Assembly: GCF_000151315.2 (NCBI RefSeq)
Contig: NW_011887296.1
Coordinates: 233,657-297,656, forward strand
Reading direction: 5' to 3'
DNA: 64,000 nucleotides
Origin: Capsaspora owczarzaki ATCC 30864
Taxonomy: Eukaryota > Opisthokonta > Filasterea
Shown here piece by piece: positions 1 to 64,000 of the stretch (positions are counted from its first letter, which is position 1; every line of letters starts with the position of its first letter). The position numbers were made by a program, and so were the translations under genes. The notes beneath the pieces were generated by a model. It searched no databases. It worked only from the letters and a program-made list of their open reading frames with translations, and was not told the origin of the DNA.

Positions 1-1
1 A

Positions 2-3000
2 GTGATAATGCAGCACCTGCAGACTGTAGCCCAGCAAGACAAGTACAATGCCTCGCTTGCCGCCGTCGCCACCACAGCAGACGCATCATTGCAGCAACAC
101 GACGAATCGCAGCAGCCACCTGGCCAGCAACAACACCAGCAAGACTCGCCTCAGCAAGCGGTGCTACAGCAACCGACTGCGCTACAGGCCGAGCATTCGC
201 GGCTCAATCCAAAATCACACGACCTATCACTCACGAACGACTTTGTGTCGTCGTCGGGCTCTGAATCGGACAACAGCAGCATCATAGACGAGGACACTGA
301 CGAAAGCGACTTCTCTGACGACGCTGACTCGCTCGACCCAGATTTCGACAGCTCCAGCCTTGATTTGGATGCCGCCAGTCGGCTCGAATCGCATGCAGAG
401 AACGATGCAGCAGCGGGCAGCAACCAGCTCGCTACCGACGTTCCAACAGCAACCAATGCTGAAGATGCCGACGAAGCGCTTGACATTTTAAATGTGAGCA
501 CCATGAGCGAGCGAATTGCTCACCGCAGCCTCAGATACAGGTCCGCGTCGGAGGCTGCAGAGGCCGCCTCGATTGCTGCTCTCCCGCCCACGCCCGTTCT
601 TGGCCGGTCTTTCATGACTAGTGACAGTCACGATGCTGGCATACCCATTCCCGGGTTGGACGCGACGGCAGGCGGAGTTGGAGCCGCGGCTGGGAGCTCG
701 TTTGGAGCATCCATGACGTACAATCCGCTGGACGACGACAATGGCTTGCTTGCCACGAGCGCATCCATGCTACCGCACCCTGTGCTTCTCGCGTCGGCTT
801 CCGGAGACGCTGTATTGGACGATCTGTTTGACGAGTCTCCTGTCACATCCAACCTGTACGTGCGCGAGTCTCAGGCAGCTCGAGTCGCTGCCGAGGACGC
901 TCCTTCTCCTTTGACAATCTCGGCATTGACAAGTCTTTCAAGCACCGCCGCGCCGACTGACAGTCAGCCGCTGCTGATGCCTAGTCCCGAGCCTCAGTCG
1001 AGTGCCATCGTGCCTCCTTCAGTTTCCAGCACAGCGACCGCATCCGCTCTTGATACCGCGGTACGAGAGCATCCAGAGCTGGTCACTCCTGAGGACGCGG
1101 ATACCAACCAATCGTTTGCTCCTCTCGATGGGTTGCCTCGCCGACGGCACCGACGCACTCGTCGCGCCGGAACACGCCGAACAAGTACAACATTCACCGA
1201 GCCCTCCATCATGCCGCCTGCACATGACCGTGCGACAGTTGCGCCGCCGCCCTTGCACTTTGCCATGGCAAGCGCGGAGACTGAAATGATTTACTATCGT
1301 CAGATTGTTGACGTGATTTTAAGCCTGTGTCTTCCGACCGCCGAATTTCGCTGCGACTCTGCACGCTCTCTCTTTCGAGAGGTCGTTGTTTGCACTGTCG
1401 TCAAGCCGCTTGTCGACACCATGATTCAGCCATGGTGGCTGAATGAACTGATCCGTGATGTCACCTCCGACACACCGCCCTTCGTTCCGACTGCCGAGGA
1501 TTTGGGCTTTTCGCTTGAGCCTTCGCAGTCAGGTCCGTCCACTCTGGTGCCGCCGGCATCCAGTCTGCCGTCGACCGCAACTGCAACAGATTCAGGTCCA
1601 GCCACGGTGTCGTCTCCCGCATCATCCATCATCACCACCACCACCACCACCACCGCCAACACCACCGCTGCTGTCGCTGCTGCTGCCGCTCCGCCAACAT
1701 TGGGCGAGGCTGACACTTCAACAGACCTCGATAGCTCTCGTTCAGAGTCGGGGGTTGACGGAGGAGCTGGTGATGCGCTTCCGCCGCTGTTATCCTCGTC
1801 GCCACCATCGTCATTGACAAGCTTGGGATCGAACATGCCAGCAGCAGCACTCGACCAGAGTGCTGAGGCAATACGAGCTCGAGCCGGCAGTCAGGTCCTT
1901 GTCCCGCGCTCTTTGCTTCAAGTCTCGATTCCGAACTTTGAAGTTGAGCGTGTTGCAGGCAGCTCGCCTTTTGCAGTCTATGTCATTCGTGTTGTCATTC
2001 ATCTGCCCGCTCCCAACCTTTCAACCAAGTCCAACTCATCGGACGGCTTGGCCTCCGACTCGGGCAGCTCCAGCACCACTGGCACTACGACGGCGAAAGG
2101 GATTGAGCACGGCTTGATTGTCGTACGACGATTTCGTCAGTTTGATGAGCTGCACGAGCGCCTTTGTCGAACGTTTTCTCAAGTGCGCGCGCTGGATTTG
2201 CTTGGAGCCAATAACAAATTTATGAGCTTCCGCACCCCGTTCGGCAACTTGAACCCGACCCTGTTGGAAAACCGTCGACGCCTACTCGAAAAGTATCTTC
2301 AGGTAAAACCAAAAATCAAAAAAAAAACAATTCGCTGCAAAGTGCTTTTCGATTTGTGTTGCCAAAGACGAAAGAGTGATGCTGAGCGGTTGTTGTTCCT
2401 CCTTTTTGAATGGGTCGTGGAAACAGACAATCACGAGTTTGCCCGAGATTGTTTGCAATGAAGCGTTGCAAGTGTTCCTTGACATCTCTCCCGAGATTGC
2501 GCGCGCGCTTCAGACCGAGGCCGCGCTCTTGCTGGCGCAGTCTCCGGCAGCATGGTCGTCCTCGTCTTCTGTACTCTCTGGTAATGCGACTGCTGGCGTT
2601 TCGCACTTCAAGATCCAAGTACCCACGGCTGTCGCGGACAACACCAACAAGGCCGTGTATGAAGCCTTCTTGCAAGTCATGCACGAACTTTACGAGCAGC
2701 AAAAGCTCGGACACCAGTTTGCAGAATCGCTTCACCATCGAAAGTTGTCCTTGCTGATGTCGTTGCTTCCGCCCATCGTGTCCTGGCGGTTTCAGCAGTC
2801 TCGAAAACGGAAGGAGGCCCAGTCCACTGCCGAGGCAACCGAGGAGCACGGATTCTCGCCAGCAGTGTCGTCTCCGCCATTGCGAGACTTTTTGTTTGAC
2901 TTTGCATCCCAGGTTTTGCTTGGAGACACCTCCAGCGGTCCCAAGAGCGACCTGTTGCGCTTATTGTTTGACAACCTCGTTGGCGACTTTGCAGAACGGT

Positions 3001-3646
3001 GAGCTAGGCTGAATCGGCTTGCTACCCAAATCGAAAGTCCCTTGTGTGCTCACTGTGGTTTTTCTTGTTTAGATTTGTTCGACATGAAGTCGATGACCTG
3101 TTTTCCGATGCGCAACTTTGCAAGTATGCCGTGCTGCTCCGTCGATCTGTGTGGCCGAACGGCCAGCTTGGTGAAACGCTTCCGCCACCCACCGAAGAAC
3201 ACAAAGCGCGTGTCGCCCAAGAAGCACGCGCCGGGTTGGCCGGCATGCTTCCAGGTGCGACCATCGTTTGATTGAATTGCCGAGCATTCCCAGGCAGGGT
3301 TTCGTGAATTTCTAACGCATGCTTTTGCCCGATCTTGTTTGGTTTTATTTTTCTGGCGTGATTGCTTGGACAACGCAGGCTGGGTTCGAAAGGTGCTTGG
3401 AGACCATCCAACGGACGTGCTTTGGCAAGCTGCTCAAGACCCCACTCTCAACAAGTAAGCCAAATGTTCTCTTTGAACTCGGCTCTTGCGTGCGGCGTGT
3501 GACAATGTCGCTCACTCGCCTGTTGAACCTTGTTTAGGAATGCACTGCTCTGCTTGATTGATCAGTTTATCGCCCATCTCGCTCCAGAGAGTGTTCAACC
3601 AGAGTTTTGGTCCTTTATCGATGGTCGGCACAAGCGGATGCGTTGA
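2..3646 (+). CDS. Sorting nexin (PXA-PX-Nexin_C), 5' end outside window
   Basis: Five exons: 2-2302, 2427-2998, 3073-3254, 3379-3454 and 3538-3646, all with GT-AG introns whose phases join cleanly. The first about 410 residues are Gln/Ser/Thr/Ala-rich and low complexity. A segment around 1255-1450 (YYRQIVDVILSLCLP, LVDTMIQPWWLNELI) matches the last third of a PXA domain. A PX domain follows at about 1915-2465 (FRQFDELHERL, RRRLLEKYLQ, then SLPEIVCNEALQVFL across the first intron). Exons 2-5 carry a Nexin_C domain (HEVDDLFSDAQLCKYAVLLR, SVWPNG, then LNKNALLCLIDQFIAHL). This is the SNX13/14/19/25 architecture, which acts on endosomal or ER contact membranes through phosphoinositide binding. No RGS domain is visible. 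The frame is open to base 2 without a convincing start, so the gene begins upstream. Family call is firm; subfamily is not. Confidence 0.85.
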
Positions 3647-3803
3647 GACTTGAATACTCCCCTTGCCCCCTTTGTTTTGTTCGGTGCGCATCAATGTAGC
3701 AAGCAGAAGTACATTGGCTAACATTCGAAAAAAAAAGCAATACACACAGAAAATAAAACCAAACCAACTTAAACAAAAAAGCAAAAAAGCAAAAATACAC
3801 AAA

Positions 3804-6362
3804 TTAATTCTTTTCGGAGCCTGTCTCCGGTTGGTCGTCCGCTACTGGAGACCAATGGTCGTTGTCAAGTGAAGCTTCTTCTGCTTCTCCTTCGTTCAGC
3901 GCAATGCCTTCGGCTTCAGCAATCGATTCTTCGGTCGGAGGAGCTTGGAAGAACTGGTCGGTCAAATGCGACTTGTGCCTTCGTCGCTTAATCCGCGGAG
4001 GTGGTTCAATGCCTTGAACATCCAATGCGCGATGGAAGTCGCGATCAATCGTTTCAAGTGTGTGTGCCATCACTTGAATTTCGGGATTGAGGAATTGCAG
4101 TCGGTCCACCACTTGCTCGAGTGTTTCGGCCGCTTGGAGGACGTCCTTCTTGAGCTCGTCAGCATCGAACGGACGCTCCGGGACCTCCGCTGCGTCTGGA
4201 TCGTCATCATCAAATTCGTCAGCATCCTCGGACTCGGCCTCTGCTGCCGCAGCGCGTTCTGCAGCAAGACGCTTTTCTTCTTCAAAGGCATCATCCTGGG
4301 CGCCTTGGCTGCGCAAAAATCGCTTCATGGCTTCAGGGTCCGTGTCATCAACCTGGACTGGCACTTCTGCGGCGAGCTTGCGAGCATTCCTTGCCGCCTC
4401 TTGGGCTTGTTTGACCTTTCGGTGCACAATGGCTTCGTTACCGCTGGCCTCGATCTCTGCAAGCTCTTCATCTTCAAGAGCAGCGTCCGGATCGTCGTCT
4501 CCAATCACCTCGTCCTCGTCGTCTTCGACATCACCGAGCTCGGACGAAAACTGGGCTTCCCACTCGGTGTCGCCGTCTTCGAGCATGCCTTGCCGCCGCT
4601 TCCAGGCGGCAAAAGCCTTGACTGCTTTCCTGGCGGACTTGACGGCGCGAATCTGAGTGTCGTCGGCTGTTTCCATCTGAGACAGCAGGTCGCGCAGAGA
4701 GTGCATGGCATCACCAAACGAGGGTCGTTCGCCATTCAGCGTTTCTTGGGATTTGAGTTTGTCGGGGTCGAAGCCGTCGTCGAGGAGAACCTTGCCCTGG
4801 CGTTTGAGTTGCGCCACTTGATCAAAGTCGAGGAGATCCTCGTCTTCCAGCGCATCCATGGGGAGTTCAACTTCTTCCTCGAGCTCGACCTCGACATCAT
4901 CGAGCAATCCTTCATACTGGTCGTCCTCCTCCAAAAGTTCGCGGTCTATCACCACGGTTGTGCGTGATGTCGAGTGTCCAGCGTACTGCACGCCCTCTGA
5001 CGACCGTTCATCGTCCGTCGAATGTTCCACAGACTCGGACAAGACGACCACGTCGCCTTCAGCGGCGTGCAGAACATCGCCCTTTTTGATCGGCCGACGT
5101 CTGGAGCTTTCGCGATTGGATGTTCCTTCCGCACTTGGTTTCGGCCGGTCTGCGCTCGGACTATCGAGACTTTTTCGATAAGCTTCCTCCGATTCCAGTT
5201 TCAGTTGCGTTTGCTTGATGACCTTCTTGAGTTGCAAGTGGCGGCCCTTGTCCTCTTCGCGAGCAATTTCCTTCAGCATCCTCTTGACGTCTGGCTGCTG
5301 CTCGACCGGCACCTCTGGCGCGCGAGCTTCGGCTGGTCCATTCATTGGGTCTTCGTCCCATTCCTTCATGTTCTCGTTCCACACGTCGAGGACGTCGTGC
5401 ATGGCATATTCATATTCGTCTTGAACATCTTGAAGGAAGTGTTCCGGTGGGTTCCAGACGGCTTCACGCGACGGAATCTAAGGAAAGCAAAGTTGACAGA
5501 GCGGTGAGGTTGTGAGTGGTGGTCACGGAGAAACCAACAAATCAAAACAAGACGACGAAAGAAAGAAGAAAAAAAAACAAAAAAAAAAAGGCCATCATGG
5601 AGCAGTTGTAGAAATACGTACCTCTACCAATGGCAAATCTTCATTCTCGGGTTGCGTGTAGATGGCTTCCAGCGTCGGCTTGCATGTTTCGTCGAGACAG
5701 GCGCCTGTTATCGCCAAGATAAAAAAAAAAGTTAGCAGGAAATTTACAAGACCACTGTCCCTGTCTCCCGATTCAAGATGCACACAACAAAGCAGCATCG
5801 ACCACCATAAAGACGCGATATGGACGTACTCGAACTGAAGGGGTCACGCCAACGCGGAACAACAAGCAGCTTTGGCACTTTCTCGAGTTTCCGAGCTCGA
5901 AGACGCTCTTGGTTCATCCGCACGTTCGTAACGAAATGGGCAACGTTGTGCAGACGAATGTTTCCCAGGTAGTTGACAGCTGAGCCTTGCTGCACATCGA
6001 ACATGCTCATGCCGGGATAGAGGCCGTCGTCCATGTCGGTGACAAGCTCTGCGGCCGGGTCAAGTGCATCCGATACGCCACCACCACTCTGCGGACGCTT
6101 CGAGCCTCTCGCATCCGAGTCTGACGCACTGGCGTTGGCTGACTTGGGAGCGCGGTAATTTTGGTTGAAGGCGCGTGGCTTGTCAAGATTGACGGCCTTT
6201 TCGAGGAAGGGCTGCGAGCCACCTTCTGCCCAGATGATTCGCACATCGGGTTGATCTGCAATTCTACCAATGGAAAATGGACACGAGTGAGCAAGAATGG
6301 AAAGGGAAAGAGGACAAGGATTGAAGCAAAGGATTGAAGGGAAGCGAAGGGAAGGAAGGAAA

Positions 6363-6402
<40 letters not shown>

Positions 6403-7450
6403 GAGAGAGCGCGCCAGCGACAGCCAACACTGCGCGAAACAAAGACACTGACTGAAGCGATAAATCTTGAAGAAACTTGAGCCACTCGTTTCGTTGCTCG
6501 ACTTGGCGAATGTAGCGGGCTTGCTGCTGCTGGTAGCTGGATTCTGGCGAGAGTGCATCAGAAGTCTTGCTGGTTTCATCTCCATCCTTGTTGCCCGATG
6601 GCGGCAGCACCCGTGGCAGCGCCACAAACAAACAGAAATGGGTAGCGCCGCGGCAGGTGTCGTCCCATGCACGTTTGCCAGTGAGTTGAACGGCGGGCTG
6701 AGCGTCGTAGATTTGACCGGTCAAGCCCATGACCTGACCGGGGTGGGTCGCGTCAAAGGAACGAATGATGGAGTGGTCCACCATCGTGCCTTTGCCAACC
6801 TGTGCGACGGCCTCCTTGTCGCGCTCGGCACGCTCCTCGCGCAGGTCGTGGAGTTTGAGCTCGACGAAAGCCGCGAGCTGTGTTGCCTTTTGTTCGGTGG
6901 CCGATCGCCAGCCTGGCAGATCGTCAAAGAAGGGTTTCTTGCCATTGAGAAACAGGCGGATGGTTGGGAAGACATCCACGGCGTACTTGGCAGCGAGTGA
7001 CTTGTCGGCGGTGAGATCAAACACGCCGCACCGCGCCTTGCCCGTCAGGAGATCCGCCGCCTGGTAGAATGCAGACACAAGACTCACGCAATGGATGCAT
7101 CGCTGGTGCGAGAACATGACGAGAAAGTGCTCGGGCGACTTGACGACTCTGCGCTCGAAATTCTTGGCGTCGAGGTCGACCAGCGTCCAGCGACCATCGT
7201 CATCGACAAACTCCTTGAACTCGCGCTGCGACGCTGCAATGGACGCGACAACCTCGGGCGTCTGGTCCAGGATGGCGGGCTTGACAATGTTCAGGCTCTC
7301 AGTGACACTCCGCCCAAGCGGCTGCGGCTCCTTCGGGATGTCCGCTGCCGCCGTGCTGGCCTCGGCAGCAGTGATGATGCCATTGCTGCTCGGGAGCGCC
7401 AGTAGCGCCAACGCCGTCACGAGCGCGATGCCGAGAACGAGGCGCCTCAT
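3804..7450 (-). CDS. Secretory thioredoxin-fold protein with long acidic C-terminus
   Basis: Four exons (7450-6453, 6263-5830, 5704-5622, 5477-3804) join in phase to about 1062 residues. I chose the start at 7450 because it opens a signal peptide (MRRLVLGIALVTALALLALP); an in-frame ATG further upstream at 7639 would bury it. A thioredoxin fold spans roughly residues 88-185, with active-site CIHC at 118-121 and the cis-proline signature VFPTI near 160-164. The rest resembles nothing I know: a middle segment ending in VPRWRDPF, a short exon with ACLDETCKPTLEAIY, then a roughly 555-residue charged, Glu/Asp-rich tail with probable coiled coils. The C-terminus is GSEKN, not a KDEL-type signal. A redox or chaperone role in the ER is inferred from signal peptide plus CxxC. 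The first intron holds an (AAAG)n tract. Confidence 0.8.
6364..6402. repeat. (GAAA)n microsatellite inside an intron
   Basis: About ten tetranucleotide units lie within the first intron (6264-6452) of the thioredoxin-like gene, on the strand opposite the transcript (CTTT in the RNA). Confidence 0.95.
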
Positions 7451-7769
7451 CCTCTCGCTGGAACGAACCGTGTTGACTGATTCAATAAGAGAGGAAGGCG
7501 GAGCTCGTCCTACGGTGGTTGTGCTCAAGTGACGAGCACGAGCAGTGGAGAGAGAGAGACACCGAGGGGAAGGAGGGAGGGAGGGAAGGACTGGACTCGA
7601 CTTGACTGCCAGCAATTTAAAAAAAATGCCAGCAACCACACAAAAAGACTGGAACAGCTCTCAGTTCTCAGTATTGGATGACAAGTCCATTCTCGGAGCT
7701 GTCATTGGAGTACACAATGTGGGGGAGAGACGAACCGAATGGATGATTGAAACAGAGAGGGAGATCATC
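7451..7769. other. Intergenic: upstream region of thioredoxin-like gene
   Basis: About 320 bases between the signal-peptide start at 7450 and the tRNA terminator. It should hold the promoter of the minus-strand gene. It contains a purine-rich stretch (7547-7590) but no motif I can name. Confidence 0.5.
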
Positions 7770-7786
7770 AAAAAAAAAAAAAAAAA
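7770..7786 (-). terminator. RNA polymerase III T-run terminator
   Basis: A run of 17 T on the minus strand starts three bases after the discriminator base of the tRNA, as expected for Pol III termination. Confidence 0.85.
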
Positions 7787-7789
7787 CAA

Positions 7790-7862
7790 TGCTCCAAAGC
7801 AGAATCGAACTACCGACCTTATCATTACGAGTGACACGCTCTACCAGCTGAGCTATTGGAGC
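7790..7862 (-). tRNA. tRNA-Thr (anticodon CGU)
   Basis: A 73-nt cloverleaf on the minus strand. The acceptor arms GCTCCAA and TTGGAGC pair perfectly; the D arm is GCTC-loop-GAGC; the anticodon stem TGTCA/TGATA encloses loop CTCGTAA, giving anticodon CGT (reads ACG, Thr); the T arm GGTAG/CTGCT encloses TTCGATT. No intron, and CCA is not encoded. The internal A box (TAGCTCAGCTGG) and B box (GGTAGTTCGATTC) are present. Confidence 0.93.
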
Positions 7863-8742
7863 GTTCAAAGCGGTTGGGACTTTTGCTTGATGAGTGGAGA
7901 GCGCGCTGTGACAAAGTTTTGGCAGATTATCATCTGTGCAAACTTTGTGAATATTGTCGCTCGGGCGAGCAAAGAAAAAGGCGCAACAGCTGGAAGATAA
8001 AACTGGAAGATGGATAGGTCGTTGGACCGAACCTTGTCCGAGTTTCCAGCAACAAGCGTCCGTTGCGCATTGCCACAGCGCCGTCCAGTTGTCATCTTCG
8101 ATCACTGGTTGTGCTTGAAACTTGCTTGTCTGATTTGTTTGCGTGTGGGCGAAGAAGGAGCCAGGGAACGGAGTGCATTGCGATGATCGTTCGCGGATGC
8201 AGTTGTGACCAAAGAAACAAACATTCTTTGATCGACCAAAAGTTCAGCTTGAACATGCAAGTCACACAAAACCATCGATTTGACCAATTATAATCACAAA
8301 AATTGAATCATAGAAGCAACATATGGGTCAGGACACAATGCGAGAAAAGGGTGCTGCGCCTTGATGGGCAATCGTCGCCTCGCCGAACCCGAAAAATTGA
8401 CCGGTGTTTCGCGCCATCTCAACGCACGCAATCCCACATGTTCACCATAAATTTGGCTGCAAACTATATTTTGAATCAATCGCCGGTAGTGGAGTGACTG
8501 GTTGGGGAAGCGGGACCAAGGAAAAATGCACAAACAAATCATGGTCGGAAATGGAGAGAAATGTGTCGTTTTTTTTTTTTGTTCAAATCAAATGTCGAGT
8601 GGTGCGCAGCAGTACTCACACCGTAGATGGGCTCACAGTCGTGCACTTGGTCAAAGGTATGATTTCAGATGGAGTCGAGTGCTATTCAGCTGGGGGGTGT
8701 GTGTGCTGTATTTGGACAACTGCAGAGTCTAGTCCTCTTGCA
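7863..8742. other. Intergenic: tRNA to first family gene
   Basis: About 880 bases without a credible gene. The final 40 bases (8705-8725) hold the ATTTGGACAACTGCAG motif that precedes other members of the small-gene family. A T-run lies at 8570-8580. Confidence 0.6.
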
Positions 8743-9081
8743 ATGGTCGAAGTGAGAATCATTCGCTCCGTTCGCTCGGTGCTCGCGAAGCTAATGGAAG
8801 TCACTCGCGGCACAACTTCTGAGGACGCTAGACAAGACCTAAGCCAAGCTATCGCTTTCCTGAGGGGCTTTGAAATTGAGGTATCAGACGAGATACCAGA
8901 CCCGAATACCACTAGATTGTTCCAGGATTACGTCGTCCTAGAACTTCTTAAGTTGCTTCGGCACAAGAGGCAATTTCTCTGCTTTGTACTGCCAAAGCCC
9001 TACCAGTCAAGGCGGGATCTGGCCGCTGAATACTTGGAAAGGTTTCAACAGAAGCGCATTGCTGCAGATATGCAGGACTAG
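8743..9081 (+). CDS. Small-gene family copy 1 (MVEV subtype), 112 aa
   Basis: First member of an unrecognised family of 112-114 residue proteins. This copy starts MVEVRIIRSVRSV and ends KRIAADMQD. The sequence is mostly helical in character and highly charged, with no signal peptide or membrane segment. Against the other subtypes the differences are concentrated at third codon positions (for example ATA/ATT, CCG/CCA, GTC/GTT in the conserved segment EIPDPN..RLFQDYVV), so this frame is under protein-level constraint. Its stop codon is unusual: the T and A belong to the gene, but the G is the first base of transposon 1, so a former TAA became TAG. The original 3' flank continues at 12222. Confidence 0.75.
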   Translation: MVEVRIIRSVRSVLAKLMEVTRGTTSEDARQDLSQAIAFLRGFEIEVSDEIPDPNTTRLFQDYVVLELLKLLRHKRQFLCFVLPKPYQSRRDLAAEYLERFQQKRIAADMQD

Positions 9082-9109
9082 AGAGGGCCTCCCTAAAAAG
9101 ACTCAGTCC
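9081..9109 (+). repeat. Left terminal inverted repeat of transposon 1
   Basis: 29 bases, exact reverse complement of 12191-12219. Confidence 0.97.
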
Positions 9110-9198
9110 AAAAACCATTGCGCCCCCACCCTAAAAAGACTCAAACCCGATTATCTCGGCTTGTATTCCTCCCACCCCGCCGCCGTCTTCGAATATCA

Positions 9199-11763
9199 AT
9201 GAACACTCATTCCAGCTACAAGGAAGACATGGTCAGACGGGCGCAGGAGCAACTTGAGGTCGGCCTCGCCCAGATTGCGACCGCGTCTCCCTTCCGCCAG
9301 AGGCTCCTGACGAAGGCCACCGCCCTCAAACTATACTATTTTGACCCGTTCCTATCCACTACGGATGTCGGCGGAGCTCCGGGAGCCTCCGCCGAGCGAA
9401 TCTGGACGACCCGCCAAATCGCCCATGCGCTGGGTCGATCGCAGTCCATGATCGCCCGCTGCATCAAGGCCCACGCCAACCTCGCTCCTGACATTCCTGG
9501 AATGACCTTAGATGAGTTGGCTGACGTTCTGCGCGAGGATCCCATCCAGGGACAAGGCTACGTGTTCACCGTCCCCGAGGAGCAAGAGCTCGTCGAGTTT
9601 GTCAAGCGGTGCTGCTTAGGAGCTGTCTCTCTGAGCAAAACGGAATTCACTCGATATGTGCTTGCAGCCTCGAAGGTGCCGAGGCCGGACGGCGTGGAAA
9701 GACGTCAATTTGAGCACGACAAAGTTTCCGACAAGTGGGTCAATGATTTTGTCGCCCGTCACAGCTCACAGATTGGCTGGCGCAGTAGCAGCGTGTTGGA
9801 AACACTTCGAGTGGCTGCTTTGAGTGAAAAGAAGCTCGGCAGTTTGTTCGCGCTACTGGCGGAGTACAGCAATCTTTACCCGACTCTTTTCGCTACGCCG
9901 GCCAATATTTTCAACATGGACGAGTCGGATTGCTCTGTGGGTCGTAAAAAGAAGCGTGCCCTGGCTGCTGTTGGTGTCAAGCGTGTCAGTCGGCGATCTG
10001 GCCGAACCATTACGATGGGACCGCATGTTACTGGTCTGTTTACTGTTTGTGCTGATGGCACCGCTCCTGTTGCGCCCCACTTCATTGTCGCGCATCCACG
10101 GCCCACTCTACCTCACAGGTGCACCGAGGGCCTGGACGAGGAGTTGATTCACCAGTCCGAGTCCGGCTTCATCAACGAGGAAATCTTCGACAAGTGGTTT
10201 CGAGATTTCGTCGAGGTCGTCAAGGAGCGAGCTACCACCACCCCCGTTCTATTGGTGATGGATGGCAGCTCGTGTCACAAGTTCACTGTCGGGTTGATTG
10301 ACCTCGCGGTGAGCAACAACATCCTGGTTGCGATCCTTCCATCGCACACGTCGACTCACTTGCAGCCGCTCGACGTCACCGTCTTTGCCTGGTACAAGAA
10401 CTTGCTCGAGACTCACGTGCAGTCGATTTTGGATGAAGACTCGCCACTCATCGACGTGAACATCAAGCTTCACGGGGCCATTCGGGCGTGGAACGAAATT
10501 GACGACCGATCCAACTTGATCCGATCTGGGTTTCGCCAAACTGGTATCTATCCGCTGGACACGGAAAAGCACAAGACCCTAGCGTTGCCTTCCGTCGCTG
10601 ACGTTGCCGTGTCTACGACCCCCTCGCTGCACATTCCCGAGCCACCCCCGACCCCGGATGCTCGGTATTCGGCGTTGTACCGTGTCCGTCAGATTGCCGA
10701 TGCCGCCCTGGTAACCATTGGTTGCACTCCGAGAGCTCTACAGCAAAAGAGGGTGCACGATGCAGCGGTAGCTGATTTGCGTCGAAATCTCGAGGTCGAA
10801 CTTTCGGTGCAAGAAGTCCTTCGGGCCCCACCCAGGCCCCTGCGGTCCAGGAGCATTGGCAACAGCTCCATGCGCGTTTCTATGAACTCGACCGCTCGAT
10901 CCCCGCTTACGCCGGAGAATAGGGATGCCCAGCTTAAGCGGCAGGAGTTGCAAGAGAAGAGGAAGCAGCTCGAACCTCTGAAAGAAGAGTACAATCGGCA
11001 ACGGCCCATCTTCCTCCGCACGCTAAAAGACCTTGACTCACGCATCTTGACACTTGCGGAGACAATTCTTGCTCTGGAGACTCAGCTGGCTGCTCTGGGA
11101 GAAGAGGTCGAGCAGGACATCGAATCGGCAACTGCCGCGGAGACCCGAAACAAGCTAGCTGCTGCTCGCCTGCAGCATACCAAGCTCGTACGTGACCGCG
11201 CGACATTTTTCAAGAACCGTCTCAAGCGACCCACTCTTCTAAGTCTTGAGCCAGCGGCGACCGCTTCCACACCTCTCGTTCCTCGGCGCGTCAGCAGGCC
11301 TAGGCCCATTCTCGCTTCGCAATCGATGGCGAACGACACTGTCGACTTGGATCAATCAGCCAGCGAGGAGGAAAGCGAGTCTGACGACGATGACGACGAG
11401 AATCAAGCGTCGTCCGAAATGGCTTCCGCTGCCATCGGCCACAACGACAACCAGGAGGACCCCAGCGATGTCCAGCGTCAACCTCAAGCCGCCCGCAAGC
11501 GTCGCCAGGAAGATGACGATGAAAACGTCGCGCCCGTCTTCACCACGGTCACATCAGACTCGAGCGATGTTGTTCAAGTCGATTATCAGCTGAGCTCCAC
11601 CGAACTCCAAGAAATCCGACGCTATCGCATGCCAACACGTAGTACTACGAAGCAAGATGGACATAATGTCAAATTGGCGCGTGTAGACCTCCAACCTGCG
11701 TCGTCAAGGCCGGCGCTCAGCGACCTGACAAACCTTTCTCGAAGCAACACGCTACCACTGTAA
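9199..11763 (+). CDS. pogo/Tigger-type DDE_1 transposase (transposon 1)
   Basis: About 854 residues from the ATG at 9199; an in-frame ATG at 9118 lies among the subterminal repeats and seems less likely. An N-terminal helix-turn-helix is visible (TTRQIAHALGRSQSMIARCI). The catalytic triad is DDD: FNMDES (D241), LLVMDGSS (D355) and LQPLDVTVF (D392), with 36 residues between the last two, typical of the DDE_1 family. The C-terminal third is predicted coiled coil (around 10930-11210), followed by an acidic stretch rich in Glu/Asp/Ser (11350-11420). It would cut and paste this element at TA dinucleotides. The frame is uninterrupted. Confidence 0.93.
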   Translation: MNTHSSYKEDMVRRAQEQLEVGLAQIATASPFRQRLLTKATALKLYYFDPFLSTTDVGGAPGASAERIWTTRQIAHALGRSQSMIARCIKAHANLAPDIPGMTLDELADVLREDPIQGQGYVFTVPEEQELVEFVKRCCLGAVSLSKTEFTRYVLAASKVPRPDGVERRQFEHDKVSDKWVNDFVARHSSQIGWRSSSVLETLRVAALSEKKLGSLFALLAEYSNLYPTLFATPANIFNMDESDCSVGRKKKRALAAVGVKRVSRRSGRTITMGPHVTGLFTVCADGTAPVAPHFIVAHPRPTLPHRCTEGLDEELIHQSESGFINEEIFDKWFRDFVEVVKERATTTPVLLVMDGSSCHKFTVGLIDLAVSNNILVAILPSHTSTHLQPLDVTVFAWYKNLLETHVQSILDEDSPLIDVNIKLHGAIRAWNEIDDRSNLIRSGFRQTGIYPLDTEKHKTLALPSVADVAVSTTPSLHIPEPPPTPDARYSALYRVRQIADAALVTIGCTPRALQQKRVHDAAVADLRRNLEVELSVQEVLRAPPRPLRSRSIGNSSMRVSMNSTARSPLTPENRDAQLKRQELQEKRKQLEPLKEEYNRQRPIFLRTLKDLDSRILTLAETILALETQLAALGEEVEQDIESATAAETRNKLAAARLQHTKLVRDRATFFKNRLKRPTLLSLEPAATASTPLVPRRVSRPRPILASQSMANDTVDLDQSASEEESESDDDDDENQASSEMASAAIGHNDNQEDPSDVQRQPQAARKRRQEDDDENVAPVFTTVTSDSSDVVQVDYQLSSTELQEIRRYRMPTRSTTKQDGHNVKLARVDLQPASSRPALSDLTNLSRSNTLPL

Positions 11764-12190
11764 TTTTCCGTGTTTTGTGTTCAATTCTATGTGCATCCCA
11801 TGTCATTCAATGTAGTTATGTGTTTTTTCCGGTCAAAAAGGGTGAAATCATGTCTAGGCAGGGGAAGATTGGACCATGCCCGTCCGGCGCGGGCGGTCTG
11901 GCACCTGCCGGGTTCTGTGGTCACATACAGTAACCGTCGCACCAACTGCAATACATAGATACCAGTTGGTATTACATGTCCCAGTTGAAGATGGGCCGAC
12001 AGATCCTCTACACGGGCGACACGGGACTGGCAAAGTCAGTTTCTCCCTAAAACGACTCAGCCCTAATGCACGCCCAGCCAAATCGAAGCGAAAATTTTCC
12101 CCTCCGATTCGCACCAAAATTACCAAATCAACTATATAATTTATGCTCTTTCCAATGATATAGGTGGCAGGGCGAGGAAATGAACAGGGG

Positions 12191-12219
12191 GGACTGAGTC
12201 TTTTTAGGGAGGCCCTCTC
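12191..12219 (-). repeat. Right terminal inverted repeat of transposon 1
   Basis: 29 bases, exact reverse complement of 9081-9109; followed directly by the duplicated TA. Confidence 0.97.
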
Positions 12220-12221
12220 TA

Positions 12222-12387
12222 ATCCGGAAAACTTTCGTCCATTTGTCGCTTGCTTGCGCTTTTTGTGCTTTCGTTTTTGGCCTGTCGCTTGCACATTGTC
12301 AATAAATCAGAGCTAAACTTGACACGGGAAGCGCGGAAGGAGGGTTGTGCTATATTTGGACAACTGCAGTCCTCTTTGTTTTCAGCA
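12222..12387 (+). promoter_or_regulatory. Spacer with poly(A) signal of copy 1 and promoter motif of copy 2
   Basis: After transposon 1 the 3' flank of copy 1 resumes, with AATAAA near 12300. About 50 bases later comes GCTATATTTGGACAACTGCA (12349-12368), 20 bases before the next start codon. The same order, poly(A) signal then this motif or its GCTAAATTTGGAGCGCC variant, occurs in every spacer of the array. A promoter role is inferred from position and conservation. Confidence 0.55.
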
Positions 12388-12729
12388 ATGCTTCATGTGA
12401 GAGAGATTCGCACCGTAGACTCGGTGATCGATAAGCTAATGGGGGTCACTCTCGGCACAGTTTCCGCAGATGCTACTGACGACCTGAGCTTTGCTCTGGC
12501 TTTCCTGAGGGGTGTTCCAATCGAGGCACCAGCCGAGATTCCCGACCCAAATGCCACTAGATTGTTCCAGGATTATGTTGTTCAAGAACTTCTCAAGGTG
12601 CTTCGGCACAAGACACGCATTTTTTTCTGCCTCGTCCTTCCAAACCAATCTCAGTCACGGCGGGATCTGGCCGCTTACCACTTGGAGCAGTTTCAACAGA
12701 AGCGCATTGCCGCAGATATGCAAGGCTAA
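12388..12729 (+). CDS. Small-gene family copy 2 (subtype A), 113 aa
   Basis: Begins MLHVREIRTVDSVIDKLMGV and ends KRIAADMQG. First gene of the first 1513-bp three-gene unit. It is 499 bases upstream of copy 3, with a 157-base spacer containing the AATAAA near 12798. Confidence 0.75.
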   Translation: MLHVREIRTVDSVIDKLMGVTLGTVSADATDDLSFALAFLRGVPIEAPAEIPDPNATRLFQDYVVQELLKVLRHKTRIFFCLVLPNQSQSRRDLAAYHLEQFQQKRIAADMQG

Positions 12730-12886
12730 TCCTTACATTTTTCGCTTGCTTGCTCTTTGTGTGCTTTCGTTTTTGGCCTGTCGCTTGCATTGTCAATAAA
12801 TCAGAGCCAAACCTGACACGGGAAGGAAGCAGAAAATGGTCGCTAAATTTGGAGCGCCGAGAGTTTTGTAGTCTTGTTTTTCAGCA

Positions 12887-13228
12887 ATGCCTCAATATTT
12901 AAAGATGCGCACCGTGGCCTCGGTGATCGGGAAGCTAATGGAGGTCACTTGCGGCACAGTTTCCGCAGATGCTACTGACGACCTGAGCTTTGCTCTGGCT
13001 TTCCTGTGGGGTGTTCCAATCGAGGCACCAGCCGAGATTCCCGACCCAAATGCCACTAGATTGTTCCAGGATTATGTTGTTCAAGAACTTCTCAAGGTGC
13101 TTCGGCACAAGACACGCATTTTTCTCTGCCTCGTCCTTCCAAACCCAGATCAGTCACGGCGGGATCTGGCCGCTTACTACTTGGAGCAGTTTCAACGGAA
13201 GCGAATTGCAGCAGATATGCAGGACTAA
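12887..13228 (+). CDS. Small-gene family copy 3 (subtype B), 113 aa
   Basis: Begins MPQYLKMRTVASVIGKLMEV, with a W in LSFALAFLWGVPIEA where other subtypes have R, and ends KRIAADMQD. Preceded by the GCTAAATTTGGAGCGCC variant of the upstream motif (from about 12842). An AATAAA follows near 13308. Confidence 0.75.
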   Translation: MPQYLKMRTVASVIGKLMEVTCGTVSADATDDLSFALAFLWGVPIEAPAEIPDPNATRLFQDYVVQELLKVLRHKTRIFLCLVLPNPDQSRRDLAAYYLEQFQRKRIAADMQD

Positions 13229-13404
13229 TGTTATTTTTTTGGGTTTTTTTCTCGCTTGCTTGCTCTTTGTGTGCTTTCGCTTTTTGGCCTGTCGCTTGCA
13301 CATTGTCAATAAATCAGAGCCAAACGTGACACGGGAAGCACTGAAGCAGAATGGGTCGCTAAATTTGGAGCGCCGAGAGTTTTTGTAGTCTTGTTTTTTC
13401 AGCA

Positions 13405-13746
13405 ATGCTTCATGTCGTAAAGATTCGCACCGTGGACTCGGTGATCGCGAAGCTATTGAAGGTCACTCTCGGCACAGTTTCCGCAGATGCTACTGACGAC
13501 CTGAGCTTTGCTCTGGCTTTCCTGAGGGGTGTTCCAATCGAGGCACCAGCCGAGATTCCCGACCCAAATGCCACTAGATTGTTCCAAGATTATGTGGTTC
13601 AAGAACTTCTCAAGGTGCTTCGGCACAAGACACGCATTTTTCTCTGCCTCGTCCTTCCAAACCAATCTCAGTCAAGGCGAGATCTGGCCGCTGACCACTT
13701 GGAGCAGTTTCAACGGAAGCGCATTGCCGCAGATATGCAGGGCTAA
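13405..13746 (+). CDS. Small-gene family copy 4 (subtype C), 113 aa
   Basis: Begins MLHVVKIRTVDSVIAKLLKV and ends FQRKRIAADMQG. Carries the C-type segment CCAAGATTATGTGG around 13587. Its 3' flank is distinguished by TTACTGGCCTG and CAATAAACC. Confidence 0.75.
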   Translation: MLHVVKIRTVDSVIAKLLKVTLGTVSADATDDLSFALAFLRGVPIEAPAEIPDPNATRLFQDYVVQELLKVLRHKTRIFLCLVLPNQSQSRRDLAADHLEQFQRKRIAADMQG

Positions 13747-13900
13747 TCCTTACATTTTTCGCTTGCTTGCTCGTTGTGTGCTTTCGTTACTGGCCTGTCG
13801 CTTGCACACTGTCAATAAACCAGAGCTAAACTTGACACGGGAAGCGCGGAAGGAGGGTTGTGCTATATTTGGACAACTGCAGTCCTCTTTGTTTTCAGCA

Positions 13901-14242
13901 ATGCTTCATGTGAGAGAGATTCGCACCGTAGACTCGGTGATCGATAAGCTAATGGGGGTCACTCTCGGCACAGTTTCCGCAGATGCTACTGACGACCTGA
14001 GCTTTGCTCTGGCTTTCCTGAGGGGTGTTCCAATCGAGGCACCAGCCGAGATTCCCGACCCAAATGCCACTAGATTGTTCCAGGATTATGTTGTTCAAGA
14101 ACTTCTCAAGGTGCTTCGGCACAAGACACGCATTTTTTTCTGCCTCGTCCTTCCAAACCAATCTCAGTCACGGCGGGATCTGGCCGCTTACCACTTGGAG
14201 CAGTTTCAACAGAAGCGCATTGCCGCAGATATGCAAGGCTAA
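13901..14242 (+). CDS. Small-gene family copy 5 (subtype A, unit 2), 113 aa
   Basis: Same protein as copy 2. A longer open frame reaches back to 13529, but the family start is the ATG at 13901, where the conserved upstream motif (13862-13882) ends 18 bases earlier. Confidence 0.75.
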   Translation: MLHVREIRTVDSVIDKLMGVTLGTVSADATDDLSFALAFLRGVPIEAPAEIPDPNATRLFQDYVVQELLKVLRHKTRIFFCLVLPNQSQSRRDLAAYHLEQFQQKRIAADMQG

Positions 14243-14571
14243 TCCTTACATTTTTCGCTTGCTTGCTCTTTGTGTGCTTTCGTTTTTGGCCTGTCGCTTG
14301 CATTGTCAATAAATCAGAGCCAAACCTGACACGGGAAGGAAGCAGAAAATGGTCGCTAAATTTGGAGCGCCGAGAGTTTTGTAGTCTTGTTTTTCAGCAA
14401 TGCCTCAATATTTAAAGATGCGCACCGTGGCCTCGGTGATCGGGAAGCTAATGGAGGTCACTTGCGGCACAGTTTCCGCAGATGCTACTGACGACCTGAG
14501 CTTTGCTCTGGCTTTCCTGTGGGGTGTTCCAATCGAGGCACCAGCCGAGATTCCCGACCCAAATGCCACTA

Positions 14572-17500
14572 GAGTGACGGTCTCTAAATCCGGATGGCGC
14601 CTCCTACGGCCTGTGTGCAAGCTTCCGCTCGCGCCTTGCCCCCCTGTGTCAATCAGTGCATCAATACCAATGTGTGGGTGAAGTAGCGGGGCGCTTTGGC
14701 CCGAACTCATCGCTAGGCACGCGAAAAACGAAAAAATGACGAAAAAGCGGATCCAGCCAAAATCCAATGCATCCGGATTAAAATGCAGGTGTTTTTGGGG
14801 CCGCCACGAGGTTGATCGCAAACGCGCCCTGCGGGCTCTGTGACATCGCCAGCCCGCCTTCCGCGAGCCAAATGCAGTCTACACACGATAGGTGTTATCG
14901 TGACCAAGCGGGCGCGGAGGTGCGGTCGACACGAGCGTGGGAATGGAGGATACGCTCGAACACCACTTTTGCAGCCAATCCATCGTGAGCTCCCGTCCGG
15001 CTGCTAATCGCTCTTCGAGCTAGATTGATGGAGTATATGACATATCAAACCATTTTATTCAATAAACAATACAAAAATCAGGCAGAGTTTACATTTAGTG
15101 CGACGAACGGCCGTCGGTGAGCATTTGTTGCTTGTTTGCTCAGGCGAATCACAAGAGATGGTGGATCTTCAACACGAGGACGCTTGTCAAGGTGCTCAGG
15201 CGTCGGGGCAGCATTAGAGGCTAGTTGAGTAGCGGAACTGCGCGTTGGGAGGCGACTTTGGCGCATGCGGGCCACTAGTTCATCGGTAAACTGCACTCCG
15301 TCGTATGAACCGTCGCTGTCGGACCTTTCAGAGAATGTTCGTTTTGCTGGTGTGATTGCGATCGTTTGCTGGGTCGTCAGGATGGGGAGCGACGGCGAGG
15401 GCAGGCTCTCAGTCGGATTTGCAGCAACAGGCTCTGCAGCCTGCGACAAAACTTGCTCTGATTGACGCAAAGCAATCTGTCGGGCACGAGCGGGAGTTTG
15501 AGTACGAGCAACAGGGGCTCGAGTACGTTTCGGAGTTGAAGCTTGAAGTGCGGCCAGCTCGTTGCGAGCTTGGGCGAGCTCTGCTTCGCGCAAAGGGTCT
15601 TGCAACTCGGCGGCGGCGGCGAGTTCAGTCTGCAGTGCACTGATTCTCCGTGTCAGAGCAAATTTTGCGTGCTCGGCGGCGGCCTCGGCAGCCATGGTAC
15701 GTGACCGGTTCATCAATCGAGTCATCTCCTGCGCAATCTTCGTTTGTTCTTGCAGTTTTTTTGCGTTCGCCCGCTGCATTGCCTCCTCGGTAATCGCCAG
15801 ATACGCGCCTTTCGTATGCTTGTGCTTGTAGGTAGTGCTGGTTTGAATTGCGAGGGAATAGGAAGCACGCTGCACGATATCATCGACGGTGATGGGGACG
15901 CTCAGCAACTCGCGAAGTTTGCCAACGTGACTGAGTGCATCTCGTTCTAGCGCCTCGGAACTGGGACCAGCTGCAAGTTCAACATCGGCATCATCGAGGA
16001 TTAGGCGAGCCTTCTTGAATATCAAACGCACCGGCGAAAGCGAGGGAGCAGGGTCTGGGACGCTGGCATACCCGCTCTCCACCGAGGGCAAAGGCGGTGT
16101 GGGGTGGGATATCTCGGCACTCTCGACGACGGGCAGCGTTGGAGTCGACAGGAGATTGGGGACGCTCGCCGTGTCTGTGGGCGTTGCAGAAACTGGCTGG
16201 ACGGGCGCAGCCAAGGCCTCTTTTCCTATGAGTGATTCAGTTCTGCTCGCATGGTCCGGGCTCACCACCCACTCGCAGTATGCATTCTTGTCCAAAGGCC
16301 AGATTCCAGTCTTTTTAAATCCAGCAGTGATGACGGCTGTATTTTGCGAAATCTTGTACCACGCATTCAGAGCGCAATGCACTCGCATTTGGTCGTCCGA
16401 GGCAAAGACGCCAGCTGCAATCGCGCTCGCATACTCTGCTTGTAACTGACGCTTGAAGTAGCCAAACACAGTGCGATCGAGTGGCTGAGTCTCAGTGCTC
16501 GTGTGCGCGGGCAAGACAAGAATCTGAATTTGATCGTAGAAAAACTCGGCCACCAAATCGTGCTCGAGGCTGTGCGTGGATGAGCCATCCATGATCAAAA
16601 GCAGCGGGCCTGACGGGTGTCTTTCTCGCATGCAGCTTCGCCACTCGCGCAGATAAGTTTTGAACAAGTCTGAGGTCATGTACCCCTTCTCGGTCGTTGC
16701 GGTAGAGCAGGCGTCAATGGGAACGTGTTGGCAAACCGTCGCGACGTTCGTACCCTTCGTAAAAATCAGCATGGGAGGGAGCGGCGCAGTTCCATCGGCA
16801 CACACCAAGAAGACGCCGGTGATGTGCCGTCCGAGGCTGTTGTTGTGCCCACCGCCAACGAGCGCGACACGACCCCACGATGCCCCTAATACAGTCGATC
16901 CCTTGACGCGAGAAGAAATCTCGCTCTCGTCAAAGTTGCTGACGCGGCTCGGCTCGACGGTAAGGAGAGGATGTTGATCGTAGGCCTGTTTGAGTTGAGT
17001 CGGGAGAGTCCCGAGATTGTCGGGTGTCAGCGCTGCAGCCCGGCACACTTCCAGCACACGGCCCTTTCGAAGCCTGACGCGTCCCTTCGCTCGCTTCAAA
17101 AAGGTGGCCCACCAGGACCGGCTAGGCGTGTCTTGGACAAACGCCCGCCTTGGTGAGCCGTCGAAAGAAGTTGTTTCAGAACACGGTTTCAAGTACTTGG
17201 CGGCCTGCGCTTTCGTCAGACAGCATGACGCGCGAGCAAACGCTTCCAATAAATTGATAATTGCATCAACTTCGTGATCGGTAAAGATGGGTGGTCGGCC
17301 TTTCGTGCGGGTGGACCGCGCCAGCTCGATCACTTCATCCAGCGTTCCAGACTGAATCAGTTCGCGGTGGCCCGCGTGGAGTTGAGCCCAGTCACTGACA
17401 GTCGACTTTCCGCACTTGAAGCCAGCCTGCCCCAGCCGCGCGGCGACCTGTTCACATGTCCATTGAAATGGTGTTGTCGTACAACCAGTCGAGAGGGTCA

Positions 17501-17766
17501 GCGGACCCGGGGTTAGCAGCTTGAGGGCGATGGCGATGGCGATCGGTCGTCGGTTTTTTCCAGCCGCCTCGGCGAGTCGCCCAAACCACCCCGCGACGAT
17601 CGCAGCCACCTCAACAAGACACTCCATGTGATAACCAACTCGATTTATGTACAATGGTGAAAGAGCCGAGGCGAAGCGATGAATAGACTGCGAGAAAAAC
17701 GCCTCATCCGGATTAAAATGCAACTCTCGAGGTCTGTAATGCGTCCGGATTTAGAGACAGTTACTC
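14572..17766 (-). mobile_element. Transposon 2: pogo/Tigger-like DNA transposon, 3195 bp
   Basis: Imperfect terminal inverted repeats at 14572-14596 and 17742-17766 (outer GAGTRACKGTCTCTAAATCC; about three mismatches in 25) with TA duplicated at 14570-14571 and 17767-17768. The transposase is on the minus strand. A 17-bp direct repeat (ATCCGGATTAAAATGCA) sits inside each end, near 14772 and 17706. Only one of the three equivalent B genes carries it, so it inserted after the array amplified. Confidence 0.94.
15078..17627 (-). CDS. pogo/Tigger-type DDE_1 transposase (transposon 2)
   Basis: About 849 residues from the ATG at 17627 (MECLVEVAAIVAG); an upstream in-frame ATG at 17723 is close to the terminal repeat and less likely. 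Helix-turn-helix near residues 70-95 (EQVAARLGQAGFKCGKSTVS). Catalytic aspartates: SNFDESE (D233), LLLIMDGSS (D347) and TQPLDRTVF (D384). The spacings 114 and 37 are identical to those in transposon 1, so the two elements belong to one lineage although their ends differ. The C-terminal region is Ala/Glu/Gln-rich coiled coil plus a Pro/Ser-rich linker. An AATAAA on the minus strand lies just beyond the stop (about 15053-15058). The frame is intact. Confidence 0.92.
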   Translation of the reverse strand: MECLVEVAAIVAGWFGRLAEAAGKNRRPIAIAIALKLLTPGPLTLSTGCTTTPFQWTCEQVAARLGQAGFKCGKSTVSDWAQLHAGHRELIQSGTLDEVIELARSTRTKGRPPIFTDHEVDAIINLLEAFARASCCLTKAQAAKYLKPCSETTSFDGSPRRAFVQDTPSRSWWATFLKRAKGRVRLRKGRVLEVCRAAALTPDNLGTLPTQLKQAYDQHPLLTVEPSRVSNFDESEISSRVKGSTVLGASWGRVALVGGGHNNSLGRHITGVFLVCADGTAPLPPMLIFTKGTNVATVCQHVPIDACSTATTEKGYMTSDLFKTYLREWRSCMRERHPSGPLLLIMDGSSTHSLEHDLVAEFFYDQIQILVLPAHTSTETQPLDRTVFGYFKRQLQAEYASAIAAGVFASDDQMRVHCALNAWYKISQNTAVITAGFKKTGIWPLDKNAYCEWVVSPDHASRTESLIGKEALAAPVQPVSATPTDTASVPNLLSTPTLPVVESAEISHPTPPLPSVESGYASVPDPAPSLSPVRLIFKKARLILDDADVELAAGPSSEALERDALSHVGKLRELLSVPITVDDIVQRASYSLAIQTSTTYKHKHTKGAYLAITEEAMQRANAKKLQEQTKIAQEMTRLMNRSRTMAAEAAAEHAKFALTRRISALQTELAAAAELQDPLREAELAQARNELAALQASTPKRTRAPVARTQTPARARQIALRQSEQVLSQAAEPVAANPTESLPSPSLPILTTQQTIAITPAKRTFSERSDSDGSYDGVQFTDELVARMRQSRLPTRSSATQLASNAAPTPEHLDKRPRVEDPPSLVIRLSKQATNAHRRPFVALNVNSA

Positions 17767-18114
17767 TAGATTGTTCCAGGATTATGTTGTTCAAGAACTT
17801 CTCAAGGTGCTTCGGCACAAGACACGCATTTTTCTCTGCCTCGTCCTTCCAAACCCAGATCAGTCACGGCGGGATCTGGCCGCTTACTACTTGGAGCAGT
17901 TTCAACGGAAGCGAATTGCAGCAGATATGCAGGACTAATGTTATTTTTTTGGGTTTTTTTCTCGCTTGCTTGCTCTTTGTGTGCTTTCGCTTTTTGGCCT
18001 GTCGCTTGCACATTGTCAATAAATCAGAGCCAAACGTGACACGGGAAGCACTGAAGCAGAATGGGTCGCTAAATTTGGAGCGCCGAGAGTTTTTGTAGTC
18101 TTGTTTTTTCAGCA

Positions 18115-18456
18115 ATGCTTCATGTCGTAAAGATTCGCACCGTGGACTCGGTGATCGCGAAGCTATTGAAGGTCACTCTCGGCACAGTTTCCGCAGATGC
18201 TACTGACGACCTGAGCTTTGCTCTGGCTTTCCTGAGGGGTGTTCCAATCGAGGCACCAGCCGAGATTCCCGACCCAAATGCCACTAGATTGTTCCAAGAT
18301 TATGTGGTTCAAGAACTTCTCAAGGTGCTTCGGCACAAGACACGCATTTTTCTCTGCCTCGTCCTTCCAAACCAATCTCAGTCAAGGCGAGATCTGGCCG
18401 CTGACCACTTGGAGCAGTTTCAACGGAAGCGCATTGCCGCAGATATGCAGGGCTAA
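18115..18456 (+). CDS. Small-gene family copy 7 (subtype C, unit 2), 113 aa
   Basis: Same protein as copy 4 (MLHVVKIRTVDSV, FQRKRIAADMQG), exactly 4710 bases further on. Confidence 0.75.
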   Translation: MLHVVKIRTVDSVIAKLLKVTLGTVSADATDDLSFALAFLRGVPIEAPAEIPDPNATRLFQDYVVQELLKVLRHKTRIFLCLVLPNQSQSRRDLAADHLEQFQRKRIAADMQG

Positions 18457-18610
18457 TCCTTACATTTTTCGCTTGCTTGCTCGTTGTGTGCTTTCGTTAC
18501 TGGCCTGTCGCTTGCACACTGTCAATAAACCAGAGCTAAACTTGACACGGGAAGCGCGGAAGGAGGGTTGTGCTATATTTGGACAACTGCAGTCCTCTTT
18601 GTTTTCAGCA

Positions 18611-18952
18611 ATGCTTCATGTGAGAGAGATTCGCACCGTAGACTCGGTGATCGATAAGCTAATGGGGGTCACTCTCGGCACAGTTTCCGCAGATGCTACT
18701 GACGACCTGAGCTTTGCTCTGGCTTTCCTGAGGGGTGTTCCAATCGAGGCACCAGCCGAGATTCCCGACCCAAATGCCACTAGATTGTTCCAGGATTATG
18801 TTGTTCAAGAACTTCTCAAGGTGCTTCGGCACAAGACACGCATTTTTTTCTGCCTCGTCCTTCCAAACCAATCTCAGTCACGGCGGGATCTGGCCGCTTA
18901 CCACTTGGAGCAGTTTCAACAGAAGCGCATTGCCGCAGATATGCAAGGCTAA
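18611..18952 (+). CDS. Small-gene family copy 8 (subtype A, unit 3), 113 aa
   Basis: Same protein as copies 2 and 5. Upstream motif at about 18572-18592. Confidence 0.75.
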   Translation: MLHVREIRTVDSVIDKLMGVTLGTVSADATDDLSFALAFLRGVPIEAPAEIPDPNATRLFQDYVVQELLKVLRHKTRIFFCLVLPNQSQSRRDLAAYHLEQFQQKRIAADMQG

Positions 18953-19109
18953 TCCTTACATTTTTCGCTTGCTTGCTCTTTGTGTGCTTTCGTTTTTGGC
19001 CTGTCGCTTGCATTGTCAATAAATCAGAGCCAAACCTGACACGGGAAGGAAGCAGAAAATGGTCGCTAAATTTGGAGCGCCGAGAGTTTTGTAGTCTTGT
19101 TTTTCAGCA

Positions 19110-19451
19110 ATGCCTCAATATTTAAAGATGCGCACCGTGGCCTCGGTGATCGGGAAGCTAATGGAGGTCACTTGCGGCACAGTTTCCGCAGATGCTACTG
19201 ACGACCTGAGCTTTGCTCTGGCTTTCCTGTGGGGTGTTCCAATCGAGGCACCAGCCGAGATTCCCGACCCAAATGCCACTAGATTGTTCCAAGATTATGT
19301 GGTTCAAGAACTTCTCAAGGTGCTTCGGCACAAGACACGCATTTTTCTCTGCCTCGTCCTTCCAAACCCAGATCAGTCACGGCGGGATCTGGCCGCTTAC
19401 TACTTGGAGCAGTTTCAACGGAAGCGAATTGCAGCAGATATGCAGGACTAA
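19110..19451 (+). CDS. Small-gene family copy 9 (subtype B with C-type patch), 113 aa
   Basis: Protein as copy 3. Its DNA carries the C-type block CCAAGATTATGTGG near 19288 instead of the B-type CCAGGATTATGTTG, while sequence on both sides is B-type. This is the pattern left by gene conversion. Confidence 0.75.
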   Translation: MPQYLKMRTVASVIGKLMEVTCGTVSADATDDLSFALAFLWGVPIEAPAEIPDPNATRLFQDYVVQELLKVLRHKTRIFLCLVLPNPDQSRRDLAAYYLEQFQRKRIAADMQD

Positions 19452-19627
19452 TGTTATTTTTTTGGGTTTTTTTCTCGCTTGCTTGCTCTTTGTGTGCTTT
19501 CGCTTTTTGGCCTGTCGCTTGCACATTGTCAATAAATCAGAGCCAAACGTGACACGGGAAGCACTGAAGCAGAATGGGTCGCTAAATTTGGAGCGCCGAG
19601 AGTTTTTGTAGTCTTGTTTTTTCAGCA

Positions 19628-19969
19628 ATGCTTCATGTCGTAAAGATTCGCACCGTGGACTCGGTGATCGCGAAGCTATTGAAGGTCACTCTCGGCACAG
19701 TTTCCGCAGATGCTACTGACGACCTGAGCTTTGCTCTGGCTTTCCTGAGGGGTGTTCCAATCGAGGCACCAGCCGAGATTCCCGACCCAAATGCCACTAG
19801 ATTGTTCCAAGATTATGTGGTTCAAGAACTTCTCAAGGTGCTTCGGCACAAGACACGCATTTTTCTCTGCCTCGTCCTTCCAAACCAATCTCAGTCAAGG
19901 CGAGATCTGGCCGCTGACCACTTGGAGCAGTTTCAACAGAAGCGCATTGCCGCAGATATGCAAGGCTAA
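19628..19969 (+). CDS. Small-gene family copy 10 (subtype C, A-like 3' end), 113 aa
   Basis: Starts like copies 4 and 7, but from about 19937 (CAACAGAAGCGC, CAAGGCTAA) and through the 3' flank it follows subtype A. It reads FQQKRIAADMQG where the other C copies have FQRK. A crossover or conversion boundary lies inside the gene. Confidence 0.75.
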   Translation: MLHVVKIRTVDSVIAKLLKVTLGTVSADATDDLSFALAFLRGVPIEAPAEIPDPNATRLFQDYVVQELLKVLRHKTRIFLCLVLPNQSQSRRDLAADHLEQFQQKRIAADMQG

Positions 19970-20133
19970 TCCTTACATTTTTCGCTTGCTTGCTCTTTGT
20001 GTGCTTTCGTTTTTGGCCTGTCGCTTGCACATTGTCAATAAATCAGAGCCAACCCTGACACGGGAAGCGCGGAAGCAGAAAATGGTCGCTAAATTTGGAG
20101 CGCCGAGAGTTTTTGTAGTTTTGTTTTTCAGCA

Positions 20134-20478
20134 ATGTTGCCAAAAGTTATTATGATTCGCTCCGTTAGCTCGGTGATCGCGAAGCTAATGGAAGTCACTC
20201 GCGGCACAGTTTCCGACGCCGCTAGACACGACTTGAACGAAGCTCTCGCTTACCTGAATGGCTTTGAAATTGAAGTATCAGACGAGATACCAGACCCCAA
20301 TACAACTAGATTGTTCCAGGATTATGTTGTTCAAGAACTTCTCAAGGTGCTTCGGCACAAGACGCAATTTCTCTGCTTTGTACTTTCAAATCCCTACCAG
20401 ATAAGGCGAGATCTGGCCGCTTGCTCCTTGGAAAGGTTTCAACAGAAGCGCATTGCAGCTGACGAGCGCTCTTGTTAG
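20134..20478 (+). CDS. Small-gene family copy 11 (subtype D), 114 aa
   Basis: Diverged member: MLPKVIMIRSVSSVIAKLME at the start, FEIEVSDEIPDPNTTRLFQD in the core and the distinct end IAADERSC in place of IAADMQG. The core is closer to the MVEV subtype (copies 1 and 14), the upstream spacer to subtype B/C. Last gene of the array; no AATAAA of the family type follows. Confidence 0.75.
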   Translation: MLPKVIMIRSVSSVIAKLMEVTRGTVSDAARHDLNEALAYLNGFEIEVSDEIPDPNTTRLFQDYVVQELLKVLRHKTQFLCFVLSNPYQIRRDLAACSLERFQQKRIAADERSC

Positions 20479-20886
20479 AGAAGCACTCTCCAAAAGCATA
20501 CCCTTGCTTGCGCATTCGCACACACAGCCAAGCTTGCATGGTTGCTCACAACTTGGCTGATTGAATTTGTTTTTTGTTTTTTGTTCGCTTTTTTCATTGA
20601 CTGTGTTCATGGCTATCGCTTTCTCCAGTTCTGCAAAACACTCTGAAAGTTTTGAAAACGCCGCAAGGACGCAACGGCAGAACTCCGAAAACCATGCTCC
20701 AAGCGATCGGGATGCACTGATGGCTGTATTTTGGTGTTGGCTTGTGAACGTATCGACATTCAATTTGGAAATACAAAGGGCACTCTTTACTTTCCTCAAT
20801 TTGCCGATGTCGAGCTCAAGCAGTTCCACGCCGAGTTCTCCGCTTCTCGTAATTTTAAATCTTGGCTCTATCTGTTTTTCTTTTTT

Positions 20887-20892
<6 letters not shown>

Positions 20893-20925
<33 letters not shown>
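20893..20925. repeat. (TC)n microsatellite
   Basis: About 16 TC units. Confidence 0.95.
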
Positions 20926-20928
<3 letters not shown>

Positions 20929-21056
20929 ACGCTCCATTCCGCTTCCTCTCGCTTATTCGCTCATCCTCATCATCTGATTCGACTTTGATCCACGGAGACG
21001 AGAAACAGCCCCCTTTGGGAGCTGTGCTCCTGTGGGTACTTGTCTGCTCTATTTTT

Positions 21057-21096
21057 TTCTCAACCGTTTTTCTCAACCGTTTTTCTCAACCGTTTT
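21057..21096. repeat. 14-bp tandem repeat, three units
   Basis: TTTTTCTCAACCGT repeated three times in a row, followed within 30 bases by a CA-rich tract (21122-21185). Confidence 0.9.
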
Positions 21097-21300
21097 GCAT
21101 CGTACAACTTTCCAATGCCACCGCACACACCGCACCACACACACGCAGACACACACAGACACACACATACACACATGTACACAAACACCTACACACGCCG
21201 CATCATCTCGCACAAGCACTCGATTTTTCGCAAAGTGATGTCATCATACACAGCATAGCCAAAAAACAAAGGAAAAAAAAAAACGGGCGTGTGGATTTAA

Positions 21301-22775
21301 ATGACCCCGAAGCGAGCTCAGCTACTACTTTCTAATCACCCCAGTGGTTGTGCCAAACAAGTCGATAGAACTGGCGGCTGGTGATCTCATTCTGATTTTT
21401 TATTGTTATTTTTTTTGGTCGGTAGGGCGGAACGATCCAAAACAACTCTCCAGCCGCTACTGTCGGCGGTGGGACGACCCTCATCGTTCCCGGCGGCCCC
21501 GGCGTCCTCGGCGTCCCCAATGCCAATGTCCACGGGGGTTACTCCACGATAGTTGACCTTCCCAAAATGGATTCCGCCCTTTTTAGTAAGCGCAAGCACT
21601 GCATTGACATGTTCTGGTCCACTCGCTAAGCCCACAGTTTTCCTCTCATTCTGCCAGATCGGGAAGAGGACGTTGCTGCCGCTCTTTTTCAGCAGGCCGA
21701 TGACCAATTTGATCGGCTTACCACTGACAGCACCTTGATCTGCCTTACATCAGCCTTTACTGCAGCCGCTGTGTCCGAGCTGTTTTGCCTGCATTCTGTC
21801 TACGAAGGGGAAATTGGATGGTTTTCTGGAGCGTTGACCATTTTCCTGGCCACTTTTGCGCTACTTGTCTTCTACAGCGAAATGCAGACGGCCGCTGGCG
21901 CAACTCATTTCTACTGGTTTGGGTTTGTGGGTGTATGGAGCTACATTCGTTTTGCCGAGGGTACTTGGTCGCGAATGATCTTTGCAGCAAATTGTCAAGT
22001 CAAGCGACTCTGGCTTGGCGCTACATTCGTCGTTATGACAGTTTTCCCGCTGGCCTACTTTGCGTATCAGGACGACAAATATCGTGGAATGGGTCTTGCT
22101 GGAGGACTTATGTCTGCTTTCCTTGTGTATCTACTCTTCATTTTTAAAAGTGGGATTGTGGAAAGGCCGCAGGGGGACCAAGATGCCGAGCTGAGTAAGT
22201 CGGATTTTCGGAATGCGCACACAGTGTCACCAGCTTGACTGACTGGCACTGCAAACTTTGAACACGTAGATCAGCAAACCACTTTTCTTCGTGAGAGATT
22301 GGGAGCATACCTCGCCCAGAATCTCCGAGAGGCTGCTGAAGAGTTCCCCAAGAAGGTTGTGACGCTCCTTCTGGTTACTGACATCATAATCTTCCTTGGA
22401 TCGGCTGCCCTCGTGGAAAAAGTTGGCGGCAAGCTACCAAACCGCGAAATTACCGTCTCAGCAACCGCAGTGGCATGGTTTTTTACATCTGTGCAAGCGA
22501 TCGTGAACATACACCGATGCAACGAGTTGAGCGCCGCTGGCACCGGCAGCACAGTTCCAGCGATTCGTCCCTTGCATGGATTGGTGGCTGTAGGCATCAG
22601 CATGATAAGCCTTGTCGTGGTCACTGCGGTCGTGTGGTCAGAAAAGCTACCGGACAACGCATCGATTTGGGGCATTACATTTGCCGTCAACTTCGGCTTC
22701 ATTGCCATCAAGCTGTACCTGCTTCACAAGGGCAATTTCCCTATGACGTGGTTCACTTGCTGCTGTTCGAAGTGA
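21301..22775 (+). CDS. Polytopic membrane protein, about nine membrane segments
   Basis: Exons 21426-21585, 21658-22194 and 22270-22775 join in phase to 400 residues. A first exon at 21301-21360 (ATG, then a phase-0 donor at 21361) would complete it, but that donor (GTCGAT) is weak and the start is uncertain. The N-terminal about 75 residues are Gly/Pro/Val-rich and soluble. Five hydrophobic segments follow in the second main exon (for example TLICLTSAFTAAAVSELFCL, LWLGATFVVMTVFPLAYFAY) and four in the last (VVTLLLVTDIIIFLGSAALV, ITFAVNFGFIAIKLYLL). It ends with the cysteine cluster TCCCSK, a possible palmitoylation site. I do not recognise the family; transport or scaffold roles cannot be told apart. 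Confidence 0.65.
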
Positions 22776-24025
22776 ATTTGTTTGTGCTGAATTTGTTTAT
22801 GCTGAGTTTGTTTGTGCTGGACCTCTCCGCACATGCTGGTGCACTTCCAACTGTTTTATTTTTCCCAATCCGATGATAATACGATGACCACGTTGTTTTG
22901 CTTTTGATTTTATGACAAACAGCAACGCAGCAAATAGTGAACGAATTATTGTTCGAATCATTGTTTGCAGGAAAGCCAAGAAAATGAAGAGAGAACGTTT
23001 GTTAATAACAGAGCCGTCCCCAACCAAAATCACCGTTTAATCTCCCCAAAGGAACAAGAAGAACGCAACTTGCAAACCAAACGTCACGAATACGACGCCG
23101 AACACACATCTTGCTCGTGAGTCATCAATTTTCACTCACTCTATTTTTTTTGTCGACCGATGTTCAACATCCGTTGGGAGCTGCTCGACTCGGCTCTGCT
23201 TCACGCGTGCGTTCTCGAAGAATAGCACCTGAATGTTCTCGTGTTGCATACTGCGCAATGAGGGCGTCGAGCACGTTTGCTTGCTGGCATTGGTTCTTAA
23301 GTCGACCGGCTCAGCTTTTTTTGTTTTTGCCGCTCAGTGTTTTTTGCCCGTTTATTCCTCCAGGAGCTGTGCCACTTGTCGCGCCATACATCACTCCCAC
23401 TACAGTAGAACACAAGCACACGCTTGAAGTCATGCTTTGTTGGAAGCAGGCACACAACGTACGGAGCACAGGCAAGTCGGTTCCCCCAGTTCTGCTTCCC
23501 TCCTCTTACTTGCGTTCTTTTTGGTTTTCCGTTTTTGGTCCCACAGGAACTTCTGTGTCGCCTAAATCGTGCTACCATGAACACGCGCGTGAACCATTGC
23601 TGGATACTCCTACTTCTACAACCTTGAACAACATGGGCATGAGCAAAAAGGGCGGCAAGTCAAGTCATCACTTTTCATCGCCTTTTTTTTTTGCATTGTC
23701 GGATGTCTGCCGCGACTCGGGATCTCCAATTGCAGTTTCGGCTTTCTTTTCAATCACAGTCTTGATGCAATAACCACGAGTTCACTCTCAAGCAAATAAT
23801 TCGGACCAAACACGTTCCCAAGCCGAGCAAGTTTGGCCAGCATGCAGTCGAATCGTTCGTTCCCTTTGGAAATCTCTTGGGCGGCCTCTTTGTTTCGTGC
23901 TTTGTCGTCGTTTTCGCTCGTATTGTGACTTTTCTGTCTTTTTGTGTGCTTTCGCTTTTGGATAGTTGCCTGCACCTTTTCAATAAACGAGAGCATGATG
24001 TGGGGGGGGGGATGGAGAGGGTTGT
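22776..24025. other. Intergenic with possible small spliced gene
   Basis: About 1.25 kb. The plus-strand frame 23111-23773 is open for 220 codons and contains good acceptors (CCTCCAG before 23365, CCCACAG before 23548, CAATCACAG before 23761), so a short multi-exon gene is possible; one reading joins AVPLVAPYITPTTVEHKHTL to a tail in SKKGG. I cannot fix start, exons or family. From about 23930 the sequence matches the 3' flank of the small-gene family (GTGTGCTTTCGCTTTTGG, then CAATAAAC near 23980), although no family gene precedes it. Confidence 0.3.
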
Positions 24026-24064
24026 GCTACATTTGGACAACTGCAGTCCTCTTTGTTTCCAGCA

Positions 24065-24406
24065 ATGCCTCATGTCGTAAAGATTCGCACCGTGGACTCG
24101 GTGATCGCGAAGCTTTTGAAGGTCACTCTCGGCACAGTTTCCGCAGATGCTACTGACGACCTGAGCTTTGCTCTGGCTTTCCTGAGGGGTGTTCCAATCG
24201 AGGCACCAGCCGAGATTCCCGACCCAAATGCCACCCGATTATTTCAAGACTACGTCGTTCAAGAACTTCTCAAGGTGCTTCGGCACAAGACACGCATTTT
24301 TTTCTGCCTCGTCCTTCCAAACCAATCTCAGTCACGGCGAGATCTGGCCGCTTACCACTTGGAGCAGTTTCAACAGAAGCGCATTGCTGCAGATATGCAG
24401 GGCTAA
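24065..24406 (+). CDS. Small-gene family copy 12 (solitary, C-like), 113 aa
   Basis: Begins MPHVVKIRTVDSVIAKLLKV and ends FQQKRIAADMQG. One internal stretch (CCCGATTATTTCAAGACTAC, about 24233) differs at third positions from all array copies but encodes the same residues. The upstream motif ATTTGGACAACTGCAG is at about 24031-24046. It lies 3.6 kb beyond the array, separated by the membrane-protein gene. Confidence 0.75.
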   Translation: MPHVVKIRTVDSVIAKLLKVTLGTVSADATDDLSFALAFLRGVPIEAPAEIPDPNATRLFQDYVVQELLKVLRHKTRIFFCLVLPNQSQSRRDLAAYHLEQFQQKRIAADMQG

Positions 24407-25457
24407 TTCGAACCAACTCGAACGCTCCAGAAAGCGCTATCTATTTAGCGATACATCGCTTCGCTCACTCGGCCGTCATGGCAAACGATCGCTCACCCTA
24501 ACTCGTGCACCCGCACGCACAGCCAAGCATGCATGATGTCGCTGCGCGACGCTTTGGCTGTGGGTTGTACTCTGTTTTTTGAATAGCGAACAGTGTTTTA
24601 TTATTGTTATGTGTTTTTGAATTCGTTCAATGCCTGTTTTCATGACAGCGATCACCTTGCATGACTGCCGCCTTTTCCAATTGAACCTGCAACACTCTGG
24701 GAACCTTGAACCACACTCCAGTTCAGCGAGCTGCAAGTGTGCTGCCGGGGCTGGACGCAACGGCGATAAGCAATGTGCATCATGTGGGGGCAAGCTTCCC
24801 GCAAGACGTTCTTTTTCGGAGCCTTTGAAGCACAGCCTGACCTCTTCACCCCCACCTCCCCGCACACCTCCTCGAGTTCACAAACCCTCTGTCTACCCTT
24901 TTGCAGCTTGCTCGCGGTGGCCGGAACGAGGCGAGACCGAAATGCGCAGGCAAAGTCCGACTTGATGACGCAAGCCAAGCCTCTGAGATTGACGTTGAGA
25001 AAGCTTGACGTTGATGACATCGTAGTTGACCAGCTTTGGCGTTTTATGTGTTTCGCAAGTCAAACACGAAGCCGAGGAACCTTCAAGCAATGACCCCACT
25101 TCAAGCAAAAGCGACCTTGAAGTGCTTAAAAATACCACAACAACAATTTAACAGCAGTTTGCTCCCGCAGGAGTAAAACTAATACAAACCCCCCTCCGAA
25201 AAAAAAAAAAAAAATAACAAAAATTCAAATACAATAGCGAATGCAAAATAGAAGCGATTAACCGTCTTTTTTAAACAGCACAACGCACAAAACAGTGAAT
25301 TCGATTGGGTGAAACACAAAAAAGGAGCATATTTTCACAAATGAGTTCAAAAACAAGCAGTTTGTTCTTGAACACCTTCTTCAGAGCCCAAGCCAAACAA
25401 GCAGTACTGGCCAATGCAGTACATTGTCAAAGACCAAGCCAAACAACCAGTGCATTT
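24407..25457. other. Intergenic: no gene seen
   Basis: About 1.05 kb between copy 12 and the 3' end of the ceramide kinase gene. Open frames here are short and inconsistent. An A-run lies at 25199-25215. Confidence 0.5.
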
Positions 25458-28400
25458 TCAAAGATGAAGCTTTTGCCCAAAGAGAAGAATCATCTTGCGA
25501 TGCACCTTCACATGCACCGGCAGCCGGCCATCCAGCAATTCGCCATCAATGTTCCAGCAGCCGGTCGGCTTGGACGCCTTTTTACGAAGCTCAGCTGCTG
25601 CAGCAGCAGACGCTTCAAGAGACTCGCCAATGTTCGTCTTGTCAGCTGTCGGCGGCTGTGGTGAGGTGGGCGCGGATGTGTCTGGCTCAAAGATGAATTC
25701 GGCGACTTTGACGGAAGAAACAAAATCCAAGTCGAGATGGCTCGCACTAACGGCTCGCTGGTGGATGAGCGCTTCCCGTGGCAGCTTGGCCGCGGTTGAA
25801 ATGAGCGAGGACGACGATGAGGACCTCGCTGGAGCCGGGGCGTCTGTCGTTACCAATCGCGCCGAGTCCACGACAGTGGCAGACAAGGCTGCTTCCGAAA
25901 CAAAAGCAGGCATCGACGACGCAGAAGGTGCATCAGCAAGCAGCCCATCGGCACTCGTTGCAGAAGTGTCACCAAGCAGCGTGTCCGGCATTGGAGCACA
26001 AGTTGCTGGAAGCGTTTCCGAAATGGCGGTTGTCAACGAGCCGGAAAGTCCTTGATCAGCTGCATTCAAGGCAGGAGCCGATGCAGACAGTTCACCATCA
26101 GGAGTAACCGCGACTTCTGGGAGCTTTGACGAGCTGGTTCGCGACACTCGAAGCGACCCGAATGCCGAACGAATCGACGACAGGATCGAGGAGGCCGACG
26201 TTGCCAAATTGGAGCTCCCAGAGGACAACGACGAGGAAGCAGTGTCAGAGACTGAAGACGACGAGGCAGATGGTGAACCAGCAGCCACACCGGAAGCTTG
26301 TAGAGAAGGAGCGGGTCCGGAGGCATCAAAATAGGTGGTTCCGCCATGCGCACCCGACCCAAGACGGATGAGATGTCGCAGATAGCTAAAGCGCGAACAC
26401 TTTCGGATGAGAATCAAATCAACACAGCCGTCCGCCAGATGGGCGTTGGGAGAAATACCGCGAGGCGCCTTCTCGCACATGCACGAAATGTTGGCTGCAT
26501 TCACGCACACAAAGTCACCAGCAACTGTCTCCCAACCCGAGCCTGCTCCAGTGTATGGAAAGAGGTTTGCACTGTCAAGGCCAACGGATGGGCTGGGTGT
26601 GAGAATGTGGGGCGAGGCCGCGGTGCCGTCTTCGGTGCCGCTGCCGACGCGTTTGAAATACGCGTGCGCGGACGGCGCTGCACACACACTGCAATCGGCC
26701 GTGCACGCCATGGCGGATGATGTTTGAGGCGACGAGATGGCCGTATTGCCCCGCTTCTTCTTTGGGTTGCGAGCAGCAGAATGTTGCGAACCTGCCTGCG
26801 CGGCGGAAGGCAGAGCAGGGGCGAATGACGCCGAGGATTCGGCTCGCGCGCGTTGCTGTGTCGTGAATGGCGTCAAGCTGCTGGCTGGAGTGGCGGCAGA
26901 TGCTGCCGACGAGGCAGCTTCATCCAAACAAGCGGCGCTCGGTGCATCCATCGCCTGCAAATCGTCTTGGTCCAAGAGGACAAAGTCGTCCGAATTTACA
27001 TCGTCCACGCTACCTGCGCTGCGGGTGCGAGGAATTGTCCGGGCAATGGCCAGTTCTGGCAGCGAAGATTGATTGCCAACCTGAGCAGTGCTGAGTTCGC
27101 TGACACTTCGACCACGATCAGAGGCAACACCCAGTCCACCGTCGGTGCTCATGCTAAACGAGTCGACATGAGCCACATCAGACGGGGGCATGGAGCTGGC
27201 GTGGTACACATACGATGCGGACTCTGCACGCGAGGCTGGTAAAAAGTGTATCTTGCCGCTGTACGACGTCATGCCAAGAAAGGCGCTAAAGCCGGCAATG
27301 TCGTACCGCATGGGTCCAAACAAGCGCATCGACTCGCTGCGCTTGATGACATCGCCGTAAAAGCCAAATCCAAGAAACGAGAGGGCGTACCGTTGAACCG
27401 ATCCCTGCTGCCGAACGCTCGCCACATCCATGCCGAGAGTCTCGCCCAGAATCACTTGCAGCACGGCGGTGACTCGGTCGTTGCAACCAATGGTCGAGTA
27501 CATGATGGTGTCTGTTGAGCCGGCCGGAATGAGTCCGACGGGCGTGGGGCGCGACGGGTTCCAGGACGGGTTGGCCAGCAGGCCGTGGACCACATCCGAC
27601 ACGGTGCCATCGCCTCCGACACAGAGAATGCCACTGAGAGCATTCAAGTCCAGTCCTTGGGCGAGGTCCTTTGCCTGCCCAGCTGCCTGGGTCTCGAGCG
27701 CTTGGCACGGGATCTGGACAAGCTCGAGCAATGGCTGCACGACCGACGCCATGACCATGCGAGCCTGCTTCCGACCACCCACAGGGTTGACAATCGCAAT
27801 CAAACGGGTTGGGCGTTGCGCCTGGGTGACCAGCATGGCTACCAGCATTTCGTAGACCACGGTGGCGTGGGCAACGGATTCAAAGCTCAGCAGAAGGGTG
27901 CGCTTCACCCATCGACGCTTGTGCGAGGTACTATCCACAAGGTGGAGTGTGAGGGAGGTTTCTGTCGACGGCGGCGGCATGTTGGATGGCTTTGGGACTG
28001 TGAACGGATAGTCAAAGCGAGATGTGCTGGTGCTGTTGTTGCTGTTGTTGTTGTTGTTGCTGCTGCTGCTTGGCGCGGAATTGGGAGGAATATCCAACGG
28101 GGCTGACAGTGTCGTTGAAGCAGTTGCAGCTGGAGCAGTAGCAAGTGGTTCGCTGGTTGAGACGGGCTCTGTTGCTGGCGTCGCTGTCAATCTATCTGGC
28201 TGTTCAAAAAACAGTTGCTCGACTGGGGATGCCCACTCGACTGCGAGAATCCGATTCACAGGGTAGACTGGTACATTACAAGCAAAAAGAAAAAGAAAAA
28301 AAAAGCAATCAAGCACCAGAAAGGCCAAATTGATTTGTGTGAGCGAGAAGATGAGACAATGCAAATCCACACCCCGCTTCTGTCTCTCGAACGCCGGCGT

Positions 28401-29240
28401 GTTGTTCCACCATGATACGAATGACAAGTGTGTGCAGTGTCTGAACGATGTGCGACAAAAATTACCTCGAACTTGGTCTGGCTTGGCGAGCGGGGTGAGT
28501 ACCACGCCCATCGCCCCGTACAGCAGATGCCGGGCAGTCATCTCTGTCGACTGGAGCAGTGCAGCAGCAGACTTGGCATTGTTGCCACTTGATGCCAGTG
28601 GCTGGTCCTCCGTTGCTTGACTCTGGCTAGCACCCTCGTCCTCGGCTGAGGCTGTGTTGGAGGTCGTACTTGCGGCTTGGCTCATTGCCAATGCCGCGAG
28701 CGACGCCAGCGCTGGAGTCGTCCTTGTCTTTGACCGCGGCCTGGTTGCAGCTGCTCCATCCAGCTGCTGCTGCTGCTGCTGCTGCTGTTGCAGCTTCTCG
28801 ACCTCGGCAGCGGCTGCGACGACGGCAGGCACAAGCGGGCCGTTGACCAGCAGCGAGCACTTCAGATGGCCCGACACGAGCACGCGCGCCGACACCACAT
28901 CGACTGCGGCAGCCTTGCTGACTGTCTGCGACGACGATGGCACTGCACTAGTGCCAGTATCATGCAACAGCGTGGTGGACGACTTGGACGACGACTTGGA
29001 CGACGACTCGGTTGTGGCTGCCGATTCTTCTTCGTCTTTGGCTTTGGCGGGAAATTCAGCGTTTTGTCTCCGTTCTTCTTTGCCTTCTTCTTTGCCTTCT
29101 TCTTCTTCTTGTTCTTCTTTGACTTGTTCTTCTTTGACTTGTTCTTTGACTGCTTGTTCGTTTGCTGCTTGTTGCTCTTGCTGTTGTTCTGCGTTGTGCT
29201 CATCCAACGGTGCAGCAGCAGCAGCAGCGTTTGTCGCCAT
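25458..29240 (-). CDS. CERK: Ceramide kinase with large Ser/Ala-rich insertion
   Basis: Two exons (29240-28466, 28267-25458) give about 1194 residues; the 198-bp intron is a multiple of three without stops, so the frame looks continuous. The start at 29240 (MATNAAAAAAPLDEHN) follows the first AUG of a conserved-looking exon; the ATG at 29312 is unlikely. The DAGK catalytic domain has IAIVNPVGG, CVGGDGT (near residue 478) and PAGSTDTIMYSTIG, the last being diagnostic for ceramide kinase rather than sphingosine or diacylglycerol kinase. FLGFGFYGDVIKRSE and ISCMCEKAPRGISPNAHLAD, SDLILIRKCSRF-like LILIRKCSRFSYLRHLIR and the terminal CWNIDGELLDG also follow vertebrate CERK. Unlike it, the protein carries about 260 residues of Ser/Ala-rich sequence between catalytic blocks and another before the C-terminus. 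It would phosphorylate ceramide at membranes. Confidence 0.9.
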   Translation of the reverse strand: MATNAAAAAAPLDEHNAEQQQEQQAANEQAVKEQVKEEQVKEEQEEEEGKEEGKEERRQNAEFPAKAKDEEESAATTESSSKSSSKSSTTLLHDTGTSAVPSSSQTVSKAAAVDVVSARVLVSGHLKCSLLVNGPLVPAVVAAAAEVEKLQQQQQQQQQLDGAAATRPRSKTRTTPALASLAALAMSQAASTTSNTASAEDEGASQSQATEDQPLASSGNNAKSAAALLQSTEMTARHLLYGAMGVVLTPLAKPDQVRGNFCRTSFRHCTHLSFVSWWNNTPAFERQKRGVDLHCLIFSLTQINLAFLVLDCFFFLFLFACNVPVYPVNRILAVEWASPVEQLFFEQPDRLTATPATEPVSTSEPLATAPAATASTTLSAPLDIPPNSAPSSSSNNNNNSNNSTSTSRFDYPFTVPKPSNMPPPSTETSLTLHLVDSTSHKRRWVKRTLLLSFESVAHATVVYEMLVAMLVTQAQRPTRLIAIVNPVGGRKQARMVMASVVQPLLELVQIPCQALETQAAGQAKDLAQGLDLNALSGILCVGGDGTVSDVVHGLLANPSWNPSRPTPVGLIPAGSTDTIMYSTIGCNDRVTAVLQVILGETLGMDVASVRQQGSVQRYALSFLGFGFYGDVIKRSESMRLFGPMRYDIAGFSAFLGMTSYSGKIHFLPASRAESASYVYHASSMPPSDVAHVDSFSMSTDGGLGVASDRGRSVSELSTAQVGNQSSLPELAIARTIPRTRSAGSVDDVNSDDFVLLDQDDLQAMDAPSAACLDEAASSAASAATPASSLTPFTTQQRARAESSASFAPALPSAAQAGSQHSAARNPKKKRGNTAISSPQTSSAMACTADCSVCAAPSAHAYFKRVGSGTEDGTAASPHILTPSPSVGLDSANLFPYTGAGSGWETVAGDFVCVNAANISCMCEKAPRGISPNAHLADGCVDLILIRKCSRFSYLRHLIRLGSGAHGGTTYFDASGPAPSLQASGVAAGSPSASSSSVSDTASSSLSSGSSNLATSASSILSSIRSAFGSLRVSRTSSSKLPEVAVTPDGELSASAPALNAADQGLSGSLTTAISETLPATCAPMPDTLLGDTSATSADGLLADAPSASSMPAFVSEAALSATVVDSARLVTTDAPAPARSSSSSSLISTAAKLPREALIHQRAVSASHLDLDFVSSVKVAEFIFEPDTSAPTSPQPPTADKTNIGESLEASAAAAAELRKKASKPTGCWNIDGELLDGRLPVHVKVHRKMILLFGQKLHL

Positions 29241-29728
29241 TCCAACACGGAAGAAAAAAAAAAAAAGAAGTGGGGAAAAATAAAAACAGGCGGAAGTGAC
29301 GTCGACAAGCAAGCACTAACTTGAAAGCTCAGTGACTGAGCATACAAGTCGCAAAAGATGTCGTTTTGGATGTCGGAAGCATGTAACGCAAGAGCTGAGC
29401 ACTTTTATGGTGGAAAACACAATCAGATCAAAAAACAAACAAAGGGGGACAGCTCAATGCTCCTACTGCTGTAGGAATAAACGATCAGATAGAACGAGAG
29501 ATCAGAGTGGGTAATAGCGTTTTTGTACCTGCACTGTGTAGTAGCATGTAAACACTACACTAGATCTACACCGGATTTCTACTGTGCAGCAACACCAGCT
29601 GGGGCATCCGCTCCAATCTCATCCTCATATCCCCACCACCCGCCTCCTCCCAAGCTCGATGAACATGTCCGCTGAATATGAATGACATCCAGTCTGATTT
29701 TTCCGATTCAATAGAATTCAACGCGAGA
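29241..29728. promoter_or_regulatory. Divergent promoter region, CERK and GPKOW genes
   Basis: About 490 bases between two divergent start codons. Contains an A-run (29252-29264) near the CERK start; no named motif seen. Confidence 0.5.
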
Positions 29729-31402
29729 ATGTCGGATTCAGCGACACCTGGATTTACGATCGCGCCGTTCGCCATCCAGCTCAATCTGTCTGCTGCTGGC
29801 GCTGCGGGTGCTGGATCTGCTACTACTGGAGCTGGAGCTGGAGCTGGTGCTGGTGCTGGCGGGAATGGAGCAGCATCCTTCCACCGAAGAGCCGCCGATG
29901 ATTCAGACGGCGATCCACGCAAGCGCGTTCGCCTGGACGACCATGCTGGTAGTGCTGGTACAAATGGCAGCAGTAGTAGCGGTAGTCGAAGTGTGGCCGC
30001 TGCCTTCCACGAGGACGATGCGCACGGCCCGAGCAGCGACGGCGCGATTACGACGCGCTTCTTGAGCGCGATTCAAGTCAAGTCTGCCGCCGAGGAGGCC
30101 GCAGAAGCAGCCGCAGCAGCATTGAAGGCATCCCACATCGTCATCCCGCTCATCAAGAACAACCGGTGGGGCGTTGCACTCGAGTCCCAGCCTGGCACCA
30201 ACGAGGACGCTGCTTCAAGTACCACTGGTACCACCGGTGCTGCCACTGCAATGGATGTCTCCACATCCAACGGCGAAATGCAAGCATCATCAAGAGGTAC
30301 ACCAACAAACGCAGCTGCGGGTGCGAATGGGACGTTGACCGCGGAGGAGGAAGCGGCCGCGCTCGCCCAAACCGCCTTGAGCGAGCTTTTGCAAGACAGC
30401 GCTGCCATCACAGCAGGCAATGTCGAGCAAAAGACCATCCCATTGATGATGCAGAATCGCATTCCTGGGGCAGAAAACCTCTCGAGCGAGGCGGACGTGT
30501 TTCGACTCGACGTTTCGCTGCGGCCAGACGACATTAACTACAATGCCGTGCCTGTGGAGGCTTTCGGCATGGCCATGCTGCGTGGCATGGGTGTTTCTGA
30601 CAAGGACATGATCTCTGCGCGGAACCAGCTAAAGGACGCCGTGCCACGCGCCAATCGGCTCGGCCTCGGTGCCAAACCCAAATCAGAAGCGCTCGCTAAC
30701 AACGAGCCGCCACCTACATCGGCAAAATCTGCCGCCAAGCAACAACAAGCACAGCAGGCCAAAAACGCAGCAGCAGCAGCAGCAGCAAGCAGCACAGCAC
30801 CAGCCGTCCCAGCTCCGCCAAAAAAACAAGTCGTCTTCTTGCCTGGCTTGACCAAGCGTGACGGCTCTGCACCCCCGCGTTCTGATTCCGCAACCGACGC
30901 CAACCTGGCCGAAGCCGTACGCCCGATTGAGACGGTGTCCATCCCTGCTGCAGCATCAAGCCGTCCGGCTGCGATGCCTCCTGCTCGACCTCCGCTTCCT
31001 TTCGCCCCCTTTGCTTTTAAAACGTCGTGGCTGGCAGAAAACCTTCGCGTGCGTGTTGTGAGCAGAAGCTACAAGGATGGCAAGTACGACGGAGTGAAGG
31101 TTGTCTTGACTGAAATCGACCGAGAACGTCTCGACCGCTTTATCTGCAAAACCGAGGACGACCGCACGCTGACCGACTTGCGGGAGCGCGACCTAGAATC
31201 TGTCGTTCCGCGCGAGATTGGTGCCAAAGTACTGATTCTTAGCGGCACCGAGCGGGGCCGGATTGGTCTGCTTCACGACCGCGATTCGTCGCGTCAGCGA
31301 GTCAAGGTCAAGCTGCCGTCCGAGCCGTTCATGGCGACTCTTAATTTTGACGAAGTGTGCGAGATTGCGGCGCAATTGCCCGGCAATGCTGCTCGCCGAT
31401 GA
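29729..31402 (+). CDS. GPKOW: GPKOW/Spp2 spliceosomal G-patch and KOW protein
   Basis: Single exon, about 557 residues from the ATG at 29729 (MSDSATPGFTIAPFAIQL); an earlier in-frame ATG at 29678 would add 17 residues. Blocks match human GPKOW in order: HIVIPLIKNNRWG, TIPLMMQNRIPG, INYNAVPVEAFGMAMLRGMG (G-patch start), RLGLGAK, then FKTSWLAENLRVRVVSRSYK, and the C-terminal KOW-bearing GAKVLILSGTERGRIGLLHD. GPKOW works with the helicase DHX16/Prp2 in spliceosome activation in the nucleus. The G-patch is degenerate: after RGMG the glycine-rich GxGIG part is replaced by VSDKDMISA. A first KOW is not evident. Low-complexity Ala/Gln and Ser/Thr tracts separate the blocks. Confidence 0.9.
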   Translation: MSDSATPGFTIAPFAIQLNLSAAGAAGAGSATTGAGAGAGAGAGGNGAASFHRRAADDSDGDPRKRVRLDDHAGSAGTNGSSSSGSRSVAAAFHEDDAHGPSSDGAITTRFLSAIQVKSAAEEAAEAAAAALKASHIVIPLIKNNRWGVALESQPGTNEDAASSTTGTTGAATAMDVSTSNGEMQASSRGTPTNAAAGANGTLTAEEEAAALAQTALSELLQDSAAITAGNVEQKTIPLMMQNRIPGAENLSSEADVFRLDVSLRPDDINYNAVPVEAFGMAMLRGMGVSDKDMISARNQLKDAVPRANRLGLGAKPKSEALANNEPPPTSAKSAAKQQQAQQAKNAAAAAAASSTAPAVPAPPKKQVVFLPGLTKRDGSAPPRSDSATDANLAEAVRPIETVSIPAAASSRPAAMPPARPPLPFAPFAFKTSWLAENLRVRVVSRSYKDGKYDGVKVVLTEIDRERLDRFICKTEDDRTLTDLRERDLESVVPREIGAKVLILSGTERGRIGLLHDRDSSRQRVKVKLPSEPFMATLNFDEVCEIAAQLPGNAARR

Positions 31403-31790
31403 CCCTTGCTTAGTGGATGCGAGTTGAATATTTGTACTTTTGGGACATTACAGAAGAAACGAGGTAGCGGGCGGCAGCTCGCTGTGTTGGTGCTTATTCA
31501 ACCATTGCTGTTGTACTTGATTCATGTGTGTATACTAAAGCATTGATGAGTTTGGACCATGACCCGAATACAGGACAGCAGCTTTCGGCGAGATCGCTGC
31601 CCTGTCGTATCTCGTTTCATTCACGACTTGAAAACCCAGCATTACAGACCCTCCCGGGCTTCTCCCCAAAGCATCCGAACGTTGACCTCAAGCAGAACGA
31701 AAGAGAACGTGAAAGAAGCCATTTTGAAGCCAATTTTTTTTCCAGTCCCTTTTTTTGTTTTGTTGGTTTTTTTTCTGCTTGTGCTCTCAA
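31403..31790. other. Intergenic: GPKOW 3' end and promoter of next gene
   Basis: About 390 bases, both genes on the plus strand. A pyrimidine-rich tract (31734-31775) directly precedes the next ATG. Confidence 0.5.
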
Positions 31791-33432
31791 ATGAAGGCCA
31801 TTCTCGCTACTCTTGCGCTCGTCGCTCTTCTTGGCAACAGTGCCTTCGCCGTCACCTGCGGACGGACCATCACTTACACTGAGGTCGACGAGGCCGACTA
31901 CTCATGGACGTACTCGGTGACCCCCGGCGCGCACCCGCTCGGCTACGACGTTGCGACTTACATGATGGGCGAGAACGTCTGCATCAACTTTGCGGGTGTC
32001 CAGGGCAAGATGATTGAGATTGCCATCGAGACCTTCACCAACGGCGCCACTGCTTGGTACGTGCACCGCGCTCTATTGAAGCAGAAGGAGAAGCAAAGAA
32101 GAAGAAGGAAAAACAAACCAAAAAAAAAAAAAAAACCAAAAAAACAAACCATGTTCGCTCTGCAAGAAAAAGCTGGCCTCGTTCGTTAGCTGCTTCGTAA
32201 AGCAAGCACGATATAACGCAAACAAATCGTCTAGTGGTTAAAAAAATTGCGGATTTTTTTGAAAACATGGGAAACAAACGCGTGTCTTTTTTTTTTCCGG
32301 TTCTTTTTCTCTGTGAGCGCGACGTCGTGCGGTCGTGCGCCTCACATGCTCGGAAAGCCCGTCGTCTCTGCTTTCGAGTGCACCTGGGCGCAGGGCGCGG
32401 GACACTGAAGACAAAGCGCAGCTCGCTCGAAAGTAAAAAAAAAAAGCAAAAAAAAAAAAACAAAAACAAAACAACAAGATTTTTTTAATAACTCGTTCTT
32501 TGTCTCTTCTTCTTCTTCTTCTTCTTCTTCTTCACTCGCGACCCAGCCTCAGGCGGTTCTTGTGCTCTGGCTTGTGATACTTGCCAACTTGCTTCGCACC
32601 CAGCAGGGCAACGAGCAGCTCGATAGAAACAAAAAACCCCACTTTTTCATTTTTTTTAAAACAAAAAAACCCACAAACCCGAGAAAGGCAGCCTTTTTTT
32701 TTTTTTTTTTTGAACTTTTGTAGTATTTTTTTATTTTTGTTTTTCGCGGTTTCTTTATTATTATTATTATGAGCCGTGGGAAGTTGAATTGTATGGAAAA
32801 CCATTGGAAGACGACTTTTTGCACCCTCGCTTCTCCTGTTGCCCCCATTCCGCCTGCCGCTCCTCATGGCAACTCACAGAAGCGACTGGTGATTTATGGC
32901 GCTGAGAGACGCGCCGCGGGAGCAATTGCTCTGAAAGTACCGCTGCTTTGGTCTGCATTGGACTTTTTTTGCTGACTTTTTTTTTGTCCCACTCTTTTTC
33001 ACAAACAACAACAGCATCTCGGACAGCGACTCCTTCCTCGCCACTACCAACGTCGTTCCCACCCAATGCGGCGTCAACCGCGTCAGCACTTGCTTTGACT
33101 CGCCCGACGACAACACGCTGAGCTTCTTTGTGTACACGACTTCCGACGAGACCGACTTTACCTTCTTCTACCGCATCCGCACCTCGAACATCAAGCGCAC
33201 CGACAACCAGAACGACGCTGTTGCCAACGCTGCCATGTGGTGCGCCATGCTTGGCTCCAAGAACACCACCGCCTACCCCAAGGATCTCCTTGCCGGCGGC
33301 ATTAGCACTGACAACTTTAACACCAACCCCATCGCCCAAAACTTGGACGGCAGCGCCGCCTCAACGTTCGCGACCTTCGCCCTCATGCCTCTGATTGCTG
33401 CAGTGGCTGGTGTTTTCGCCATCCGTGCATAA
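31791..33432 (+). CDS. Small secreted protein, probable GPI or C-terminal anchor
   Basis: Two exons (31791-32056 and 33015-33432) join in phase to 227 residues. Signal peptide MKAILATLALVALLGNSAFA, cleaved before VTCGRT. The mature domain has Cys in TCGR, NVCINF, the split codon TG/C (ACISDSD), QCGV, STCFDS and MWCAML, which suggests disulfides. It ends in a hydrophobic segment (FALMPLIAAVAGVFAIRA) with no cytoplasmic tail, as in GPI-anchored proteins. The 958-bp intron is unusually long for this window and full of A/T homopolymers and a (CTT)n tract. No family recognised; a cell-surface role is inferred. Confidence 0.8.
32506..32533. repeat. (CTT)n microsatellite in intron
   Basis: About nine CTT units within the long intron of the secreted-protein gene, among several A and T runs of 10-20 bases. 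Confidence 0.9.
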
Positions 33433-35001
33433 AGTCCTTCGTCCTCCCGTCCGCTCTATCGTAACGGCTCGAGCTGATTGATTCGGTCGCCCGCTACTGA
33501 TACCGGCCTTAGCGTTCACTTCCACCTGCCCCCCTTCTCTCCTTACCTTTTGTGTCTAGTTATTCATTTTTTTGTTTCTGCTGTCTGCGACCATTCCCAT
33601 TGATTGGTCTTGAAACTGCCTGTTTTTTTTTTTTTCCTTCTTCTTCTTTTCCTTGTTGGTTTTGCAACCCACTTTCCACGGAGCGACGGTCATCCTTCAC
33701 TCCGTATTCAACATCTCTCGAGCTTGTGCGCCGTGTCCGCTGGCGGACTTGGATGACTTGAAACAAAGCCAAAAGCCCCCTTTTTTTGAGTGTTTTTGGT
33801 TTTCTATGTTACGCGAAAACAAGCTGTTGGTCCTTGCCTGCTGGAAAGTCCGAGTGTCAAATGCCGTCTCTTCAAGATTGAAAGAAAAGCTGGAGCAGCT
33901 TTGAGTGTTGGTGTGAATGATCGTTTGTCAGCTGTGCTCGTTTTTGTTAAAAAATCGATAAAAGATTTTTCTGTTCTTGACTCATTGTTGCGACCCCCTC
34001 TTTTTTCGTCATGAAAGCGGCAGCTTTCTTTAACAGTGCTTTGGATGAGTGATGCTAAAATTTCAAATGGAAAATTGCGAATGAAACCAAAGAACAACAA
34101 CAACACCGCTGTTGTGATGGTGTAATTTTCTCCCACAGCCACCCCTCCCATTCAAGCGAAGCTTCATTGGCTCCAGTCTCGGCTGTAACTGCCCGAGTTG
34201 GTCGTGACCAATGCAATCAACGCAAACGAGCGCCGTGGCTTGTGAAGCAACCAAGCTCTGACGAGTTCCACCGGGAGGAGCTTTGGTGCGAAAAAACCAA
34301 CAAAAAAATTCGCTTACGTCGTTCGACGCTTGCCCAAGTCTCCATCTCGTCACGAGCAATGCTGTGGAGGTTCCTCGAATGAAAACAGGTACTCTCGTTC
34401 CTTGCGCGTGGAGCGACCGAGCCCGAGCGGCGATTGGAGTGCCAAATCGCCGTGGCAAGAGTCAAGGTAACACCTGCGTGGTAATGTGATAAACGCATCC
34501 ATCATTGCAAAATCAACACATGCAATCGTTTATGATTCATCGCTTTGTTTTGTTTGCTTGTTGGTTGCACTTGTTTCCACTGGGGGAAAAAGGCCGATTT
34601 TCAACTGCTCGCTTTTCAACTGCCATCGTGCGATCGAAGTTGTTTTACCTGCTGTTTAATTGTGTCTCCGTGGGGCGTTGTTTTTTTGTTGTTTCGACGC
34701 ACATTTTGTCTCTGCCAAGATCCATTGACCTACTTTGGCAACGGGATCTAACACATTTCCACTTTGCGCGTTTCCTCCATCTTGCCGACTGGATTCACAC
34801 GCACTTGATTGGCTTCTTGCTTCACGATTCTCATGATGACGCCTTGTAAACAATCCTTCTTCTCGCTCTGCTGCTCTATCCTGTCCTCATCGTGGACGTT
34901 AATTATTTGCAGTCAGTCGTTTTGATAGTTACCTGTTTTTTTTTTGTTTTTTTTTTTCAAACACTAACAACAGCTTTTTTTTTTTTTACCCATTTTCCCC
35001 T
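33433..35001. other. Intergenic: no gene seen
   Basis: About 1.57 kb between two plus-strand genes. Open frames are short (at most 131 codons) and none shows a domain, signal peptide plus body, or splice support. T-rich tracts lie at 33625-33655 and 34938-34988, the latter directly before the next start. Confidence 0.5.
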
Positions 35002-38000
35002 ATGCGAATGCTGGCGCGGCTTGGGCGAGTGCTCTCGCTGCGCAGGCGGATTCCAGTCGTTGCTGTTGCGCTCTGCATGATGGTCATGTTCTCGACATAC
35101 ACGCTGGTGGCGTGGCGCGGTCCCGGGATGGGCGCGCTGGGAGAAGGGGCGGATTACGAGCTTTTGCGTGAGCAACGCCATCTCGCTGGGGTCAAGGTCC
35201 ATCCTCCGCAACGGGCAACGCTGGAGGAGCCTGACGCCGGGGTGCCGCTGGGACTCAGGCGGAAGTCTGTCGAAGACATTGACCGCTTTCTGCAGGAGGA
35301 GGACGAGGAGCTCGCTGCTCCCATGGGGGTGAATCACCCTGGCAGGCGTGATGCTGCTGACATACGTGCGCCGTTGTACAGCAACGCAGCGGCGGGAGCA
35401 GCAGAGCAACTAGCACAGGCAGCTCTTGACGCCGAGGCTGACGCAGAAGAGGCGCTGGTGGAGGAGCAGGTGCGGCGCCTGGAGGAGCGCAACAAGCACG
35501 AGCAACTGGCCGCGGCTGCTGCTGCGCCATTACAGCAGGGTGTCATGCAGGTTTACACTTACGAGGCTTTGGAGGCGTTCCTGGGCAACACTGGTGAGCA
35601 TGTGCACCAGCATCCCAAATGGCTCGAAGATCTCCTGAAACTGCAAAACGGGGACCACTCGCACGAGCACGAGCACGAGCCAGAGCACGACGATTACTTC
35701 TTGCTCACAGGAGCAGCAGCAGACGACAGCACTGAGCACCCGTACCACGCGTCCCACATCTCACTCCAGCCCGACCTCGTGTCCGTCGTACTACCCGTGT
35801 TCAATGGCGCACAATCGTACTTGAAAGAGGCTGTTGAATCCATCTTCAAGCACCAGGTTGACGCAGGCCCGCTGGAGCTCATTGTCGTTGACGACGGCTC
35901 GACAGACCAGACAACCGTCCAGTATCTTCGCGAGCTCGAAGCAGACGCCGAACTCCAACGTCTTCGACAATCGTCAGCTGGGAATCACGCACCAAGTCCT
36001 TCCTTGAAGATCATCCGTCAAACCAACACGGGGCTGCCTGGAGCGCTCAATGCTGGCTTTGATGCGGCGCGTGGCACGTTGCTCACCTGGATTTCCGCTG
36101 ACAACATCCAGCTTCCCTTGTTTGTGGCCACCCTTCGTCGTGCTCTAGAGTCCCACGAAGAGGCAGACTTTGCCTACGCAGACTTTATCAACATGGACGC
36201 CAACGGCGTCGATACGTCTCGCCAGGTGGTCGGCACCTTGACAATGAGTTACGCTCAAATCATCAGCCGGAACTATGGCATGGCCTCGTTCATGTACCGT
36301 CGTCGCTGCGCAGACGCAGTTGGCAAATACGACACGAGTCTCATGGGCACCGAAGACTGGGACTATTGGCTGCGGGTGCGCCACAACTGCGGACCCTGGG
36401 TGTACGCCCCCGTTCCTCTCGTGCGCTACCGCCGACATCCTCTCTCCATGAGTGCCACAATCAAGCTCGACCCCATCAGGCACCGCACGCGACAGAAGGC
36501 AATCGTCAATGCCGCTGTCGTTAGCGACACCCTGGCAGCAGCGTGGGGTGGTCCTGTCCAGGCGACGGCCAACACTCCAGGAAGCGCAGCCACGTTGGAG
36601 CCCGCTGCCATCAAGGCGATCAATTCTGGCGTCTTGAGCTCCGCGGCTCTATTCTCTAGCAACCTCGCTGCAGCGGCTCAAATCAGCGACTACCGCGCCG
36701 CCCAAGACATCTTGTACTTTGCACGCGGAGTGGATACCACGCTTCTGGCTTTGGGGAGACGACACCTTGAGCGGTGTCAAAGCAGCCCACAACAGGTTCT
36801 CGATCACTCTTCACGCAACCTGGCATTGTTATGCGCCATCAATCTTGCCGTGTTGGACGTGAACGCGGGCCATGTCGAAGTGGCTCGCACCGCTCTTGAG
36901 CAGATTACACAAGAAGTGAGCAGGATGTCCCCTTCTCCGTACAGTCGCCAGCTGAGCCGAGCACGCACAGTGCTCGAAGCAGCCGAGGCTGCTGCTGCTC
37001 GGTCGCAATCTCCAAAGGCGATTGCCACCTCGAACATTCCTGACCTGGTCGCCGCCGAGCCGTTCCTTCGTGGGGACATGAAGGAAACCGAGGCTATGGC
37101 AAAGGATTTGCAACAACGGCAAACCTATGTGTGCGCCTTCGGCTGCGGGCTGGTCGGGCCGCTACGCTGGACACAAGAGCTCAATGCTGGCGCGCAGCTC
37201 GATCTGAGCAAGTCCTCCATGGTGGACGCGCCCATCCAGGCTCCGACTCTGCCTGGCCGACTCAAGCGTCAGTCTCTGGCCGTTCTCGCCTTGGGTATCC
37301 CCCTTGGGGAGGCTACCGCTTCCATCAATCCGTTTGGCATGTTCCGCCACGTTTTTGTCATCAGCACCCATGCATCGAGCATGGAAGGCAAAAATGTCGC
37401 CCACTGGGAAGCAAGCAGCCAAGCCACGAGCACCCTCGACGGCGACTGTGCTCTCGATGTCATTTGCCTTGGCCCAGAGACTGTCAATCCATCAGCCATA
37501 GCATCCATCATCGAACACCTCAAGGTCGGTGTTGTGCACGTCGTCACTCGCATCGATTATCGCGAGGGCGACGCGCATCACATGCCAGCGCGCTGGTGGG
37601 AAGTCATTGCTCACATTCGCGAGCACAGACCTTCGATGCGAATCATGACCACGCTCCTCCCGCATGGAGAAGATGCGCTCGTTCCGAATGTCGACGCCAT
37701 TTGGGCTGCTGACCTTGCCAAACGCCAAGTCGCCGTTCACGCCGAGCAGGACGATCCCCTTTCCAAGATGAGCGACGTCGAGCGCATTCAGGCCGAGGCG
37801 CTTTTGTGGGTCGACACGCTCAAGCATCACGTCAGCCTCGTAGTAGCCCACGATGCCACTACGGCTGCTGCTTTGGTACCGCTCTTATCTGCTGCACGTG
37901 TGTATCATGGATGGAGTTCTGTCGGTGGCGGCAGTAGTGCTCGTGCTGCTGCCACTTTGCAAGAAGCACTTTCTCCGCAATTACCTCAGGGTATCCTCTA

Positions 38001-38034
38001 TCGCACTGCATTGGCTACAGAGTCGATTGCATAG
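35002..38034 (+). CDS. Type II membrane glycosyltransferase, family 2
   Basis: Single exon, 1010 residues. A short basic N-terminus is followed by a membrane anchor (VVAVALCMMVMFSTYTLVAW, about 14-36), which gives the type II topology of Golgi transferases. After a stem rich in Ala/Glu (and a His/Glu patch at about 217-230) comes a GT2 fold at about 257-490: VSVVLPVFNGAQSYLKEAVE, LIVVDDGSTD, NTGLPGALNAGFDAARG, WISADN in place of DxD, and GTEDWDYWLRVRHN, the ED motif expected for the catalytic base. About 500 more residues follow; the last part (FRHVFVISTHASS to AARVYHGW) alternates strands and helices like a second Rossmann-type domain, but I cannot name it. Donor and acceptor are unknown. 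Confidence 0.85.
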   Translation: MRMLARLGRVLSLRRRIPVVAVALCMMVMFSTYTLVAWRGPGMGALGEGADYELLREQRHLAGVKVHPPQRATLEEPDAGVPLGLRRKSVEDIDRFLQEEDEELAAPMGVNHPGRRDAADIRAPLYSNAAAGAAEQLAQAALDAEADAEEALVEEQVRRLEERNKHEQLAAAAAAPLQQGVMQVYTYEALEAFLGNTGEHVHQHPKWLEDLLKLQNGDHSHEHEHEPEHDDYFLLTGAAADDSTEHPYHASHISLQPDLVSVVLPVFNGAQSYLKEAVESIFKHQVDAGPLELIVVDDGSTDQTTVQYLRELEADAELQRLRQSSAGNHAPSPSLKIIRQTNTGLPGALNAGFDAARGTLLTWISADNIQLPLFVATLRRALESHEEADFAYADFINMDANGVDTSRQVVGTLTMSYAQIISRNYGMASFMYRRRCADAVGKYDTSLMGTEDWDYWLRVRHNCGPWVYAPVPLVRYRRHPLSMSATIKLDPIRHRTRQKAIVNAAVVSDTLAAAWGGPVQATANTPGSAATLEPAAIKAINSGVLSSAALFSSNLAAAAQISDYRAAQDILYFARGVDTTLLALGRRHLERCQSSPQQVLDHSSRNLALLCAINLAVLDVNAGHVEVARTALEQITQEVSRMSPSPYSRQLSRARTVLEAAEAAAARSQSPKAIATSNIPDLVAAEPFLRGDMKETEAMAKDLQQRQTYVCAFGCGLVGPLRWTQELNAGAQLDLSKSSMVDAPIQAPTLPGRLKRQSLAVLALGIPLGEATASINPFGMFRHVFVISTHASSMEGKNVAHWEASSQATSTLDGDCALDVICLGPETVNPSAIASIIEHLKVGVVHVVTRIDYREGDAHHMPARWWEVIAHIREHRPSMRIMTTLLPHGEDALVPNVDAIWAADLAKRQVAVHAEQDDPLSKMSDVERIQAEALLWVDTLKHHVSLVVAHDATTAAALVPLLSAARVYHGWSSVGGGSSARAAATLQEALSPQLPQGILYRTALATESIA

Positions 38035-38292
38035 GCCTGTATACATGGCCACTTGTTTTTTTTTTAAATTTATTTATGAATATTTTGTGTGTATGGCCGC
38101 TTGTTGCAATATGTCGGGGGGTGTCAATTCTTGTCATTTTTGTCATCGTCGCTCTCTACCTCTTTCTCACCACTCAGTACAAAGCATTTTGCAACCCTTG
38201 TAACACCAAAACAGTGAAATGCATGAGAATGGCAGAGCAAAAGAGATGCATGAAGGCTTCCGAACTCTGTTCCAATCATCAGCGCCAGTTTG
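38035..38292. other. Convergent 3' region
   Basis: 258 bases between the 3' ends of the glycosyltransferase gene (plus) and the LRR receptor gene (minus). A T-run sits at 38057-38067. Confidence 0.5.
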
Positions 38293-40795
38293 CTAGTTTG
38301 CGATCGACGCGTAGTCGCTATTCTCGGTCTGCGTCGAAGGTACAACTGCGACTGTCGCGTAAGGGGTTGCTGCTGACTCTGGCGGCGGACGAACCGACGA
38401 GGGATTGGGCAGCGAAGGATCGGCGTACTCGACACCGGATCCAGTCGTGGACGCTTCGGTATAGAGCAGTTCCGACGCGCCTGGGGAAGCTGGGGGCTTT
38501 GAGCCGACATCCTCGTACAAGGCTTGAGCGGGAGTAGCAGACGCCGTTTCGTACGTCTGCTCGGATGGCACAACAGTGATCGCCGAGTACGTGGTTGGTG
38601 TGGAAGCGGGCTGCACACGAACAGACGATGCGTTAGGCAGCAAAGGATCCGCATACTCGACACCGCTGCCTGACGCTTGCATTGAACTGGGCGCAACCGC
38701 AGATGCTTCGGCATACACCTGTTCCGACAAACCGACTGGAGGAGCCTGGGGCGTCGAGCCAACATTCTCGTACAAGGCATGGTTGCCAGCGGCAGACAAA
38801 GCTTCATAGGTTGGATTCACAACGTTGGACACAGTGCCGCGGTAATCAGCAGACTGGTAAGTCGGTTCTGAGGCGGATACAGATTCGCGTGGTTTGGTGG
38901 CTGTGCTGATGACTGGCAATGATTTTGGTGCGCGACGACGCCGAAGAGCCACAGCCAGCGCAGCCAACAAGATAAGAGCTAACAGGCCAAGAATCACTCC
39001 GAGAATGATCGGCCATGACTCTGAGTCACTTGAGCCTTTCGGAGCATTGGACGCAGCAGATGCAGCAGATGTCTGCCACGCAGACGAAGCACTGGCTGCT
39101 GATGCGGATGCCTGGGATGCAACCGAGGCTGACGACTCTGCAGCGATGGAAGCAAAGGATGCCGAGGTCGCGGAAACTTCAGAAGCGACAGAGGCGGATG
39201 ACGCGCTTGCAACTGACGCGACAGATGCGGATGACGCGCTCGCCGCGGTTGCAATAGAAGCTGAAGATGCCGTCGCGACGGAAGCATCAGATGCCGAGAT
39301 GGCGGAAGCATCAGAAGCAAACGACGCGGACACCTCAGAGGCAATTGAAGCTGAAGACGCAGCAACGAGGGAAGCAAGCGATGCGGAGACCTCGGAGGCA
39401 AGTGACGCTGAAGACACAGAAGCAATTGAAGCCGAGGATGCCGTGGCGACGGAAGCAAAGGATGCAGAGGTTGCGGAAACATCGGACGCAACAGATGCAG
39501 ACGCTTGTGATGCAATTGACGCAGTAGCGAGGGAAGCAAAGGATGCCGACATGGCAGAGGTGGCGGAAAGACGAGAAGCAATCGAGGCAGAGGCGGTCGA
39601 GGCAGTCGCACCGGATGCGACTGAAGCTGAAGAGACGGACGCGACTGCCGCAGAAGCGACTGAAGCGATTGAGGCAGACGCGACGGAAGCGACTGAGATA
39701 GAAGCGATGGAAGCAAGCGGAACGCATGATCCACTCAACACGCCATATCCGTCATAGCACTGAGTGCACGCAGCGGATGATGTGCAGAGCAGACAATCGA
39801 TCGGGCAGCACGACCCGTTCCCAACAGCATAGCAAGTAGCACAGACGGTATCACATTCTGCAATTCACAAGTCAGCGAACGGATCACTTGAAGATTTTAT
39901 CACCCCGGACAACTTACGGTATGGTTCGGATGCACTGCCGTATGTGCTGGGCGGAGCGATAGTATTCCCACCAAAGGTAAAGTTGTTGGGGCTCAGCACT
40001 GGAGATATGGTCGACAAGCGCAAACCATTGGGCAAGCCTTGAAACAGACCAGGCGGCAAAGTGGTTAATGGAGTGTTACTCAAATGCCTAAGAGTAACTT
40101 GAAATGAGAAGTGCATTCAACACGCGCAATAAGGGGGCTTGCTTACAAGGCAGTCAGCGCAGTCAGGCCTGTGAATGCAGAGCCAGAAATACTGGCGATT
40201 GGATTGTAGTGCAGAGCCCTACGATAGTGTCGGCGACGAGTGAGCCGTTTGTGGATGATTGTTGTTTTGCCTTTGCTCGCTTACAAGACAGTCAGCGCAT
40301 TCAGACCCGCAAATGCGTTCGCCGAAATGCTGGTTATCTTGGTGGAGGATAGATCCCTGCGGATAGAGTTGCAAACGAGTGAGCTACCTCTGCGTGATTC
40401 CTCCCATCTTTGCTTGCTTACAAGTTCCTCAGCGCAGACAAGCTTGTGAGTGCAGAAGTGGGAACACTGGTGAGTGGGTTACCGGACAGCCATCTACAGA
40501 TCGAGTCGCAAAGACGAGTGAGCCCATATGTGCGATTCGTCCTATCGTTGCTTGCTTACAAGACGATCAGCGCATCCAGGCCGGTGAATGCAGCGGCTGG
40601 AAGGTTGGTGAACTGGTTGCTGGAAAGGTACCTACATGGAGAGTTGCTAACGAATGAGCCGTTTCGCAGCGCTTCTTCATGTTTGTCCTTGCTTACAAAT
40701 GCTGTAGCGCAGCCAGATCTGTGAATGACGACGCGGGGATGCTGCTCAGCTGGTTGCTTTGCAAATATCTACACAAAGAGTTGCCAGCAAGTGAG

Positions 40796-40846
<51 letters not shown>

Positions 40847-42286
40847 CTCTCTTGGCTTTGCTTGCTTACAAGATAGACAGCGCAGTCAATCCTGTGAATA
40901 CAGAGGCGGAAAGGCTGCTGATCTTGTTCATGGATAGATCCCTACAGATAGAGTTGGTGAGCCATTTTACGTTTGACTCTTCCCGTCTCTGCTTGCTTAC
41001 AAATAGTTCAGCGCAGAGAGCCCTGCGAACGCGGTTGCGGACACACTGGAGATCTGGTTGTTGCGCAGATATCTACAGATTGAGTTGTAATGAGTGAGCC
41101 GTTGGTGTGCGATTCTTGTTATCTATGCTTGCTCACAAGTGCCTCAGCTCAGTCAAATCTGCGAATGTGTTTGCGGGAATGTCGGTGATCGGGTTGTCGG
41201 CCAAATATCTACAGATGGAGTCGCGAACGAGTGAGTCGTTTGTCAGCGAGGCTTCCCCGTCTTTGCTTGCCTACAAATAAGTCAGTGCAGGGAAGCCTGT
41301 GAATGCGGCTGTGGAGATGCTGGAGATGTTGTTAGCGTCCAAGTATCTGCAGATTGAGTTGGAAATGAGTGAGCTGTTTTTCTGCGTCATCCTCGCAGTC
41401 TTTTCTTGCTTACAATTCCTTCAGCGCAGTTAGGCCTGTGGTGATTGCGGTGGAGGGAATGCTGTTGAATTGGTTGCGTGATAGACGCCTGTAGCCGCAG
41501 GCGCAAACAAGTGAGCTGTTGACGTGTGATTCATTCTGTCTTTGCTTGCTTACAAGGTAGACATCTGAGGAAGGCCTGCGAATGCAGCGGTCGGAAGGTC
41601 GATGATTCGATTGTTGGATAGATCCCTGCAAATCGAGACGCACACGAGTGAGGCTATGGTGATTCTTCATGCCTTTTGCTTTCGTACACTTCCTTCAGCG
41701 CAGACAGGCCTGTGAATGCATTTGCCGAAATGCTGGATATTTCGTTTTCTTTGAGTACTCTGGGTGGAGGATGAGTGAGTGAGTGGGTTGCGCGATTCTT
41801 CGTGTCATCGATAGCTTACAAGTAAGTCAGTGCAGATAGGCCTGTGAATGCGTTTGCAGAGATGCTGGTGATCTGGTTGTCGGTCAGATACCTTCAGATG
41901 GAGACGAAACGAGTGAGCTGGTTGTGGATGCGACTTTATGTCTTTTTTGCTGCCTTACAGCCAAATCAGCGCAGTCAGGCCTGTGAATGCGTTGACAGAA
42001 ATGCTGGTGATCTGGTTGCTTTGCAGGGACCTATCGACCGTACGCCAATCAGGAGGTCAATGCTTTGAATCAAAGTTCAACGCTTCGGTGATACTTACAG
42101 GTGCGTTGTGTTGCTTGGGATTCCGCTTGGAATGGTTGTGAGAGATTCAGTATTGCAAATGACGGTCGTTCCCGAGCAATCGCACACGCCGCCAGTGCCG
42201 CAAGCATCGACTGCCTGTGCCAACTGGACGTGATAAATCATCAAGAACAGCAGAAGCAGCCCAAAGGCAAACTCCTTTGGAATCAT
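38293..42286 (-). CDS. LRR transmembrane receptor with multi-tyrosine cytoplasmic tail
   Basis: Seventeen exons join in phase to 977 residues. Exon 1 (42286-42099) encodes a signal peptide (FGLLLLFLMIYHVQLAQA) and a Cys-rich LRR cap (CDCSGTTVICN). Exons 2-15 (42030-41959, 41891-41820, 41759-41688, 41625-41554, 41488-41414, 41346-41275, 41208-41137, 41072-41001, 40941-40870, 40768-40697, 40631-40560, 40493-40422, 40355-40284, 40218-40147) each hold one 24-residue LRR (25 in the fifth), for example LYLTDNQITSISANAFTGLS. Exon 16 is 40087-39918. Exon 17 (39857-38293) carries a Cys-rich knob (CDTVCATCY, CTQCYDGYG), an about 230-residue Ser/Ala stalk, a membrane helix (about 739-762, PIILGVILGLLALILLAAL) and a 215-residue tail. 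The tail has no kinase but 13 tyrosines in motifs such as NPTYEAL, LYENVGS, VEYADP, TYSAITV, PYATVAV and DYASIAN. A phosphotyrosine adaptor-recruiting surface receptor is inferred. Confidence 0.88.
40801..40844. repeat. (TG)n microsatellite in receptor intron
   Basis: About 22 TG units in the intron between LRR exons 10 and 11 of the receptor gene. Confidence 0.95.
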
Positions 42287-42307
42287 TTTTCTGTGGTCAA
42301 ATCCCAG

Positions 42308-42311
<4 letters not shown>

Positions 42312-42348
<37 letters not shown>
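42312..42348. repeat. (GA)n microsatellite near receptor start
   Basis: About 18 GA units, 26 bases upstream of the receptor start codon (5' UTR or promoter side). Confidence 0.95.
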
Positions 42349-42350
<2 letters not shown>

Positions 42351-43542
42351 ACAGAGTGAGCTTGCAGGGTTTATACAACACTCACCCCCCTTGCAGCGGG
42401 ACGGTGCTGAAATGCCAGCTGTGCGGGTGCGTGTGCGTGTGATTGAAACTGGTGGCAATTGGAAGCGGAGCCTTTTTCCGACCCCCAGATCTCAAACAAA
42501 ACCCCCCCGCAATATTCAAGCGAGTGCCCTGTCTGCCCTGTCTCCCAGCGCCCGCGTCTAGAATCGCCTCCATTAGTCTTGTTTGACAACTCGCGTCTTC
42601 AATAGAAGCGCGCGCGCGGGGGGGGGAGTTGGGGAAACGAGGCGAGATTGTGATTGTTTTTTTGATTGTTTTTTTTTTTTGTTTTTTTGTGTTTTGGGGC
42701 GAAGTGGCAATCGTACGGGCCCCCTGCTGTTCCTTCCGCTCCGTCACTTGTTCTGCTTTAGCTAACGATCTTGCTGCAACAGGATGCATTCGATCCTGAG
42801 AGGGGTGGTGAGAGAGAAAGGGAGAAAGAGAGAGAGAGAGGGAGTCGAGGACAGCCGAGGAGTGCAGTGCGTTCTGCACCCACGCAGACTCAACAGACTC
42901 GAGTCGCTTGGTGAAGCAGCTCGTTGCCGACTTGCGTAAAGCGGCAGCGATCGCTTTCATCGGAAGAGCGGAGTGAATTGCTTTTTTGAGGGCGGGTTTG
43001 ACGATGCGCGCGTTGCGTTGGCTTACTGTTGCTAGTCCGATCGGATGGCCAAAACAAGCAAAAGGAAAAGTGAGCGCGAATTCTCCACCCAATCCTATCT
43101 CGCACTGGGTTGCTTGTGATTGGGTTGTAATTGCTGGCATGCTTCCGACTCTGTGCGCAGCATCCCAAGAATAACCCTTGTGTGAAAACTGTGCATCTTG
43201 ACAAGGAGGGTCAAACGCATGAGCGAAGAAGAACACAAAATCAAAAAAACAAATCAAAAAACAACAAAAAAACAACAAAAAAACAACCAGGCAAGATCAC
43301 TTGACACGGCCAACATTGAACGTGTCGAATTGTTGCATTGGGTATTGAAGCAAGCGAAAATCACAGCGAAAAGCACGACAATGTTAGAGCAAAAGAAAGG
43401 CTTGACGGTGGCAAACAAGCACAAGAAACGGGGGTGGTCGAACGGCACAAACCAACAATCGACGCGTTGTCGCCATTTTCGGCCCGGTTGGAAGCTGCAG
43501 CATCGATCGTCGCGTAATACGTTGGTGACGATGCGCAGCTGA

Positions 43543-43590
43543 AGGGCTGGTGTACTCGACACCGCTGCCTGACGCTTGCGTTGCACACTG
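43543..43590 (-). pseudogene. Fragment of an LRR-receptor cytoplasmic tail
   Basis: Bases 43553-43579 are identical to 38654-38680 in the receptor tail, and the minus strand reads TQASGSGVEYTSPS, parallel to the receptor's QASGSGVEYADPLL. Only this short piece is left; flanks do not match. It may be a relic of a second receptor gene or a small duplicated patch. Confidence 0.5.
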
Positions 43591-43688
43591 CTTTGGTACT
43601 ATTATTTGATTTTTACGTTCCTGTATTGCACTATCGATACACACACGCCGACAATTGTAGTGACTTATTCGCCGTTGGACCGCGGAAA

Positions 43689-46666
43689 TCAACCACTGAC
43701 ACGGCTCAGACAATCCGTGAGGAAACTCAATTCTATACTTGAAGTTTGCACAAACGCGGACGCACCTTCTACGACATGTCCTTGGTCTGGCATGACATGA
43801 CACAGAAGCAATGGTGTTGTCGCGTTGCCGACGTTCTTGGCAGTTTCAGCTCGAAGCTGGGCCACGAGCCGCAGGGTTTGTGTGAATGGGACAATCGTAT
43901 CTCGCGTGCCAACCGTAAACAGCATGTGCGAGTATGGGTAGCCTAGTGGGTGCTGCACATCCAAGCCTTGAGCCTGTCGCAGCCTGGACGCCAAGGAACT
44001 ATCTGCAAGAGTCACTGGGGAGAAGGACTCGATCCGTTTGCGCGCGGAAGAATCAACGAGCGGATTTCCCCACTCGTCGTGCTCGCGTTGGGATAGTGTT
44101 CTTGTGGAGTCCAGCATCTCTGCCAAGGGATCCACGAACGCAGATGCCAAGATTCCACTTTGAGCAATTCCAGGAAACGATAATAGCGTCGTGGCAACCA
44201 GTAGGCCGCCAGCACTCACGCCTTTGAGCGCGGTCATTTGCGGAGTTGTGAAAGGGGCAGAGCGAGTGCCAACAGGCGAAGGGCTGTCATATTCTAGTCG
44301 ACAGTTCTCGGGCGTTGTGCCGGGAGCGTCAGCAGGGCACCATGGTGGTCGGGTGGCAGGATTATTGCTGGTCAGCGCCAACGGTCTTTGCTGTAGGGCT
44401 AGGATGCAGCCTGCAAAGTCTAGGAAGGAGTTTGGTTTGCCTTCTCGACGCCCCGCTTGATACCAAGTTCGTCCAAGCTCGCCACCACCACGGACATGGC
44501 ACAGCGCAAGAATCCAGCCGCGCCTCAACAAGGCCTCAGTCATTTCATCTCGACCAAACATGTCCAGGGCGTCTTCTCCATAGGCGCCGTACCCAGTGGC
44601 CAAGAGCGGCACAGGCTGGTCGAGCGGTACATCGATGGCGTGAACGAGGGTGATGGGTACCATCGTCGTTCCATCCAAGGAGCGAGCACGCACCGAGTAG
44701 CTGACAAACTTGTCAAGATCGAGCGACGGAGGGACGGGTCCATTGCGAGCGAGCGAATACCGCTCATGAAGAAACCGACTCATCCTGCTCATCCATCCCG
44801 CATTGTCGGCAGTAGACATGGCTGCTAGCTCGGAAGACGAGAGCCACGACGGTTGTGCCCAAATCACTTTTGGCGCTGGCCACATTGCGATTCCCACTTC
44901 AATGTCTCGAGCAATGGCTGCCGACCGCAACCGAAGAGCCAATTCACCATTCTTGGGGGTCTTGCTTTGGTGAACGCTGGCAATGGTCGCATCAAAATGA
45001 ATCCAGATAATGTGAAATTGGCCGGTTTTCATTGATGAAAATGTCAGCAGCCGATCCGTCGCGAGTTGTTGCAGATGATGATTGGCGTGGGTGTGGGGCG
45101 GAACAAAATGATGCAATTGTCGCGTCGTGTCTGCGGCAGCAGCGACCGAGCTGACAATGGAGATTGCTGGTCGGCCCCGTTTCGATAGAAAGAGAACAAT
45201 CTGGCCGTCTTGAACCTGAATATCCACAATCGACGCACCATGAAACGCAGCCTTGGGCAACCACTCGGTCCACAAGAAGCCCGGAGCGGATTGTTCAATC
45301 AAGAGTTTCGTGCTTGACTGGCGCTCCAGCAGCATTGTGATGCCTTCTATCGGCTCGTGCTCATCGGAGGCAGGCGGACTGGGTGCAAACAAGACTTGAT
45401 TTTCGCTATTCGCTCCGCTGTTCGTAAGCAGCAGAAATTGGTCGTTCCGGTGGCTCAGGTAGTGCTCCCGACCGACAGCAGAGCTGTTCAGAGTAATGTC
45501 CACAAGCTGCAGCCTTGACTGCTTGGTGGTTGGATGGAGCATGATGGGAGTGCGTCCGTTTACTACCCAAACATGTTGCAGCGTCCGCGTTCCAGATCGG
45601 ACGCAAATCCATCGAGCATCGTGTGTCCGAGACAGGTCGATGGAAAAGGCAGGGTTGGTTTCTTGGTATACCAGGTGAGCGTACGGCTTGAACGCGGTGG
45701 AGTTAGTGGCTGGTGAGGCTTGCGACGGCACGGCCGCAACAAAGAGGCGATCGACTCGACCACTTGGGGTTGCGCGCGTGAAAAAGACGGGCACACCAGC
45801 GACAGTGTCGTTGAGCGTACCAAGCACCAGCTCGTGAACATTGTCCAGTTCGGCAACGAGGGTTGGACGCGGCGCCGGCGCATTCGCTACCGCGGATGAT
45901 GAATGGCTGCTCCAACCCAAGTCGAAGATTTTCGCGTTAAAGCAGTGCGCGCGCCTTGTAGGAAACAAGAAGGCGACAAGACGCTGCTCGGGAGATAAAG
46001 CAAGCGATACAGGTGCCCCAGTATCCGGCCCACACTCCAAGAGTGGCTGGATGGCACCCGTTTCGCAATGTTGGCGAACATACGTGGGCAACTTGGCTCG
46101 ACCCCCGGTTGAGCTTGCCGACGGCAACCAGCCCAATGACTCTCCAGGTTGACGCAACAAGTAAAGAAACTTTCCAATGCAGTCCCACGACGGGCTTGCA
46201 TGTCGATCTCGCACTGTGGCTTCCAGTTCTTGCACAAACGTTGTCTTGTTCGTCCTCGTTCCTTTCAGAAAGGCATCGACCGCTCTGCAGCCAAGTGAGT
46301 TGCAAACCATCGATTGAGTGTACCACATTTTTGCGTCGCTTATCACACGTTTGAGGACATTACTTGGCTTCGTTCTTGAGCAGGTTCTGAAATTGCTGCA
46401 CCGCATCCAACAATACCAAACATGTCGTTGAAAGTGAGCCCGCTAGCTTTTTGTTTGTTGTATGCTTGAGTATTCTATCGTGAAGCGCGTCATCCTACCG
46501 TAGGTGAGCACAGATAACCCAATGGGTTTGGATTGGATGCTGGTAGTAATGCATGCGTTGACGTTGTGAGAAATCTGCAGCCAGCAATCCGCGTCCGAGA
46601 TGGCAATGGACGTCCCAGCTGCACGGCATAGCGTTGGAGTCCCGACTTTATCATCGCGGCTGTCAT
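43689..46666 (-). CDS. S9A prolyl-oligopeptidase-type serine peptidase
   Basis: Main exon 46284-43689 plus two inferred upstream exons (46446-46364 and 46666-46499), all phase-compatible, giving 948 residues. The catalytic triad is clear: GVSAGGLLV (Ser774), VGTRDTIVPF (Asp879) and PDQGHVVEG (His920). Ahead of it are the family hallmarks TGYGAYGEDALDMFGRDEMT, RRGWILALCHVRGGGELG and WYQAGRREGK, nearest to oligopeptidase B/PREPL. The middle region would form the seven-bladed propeller gating the active site. The proposed first exon (MTAAMIKSGLQRYAVQLGRP) is basic and lacks acids, like a mitochondrial presequence. The N-terminal helix region is shorter than usual for the family. If only the main exon frame is used, the start would be the ATG at 46406. 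Confidence 0.82.
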
Positions 46667-47049
46667 CGTGGTTGTTTGATGTTGCCTGCAGCACCGGCGT
46701 CGAGTGAGGAGACGAGTCCTCCCCAATGCTGGCCTTGCTTGAACAACCACAGAATGGAGACTGCGACTCACCACAAAGTCAACGACGATTGTGTGTGATA
46801 ATAAATAATGCTTACAATAATGATGATGTTTAGAATACTGATGATGCTGATGATGATGTTGCAGATGGAGCGGAGTCAAAACCCAGCCATTTGGATCTCA
46901 GCGACTGCGCTCTAGTTCTGAGACGCGCACCAAACAGCAAGTAACGCCTCTGATCGTGAACTAACGAACTGGCCAAGTTCAGGTCTCCTATTTATTCGAG
47001 CCTCGCTAGTCCTCCATTTTTGCTTCTTAGAAGACAAGCAGAACAACAA
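46667..47049. promoter_or_regulatory. Divergent promoter region, peptidase and MTA genes
   Basis: About 380 bases. A degenerate (GAT)n tract lies at 46800-46865. TTGCTTCTTAG just before 47031 could be a splice acceptor, so an upstream non-coding exon of the MTA gene is possible. Confidence 0.45.
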
Positions 47050-47239
47050 ATGGATTTGGGGGATCCGCCGTCGCCGCCAGAGCTGCTCGATCGGTCCGCG
47101 CCCGCGCATGGCCTGAACGACAATGATCACGATGACGACGAGGACGACGGCATTCGTGGCACAGGCGGCGCTGGAGCGAACAACTGGAGCCTGTATCAGC
47201 ACGACGGCCAAGTCCAAGCACTGACCGTCAATCCCACTC

Positions 47240-47274
<35 letters not shown>

Positions 47275-49979
47275 GTCCACGGGCAGGGCATTGCAGACTT
47301 CTACGAGCACTCGCTGGGCGTCGAGGTCGGCCCGTCGGTCGATGCTGTCGACGCGCTGCTGGACGAAGACCAGCTCGAGCGCGAAATGTCAGCTTCCGTC
47401 ACAGGCCCGATCTGGCTCGACCACGTCACTGGAAACGTTCATCAGAACGGAAATGGCGTTCCTCTGCTGGGTTCACGACTACACGCAGCGGCGCCGTGGG
47501 ACGATTTGCTGCATGTCGATGGAGCTGGGTTTCATTCGGCTTCTTCTTCTGCTGCTGCTGCAGCTGCTGCTGCTGCTGGGGCTGCTGCTGCTGGCGCACA
47601 TCCAAACCATCATGATGGACTACAGTTACCGCATGGCCATGCTGTACCTGTAACTCAAGGTCTCGACGCTTATCTGAGCGGATTTCCATTCTCGCCCGAG
47701 AAATCAGCCGAGGCCGCACAAGCGGACGCCGAGCGTATGGGCCACCAGGATACGGCAGATACTTTCGATCAGATTCCTCATGCTTATCACGCTCTGAACA
47801 AGGCCTATATTCGGTTTGAAGTCACACCCAATCCCGCTCGTATGGCAGTCGCGCAGGGCACCGTTTTTCACGTTGGAGGTGAGTGGCTCGGGTTTGTCGG
47901 CGATTTTGTTGTCTTGCGCGCTCTGCAACACCAGCAACACCACCTTCAAGTTTGTTGGACTGTTGCACTGACTCGAGTGTATTTGCTGATTGGGTCTTTG
48001 TTCGTCTTCCTCAAACAAGACGATGTCTACTGTCAAAGCTCGGAACGCCATTTGCCCTTCACTGTTGGACGTATTGTCGACGTTCTTCCCACCACCTACC
48101 CCTTTGGTAAGTTTGATTTTTTATTGTTTCACGTCGGTTGAAGTTGCATCGTTTTTGATGCGCCTTGAGTGCTCATCGTGCATCACCTATACCGGCCTTC
48201 TACTGACCAACAGACCCAAGGCAGCCTTGTGATCTTCGAGTGGCGTGGTACTACCGCAGAATGGAGCTCCCTGGACCTGTTTTCAGAACTCCTGCTGGAG
48301 GCGAAAACCCGACCTTGGCGTACAACCAGCTGCGCGACCGCGAGCTCTTCTTGTCCACCTTTGTGACGCTTCTTAGCTCCGAGGCGGCCATTTCCAAGTG
48401 CCGTGTTCAACACTTGTCGACCATTTCTTCCATTTCTGACTACTTGTCGCAGGAGGACACGTTTTTTTACTCGTACATTCTGGATCATCGTTCACAGCTG
48501 CTGAGCTTGGCGCGGATACCTGGCACCACAACTTATCCTTTAGTGCCTTCGTCCTACCGGCGCAACTCGCTCAAGAGCCTTCCATTCGAAGGGCCTGGCA
48601 CGATGCGCATTAGTCCCGAGTACCAGATCGAGCCTCCGCTCGTGCAATTTGGACAGCATGCTGCTGTTGCGCCGGCGGCTGCTGCTTCTTCCGATGCAAA
48701 CCCGCCCACACTCTTCCTGAAAGGTGAATCGAAGCCCGCACATTCAGACTATGTCGATTCGAGCGAGATTATGTTTGATTTCCCCTGTCTCATCTCCAAA
48801 ACCTCGCCAAAAGCGACAGCATCCATGCTGCAAAAGTATCTCACGGATGCCCGGTCGCTCATGACGTACGCGTGTTTGGCCGCGTTTGGTCTGGATGTCG
48901 TGGCCTCCAACCGCGACATGAATGAACTATTAGACTGGGCCAGTTCGAATTCGGCCTTGATTTACGCGCTGCATACGTTGTACAAGCACGACTACACTCC
49001 TCGCCTGGCGCTCGAGGCGCTTGCGCGCGCACCTTTGCCACCAACCTTGCTGGGGACGGCCATTGACGCCGACTTTTTCACCGTGCAAGAGCAGGACGGC
49101 ATTGCCGCGGAAAATACTCCGCAAGCCCGGCCTGTGCCCTATCCAAAGTACCACCATGCCACAGACAGCCATGCGTGGACCCGCAACGATGTTCTGGCCT
49201 TTGAGCGCGGCTTTGCTGCACACGGCAAAAAGTTTCATCTGATTCGGTCTCACTTTTTGCCCCATCGCAGCACCGGCGAGATTGTCGCCATCTACTACCG
49301 CTGGAAAGGAAGCTTGCGGTATCGAGCGTGGAAGGCGCAAACCACGGCAGCGGCTGCTGCCATCGCTGCTGCGAACAACGTGCTAGGGGGCACGAAAGGA
49401 GCAGATCAGCGTGCAACAATGTCGATTGAGGCCGTTGTCGACCTCCGCCTTGAAGCCACCACTCCACGATTGCCTCTCGGGTGGTTGCGCGAGCAAGTGC
49501 TCCACCCTTCAGCACCCAGGGATGCCAGCGCGCCGATTATCAGCATTTCGTCGGACAGCGCGCTCTCCGGCCCGCGTTCTCCTCGGTCTTTGCACATTTT
49601 GTCGTCCTTGGGCGGCGGCAGCAGCAGCAGCGCTGGCATGGACGTGGAGCGACATCCCTACCCATTGCCGCCTCCTAAAGTCTCTGCACCTGAATCGCAC
49701 CACCACCACAGCCACCACCTTCACCATCACCGCCACCATCAGCATCACCATTCGCATCGCAGTACCGGCCACCACCGATCTCACACCCACCACCATTCAC
49801 AGCTTTCGCCGCACCAGCATTGTGAGCACTGCCATACAACGCACTCGGTCACCTGGTACGAGGATCCACGGCACCGAGCCCATCCACTGTGTTCGGACTG
49901 TCGCAGCTTTTACAAGCGGTATTCTGCGCTGCCGCCACCCTCTGGCTCCGTGTTCTCCTCAATCCACATGCACCACTAA
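47050..49979 (+). CDS. MTA: MTA-type chromatin protein (BAH-ELM2-SANT-GATA finger)
   Basis: Three exons (47050-47878, 48020-48106, 48214-49979) join to 893 residues. An acidic, poly-Ala-containing N-terminal extension of about 250 residues precedes a BAH domain split over all exons (VYCQSSERHLPFTVGRIVDV, AWYYRRMELPG, LRDRELFLSTFVTLL, DYLSQEDTFFYSYILD). ELM2 starts near residue 435 (GTMRISPEYQIEPP). SANT is at about 626-675 (WTRNDVLAFERGFAAHGKKF, IVAIYYRWKGS). A GATA-type zinc finger is at about 841-880 (CEHCHTTHSVTWY, LCSDCRSFYKRY). This is exactly the order in metazoan MTA1/2/3, the scaffold that recruits histone deacetylase in the NuRD complex. A His-rich run (about 800-838) just before the finger is unusual. 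Confidence 0.92.
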
Positions 49980-50357
49980 GGGTGGCTGTCCTCTGTTTTT
50001 TTTTCCACGAGTCTACGACTCAACTGTGTGTGCGTTGTTGTTTTTTGCCAGTTTACATGTTGATTGCCTCTTGTTGAACGACGAGTCAATGCTTTTCCTT
50101 AGCTCCATCCTTGTCCATTTGTTTCTTTACCTCCCATCAACTTACCATTTCTCTCGGATTCATCCCAACGAGACAACGAGAGGGTGTTGGGTTTTCACAC
50201 TTTCCGTCCGCTGTCCAAATTTAGCTTTCCCCGCATTGGCATTGACGAGAAACACGACTCTTCCCGTGTCAAGTTTATCTCTGGTTTATTGACAGTGTGC
50301 AAGCGACAGGCCAGTAACGAAAGCACACAAAGAGCAAGCAAGCGAAAAATGTAAGGA
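49980..50357. other. Convergent 3' region with family 3' flank
   Basis: About 380 bases between the MTA stop and the end of copy 13. From 50350 down to about 50260 the minus strand carries the subtype C 3' flank, including CAATAAACC. Confidence 0.6.
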
Positions 50358-50699
50358 TTAGCCCTGCATATCTGCGGCAATGCGCTTCTGTTGAAACTGC
50401 TCCAAGTGGTAAGCGGCCAGATCCCGCCGTGACTGAGATTGGTTTGGAAGGACGAGGCAGAAAAAAATGCGTGTCTTGTGCCGAAGCACCTTGAGAAGTT
50501 CTTGAACAACGTAGTCTTGGAATAATCGGGTGGCATTTGGGTCGGGAATCTCGGCTGGTGCCTCGATTGGAACACCCCTCAGGAAAGCCAGAGCAAAGCT
50601 CAGGTCGTCAGTAGCATCTGCGGAAACTGTGCCGAGAGTGACCATCAGTAGCTTCGCGATCACCGAGTCCACGGTGCGAATCTTTACGACATGAGGCAT
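50358..50699 (-). CDS. Small-gene family copy 13 (C-like, minus strand), 113 aa
   Basis: MPHVVKIRTVDSVIAKLLMV at the start, FQQKRIAADMQG at the end; nearest to copy 12. Preceded on its strand by the GCTAAATTTGGAGCGCC variant (about 50720-50745). Confidence 0.75.
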   Translation of the reverse strand: MPHVVKIRTVDSVIAKLLMVTLGTVSADATDDLSFALAFLRGVPIEAPAEIPDPNATRLFQDYVVQELLKVLRHKTRIFFCLVLPNQSQSRRDLAAYHLEQFQQKRIAADMQG

Positions 50700-50864
50700 T
50701 GCTGAAAAACAAGACTACAAAAACTCTCGGCGCTCCAAATTTAGCGACCCATTTTCTGCTTCAGTGCTTCCCGTGTCAGGTTTGGCTCTGATTTATTGAC
50801 AATGTGCAAGCGACAGGCCAGTAACGAAAGCACACAAAGAGCAAGTAAGCGAAAAATGTAAGGA

Positions 50865-51203
50865 TTAGCCCTGCATATCTGCAGCAATGCGCTTCTGTTG
50901 AAACCTTTCCAAGAAAAAGGCGGCCAGATCTCGGCTTGTCTGGTGGGGCTTTGGAAATACAAAGCAGCCAAATTGCGTCTTGTGTCGAAGCACCTTGAGA
51001 AGCTCTTGAGCAACATAATCTTGGAACAGTCGACTGGAGGTTGGATCCGGGATCTCATTGGATACTTCAATTTCGAAGTCCCTCAGATGAGCGAGAGCTT
51101 GGTTCAGGTCGGCTGTAGCGTCTTCGGAAACTGAGCCACGAGTGACTTGTATTAGCTTGGAGATCACCGAGCCAACGGAGCGAATGATTCTCACTTCGAC
51201 CAT
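50865..51203 (-). CDS. Small-gene family copy 14 (MVEV subtype, minus strand), 112 aa
   Basis: MVEVRIIRSVGSVISKLIQV at the start; nearest to copy 1. Several replacements in the core (PTSSRLFQDYVAQELL) and LAAFFLERFQQKRIAADMQG at the end. Upstream motif on the minus strand at 51234-51254 (GCTACATTTGGACAACTAC). An AATAAA follows on the minus strand near 50793. Confidence 0.75.
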   Translation of the reverse strand: MVEVRIIRSVGSVISKLIQVTRGSVSEDATADLNQALAHLRDFEIEVSNEIPDPTSSRLFQDYVAQELLKVLRHKTQFGCFVFPKPHQTSRDLAAFFLERFQQKRIAADMQG

Positions 51204-51410
51204 TGTCGAAAACCGAGAAGACTAGACTTGTAGTTGTCCAAATGTAGCGACCTTTCCCCTCATTCCCTCATTAAAGAGAAACACGCCTCTTCCTATGTCA
51301 GGTTTAGCACTGCTTAATGGACAATGTGCAAGCGACAGGCCAAAAACGAAAGCCCACAAAGCGCAAGCAAGCTAAAATGGACGAAAGTTTTACGTTTTTT
51401 AAAGATTTGT

Positions 51411-51600
51411 CCTGCACATCTGCTGCAATATGCTTCTGTTGAAAGTTTTCCAAGAAGTAAGCGGCAAGATCGCATGTTGACTAGTATGGCTTTGGAAGTA
51501 CGAAGCAGATTTCATTGCGTCTTGGTGCCGAAGCCCCTTTTGAGAAGTAGTTCTCGAACGTCGGAATCACGGAACAGTCTAAAGTTTCGGCTCAGGTCTT
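51411..51600 (-). pseudogene. Decayed small-gene family copy (relic 15)
   Basis: The minus strand aligns with the second half of the family from about DSRLFRDSDVRELLL onward to IAADVQD, but has a frameshift, an in-frame TAG in place of a Tyr-Gln pair (near 51483) and no 5' half; low-complexity TTTTC sequence begins where it breaks off. Its 3' flank (about 51345-51400) matches that of copy 1 (AAAACTTTCGTCCATT), so it is nearest to that subtype. Confidence 0.8.
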
Positions 51601-52436
51601 GTCTCGCGTACCCGTCCGATCCACTGAGCTTTCGGTTCATTTTTCTTTTTCTTTTCCTTCCTCTTTTCCTTTTTTTTTTTTTTTTTTGGTTCATCTTTCT
51701 CAGCCGCTTGGTTTAGGATTCTCATGTCCAAACCCATCCCAGCGCCGCGCAATCTGCGTGTGACTGGCGCCCCGTCGTCTGCAGTAAGCGCGCGCTTCCA
51801 CCATTTCCCACGACAACCCACCCCCTTTCCCCAATGCATGCTTTGACGAGTGACATGCAGGGAGGCAAAGCGGTGGGGGGGGGGGAGCAATGGCGATGGG
51901 GAGCGCGGTCAAAATGATGAGCTCCACCTGCTTCCCCTGCCCTCTCGCGCTCGTTCCCCTTCGCCTTCCCTTCGCTGTCGTTCGCATCTGCAACTCCCCC
52001 CTCCACCCTGTCCACCCCACCGGCTCCCCTCCCCCCTCCTTCCCTCATAGCGGTTGCTGCTCTGCTCGCTTTTTACCCTTCCGCATGCTTTTTTCTATTT
52101 GCTGCTTTTTTGCATTTAATTTATGATTTTTTTATTAATTTTTTCGCGGTTTTTAAAAATCGGCGTTTTCAATCCCAGCGAAAGCGAGCGAGAATGAGCG
52201 AAACAGCGAAACAGCGAGACACACACAGAGGAAAAAAGCGAGCCATGCATGCACTGGAAGAGCGAGAACTCGCAGACCTGGATGCAGACAGACATGCTTG
52301 CAAGGGCCAATGCAAAAAAAAAAAAAAAATATTGACCGCTTTTCTGGTTTCGCTCCCACTGCCGCTCGCTCGTGTTTCAGGTTGTCGGTGCTCGAAACAC
52401 TCAAACACAGATTGCAACCACGAACGACAAAGTGTG

Positions 52437-52437
<1 letters not shown>

Positions 52438-52478
<41 letters not shown>
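52438..52478. repeat. (TG)n microsatellite
   Basis: About 20 TG units. Confidence 0.95.
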
Positions 52479-52479
<1 letters not shown>

Positions 52480-52559
52480 AGGTCTTTGATGCCTTGTTCT
52501 CATCAAACGCTGATTCTGCATTGGACATATGCCATCACAAATGGCTCCAATTTGATTTG

Positions 52560-52567
52560 AAAAAAAA

Positions 52568-52599
<32 letters not shown>

Positions 52600-52626
52600 A
52601 AAAAAAAGAAAAAAAAAAAAGAAAAA
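52560..52626. repeat. A-rich tract with regular G interruptions
   Basis: An A17 run followed by repeated A7-A9 G units, about 67 bases in all, 160 bases before the next gene. Confidence 0.95.
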
Positions 52627-52789
52627 CGACCTCCTTTATTTGGCATTGCTGGCGTTCTTTTGGTTCCTTTGAGCTGAGCCATTGCCATTGTGTCTGAGCT
52701 GGCGTACAATTCGACGCTGACCGCTGAACAAAAAAATTTTGGCATGGAAAACGGAGTGGCGGAGGACTTGCACCTGTAACTGACCATCC

Positions 52790-55700
52790 ATGTCCCTTCC
52801 TCCACACTTGCAGCCGCAGGCCTTGCCAGACGCGCGCCCACGAGGCTCGTCGTTCCAACGCACCAAGCGAGCCCTCTCTGGCTTTTTCCGAACCACTGGC
52901 GTCGCGCCTGGCGGACCTGCCGCGGTTGTCGTGCCTACGGGTGCTGCTATTGAGGCTGAGCCCGGGACTTACAACAACGACGACGACACTCCTTCTGTTG
53001 ACCAGGATCAGCCGCAAGTCGATGTCGAGGCACCCGCTGCTGCCGAGGTGGTGGCTCCTCCTCCCAAGCCTCCGAAGCCGAGCAAGCGAGCACCGCGCGC
53101 AGACGCGTCGGACGCTGCTGCTCAGAGCGCGCTCAACACGCAGCTGACTGTCAACCCGCTCGCCAACACGTCCTCCCGCGCCTCCTCGAACGCAAATCTC
53201 CACGAAATCCCGTTGGATGTCTTTGATCCCAACATGAAGGCCGATCAGTTCCACCACAAGTCCCATCGCGCCTCCTCGACGGCCTACCCGACCAAGAGCT
53301 ACTATCTGGGCCCGAGCTGGCTGCCCGCGCCGCTGCGCTTTGAGCGCGAGGCGGCTCGTCGCAACCGATGGTGGCTCATTGGTGCGCTGCTGATTGGCGT
53401 GCTGCTGGTTGTCGCTCCGATCGCTGCGTACTACGGCATGAACACAACCTCGAACGACCAGGCCAGCGAGGTCGTGTCCAACGCCTATGCGAGCGCCTTC
53501 TCGATTGCTCCCGACGGCTCAACCACCGTCACCGCAGCTTCCTTCCTCGCGGCACCGTCCTTTGCTCCCGCGCTCTCTTCCCTGCTCGGCACTTCTGCAA
53601 TTGTCTTCCGCAACGTCTCAAACATTGATCCCGATACTGTCCTCAACACGTTTGTCCGTGACACGTGGATTACCGAAGTTGCCTCCCTGCTTCCCTTTGC
53701 AGTGGGCCCCTTGTCTCGATCGTTCTGCGGCAACGCAACCTTGTACGGCCTGGTGAACACCATGTGCTGCGTGAGTGTCACTGCAGATCCTTCCAACCTG
53801 CTCGGCCTGACGTCCAAGTCCATTATTTCGCCCAAGGATGTCCAAACATTCCTCTCGTGCGACTTCGACGCGTCATGGAACCCTTCAGCACACCTCCCAG
53901 GTCTGTCTGCAGCCCTCAATTCCCGCCCAAACTCTTGGTTTAACTCGCTACAAATCACCTCTGCCGGAAAGTTTGTCATTTCGACGACCTCTGCCTCACT
54001 TGACGGACTCACCATTCAACCTGGTGTCAACATTTTCGCACACGGTTCTATCCTGTCCCCGCCCGCGAGCGTGACGGCGGCCCTTACTCCGCTCCTGAAA
54101 AACCCCATCGGCTCTGTGGACTTTGTGTTGCATGCTGCCTTCCCGTACAACGCGGCAACAGACACCTTCACCGTCACGGATGCCTCTTTCGACCTTGCCT
54201 TCGAAACCACCGACTTGCAGTTCGGCTCGAACTTTGCCTCCGGCTCATTCTCGCTCATTGCCAACGGCATCAGCACCAATCCGACGTACCAGGTCGCTGG
54301 ATCGGTGGCTCTCAAGATTGCCACGGAATCCGGCACTCCGTCCACAGTCAACCTCGCTTTCAGCGCTGATTACGCTGCGAACGAGCCTGTGACCTTCACC
54401 GGATCGCTCACTGGCGCCTTCCCCGTGTTTTCGAACGCTGCGTGGGCTCGTATCGACTCTGCCATCGTATCGGGCGAGTTTACTGCTGCGCCTGCCTTTG
54501 CGCTGTCGTACCTTGACTTTGCTGGCCGTGCCACTCTGTCTGTGGGCGAATTCTCTGGCAGCGCTCGTATCTACGCCCGTGTTGAGAAGAATGGCGGCTC
54601 TTACGCGCTCGGCGTGTATGCGCCGAGTATTCAGCTGACCAACTTGGGCAACGTGATTGCTTCCCGTGCGCCGGGTGCTGTTGCGGATGTGGTTCGCGTG
54701 CTGACCAACGGCCGAGTGATTGATTTGTCGCTGGCTAGTGCCGACATGACGATTGCTGGGTCTGCCGTCAAGCGCGGCCTTGGTGTGACTGTGAATGGCG
54801 TCCCGCTTCGGGATGCCGTGCGCTCAGAGTTGACGTCTGCCATTTCGTCTGCGTCCTCCCGCTTGGCCACCACCACTGTTGGGGTCTCTGCGTTCTTGCC
54901 CTTCTTTGCTCCTGGCTCCTCCTATGTCGTCCAAGTTGTTGTACCGTCGTACGATGTGGATTCTCGTCTTCGCTTCAGCAACATGTTCTTTGCCCTGACC
55001 GTTTCGTCCTCCTTCTCGACGGCCACTTTGAACTTTGGCGGCATTGCCAACGTGTTTTTGCCCGGATCCCAAACTGTCGTTTTCAACGTGGCCGGCTCGT
55101 ACACGTCGGCCACGCAAGTGTTCACTGCCACCGGTGGACTGGCCACGCCTTGGATGCGCCCGTTCGGCCTGACCGTGCTGACTGTTCAATCGGCCACGGC
55201 CACTGTCACCCTCGCACCCAGCGTTGCCAACATTGCATTCAGCACCTCCCTGCGCCTCGAGTACGCCGACGCCCGTCCGTCTGTGACGCTCAGCGGCAGT
55301 TACGAGAATGGCAAATTCTACATCTTCACGGACGGCGGCGTCGCCATCTCGCCAGTCATTCCGTCGGACGTCAAGCAGTTCATTGATGCCGACGGCACCG
55401 TCTTTGTGTACTTGTCGACGGCAGACCAGTCCCTCGGTGGCCGTCCCGTGTCTCGAGGTCTCACCATGGCTGCCGACAATGTCTCGCTCAAGTTTGGCTC
55501 GTCGCCCATTGCGCAGTCGGTGCAAAACATTCTCGGCGTTGCCATCCCCAACCCGATTCCCAGTCTGCAGATTACCCTTCCCGTGTTTGGATCCATGGCC
55601 ACAGGGTCCCCGCGCCGCGATCTCAACAGCGCTCTCTTGGATGCCTTTGGCAACCGCATCGACCACATCTGGAATGCCAAGATGCGTCTGCCCGACCTGT

Positions 55701-57898
55701 CCTTGTGGGACGGCAAGCTGGCCCTGCGCAACAACACGCTTGGCGCTTCGTTCAACGCGGCCAACGTGGCGAGCACTCGCTTTTCGCTCGGCTCCTCCCT
55801 CGTCTTTTCCAGCGGCGGCTCCCAGTTCGTCCTGGTCGGCAGTGCCGACCTCTCGCGCGATTCTACCTCGTTTACCATTGCCGGCAACCTGCCAGAGTGG
55901 AACAACCCTCTTGGTCTCTCGTGGCTGCGCGTGGCGAGCACCTCGATTTCGGCAACCTTCTCATCCTCTGCGCCTTCCAGCAACCGCTTTGATGTGGCCA
56001 CCCGTTTGCTGTTCGGGTCGTCCGTCAACGTTGCCGTCCGTGGCCAAATCGCCAGCGGCGGCATGTACCTTGCCGTCTACGACATTAACGCCGGCGCCGT
56101 CGCGGCACTCGTCAACCACGCGTTCAAAAACCTGGCCCCGATCCCCAACGCGGACGCACTGCAAGCTCAGCTGAGCGGCCTGAACCTGGGCGTCTCCATT
56201 TCGACCAACCCCACTCCGCAGCAGCTGGTCTCTGGCGGTGCAACGTATGAAATTGAGCGCGGCATCTCGCTCTTGGTCAGCTTGCAGCGCAGCAACCGCA
56301 ACTGCACCGTGGCCGAGCAGAGCACGCGTTCCGACTGCGAGGACCCTTCGCTCACCCTTCTTCGCAACGTTCTTCCGCCTCAGTTCCGTCAACTTGGCTT
56401 CCGGTTTGGCGTCGTCTTGCCCGCCACTGTTTCCGGAGGCACCTTCAAGATTTTCATCCAGAGCGAGCGAGCCATGGCTCTCAACTCGCGCCTCACCTTG
56501 TCCTGGGTCAAGCTTGCGGCCGAGTTCTCGGTGCTGTCCACTCGCCGTTCGGCAGACTCTCTTGTGAATGAGCTGGCCCTCGCAGCCCAGACCGTCGGCC
56601 ACGACCTCGATGCGCCCCTGAGCCCCGAGTTGCTGCACGAGTACCACCAGCGCCTGCGCCGTGCGGGCGTGACTGGGTCGCTCGAAATTTCGACCAACTT
56701 CCGCTTCCAAGCCGACCAGACCACTTTGCTGAGCTTCCAAGTGTCTGGCAAGGTCATTGCCGACAGCACTGGCGTCAACGTTCGCGCGGTCGGATACATG
56801 TACGGAACTGGCTGGCGGAACGCCTTTGGCATCACGGGCCTCACCCTGAACGCCGCCAGCGTCGGCATTGGCTTTGGCTCGCTCTGCCCGCCTTGCCTGA
56901 CCTACCTGCAGCTTGGAGCGTCTCTGTCCATTGGTCGCCGACAGGTTTCCTTCCTTGGTGCCTTCGACCTGGCGGCCTATGGCGGCTTTGTCAAGGCGTC
57001 GTACTCTGGCCAGCCCCTGACGTTGATTGATCTCTTGCAGTTTATCAACACGCTCAAGCCCAACACAATCAACATGAACGCCGTGCCCGCCTGGGTGAGC
57101 GATCTGCTGTCGCTCAACTCGCTGACCGTCCAAATTGCGTCGTCGAACATGGTCATTCCGGACATTACGCAAATCACCGTTGACAATGGCCTCGTGCCTT
57201 CGTCCCTGCCCATGATCTATGTGCCCGCAGGCTTCCAGTTGAATGCATCCATGACAGTGCTGGCCGTCGATGTCGACATTCAAACTTCGCTGCAGTTGTC
57301 GCCGCTCGACTTCCGCATGTCCCTGTTCTTCTCGCTTGCCAAGATCAACGCACGCGTCGACGCTTTTGTCGGCCTCTTGAGGAATCTGGACGACATCCCG
57401 ATCATTGGCGACATTTTGGACATTCCGATTGTCAAGGACATCATGTCCTTCCGCATCAACTCTGTCGGCATTGCTGACTTTAGCACGCTTGGCATTGTCA
57501 CTGGCAGCCAGCTTCCTTCCGCCAGCTTGTCGTACTCGTTCAAGGGCGAAACCAAGACGCTGACACTCTCCGTCCCGCGCCTCAACCTGGACATTATGGA
57601 CTTGATCATGGATAACGTGCCCCTCTTCCCCAACTGCCTGGTGAACAGCATGTGCTCGAATGGTCAGAAGTGCTACCATAACGACAACGGCCTGTGGCGC
57701 TGTGGCGATGTCGCTTCGGACGGCAAGTGCTTGAACGGCATGTTTACCTTCTACGACACTGGCTGCTGGCCCAACGCCTTCCTCGACCAGTTCTTGGATT
57801 GGTCTCAGGATGTTGGCAATGCCATTACCAACGGTCTCAACGACGCCGAAGATGGTGTCAGGGACGCCATTGACAAGATTGGCGGGATTTTTGGATGA
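52790..57898 (+). CDS. Giant single-pass type II membrane protein, 1702 aa
   Basis: Single exon. The first 190 residues are Pro/Ala/Ser-rich and look cytoplasmic; a membrane helix at about 194-215 (WWLIGALLIGVLLVVAPIAAY) follows a basic stretch (EREAARRNR), giving a large extracellular region. That region is Ser/Ala/Thr-rich with many short hydrophobic alternations typical of beta structure. Paralogous modules recur, for example VIASRAPGAVADVVRVLTNG with AGSAVKRGLGVTVNGVPL, and VIPSDVKQFIDADGTVFVYL with LGGRPVSRGLTMAADNVSLK. The last about 90 residues hold a Cys-rich knob (LVNSMCSNGQKCYHNDNG, WRCGDV, GKCLNGMF, TGCWPN). No family recognised; an adhesion or coat function is a guess. Codon use is markedly GC-rich at third positions, suggesting high expression. 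Confidence 0.85.
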   Translation: MSLPPHLQPQALPDARPRGSSFQRTKRALSGFFRTTGVAPGGPAAVVVPTGAAIEAEPGTYNNDDDTPSVDQDQPQVDVEAPAAAEVVAPPPKPPKPSKRAPRADASDAAAQSALNTQLTVNPLANTSSRASSNANLHEIPLDVFDPNMKADQFHHKSHRASSTAYPTKSYYLGPSWLPAPLRFEREAARRNRWWLIGALLIGVLLVVAPIAAYYGMNTTSNDQASEVVSNAYASAFSIAPDGSTTVTAASFLAAPSFAPALSSLLGTSAIVFRNVSNIDPDTVLNTFVRDTWITEVASLLPFAVGPLSRSFCGNATLYGLVNTMCCVSVTADPSNLLGLTSKSIISPKDVQTFLSCDFDASWNPSAHLPGLSAALNSRPNSWFNSLQITSAGKFVISTTSASLDGLTIQPGVNIFAHGSILSPPASVTAALTPLLKNPIGSVDFVLHAAFPYNAATDTFTVTDASFDLAFETTDLQFGSNFASGSFSLIANGISTNPTYQVAGSVALKIATESGTPSTVNLAFSADYAANEPVTFTGSLTGAFPVFSNAAWARIDSAIVSGEFTAAPAFALSYLDFAGRATLSVGEFSGSARIYARVEKNGGSYALGVYAPSIQLTNLGNVIASRAPGAVADVVRVLTNGRVIDLSLASADMTIAGSAVKRGLGVTVNGVPLRDAVRSELTSAISSASSRLATTTVGVSAFLPFFAPGSSYVVQVVVPSYDVDSRLRFSNMFFALTVSSSFSTATLNFGGIANVFLPGSQTVVFNVAGSYTSATQVFTATGGLATPWMRPFGLTVLTVQSATATVTLAPSVANIAFSTSLRLEYADARPSVTLSGSYENGKFYIFTDGGVAISPVIPSDVKQFIDADGTVFVYLSTADQSLGGRPVSRGLTMAADNVSLKFGSSPIAQSVQNILGVAIPNPIPSLQITLPVFGSMATGSPRRDLNSALLDAFGNRIDHIWNAKMRLPDLSLWDGKLALRNNTLGASFNAANVASTRFSLGSSLVFSSGGSQFVLVGSADLSRDSTSFTIAGNLPEWNNPLGLSWLRVASTSISATFSSSAPSSNRFDVATRLLFGSSVNVAVRGQIASGGMYLAVYDINAGAVAALVNHAFKNLAPIPNADALQAQLSGLNLGVSISTNPTPQQLVSGGATYEIERGISLLVSLQRSNRNCTVAEQSTRSDCEDPSLTLLRNVLPPQFRQLGFRFGVVLPATVSGGTFKIFIQSERAMALNSRLTLSWVKLAAEFSVLSTRRSADSLVNELALAAQTVGHDLDAPLSPELLHEYHQRLRRAGVTGSLEISTNFRFQADQTTLLSFQVSGKVIADSTGVNVRAVGYMYGTGWRNAFGITGLTLNAASVGIGFGSLCPPCLTYLQLGASLSIGRRQVSFLGAFDLAAYGGFVKASYSGQPLTLIDLLQFINTLKPNTINMNAVPAWVSDLLSLNSLTVQIASSNMVIPDITQITVDNGLVPSSLPMIYVPAGFQLNASMTVLAVDVDIQTSLQLSPLDFRMSLFFSLAKINARVDAFVGLLRNLDDIPIIGDILDIPIVKDIMSFRINSVGIADFSTLGIVTGSQLPSASLSYSFKGETKTLTLSVPRLNLDIMDLIMDNVPLFPNCLVNSMCSNGQKCYHNDNGLWRCGDVASDGKCLNGMFTFYDTGCWPNAFLDQFLDWSQDVGNAITNGLNDAEDGVRDAIDKIGGIFG

Positions 57899-58560
57899 GC
57901 CAAGTAGTCAGTCCTGTTTGTTATGAATCTCGGTCCTGCTTCTTGATCACTCTTGTGTGGGGTTTTTTGTTCTTTGCATTCGCTTACGAGACCTATCAAG
58001 GGAACGTACGCCATTTTCTTTTTCATTGCTACGCCGTGTGTGTATTTGTTTGTTGTGAGTTTGTTGTGAGTTTATGTGTGGCGTGGGCTGCCATTGTGTT
58101 GTTTGTCATTTTTGTGTCGTGTTTTGTTTGCTCCTTCATTGTTACTTCTCTTGAGAACCAGCGGCAACACTCCCTGTCCATGTTTCAGCTGTGCTGACAC
58201 GGACTCTTTTGCTCTGGCTTGTGTTTTTGCTTTTGTTGTGTGCGCGTTCCTGTGCGAACGACTCTGTACATTTTTTGCCAAAAGCATTGCTGTTGTCTGT
58301 GTCATTTCCCACCTCCAGGTGTACAATGGATGTGTATGCAAATCGTGTTTAAGAGAACCAGGATGGTGTTGATTTTGACTCGAAATTGGAATCCTTTCTC
58401 GGATTAATCAAAACACGACTTTCAAGTAATTCGGGTGAATCAAAAACTCAAATAGGATGATGCAGCAACACACCATCCTTGAAGCCAAGTTGCCTCAGCT
58501 GATCATTCCTCATTCACTCAGATTGGCTGAGCTTCCCAACAAAACCCAGCCTTTCTTCCA
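57899..58560. other. Intergenic: no gene seen
   Basis: About 660 bases, TG-rich in its first half (58020-58280). No supported frame. Confidence 0.5.
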
Positions 58561-59040
58561 ATGCAGGCAGAGTCAGCAAGTAAGACTCGTATGATTGATT
58601 GCTTGGATGGACTTTCATCAGTCGTCGCATCGCCAGTACTCAACCGCGCCAGCGAGTGTAGATGAGGCGTTGATTGAGCGGTTGATTGAGCGAGCAATTG
58701 GTGAACGTGCACTCACTCACTCACTCACTATCTCCGCCTCTCTCTGGCACCAACAAAATCAGTGTCGGTGAGTGACTGGACAGTCAACCAGGTGGTCGAG
58801 TGGGTCCAAGCGCTGGATCTGGACGTGGACGTGTCCGAGCTGTTTCTCAAGCACGGCATGAACGGATTCGCTCTGCTTCGCCTCAGCGCAGCGCACCTGA
58901 CTGAAATGGGCATCCGCGTCGGTGGCAAGAAGAAGAGCCGCTTGCTCACGGAAGTTTACCGCCTGCGCATTGCCGAAGAGTTGCGGCAGGTGCGGTCGCT
59001 GCAAAAGGACCAGCCGCCAACCGCCATCCGATCGCAGTAG
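58561..59040 (+). CDS. SAM-domain mini-protein, 98 aa
   Basis: Exon 1 is only 19 nt (58561-58579, MQAESA plus one base), exon 2 is 58763-59040; the junction A/TG makes a Met codon (MQAESAMSVSDW). Exon 2 alone has no ATG at the start of its frame, which supports the short first exon. Nearly the whole protein is one SAM domain: WTVNQVVEWVQALDLDVDVS, FLKHGMNGFALLRLSAAHLT, MGIRVGGKKKSRLLTEVYRL. SAM domains mediate homo- or hetero-oligomerisation, so an adaptor or polymerisation role is inferred. AATAAA lies at about 59196. A TCAC-rich tract (58711-58730) is inside the intron. Confidence 0.8.
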
Positions 59041-59836
59041 AATCATTACTACTGTATCAGGGCCATGCATGGCCTTGGCAACAAGACCTAGTGAGGTGGT
59101 TTTCCACGTCTGTGTGTACATTTGATTTGTTGTTTGTGAGCTTTCCTGTCGTGCTGGCAACGACTATCCGTATCGTAGTCGAGCAAGCACATGAATAAAA
59201 CTTTGGTTCTCGTTCATCCGTTCGCAAGTTTCCCCCACTCACTGCCAACTGCCAACCGTGATTGCAAGGAAGCGATTGTAAAAATTCAAATATAATTGTA
59301 AAATCGTGGAACATGCCTGACAGAGCAACAGAGCAAGTACACGGGAAAGATGGGGGAATGGCACATTGCGAGTGTGAAGCCTTGTTCCGTGTCATTGGAC
59401 GAGAGCGTTCCAGCAGATGGACAGTAAAAGGTTGCTGCATGTTGCTGTTGCGATGGCGAGTGTCTCATCCTTGTAATCCGAACCAGCGGACGAAAGAAAC
59501 GAGGCAAACGCCCTCACAAAGACAACACACAACTCTGCCCAAACATGCCAGACAACCCCCCGCAAGACACAGAACAGGAACAAAAAAACACAATAAAACC
59601 AAAACCCCCCTCCTTCCAAACCAGCGCAAACAAGTGATCAAAGTTTGCGACAAGCGCGCACAAGACCAAATAGCTTGTCCGGCAAGATTCGAAGAAGAGC
59701 GGGGGAGAGAGAGGGAAAATAAACACAAGGAGAAAGCAACAACGCACACAGAAGAAAACATCAACAACAAACGGCACACTGGTTTTTTTTTTGTGACTTC
59801 TTGAAATAAACAAGCTAAGAGAACTCAAAAGCTCGT
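59041..59836. other. Convergent 3' region: no gene seen
   Basis: About 795 bases between the stops of the SAM gene (plus) and the DD3-3 gene (minus). The SAM gene's AATAAA is near 59196; AATAAA-like TTTATT for the minus gene lies near 59803 (GAAATAAACA region). Long open frames here lack support. Confidence 0.5.
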
Positions 59837-62565
59837 TTACACCTTAGAGTCCATCGAGCGCTTGAGGTACATGGCCTTCTTCTTGGCAGCCTCCCACTTG
59901 GCGGGGTTCTTCTTGAAGTAGATCACAGTAGTTGCGACAATAACGAGGACAGCGACGCAAGCAACGGTGGCACCAACAATGGCGCCAACGTTGGGCTTGT
60001 TCACAACGACGTAGGCGCCGCCTTGGGTACCTTGAACGGCAGCAATGTCGCCAGACATGTCGGCGTCGACCTGGGTCCAGATGGCAGCGTTGCGGGTGGG
60101 GGCACGGTAGACGGCGAACGTCTCGGTGGCAGACGACTCGTACGCCATTTGCAGGGTGAAGGTCTTGCCAGGGGCGGTGGCGAGCTCCGGCGGGTAGACC
60201 TCAACAAAGTGCGAGGCAACCGAATCGAATGGCAAGGCGTCAAGAGAGCCCACGGGGATGGTGTTGACAGTGACGGGCCACAGTTGGTTGAACGTGCCAA
60301 CATCAGCCCAGAGACGGTTCTTGTCGTCGGCAACAGCCCAGCCGCCGTTCCAGCCGAGAGCAGTCGTGACAACCTTGTTGTCGCTCACAATGACAGTGCC
60401 CTTCTGGCCACGGTTGGAGAAGTTGTTGTTGCGGGTGCAGAGGTAGTGGTAGACACCAAGGGAGGAGACAGCCTTGGGGCCGAGGTCAAAGTAGGTACCA
60501 GCGTCGTCGAGCTCGGACATTTCACCACCAAGCTGGAGGTTGTCGAGAATGGCAAGGTGTTGGCGGTCGAGCTGGCTGAAGCCGAGGAAGGGAGTCGAGC
60601 CATCAATGCGGTTGGGGTACGAGCTGCCGAGCTGGCCATAAACCTTCAGGCCAGAGGTGGGCTGACCCTCGGCATAGACGGGCGCGCGGATGCCAACAAC
60701 GTTGTGACGATCGGTACCCGCCTTGCCTTGGCCGGCGTTGTTGTCGGGGTTGGTGTTGGAGCCAGTCCACTGGAAGTGCACATACTCGCCGTTCTTGACC
60801 AGCAGGCGGTTCGGGACAAAGTCGTACTCGGTGCCGGGGTAGGTCTGGACAATGTTTCCGCGCTTGCCGCGAACGTTGACGTTGTAGATGGTCGTGTCCT
60901 TGAGCTCGTCGGGGCGCTCGCGGATTTGGAACGTGTGGGTGCGGTCCTGGAAGGTGCGGCCAAACTGGTTGGTGTTGATGGCGAGCTGCAGACGAACACG
61001 CGTGTCGCCAATCTGGGAGTTCAGGAGGCTGCCGAAAATGTCCACACGGGGGTTGTTCTTGAACACGTAGCCGCGCGAGTTCTTGACAACGGCGGCGTTG
61101 TCATTGTTGTTGCCATCGCGGTTGCCAGTGGCAGCGTCGAATTGGACCTGGACCTCAGCCTTGGAAATGCCAAACTTGGACCAGACGTCGACCTGCGCGG
61201 GGATGTTGTTGGGCTGGGTGTTGTAGGTGGAATCGCCAGAATCGGCGGCGACGCTGCCGTCGTGGGTCCAGTCGTCATAGTCGGTGGTGGAAATGTTGTA
61301 GCGGAGGCGGAGGACGCACTTGTCGTGGACAAGGTCAGCGGGGATGGTCCAGTTGAAGCCAGCGTTCTCGCCAAAGAGCAGGCCGTTACCGAGGTGGTTG
61401 TCGCGGGTCCAGTCGGTCTCGCGGCAAATGGGGGCGGCAATGCCCCACGCGGGGGACTCGACCCAGGTGCCGTTCTGACCGGCAAAGTAGATGGCCTCGC
61501 ACTGCGCCTTGGTGATCGGGATGAAGCCCTCCTGGTTGCGGGAAGCACGGTCGTTGATGAAGGCCTGGGGAGCAGCGCAGTACCAGCGCGACTTGACGTT
61601 CTGGGACTGGGCAGTGTAGTAGGGGCACATGGTGGCGTCGTTGGTCAGGACGGCAATGTCACGCCAGACGGTCGGGTACCAGTAAGGGTAGTAGTCGCGC
61701 TCCTCGGGGCACTCGTAGCCGCGGCGGGTGCCGGCGTTGTTCTGGCGAGTGAAGCGGGCAGAGTCGCCGTTCAGGTTCTGGTTGGCAGTGAACAGACCCT
61801 TGTTGCGCTGGCGGTACTTGCAGTAGTTGTACCAGTTCAGCGACTCGTGGCGGCCGTACTCGACGTCAGTGTCGCAGTTGTTGTTCTCGCACTGGTTCGG
61901 GGTCGTGGGGATGGTGTTGGTGGTCGTGCCATCGCGGATGCGGTCGTCGCAAGTGTACTGGATGACCATGTTGCACTTGGCGTTCGGGTTGTTGCACGAG
62001 TGTTGGTTGGTCCTGCAATATTCCAATTGGGATTTTTTGGGATGGGTGAGGAAGCGGGGGGGGGGAGCAGGGGTTTGGTCAAACGGAGCGCGCGGGGGGT
62101 GAGTGTCGAACGAACAGCAAAGAAAAAAAAAAAAGAAAAAGGCGGAAAGCAGGTTTTGGTTGTTTTGTTTTTTTTTTTCGAAATAAAAAAAAAACACATA
62201 AAAAAACCACAATTGAAAAAAATAAAAAATAAAAAAAAAGCGCGAAAAAACAAAGTGGCTGCTCTGCCTTGCTCTGCGCTGCTCTCCCACAAAAAAAACC
62301 AACAACAAAAGCACAAATACGAAGGAGAAGAGGGGGAGGGGACTCACCAGGTGATGGGGAGCTGGGAGCCGACATAGTAGTAGAGCGAGCCGACGTTCGA
62401 GCCACCACGGTCGTTGTTTTGCGAGTCGAAAAGACGGTTTCCATTGTTGCGGTCGCGGTTGGCCTCGTCGAGACGGTTGTTGCCACCGCGGGCATTGTGC
62501 AAGTAAATGTCGGCATTGGCGAAGGTCGCGCACAGGCCGACGAGGAGGAGAACAGCAACCTTCAT
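59837..62565 (-). CDS. DD3-3 family secreted/membrane protein
   Basis: Two exons (62565-62348 and 62012-59837) join through a split Trp codon to 797 residues. Signal peptide MKVAVLLLVGLCATFANA, then IYLHNARGGNNRLDEANRDR and NGNRLFDSQNN, the hallmark start of Dictyostelium DD3-3 proteins. Further matches are YGRHESLNWYNYCKYRQRNK, RGYECPEERDYYPYWYPTVW and WTRDNHLGNGLLFGENAGFN. Unlike a purely secreted protein it ends with a membrane helix (VGAIVGATVACVAVLVIVAT) and a basic tail (KWEAAKKKAMYLKRSMDSKV). Function of the family is not established. The start at 62565 was preferred to 62586 because it opens the signal peptide. The 335-bp intron is A/T-homopolymer rich. Head-to-head with a paralogue at 63545. 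Confidence 0.9.
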
Positions 62566-63544
62566 TCTAGAGGGAAACTTGTTCAAAGTAGAAAAAAAAA
62601 AAAAGAAATAAAAAAAAAAGAGATCGGAGAGTTGTTTTTTTCAAAAGGGGAGAAAAAGCTCTTCTTGCAACAACGCGCCAGCGCGTAAACAACGTTGAGT
62701 CGCAAGCCTTAAAGGTGGAGAGTGTCGAGTAAGAGACGAGCACAGGGGACGTGGAGGACGGAACAAGTTTGAAAAAAAAAAAGGCACAAGCGACAAAGAC
62801 ACGCTGGTTTTTTTTTTTTCAAAAAACAAAAAGAAAAAAATAACAAATTAAAATTAAAAAAAAAAAAAGAATGATTAATGTTTTTGTGTCTAGAAGGTTC
62901 GATTAGGCAAGATCTAAAAATCACAAAAATAAAAAAAATAAAAAATAAAAACCGCAAAAAAGCAAAAAAACAAAAACACAAAAAGTGCCTGTTTAGTAGG
63001 TTTTGTTGTATAGAACACCATTACGAAATCTACTAAACCCGCAAAGAAAAAAAAACAATGAAATTTTTTTCCAAAAATTAAAAAACAAAACACCACCAAA
63101 AATACATAATTTACTGAAAAATCCGTCTTGGGTAGAAAACACGCCGCTTGCAAAAAAAAATCCGTAACCTTTTATTTTGGGTTAAAACAGGCATTTGATA
63201 CGTGATGTTTGTAGTGCCGTTTATTTTGCACTTCAGAACATGAGCCTCCCTATTTTGGACGAGGACTATCTTTTTTTTTTTAAACTTCGTGGTTTTTTTT
63301 TTCTCTTTTTTTTTTTTTTCGTTTCCTTTGTTTTTTTTTTTTGCTCGTCTCTTGGGTCGCTCTCTCCCCCGACCGTCCTCTGCTCTGATACTTGAATAGC
63401 ACGCGCTGGTCACGTTCTGTTCCTCTTGTGCCCGAGTAGTCTCCCTCAACTAGCAAAGCCACTTCTGTGTCCAACATCAAGCGGCTTTTTTTTTTTTGTT
63501 TTTTCATTTTTTTTTCTTTTCGAAAAACAAAAAACTCCAAAACA
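62566..63544. promoter_or_regulatory. Shared region between divergent DD3-3 genes
   Basis: About 980 bases, very rich in A runs in the first part and T runs in the last 250 bases. Both start codons sit right next to such tracts. Presumably carries both promoters; no named motif seen. Confidence 0.5.
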
Positions 63545-63697
63545 ATGCGCTCTGCGATTGCCTCCGCGCTCGTGTGCGCCCTCCTCGTCGTGTCCGTCTC
63601 GGCCGACTGCTACAACCACAACCCCCGTGGCTCCAACAACCGCTTGAACGAGCAGTCTGCTGAGCGCACCAACGGCAACCGCATGTTTGATTCACAG
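63545..63697 (+). CDS. DD3-3 family protein, first exon only (window edge)
   Basis: Exon 1 encodes 51 residues: signal peptide MRSAIASALVCALLVVSVSA, then DCYNHNPRGSNNRLNEQSAE and TNGNRMFDSQ, the same family start as the gene on the other side. A donor follows directly (CAG/GTTTG at 63698). In the neighbour the frame runs on without an intron at this point, so the two genes differ in intron position. The remaining window is T-rich intron; a GC-richer island (63775-63900) does not encode the expected continuation. The rest of the gene lies beyond 64000. Confidence 0.85.
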
Positions 63698-64000
63698 GTT
63701 TGTTATTTTTTTTTGGTTGATTGTGGTTTTTATTGTTTTTCTTGTTCTTTCTCTTTTTTTTTTTTTTTGTTCGTGTTGCTTGCGTCGCGCCTTCTCCTTT
63801 GCTGCTTCTGCCACTTGGCTGGCACGACGCGCATCACGACCATCTTGTTTTACGAATTGTCGAGGGATGCCAACTCCTGGCAGTTGCGCTTGGCCTTGAG
63901 AACTCGTTTTTTTTTTTTTTTTTGCTGAAGAAAAACCTACTTTTTTAAAAAAGCGTGTTTTTCTGTTTCTTTTTTATTTTATTGTTTCTTCCTTCCCCTT
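63698..64000 (+). other. First intron of the truncated DD3-3 gene
   Basis: Begins GTTTGTTATTT; several T runs. No acceptor followed by a DD3-3-like frame is seen before the end of the window. Confidence 0.6.

Follow-up and report, generated by a model that had tools for sequence, protein, structure and literature searches.

What are the small reading frames that stand head to tail in one part of the Capsaspora owczarzaki genome, how did they multiply, and what might their number be good for? Tandem amplification of lineage-specific genes is an ordinary and common kind of event in eukaryotes. A recently expanded family without a named relative nevertheless offers a tractable example of the birth of a new gene family, and here a single genome displays both ends of the process, from two distant single copies to diverged array edges, recent trimers and a copy disrupted by transposon insertion. 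Capsaspora is described as a transfectable model for the study of animal origins (PMC6001378). Working from a 64-kb stretch of DNA (64,000 nucleotides of strain ATCC 30864; hereafter the window) and from the complete assembly to which it belongs, we conclude that the array probably represents a lineage-specific family of genuine, small, intronless protein-coding genes, for which we propose an origin by duplication.

Organization of the small-gene array

An ORF listing combined with tblastn searches of the 64-kb window identified 13 intact frames, each 112-114 codons long, as well as a copy that a transposon has split and a relic. Ten of the intact copies and the split copy are arranged head to tail on the plus strand between 8743 and 20478; the initial annotation had counted eleven copies in this interval, a figure that is correct only if the split copy is included. 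With copy 1 as the query, the 13 intact frames were recovered at E values ranging from 6e-74 (copy 1 itself) to 1.4e-44, and these values exclude chance as the source of the array.

The array begins with copy 1 (8743..9081, 112 residues), which is of subtype V. It is followed by copies 2 (12388..12729), 3 (12887..13228) and 4 (13405..13746), which encode 113 residues each and represent subtypes A, B and C, respectively. Copy 5 (13901..14242) is again of subtype A, and copy 6, of subtype B, has been severed into a 5′ half at 14400..14571 and a 3′ half at 17767..17938. Copies 7 (18115..18456; subtype C), 8 (18611..18952; A), 9 (19110..19451; B) and 10 (19628..19969; C) then lead to copy 11 (20134..20478), a 114-residue subtype D member that clusters with V. 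Direct neighbours are separated by spacers of 154, 157, 164 or 176 bp, as opposed to the 155-165 bases first reported.

Further copies lie outside the array, at 24065 and at 50.4-51.5 kb. Copy 12 (24065..24406, plus strand), detected both in the ORF listing and by tblastn, is C-like. Two copies found by tblastn are on the minus strand, the C-like copy 13 (50358..50699) and the V-like, 112-residue copy 14 (50865..51203), and next to them is the relic of another copy, also on the minus strand (approximately 51409..51522), which carries an in-frame TAG. The spacer at 51204-51408 corresponds to the 3′ region of the relic. The AATAAA found behind intact copies has been lost from it (it reads CCATTAAG), and this spacer looks as if it were decaying along with its gene.

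The surroundings are ordinary. A tRNA-Thr gene (CGT) on the minus strand at 7790-7862 adjoins the array, and the interval 25458-49979 encodes a ceramide-kinase-like protein (DAGK_cat plus CERK_C), a GPKOW-like G-patch protein, a family 2 glycosyltransferase, a prolyl oligopeptidase and a GATA/BAH protein, with the last two domains scoring just under and under their cut-offs. Short, diverged direct repeats at 40141-42016 (about 74-78% identity) do not belong to the small-gene family. The tandem array that was originally proposed is real, but its description had missed two transposons, a three-gene repeat unit and two dispersed relatives, each of which is considered below.

Two pogo-like transposons interrupt the array

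Both interruptions in the array are accounted for by pogo-like (DDE_1) elements, the ends of which were counted by hand from their flanks. TE1 (9081..12219, plus strand) separates copy 1 from copy 2, has a TA target duplication on either side (9079-9080 and 12220-12221), and contains an ORF at 9118-11763 (881 codons counted from TTG). TE2 (14572..17766, minus strand) splits copy 6, is bordered by a TA duplication at 14570-14571 and 17767-17768, and contains an ORF on the minus strand at 15078-17723 that likewise has 881 codons counted from TTG. Were both elements removed, the eleven copies would form one continuous array. All 13 intact small genes lie outside TE1 and TE2, and none is part of a pogo gene.

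TE1 inserted at 9079-9081, within the TA of the copy 1 stop codon. Judging by the flanks, this codon would have been TAA before the insertion; it is now TAG, made up of TA and the first G of TE1, so that the length of the frame is preserved. A genome search with the TE1 stretch at 9300-11763 yielded at least 12 matches, of which at least 11 were full length; for the TE2 ORF there were at least 9, at least 4 of them whole-length. Each count includes the window's own element. Three further whole-length matches, on contigs C9 and C10, share ~100% identity with the TE2 ORF, and for this reason TE2 has probably been active recently.

Pogo-like DNA transposons with TA targets have been described in C. 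owczarzaki (PMC4007536). TE1 and TE2 resemble those elements in DDE_1 and TA duplications. Both have inserted into the array and are not part of the small-gene family.

A repeated three-gene unit

The central part of the array (12240..19975, plus strand) consists of three head-to-tail copies of a 1513 bp unit with the gene order A-B-C. The unit limits are 12240-13752, 13753-18462 (with TE2 inside) and 18463-19975. Pairwise comparisons of the units found 1505, 1501 and 1509 identical positions out of 1513 (99.2-99.7% identity), and the five gap columns in alignments with the second unit represent bases left at the TE2 cut. In their coding regions, copies 2, 5 and 8 (subtype A) are exactly the same, as are copies 4 and 7 (subtype C), from which copy 10 differs at 2 positions; the two intact B copies, 3 and 9, also have 2 differences, both at third codon positions.

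The nucleotide tree has two clades with a support of 100/100: one contains V (8743), the minus-strand V copy and D (20134), and the other A, B, C and the C-like outliers. Taken together with the near-identical trimers, this topology places older, more diverged copies at the ends of the array and fresh ones in the middle, which is the pattern that unequal exchange would be expected to produce. In the history we propose, a single ancestral gene would have been duplicated head to tail through unequal crossing-over, and the V/D and ABC types would then have arisen. The A-B-C trimer may have been copied two more times very recently, or its copies homogenised by gene conversion, and the two pogo-like transposons would have inserted into the array later.

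Coding status and constraint on the protein

Comparisons between the V/D and A/B/C clades gave dN/dS ratios of 0.28-0.44 in 15 of 15 pairs, with a bootstrap P(dN≥dS) of ≤0.002 for these pairs (1000 replicates). Selection on the protein, as claimed from the first reading of the sequence, is thus borne out at this depth. Within the V/D clade the ratios were 0.32-0.51, the highest being V versus D (0.51, with an interval reaching 1.02). Within ABC they ranged from 0.05 to 1.41. The 24065 and 50358 copies, when compared with each other and with A and C, yielded five pairs at 0.05-0.27 (P≤0.008), and we take this to mean that separate copies have recently been under constraint. A versus C gave 0.44 (P 0.06), and subtype B lacks clear constraint in three pairings (1.41 versus A, 0.86 versus C, 0.70 versus the 50358 copy). 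A ratio near 1 between subtypes had been named as the outcome that would count against a protein-level role; between the clades the claim withstood this test, but it did not do so in comparisons that involve subtype B.

The constraint is unevenly distributed along the protein. Between clades, dN was well below dS in columns 26-60 (0.281 and 0.892), 61-85 (0.100 and 0.693) and 86-115 (0.196 and 0.587), whereas in columns 1-25 the two were about equal (0.338 and 0.328). Within A, B and C, dN in columns 1-25 exceeded dS (0.241 versus 0.110), and in the three other regions dN was 0.009, 0.012 and 0.072. These values support purifying selection on the protein outside the first 25 codons. The statement that copies differ mostly at third codon positions was too strong: V (8743) and A (12388) differ at 21, 19 and 35 sites in codon positions 1, 2 and 3, so that 47% are third positions, although dS still exceeds dN in this pair. 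When eight coding regions were aligned in 28 pairs, all indels were of 3 bases, whereas spacer indels are of any length. In a neutral simulation at d=0.25, 9% of lineages stayed free of stop codons.

Candidate transcription units

Each gene appears to be a separate unit, with a short promoter and a poly(A) signal of its own. The motif ATTTGGA begins 33-42 bases 5′ of the start codon in all 13 intact copies, with 21 sites on both strands of the whole window, and AATAAA is found 66-80 bases 3′ of the stop in 10 of 13; the copies are related, and these counts do not amount to 13 independent observations. The three copies that lack AATAAA are copy 1, whose 3′ side was displaced by TE1, and the copies at 20134 and 24065, neither of which is followed by a family spacer. 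In 4 of 13 copies there is no in-frame stop within the 150 bases upstream, which makes their start codons less certain.

Other gene models were considered and rejected. If the frames were exons spliced across the spacers, donor sites would be expected, and inspection of the alignments by eye revealed no conserved GT donor near the frame ends; moreover, all intact frames terminate in a stop codon. A TTTTCAG-like tract resembling a splice acceptor is positioned just 5′ of CAATG in 11 of the 13 intact copies (TTTCCAG in one). It is missing from both V copies, and we have given it no role for that reason. An RNA gene was also rejected: at gathering scores, Rfam models hit nothing in the window except the tRNA at 7790-7862.

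Relatives elsewhere in the genome

The genome (27,456,641 bases in 29 contigs, with the window lying in contig C5) has T-box, Runt and integrin-beta matches that exceed the family cut-offs, with hits in 0 of 14 controls, and these point to a unicellular holozoan; a Rel domain search gave no match here, nor in any control, and carries no weight. We searched all of this genome for additional members of the family. Two genes were found, each once: one encoding 132 residues at C15:776367-776762, and one encoding 135 residues from its first ATG at C8:945120-945545. No further members were detected in the genome outside the window. Copy 1 as a query recovered the C15 gene at an E value of 1.1e-5 and did not recover the C8 gene at a threshold of 0.001. 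In reverse searches, both genes led back to array copies, with best E values of 1.2e-6 (C15) and 3.0e-5 (C8). An hhalign comparison of the array with the two relatives gave a probability of 97.3 and an E value of 1.9e-11, and in shuffle tests of six pairs, 0 of 2000 shuffles reached the observed score in each.

The C15 and C8 proteins are 47-48% identical to one another, and 30% and 26% identical to copy 1, respectively. Across eight representatives 17 columns are invariant, including both prolines of EIPDPN/QVPWPT and the RD of SRRDLAA. Sequence similarity of this kind indicates common descent of the array with the C15 and C8 genes. The relatives share the core of the array proteins and differ from them in being longer, having a start rich in prolines and a charged extension at the C-terminus. 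ATTTGGA was not found within 300 bases upstream of either gene.

The search for named families was negative, in line with the earlier remark that no domain could be recognised. Three array proteins had no match in Pfam at an E value of 1, a best E value of 0.2 in PHROGs, and a best of 0.067 in NCBIfam, far under the cut-off; thus none fell below 0.05 in these three libraries. Copy 1 had no match among PDB sequences at an E value of 10, and the C15 and C8 relatives had none in Pfam at 0.1. Calling the family unrecognised was right with regard to named families, and needs amending in view of its two relatives on other contigs of the same genome. The novelty of the family is limited to the absence of a named match from the libraries that were searched; its type of amplification is already known. 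A literature search by title and the start of the abstract returned no description of the array, a result that does not show it to be unpublished.

Several candidate affiliations were considered. The PADLOC AbiEi model gave a weak match to the C15 relative (L009:4365-4763; E 0.00097, 16.8 bits, 35 residues) and none to either of two array proteins, and the match is probably due to chance. A folate-pathway enzyme was suggested by five weak matches of a profile of eight sequences against the PDB, the best at an E value of 0.26, and these were also judged to be chance. As to a viral origin, 0 of 51 pattern matches in viral contigs were confirmed, and 0 of 148 viral fold matches reached an E value of 0.001; as to a prokaryotic one, 0 of 244 pattern matches in contigs of prokaryote genomes were confirmed. 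The viral and prokaryotic sequence scans used two short patterns each, and they consequently exclude only fairly close relatives.

Predicted structure and the variable N-terminus

Two AlphaFold2 models, built from alignments of 13 and 8 rows, reached modest pLDDT values (70.8 and 63.5) and contain the same four helices, at about residues 10-21, 27-40, 57-73 and 86/88-112. The predicted fold is that of a loose four-helix protein. No significant similarity emerged when the first model was used for fold searches, and the Foldseek and VIA-align lists consisted of unrelated helical bundles. Eight representative proteins have masses of 12.7-13.2 kDa, pI values of 5.8-8.9 and a hydropathy near neutral, properties that fit a soluble intracellular protein.

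Amino acid changes among A, B and C cluster at residues 2-7 and at 11, 15, 18, 19 and 22, with about eight others scattered beyond. The five variable positions in helix 1 fall within a 100-degree arc, as do only 0.6% of 1287 possible choices, and this supports the view that the predicted helix 1 is a real amphipathic helix. We envisage a soluble, helical intracellular protein whose conserved core would bind a partner; helix 1 and the leader that precedes it differ between copies. Copy number would then be read as dosage, as a set of binding variants, or as both. A binding role is a tentative proposal, which we hold with less than even confidence. Our best guess for the amplification is that it raised the dosage or the variety of such a binding protein.

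Why was the family amplified?

The array might instead have grown by purely selfish or neutral amplification, with unequal exchange enlarging it and the signal of purifying selection being mostly a memory of an ancestral function. The near identity of the trimers, the presence of a relic, a split copy that is still unpurged, and the lack of constraint on subtype B relative to A and C would all follow from such a process. It fits poorly with the survival of 13 intact frames and with the low ratios in the five pairs that link the 24065 and 50358 copies to each other and to A and C, and neither a transposase nor repeat ends belong to the small-gene family. On this evidence we regard a purely selfish or neutral amplification as unlikely. 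That the frames are part of, or were spread by, the two array transposons is so improbable as to be practically negligible. Two pogo-like elements do sit in the array, but the inverted ends and TA duplications of both exclude the small genes, and the distributions differ: TE1 has at least 11 full-length matches on at least 10 contigs or places and TE2 at least 4, whereas, the two distant relatives aside, the small genes were found in the window only.

An arms race would account for the array in another way. The N-terminal helix would diversify in pursuit of a changing partner (a virus, parasite, host or transposon), and exchange within the array would supply variants. The excess of dN over dS in columns 1-25 within A, B and C, set against the low dN of the other regions, points in this direction, as does the location of the variable helix 1 positions on one face. 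Between A and B, codons 2-24 contain 14 nonsynonymous changes, as against 5 synonymous ones along the entire gene (binomial P 0.002); the same test gave P 0.02 for B versus C but 0.17 for A versus C, and in all three cases the N-terminal region was selected after the data had been seen. A direct contrast of the N-terminus with the rest of the protein weakens the case (Fisher P 0.37 for A-B, 0.14 for A-C and 0.07 for B-C). Exposed helix faces vary without an arms race too, and between the clades N-terminal dN merely equals dS. The fast-evolving N-terminus therefore gives hints of an arms race that are statistically weak, and we consider the arms-race account quite unlikely, while noting that it is compatible with the gene-family part of our preferred explanation. 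A more elaborate version is speculative and more doubtful still: a family of recognition proteins or antagonists, peculiar to Capsaspora, would display a variable first helix on a conserved helical core, and the recent expansion of the A-B-C trimer would supply new variants as the target changes, the target possibly being the active transposons or a Capsaspora virus.

The preferred reading, a family of small protein-coding genes that multiplied by tandem duplication, places the locus in familiar company. Lineage-specific tandem arrays of small genes in eukaryotes likewise show copies in head-to-tail order, recent units that are nearly identical, diverged edges, relics and transposon insertions. 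What sets the present array apart from them is its protein family, which matched nothing named in the libraries that were searched.
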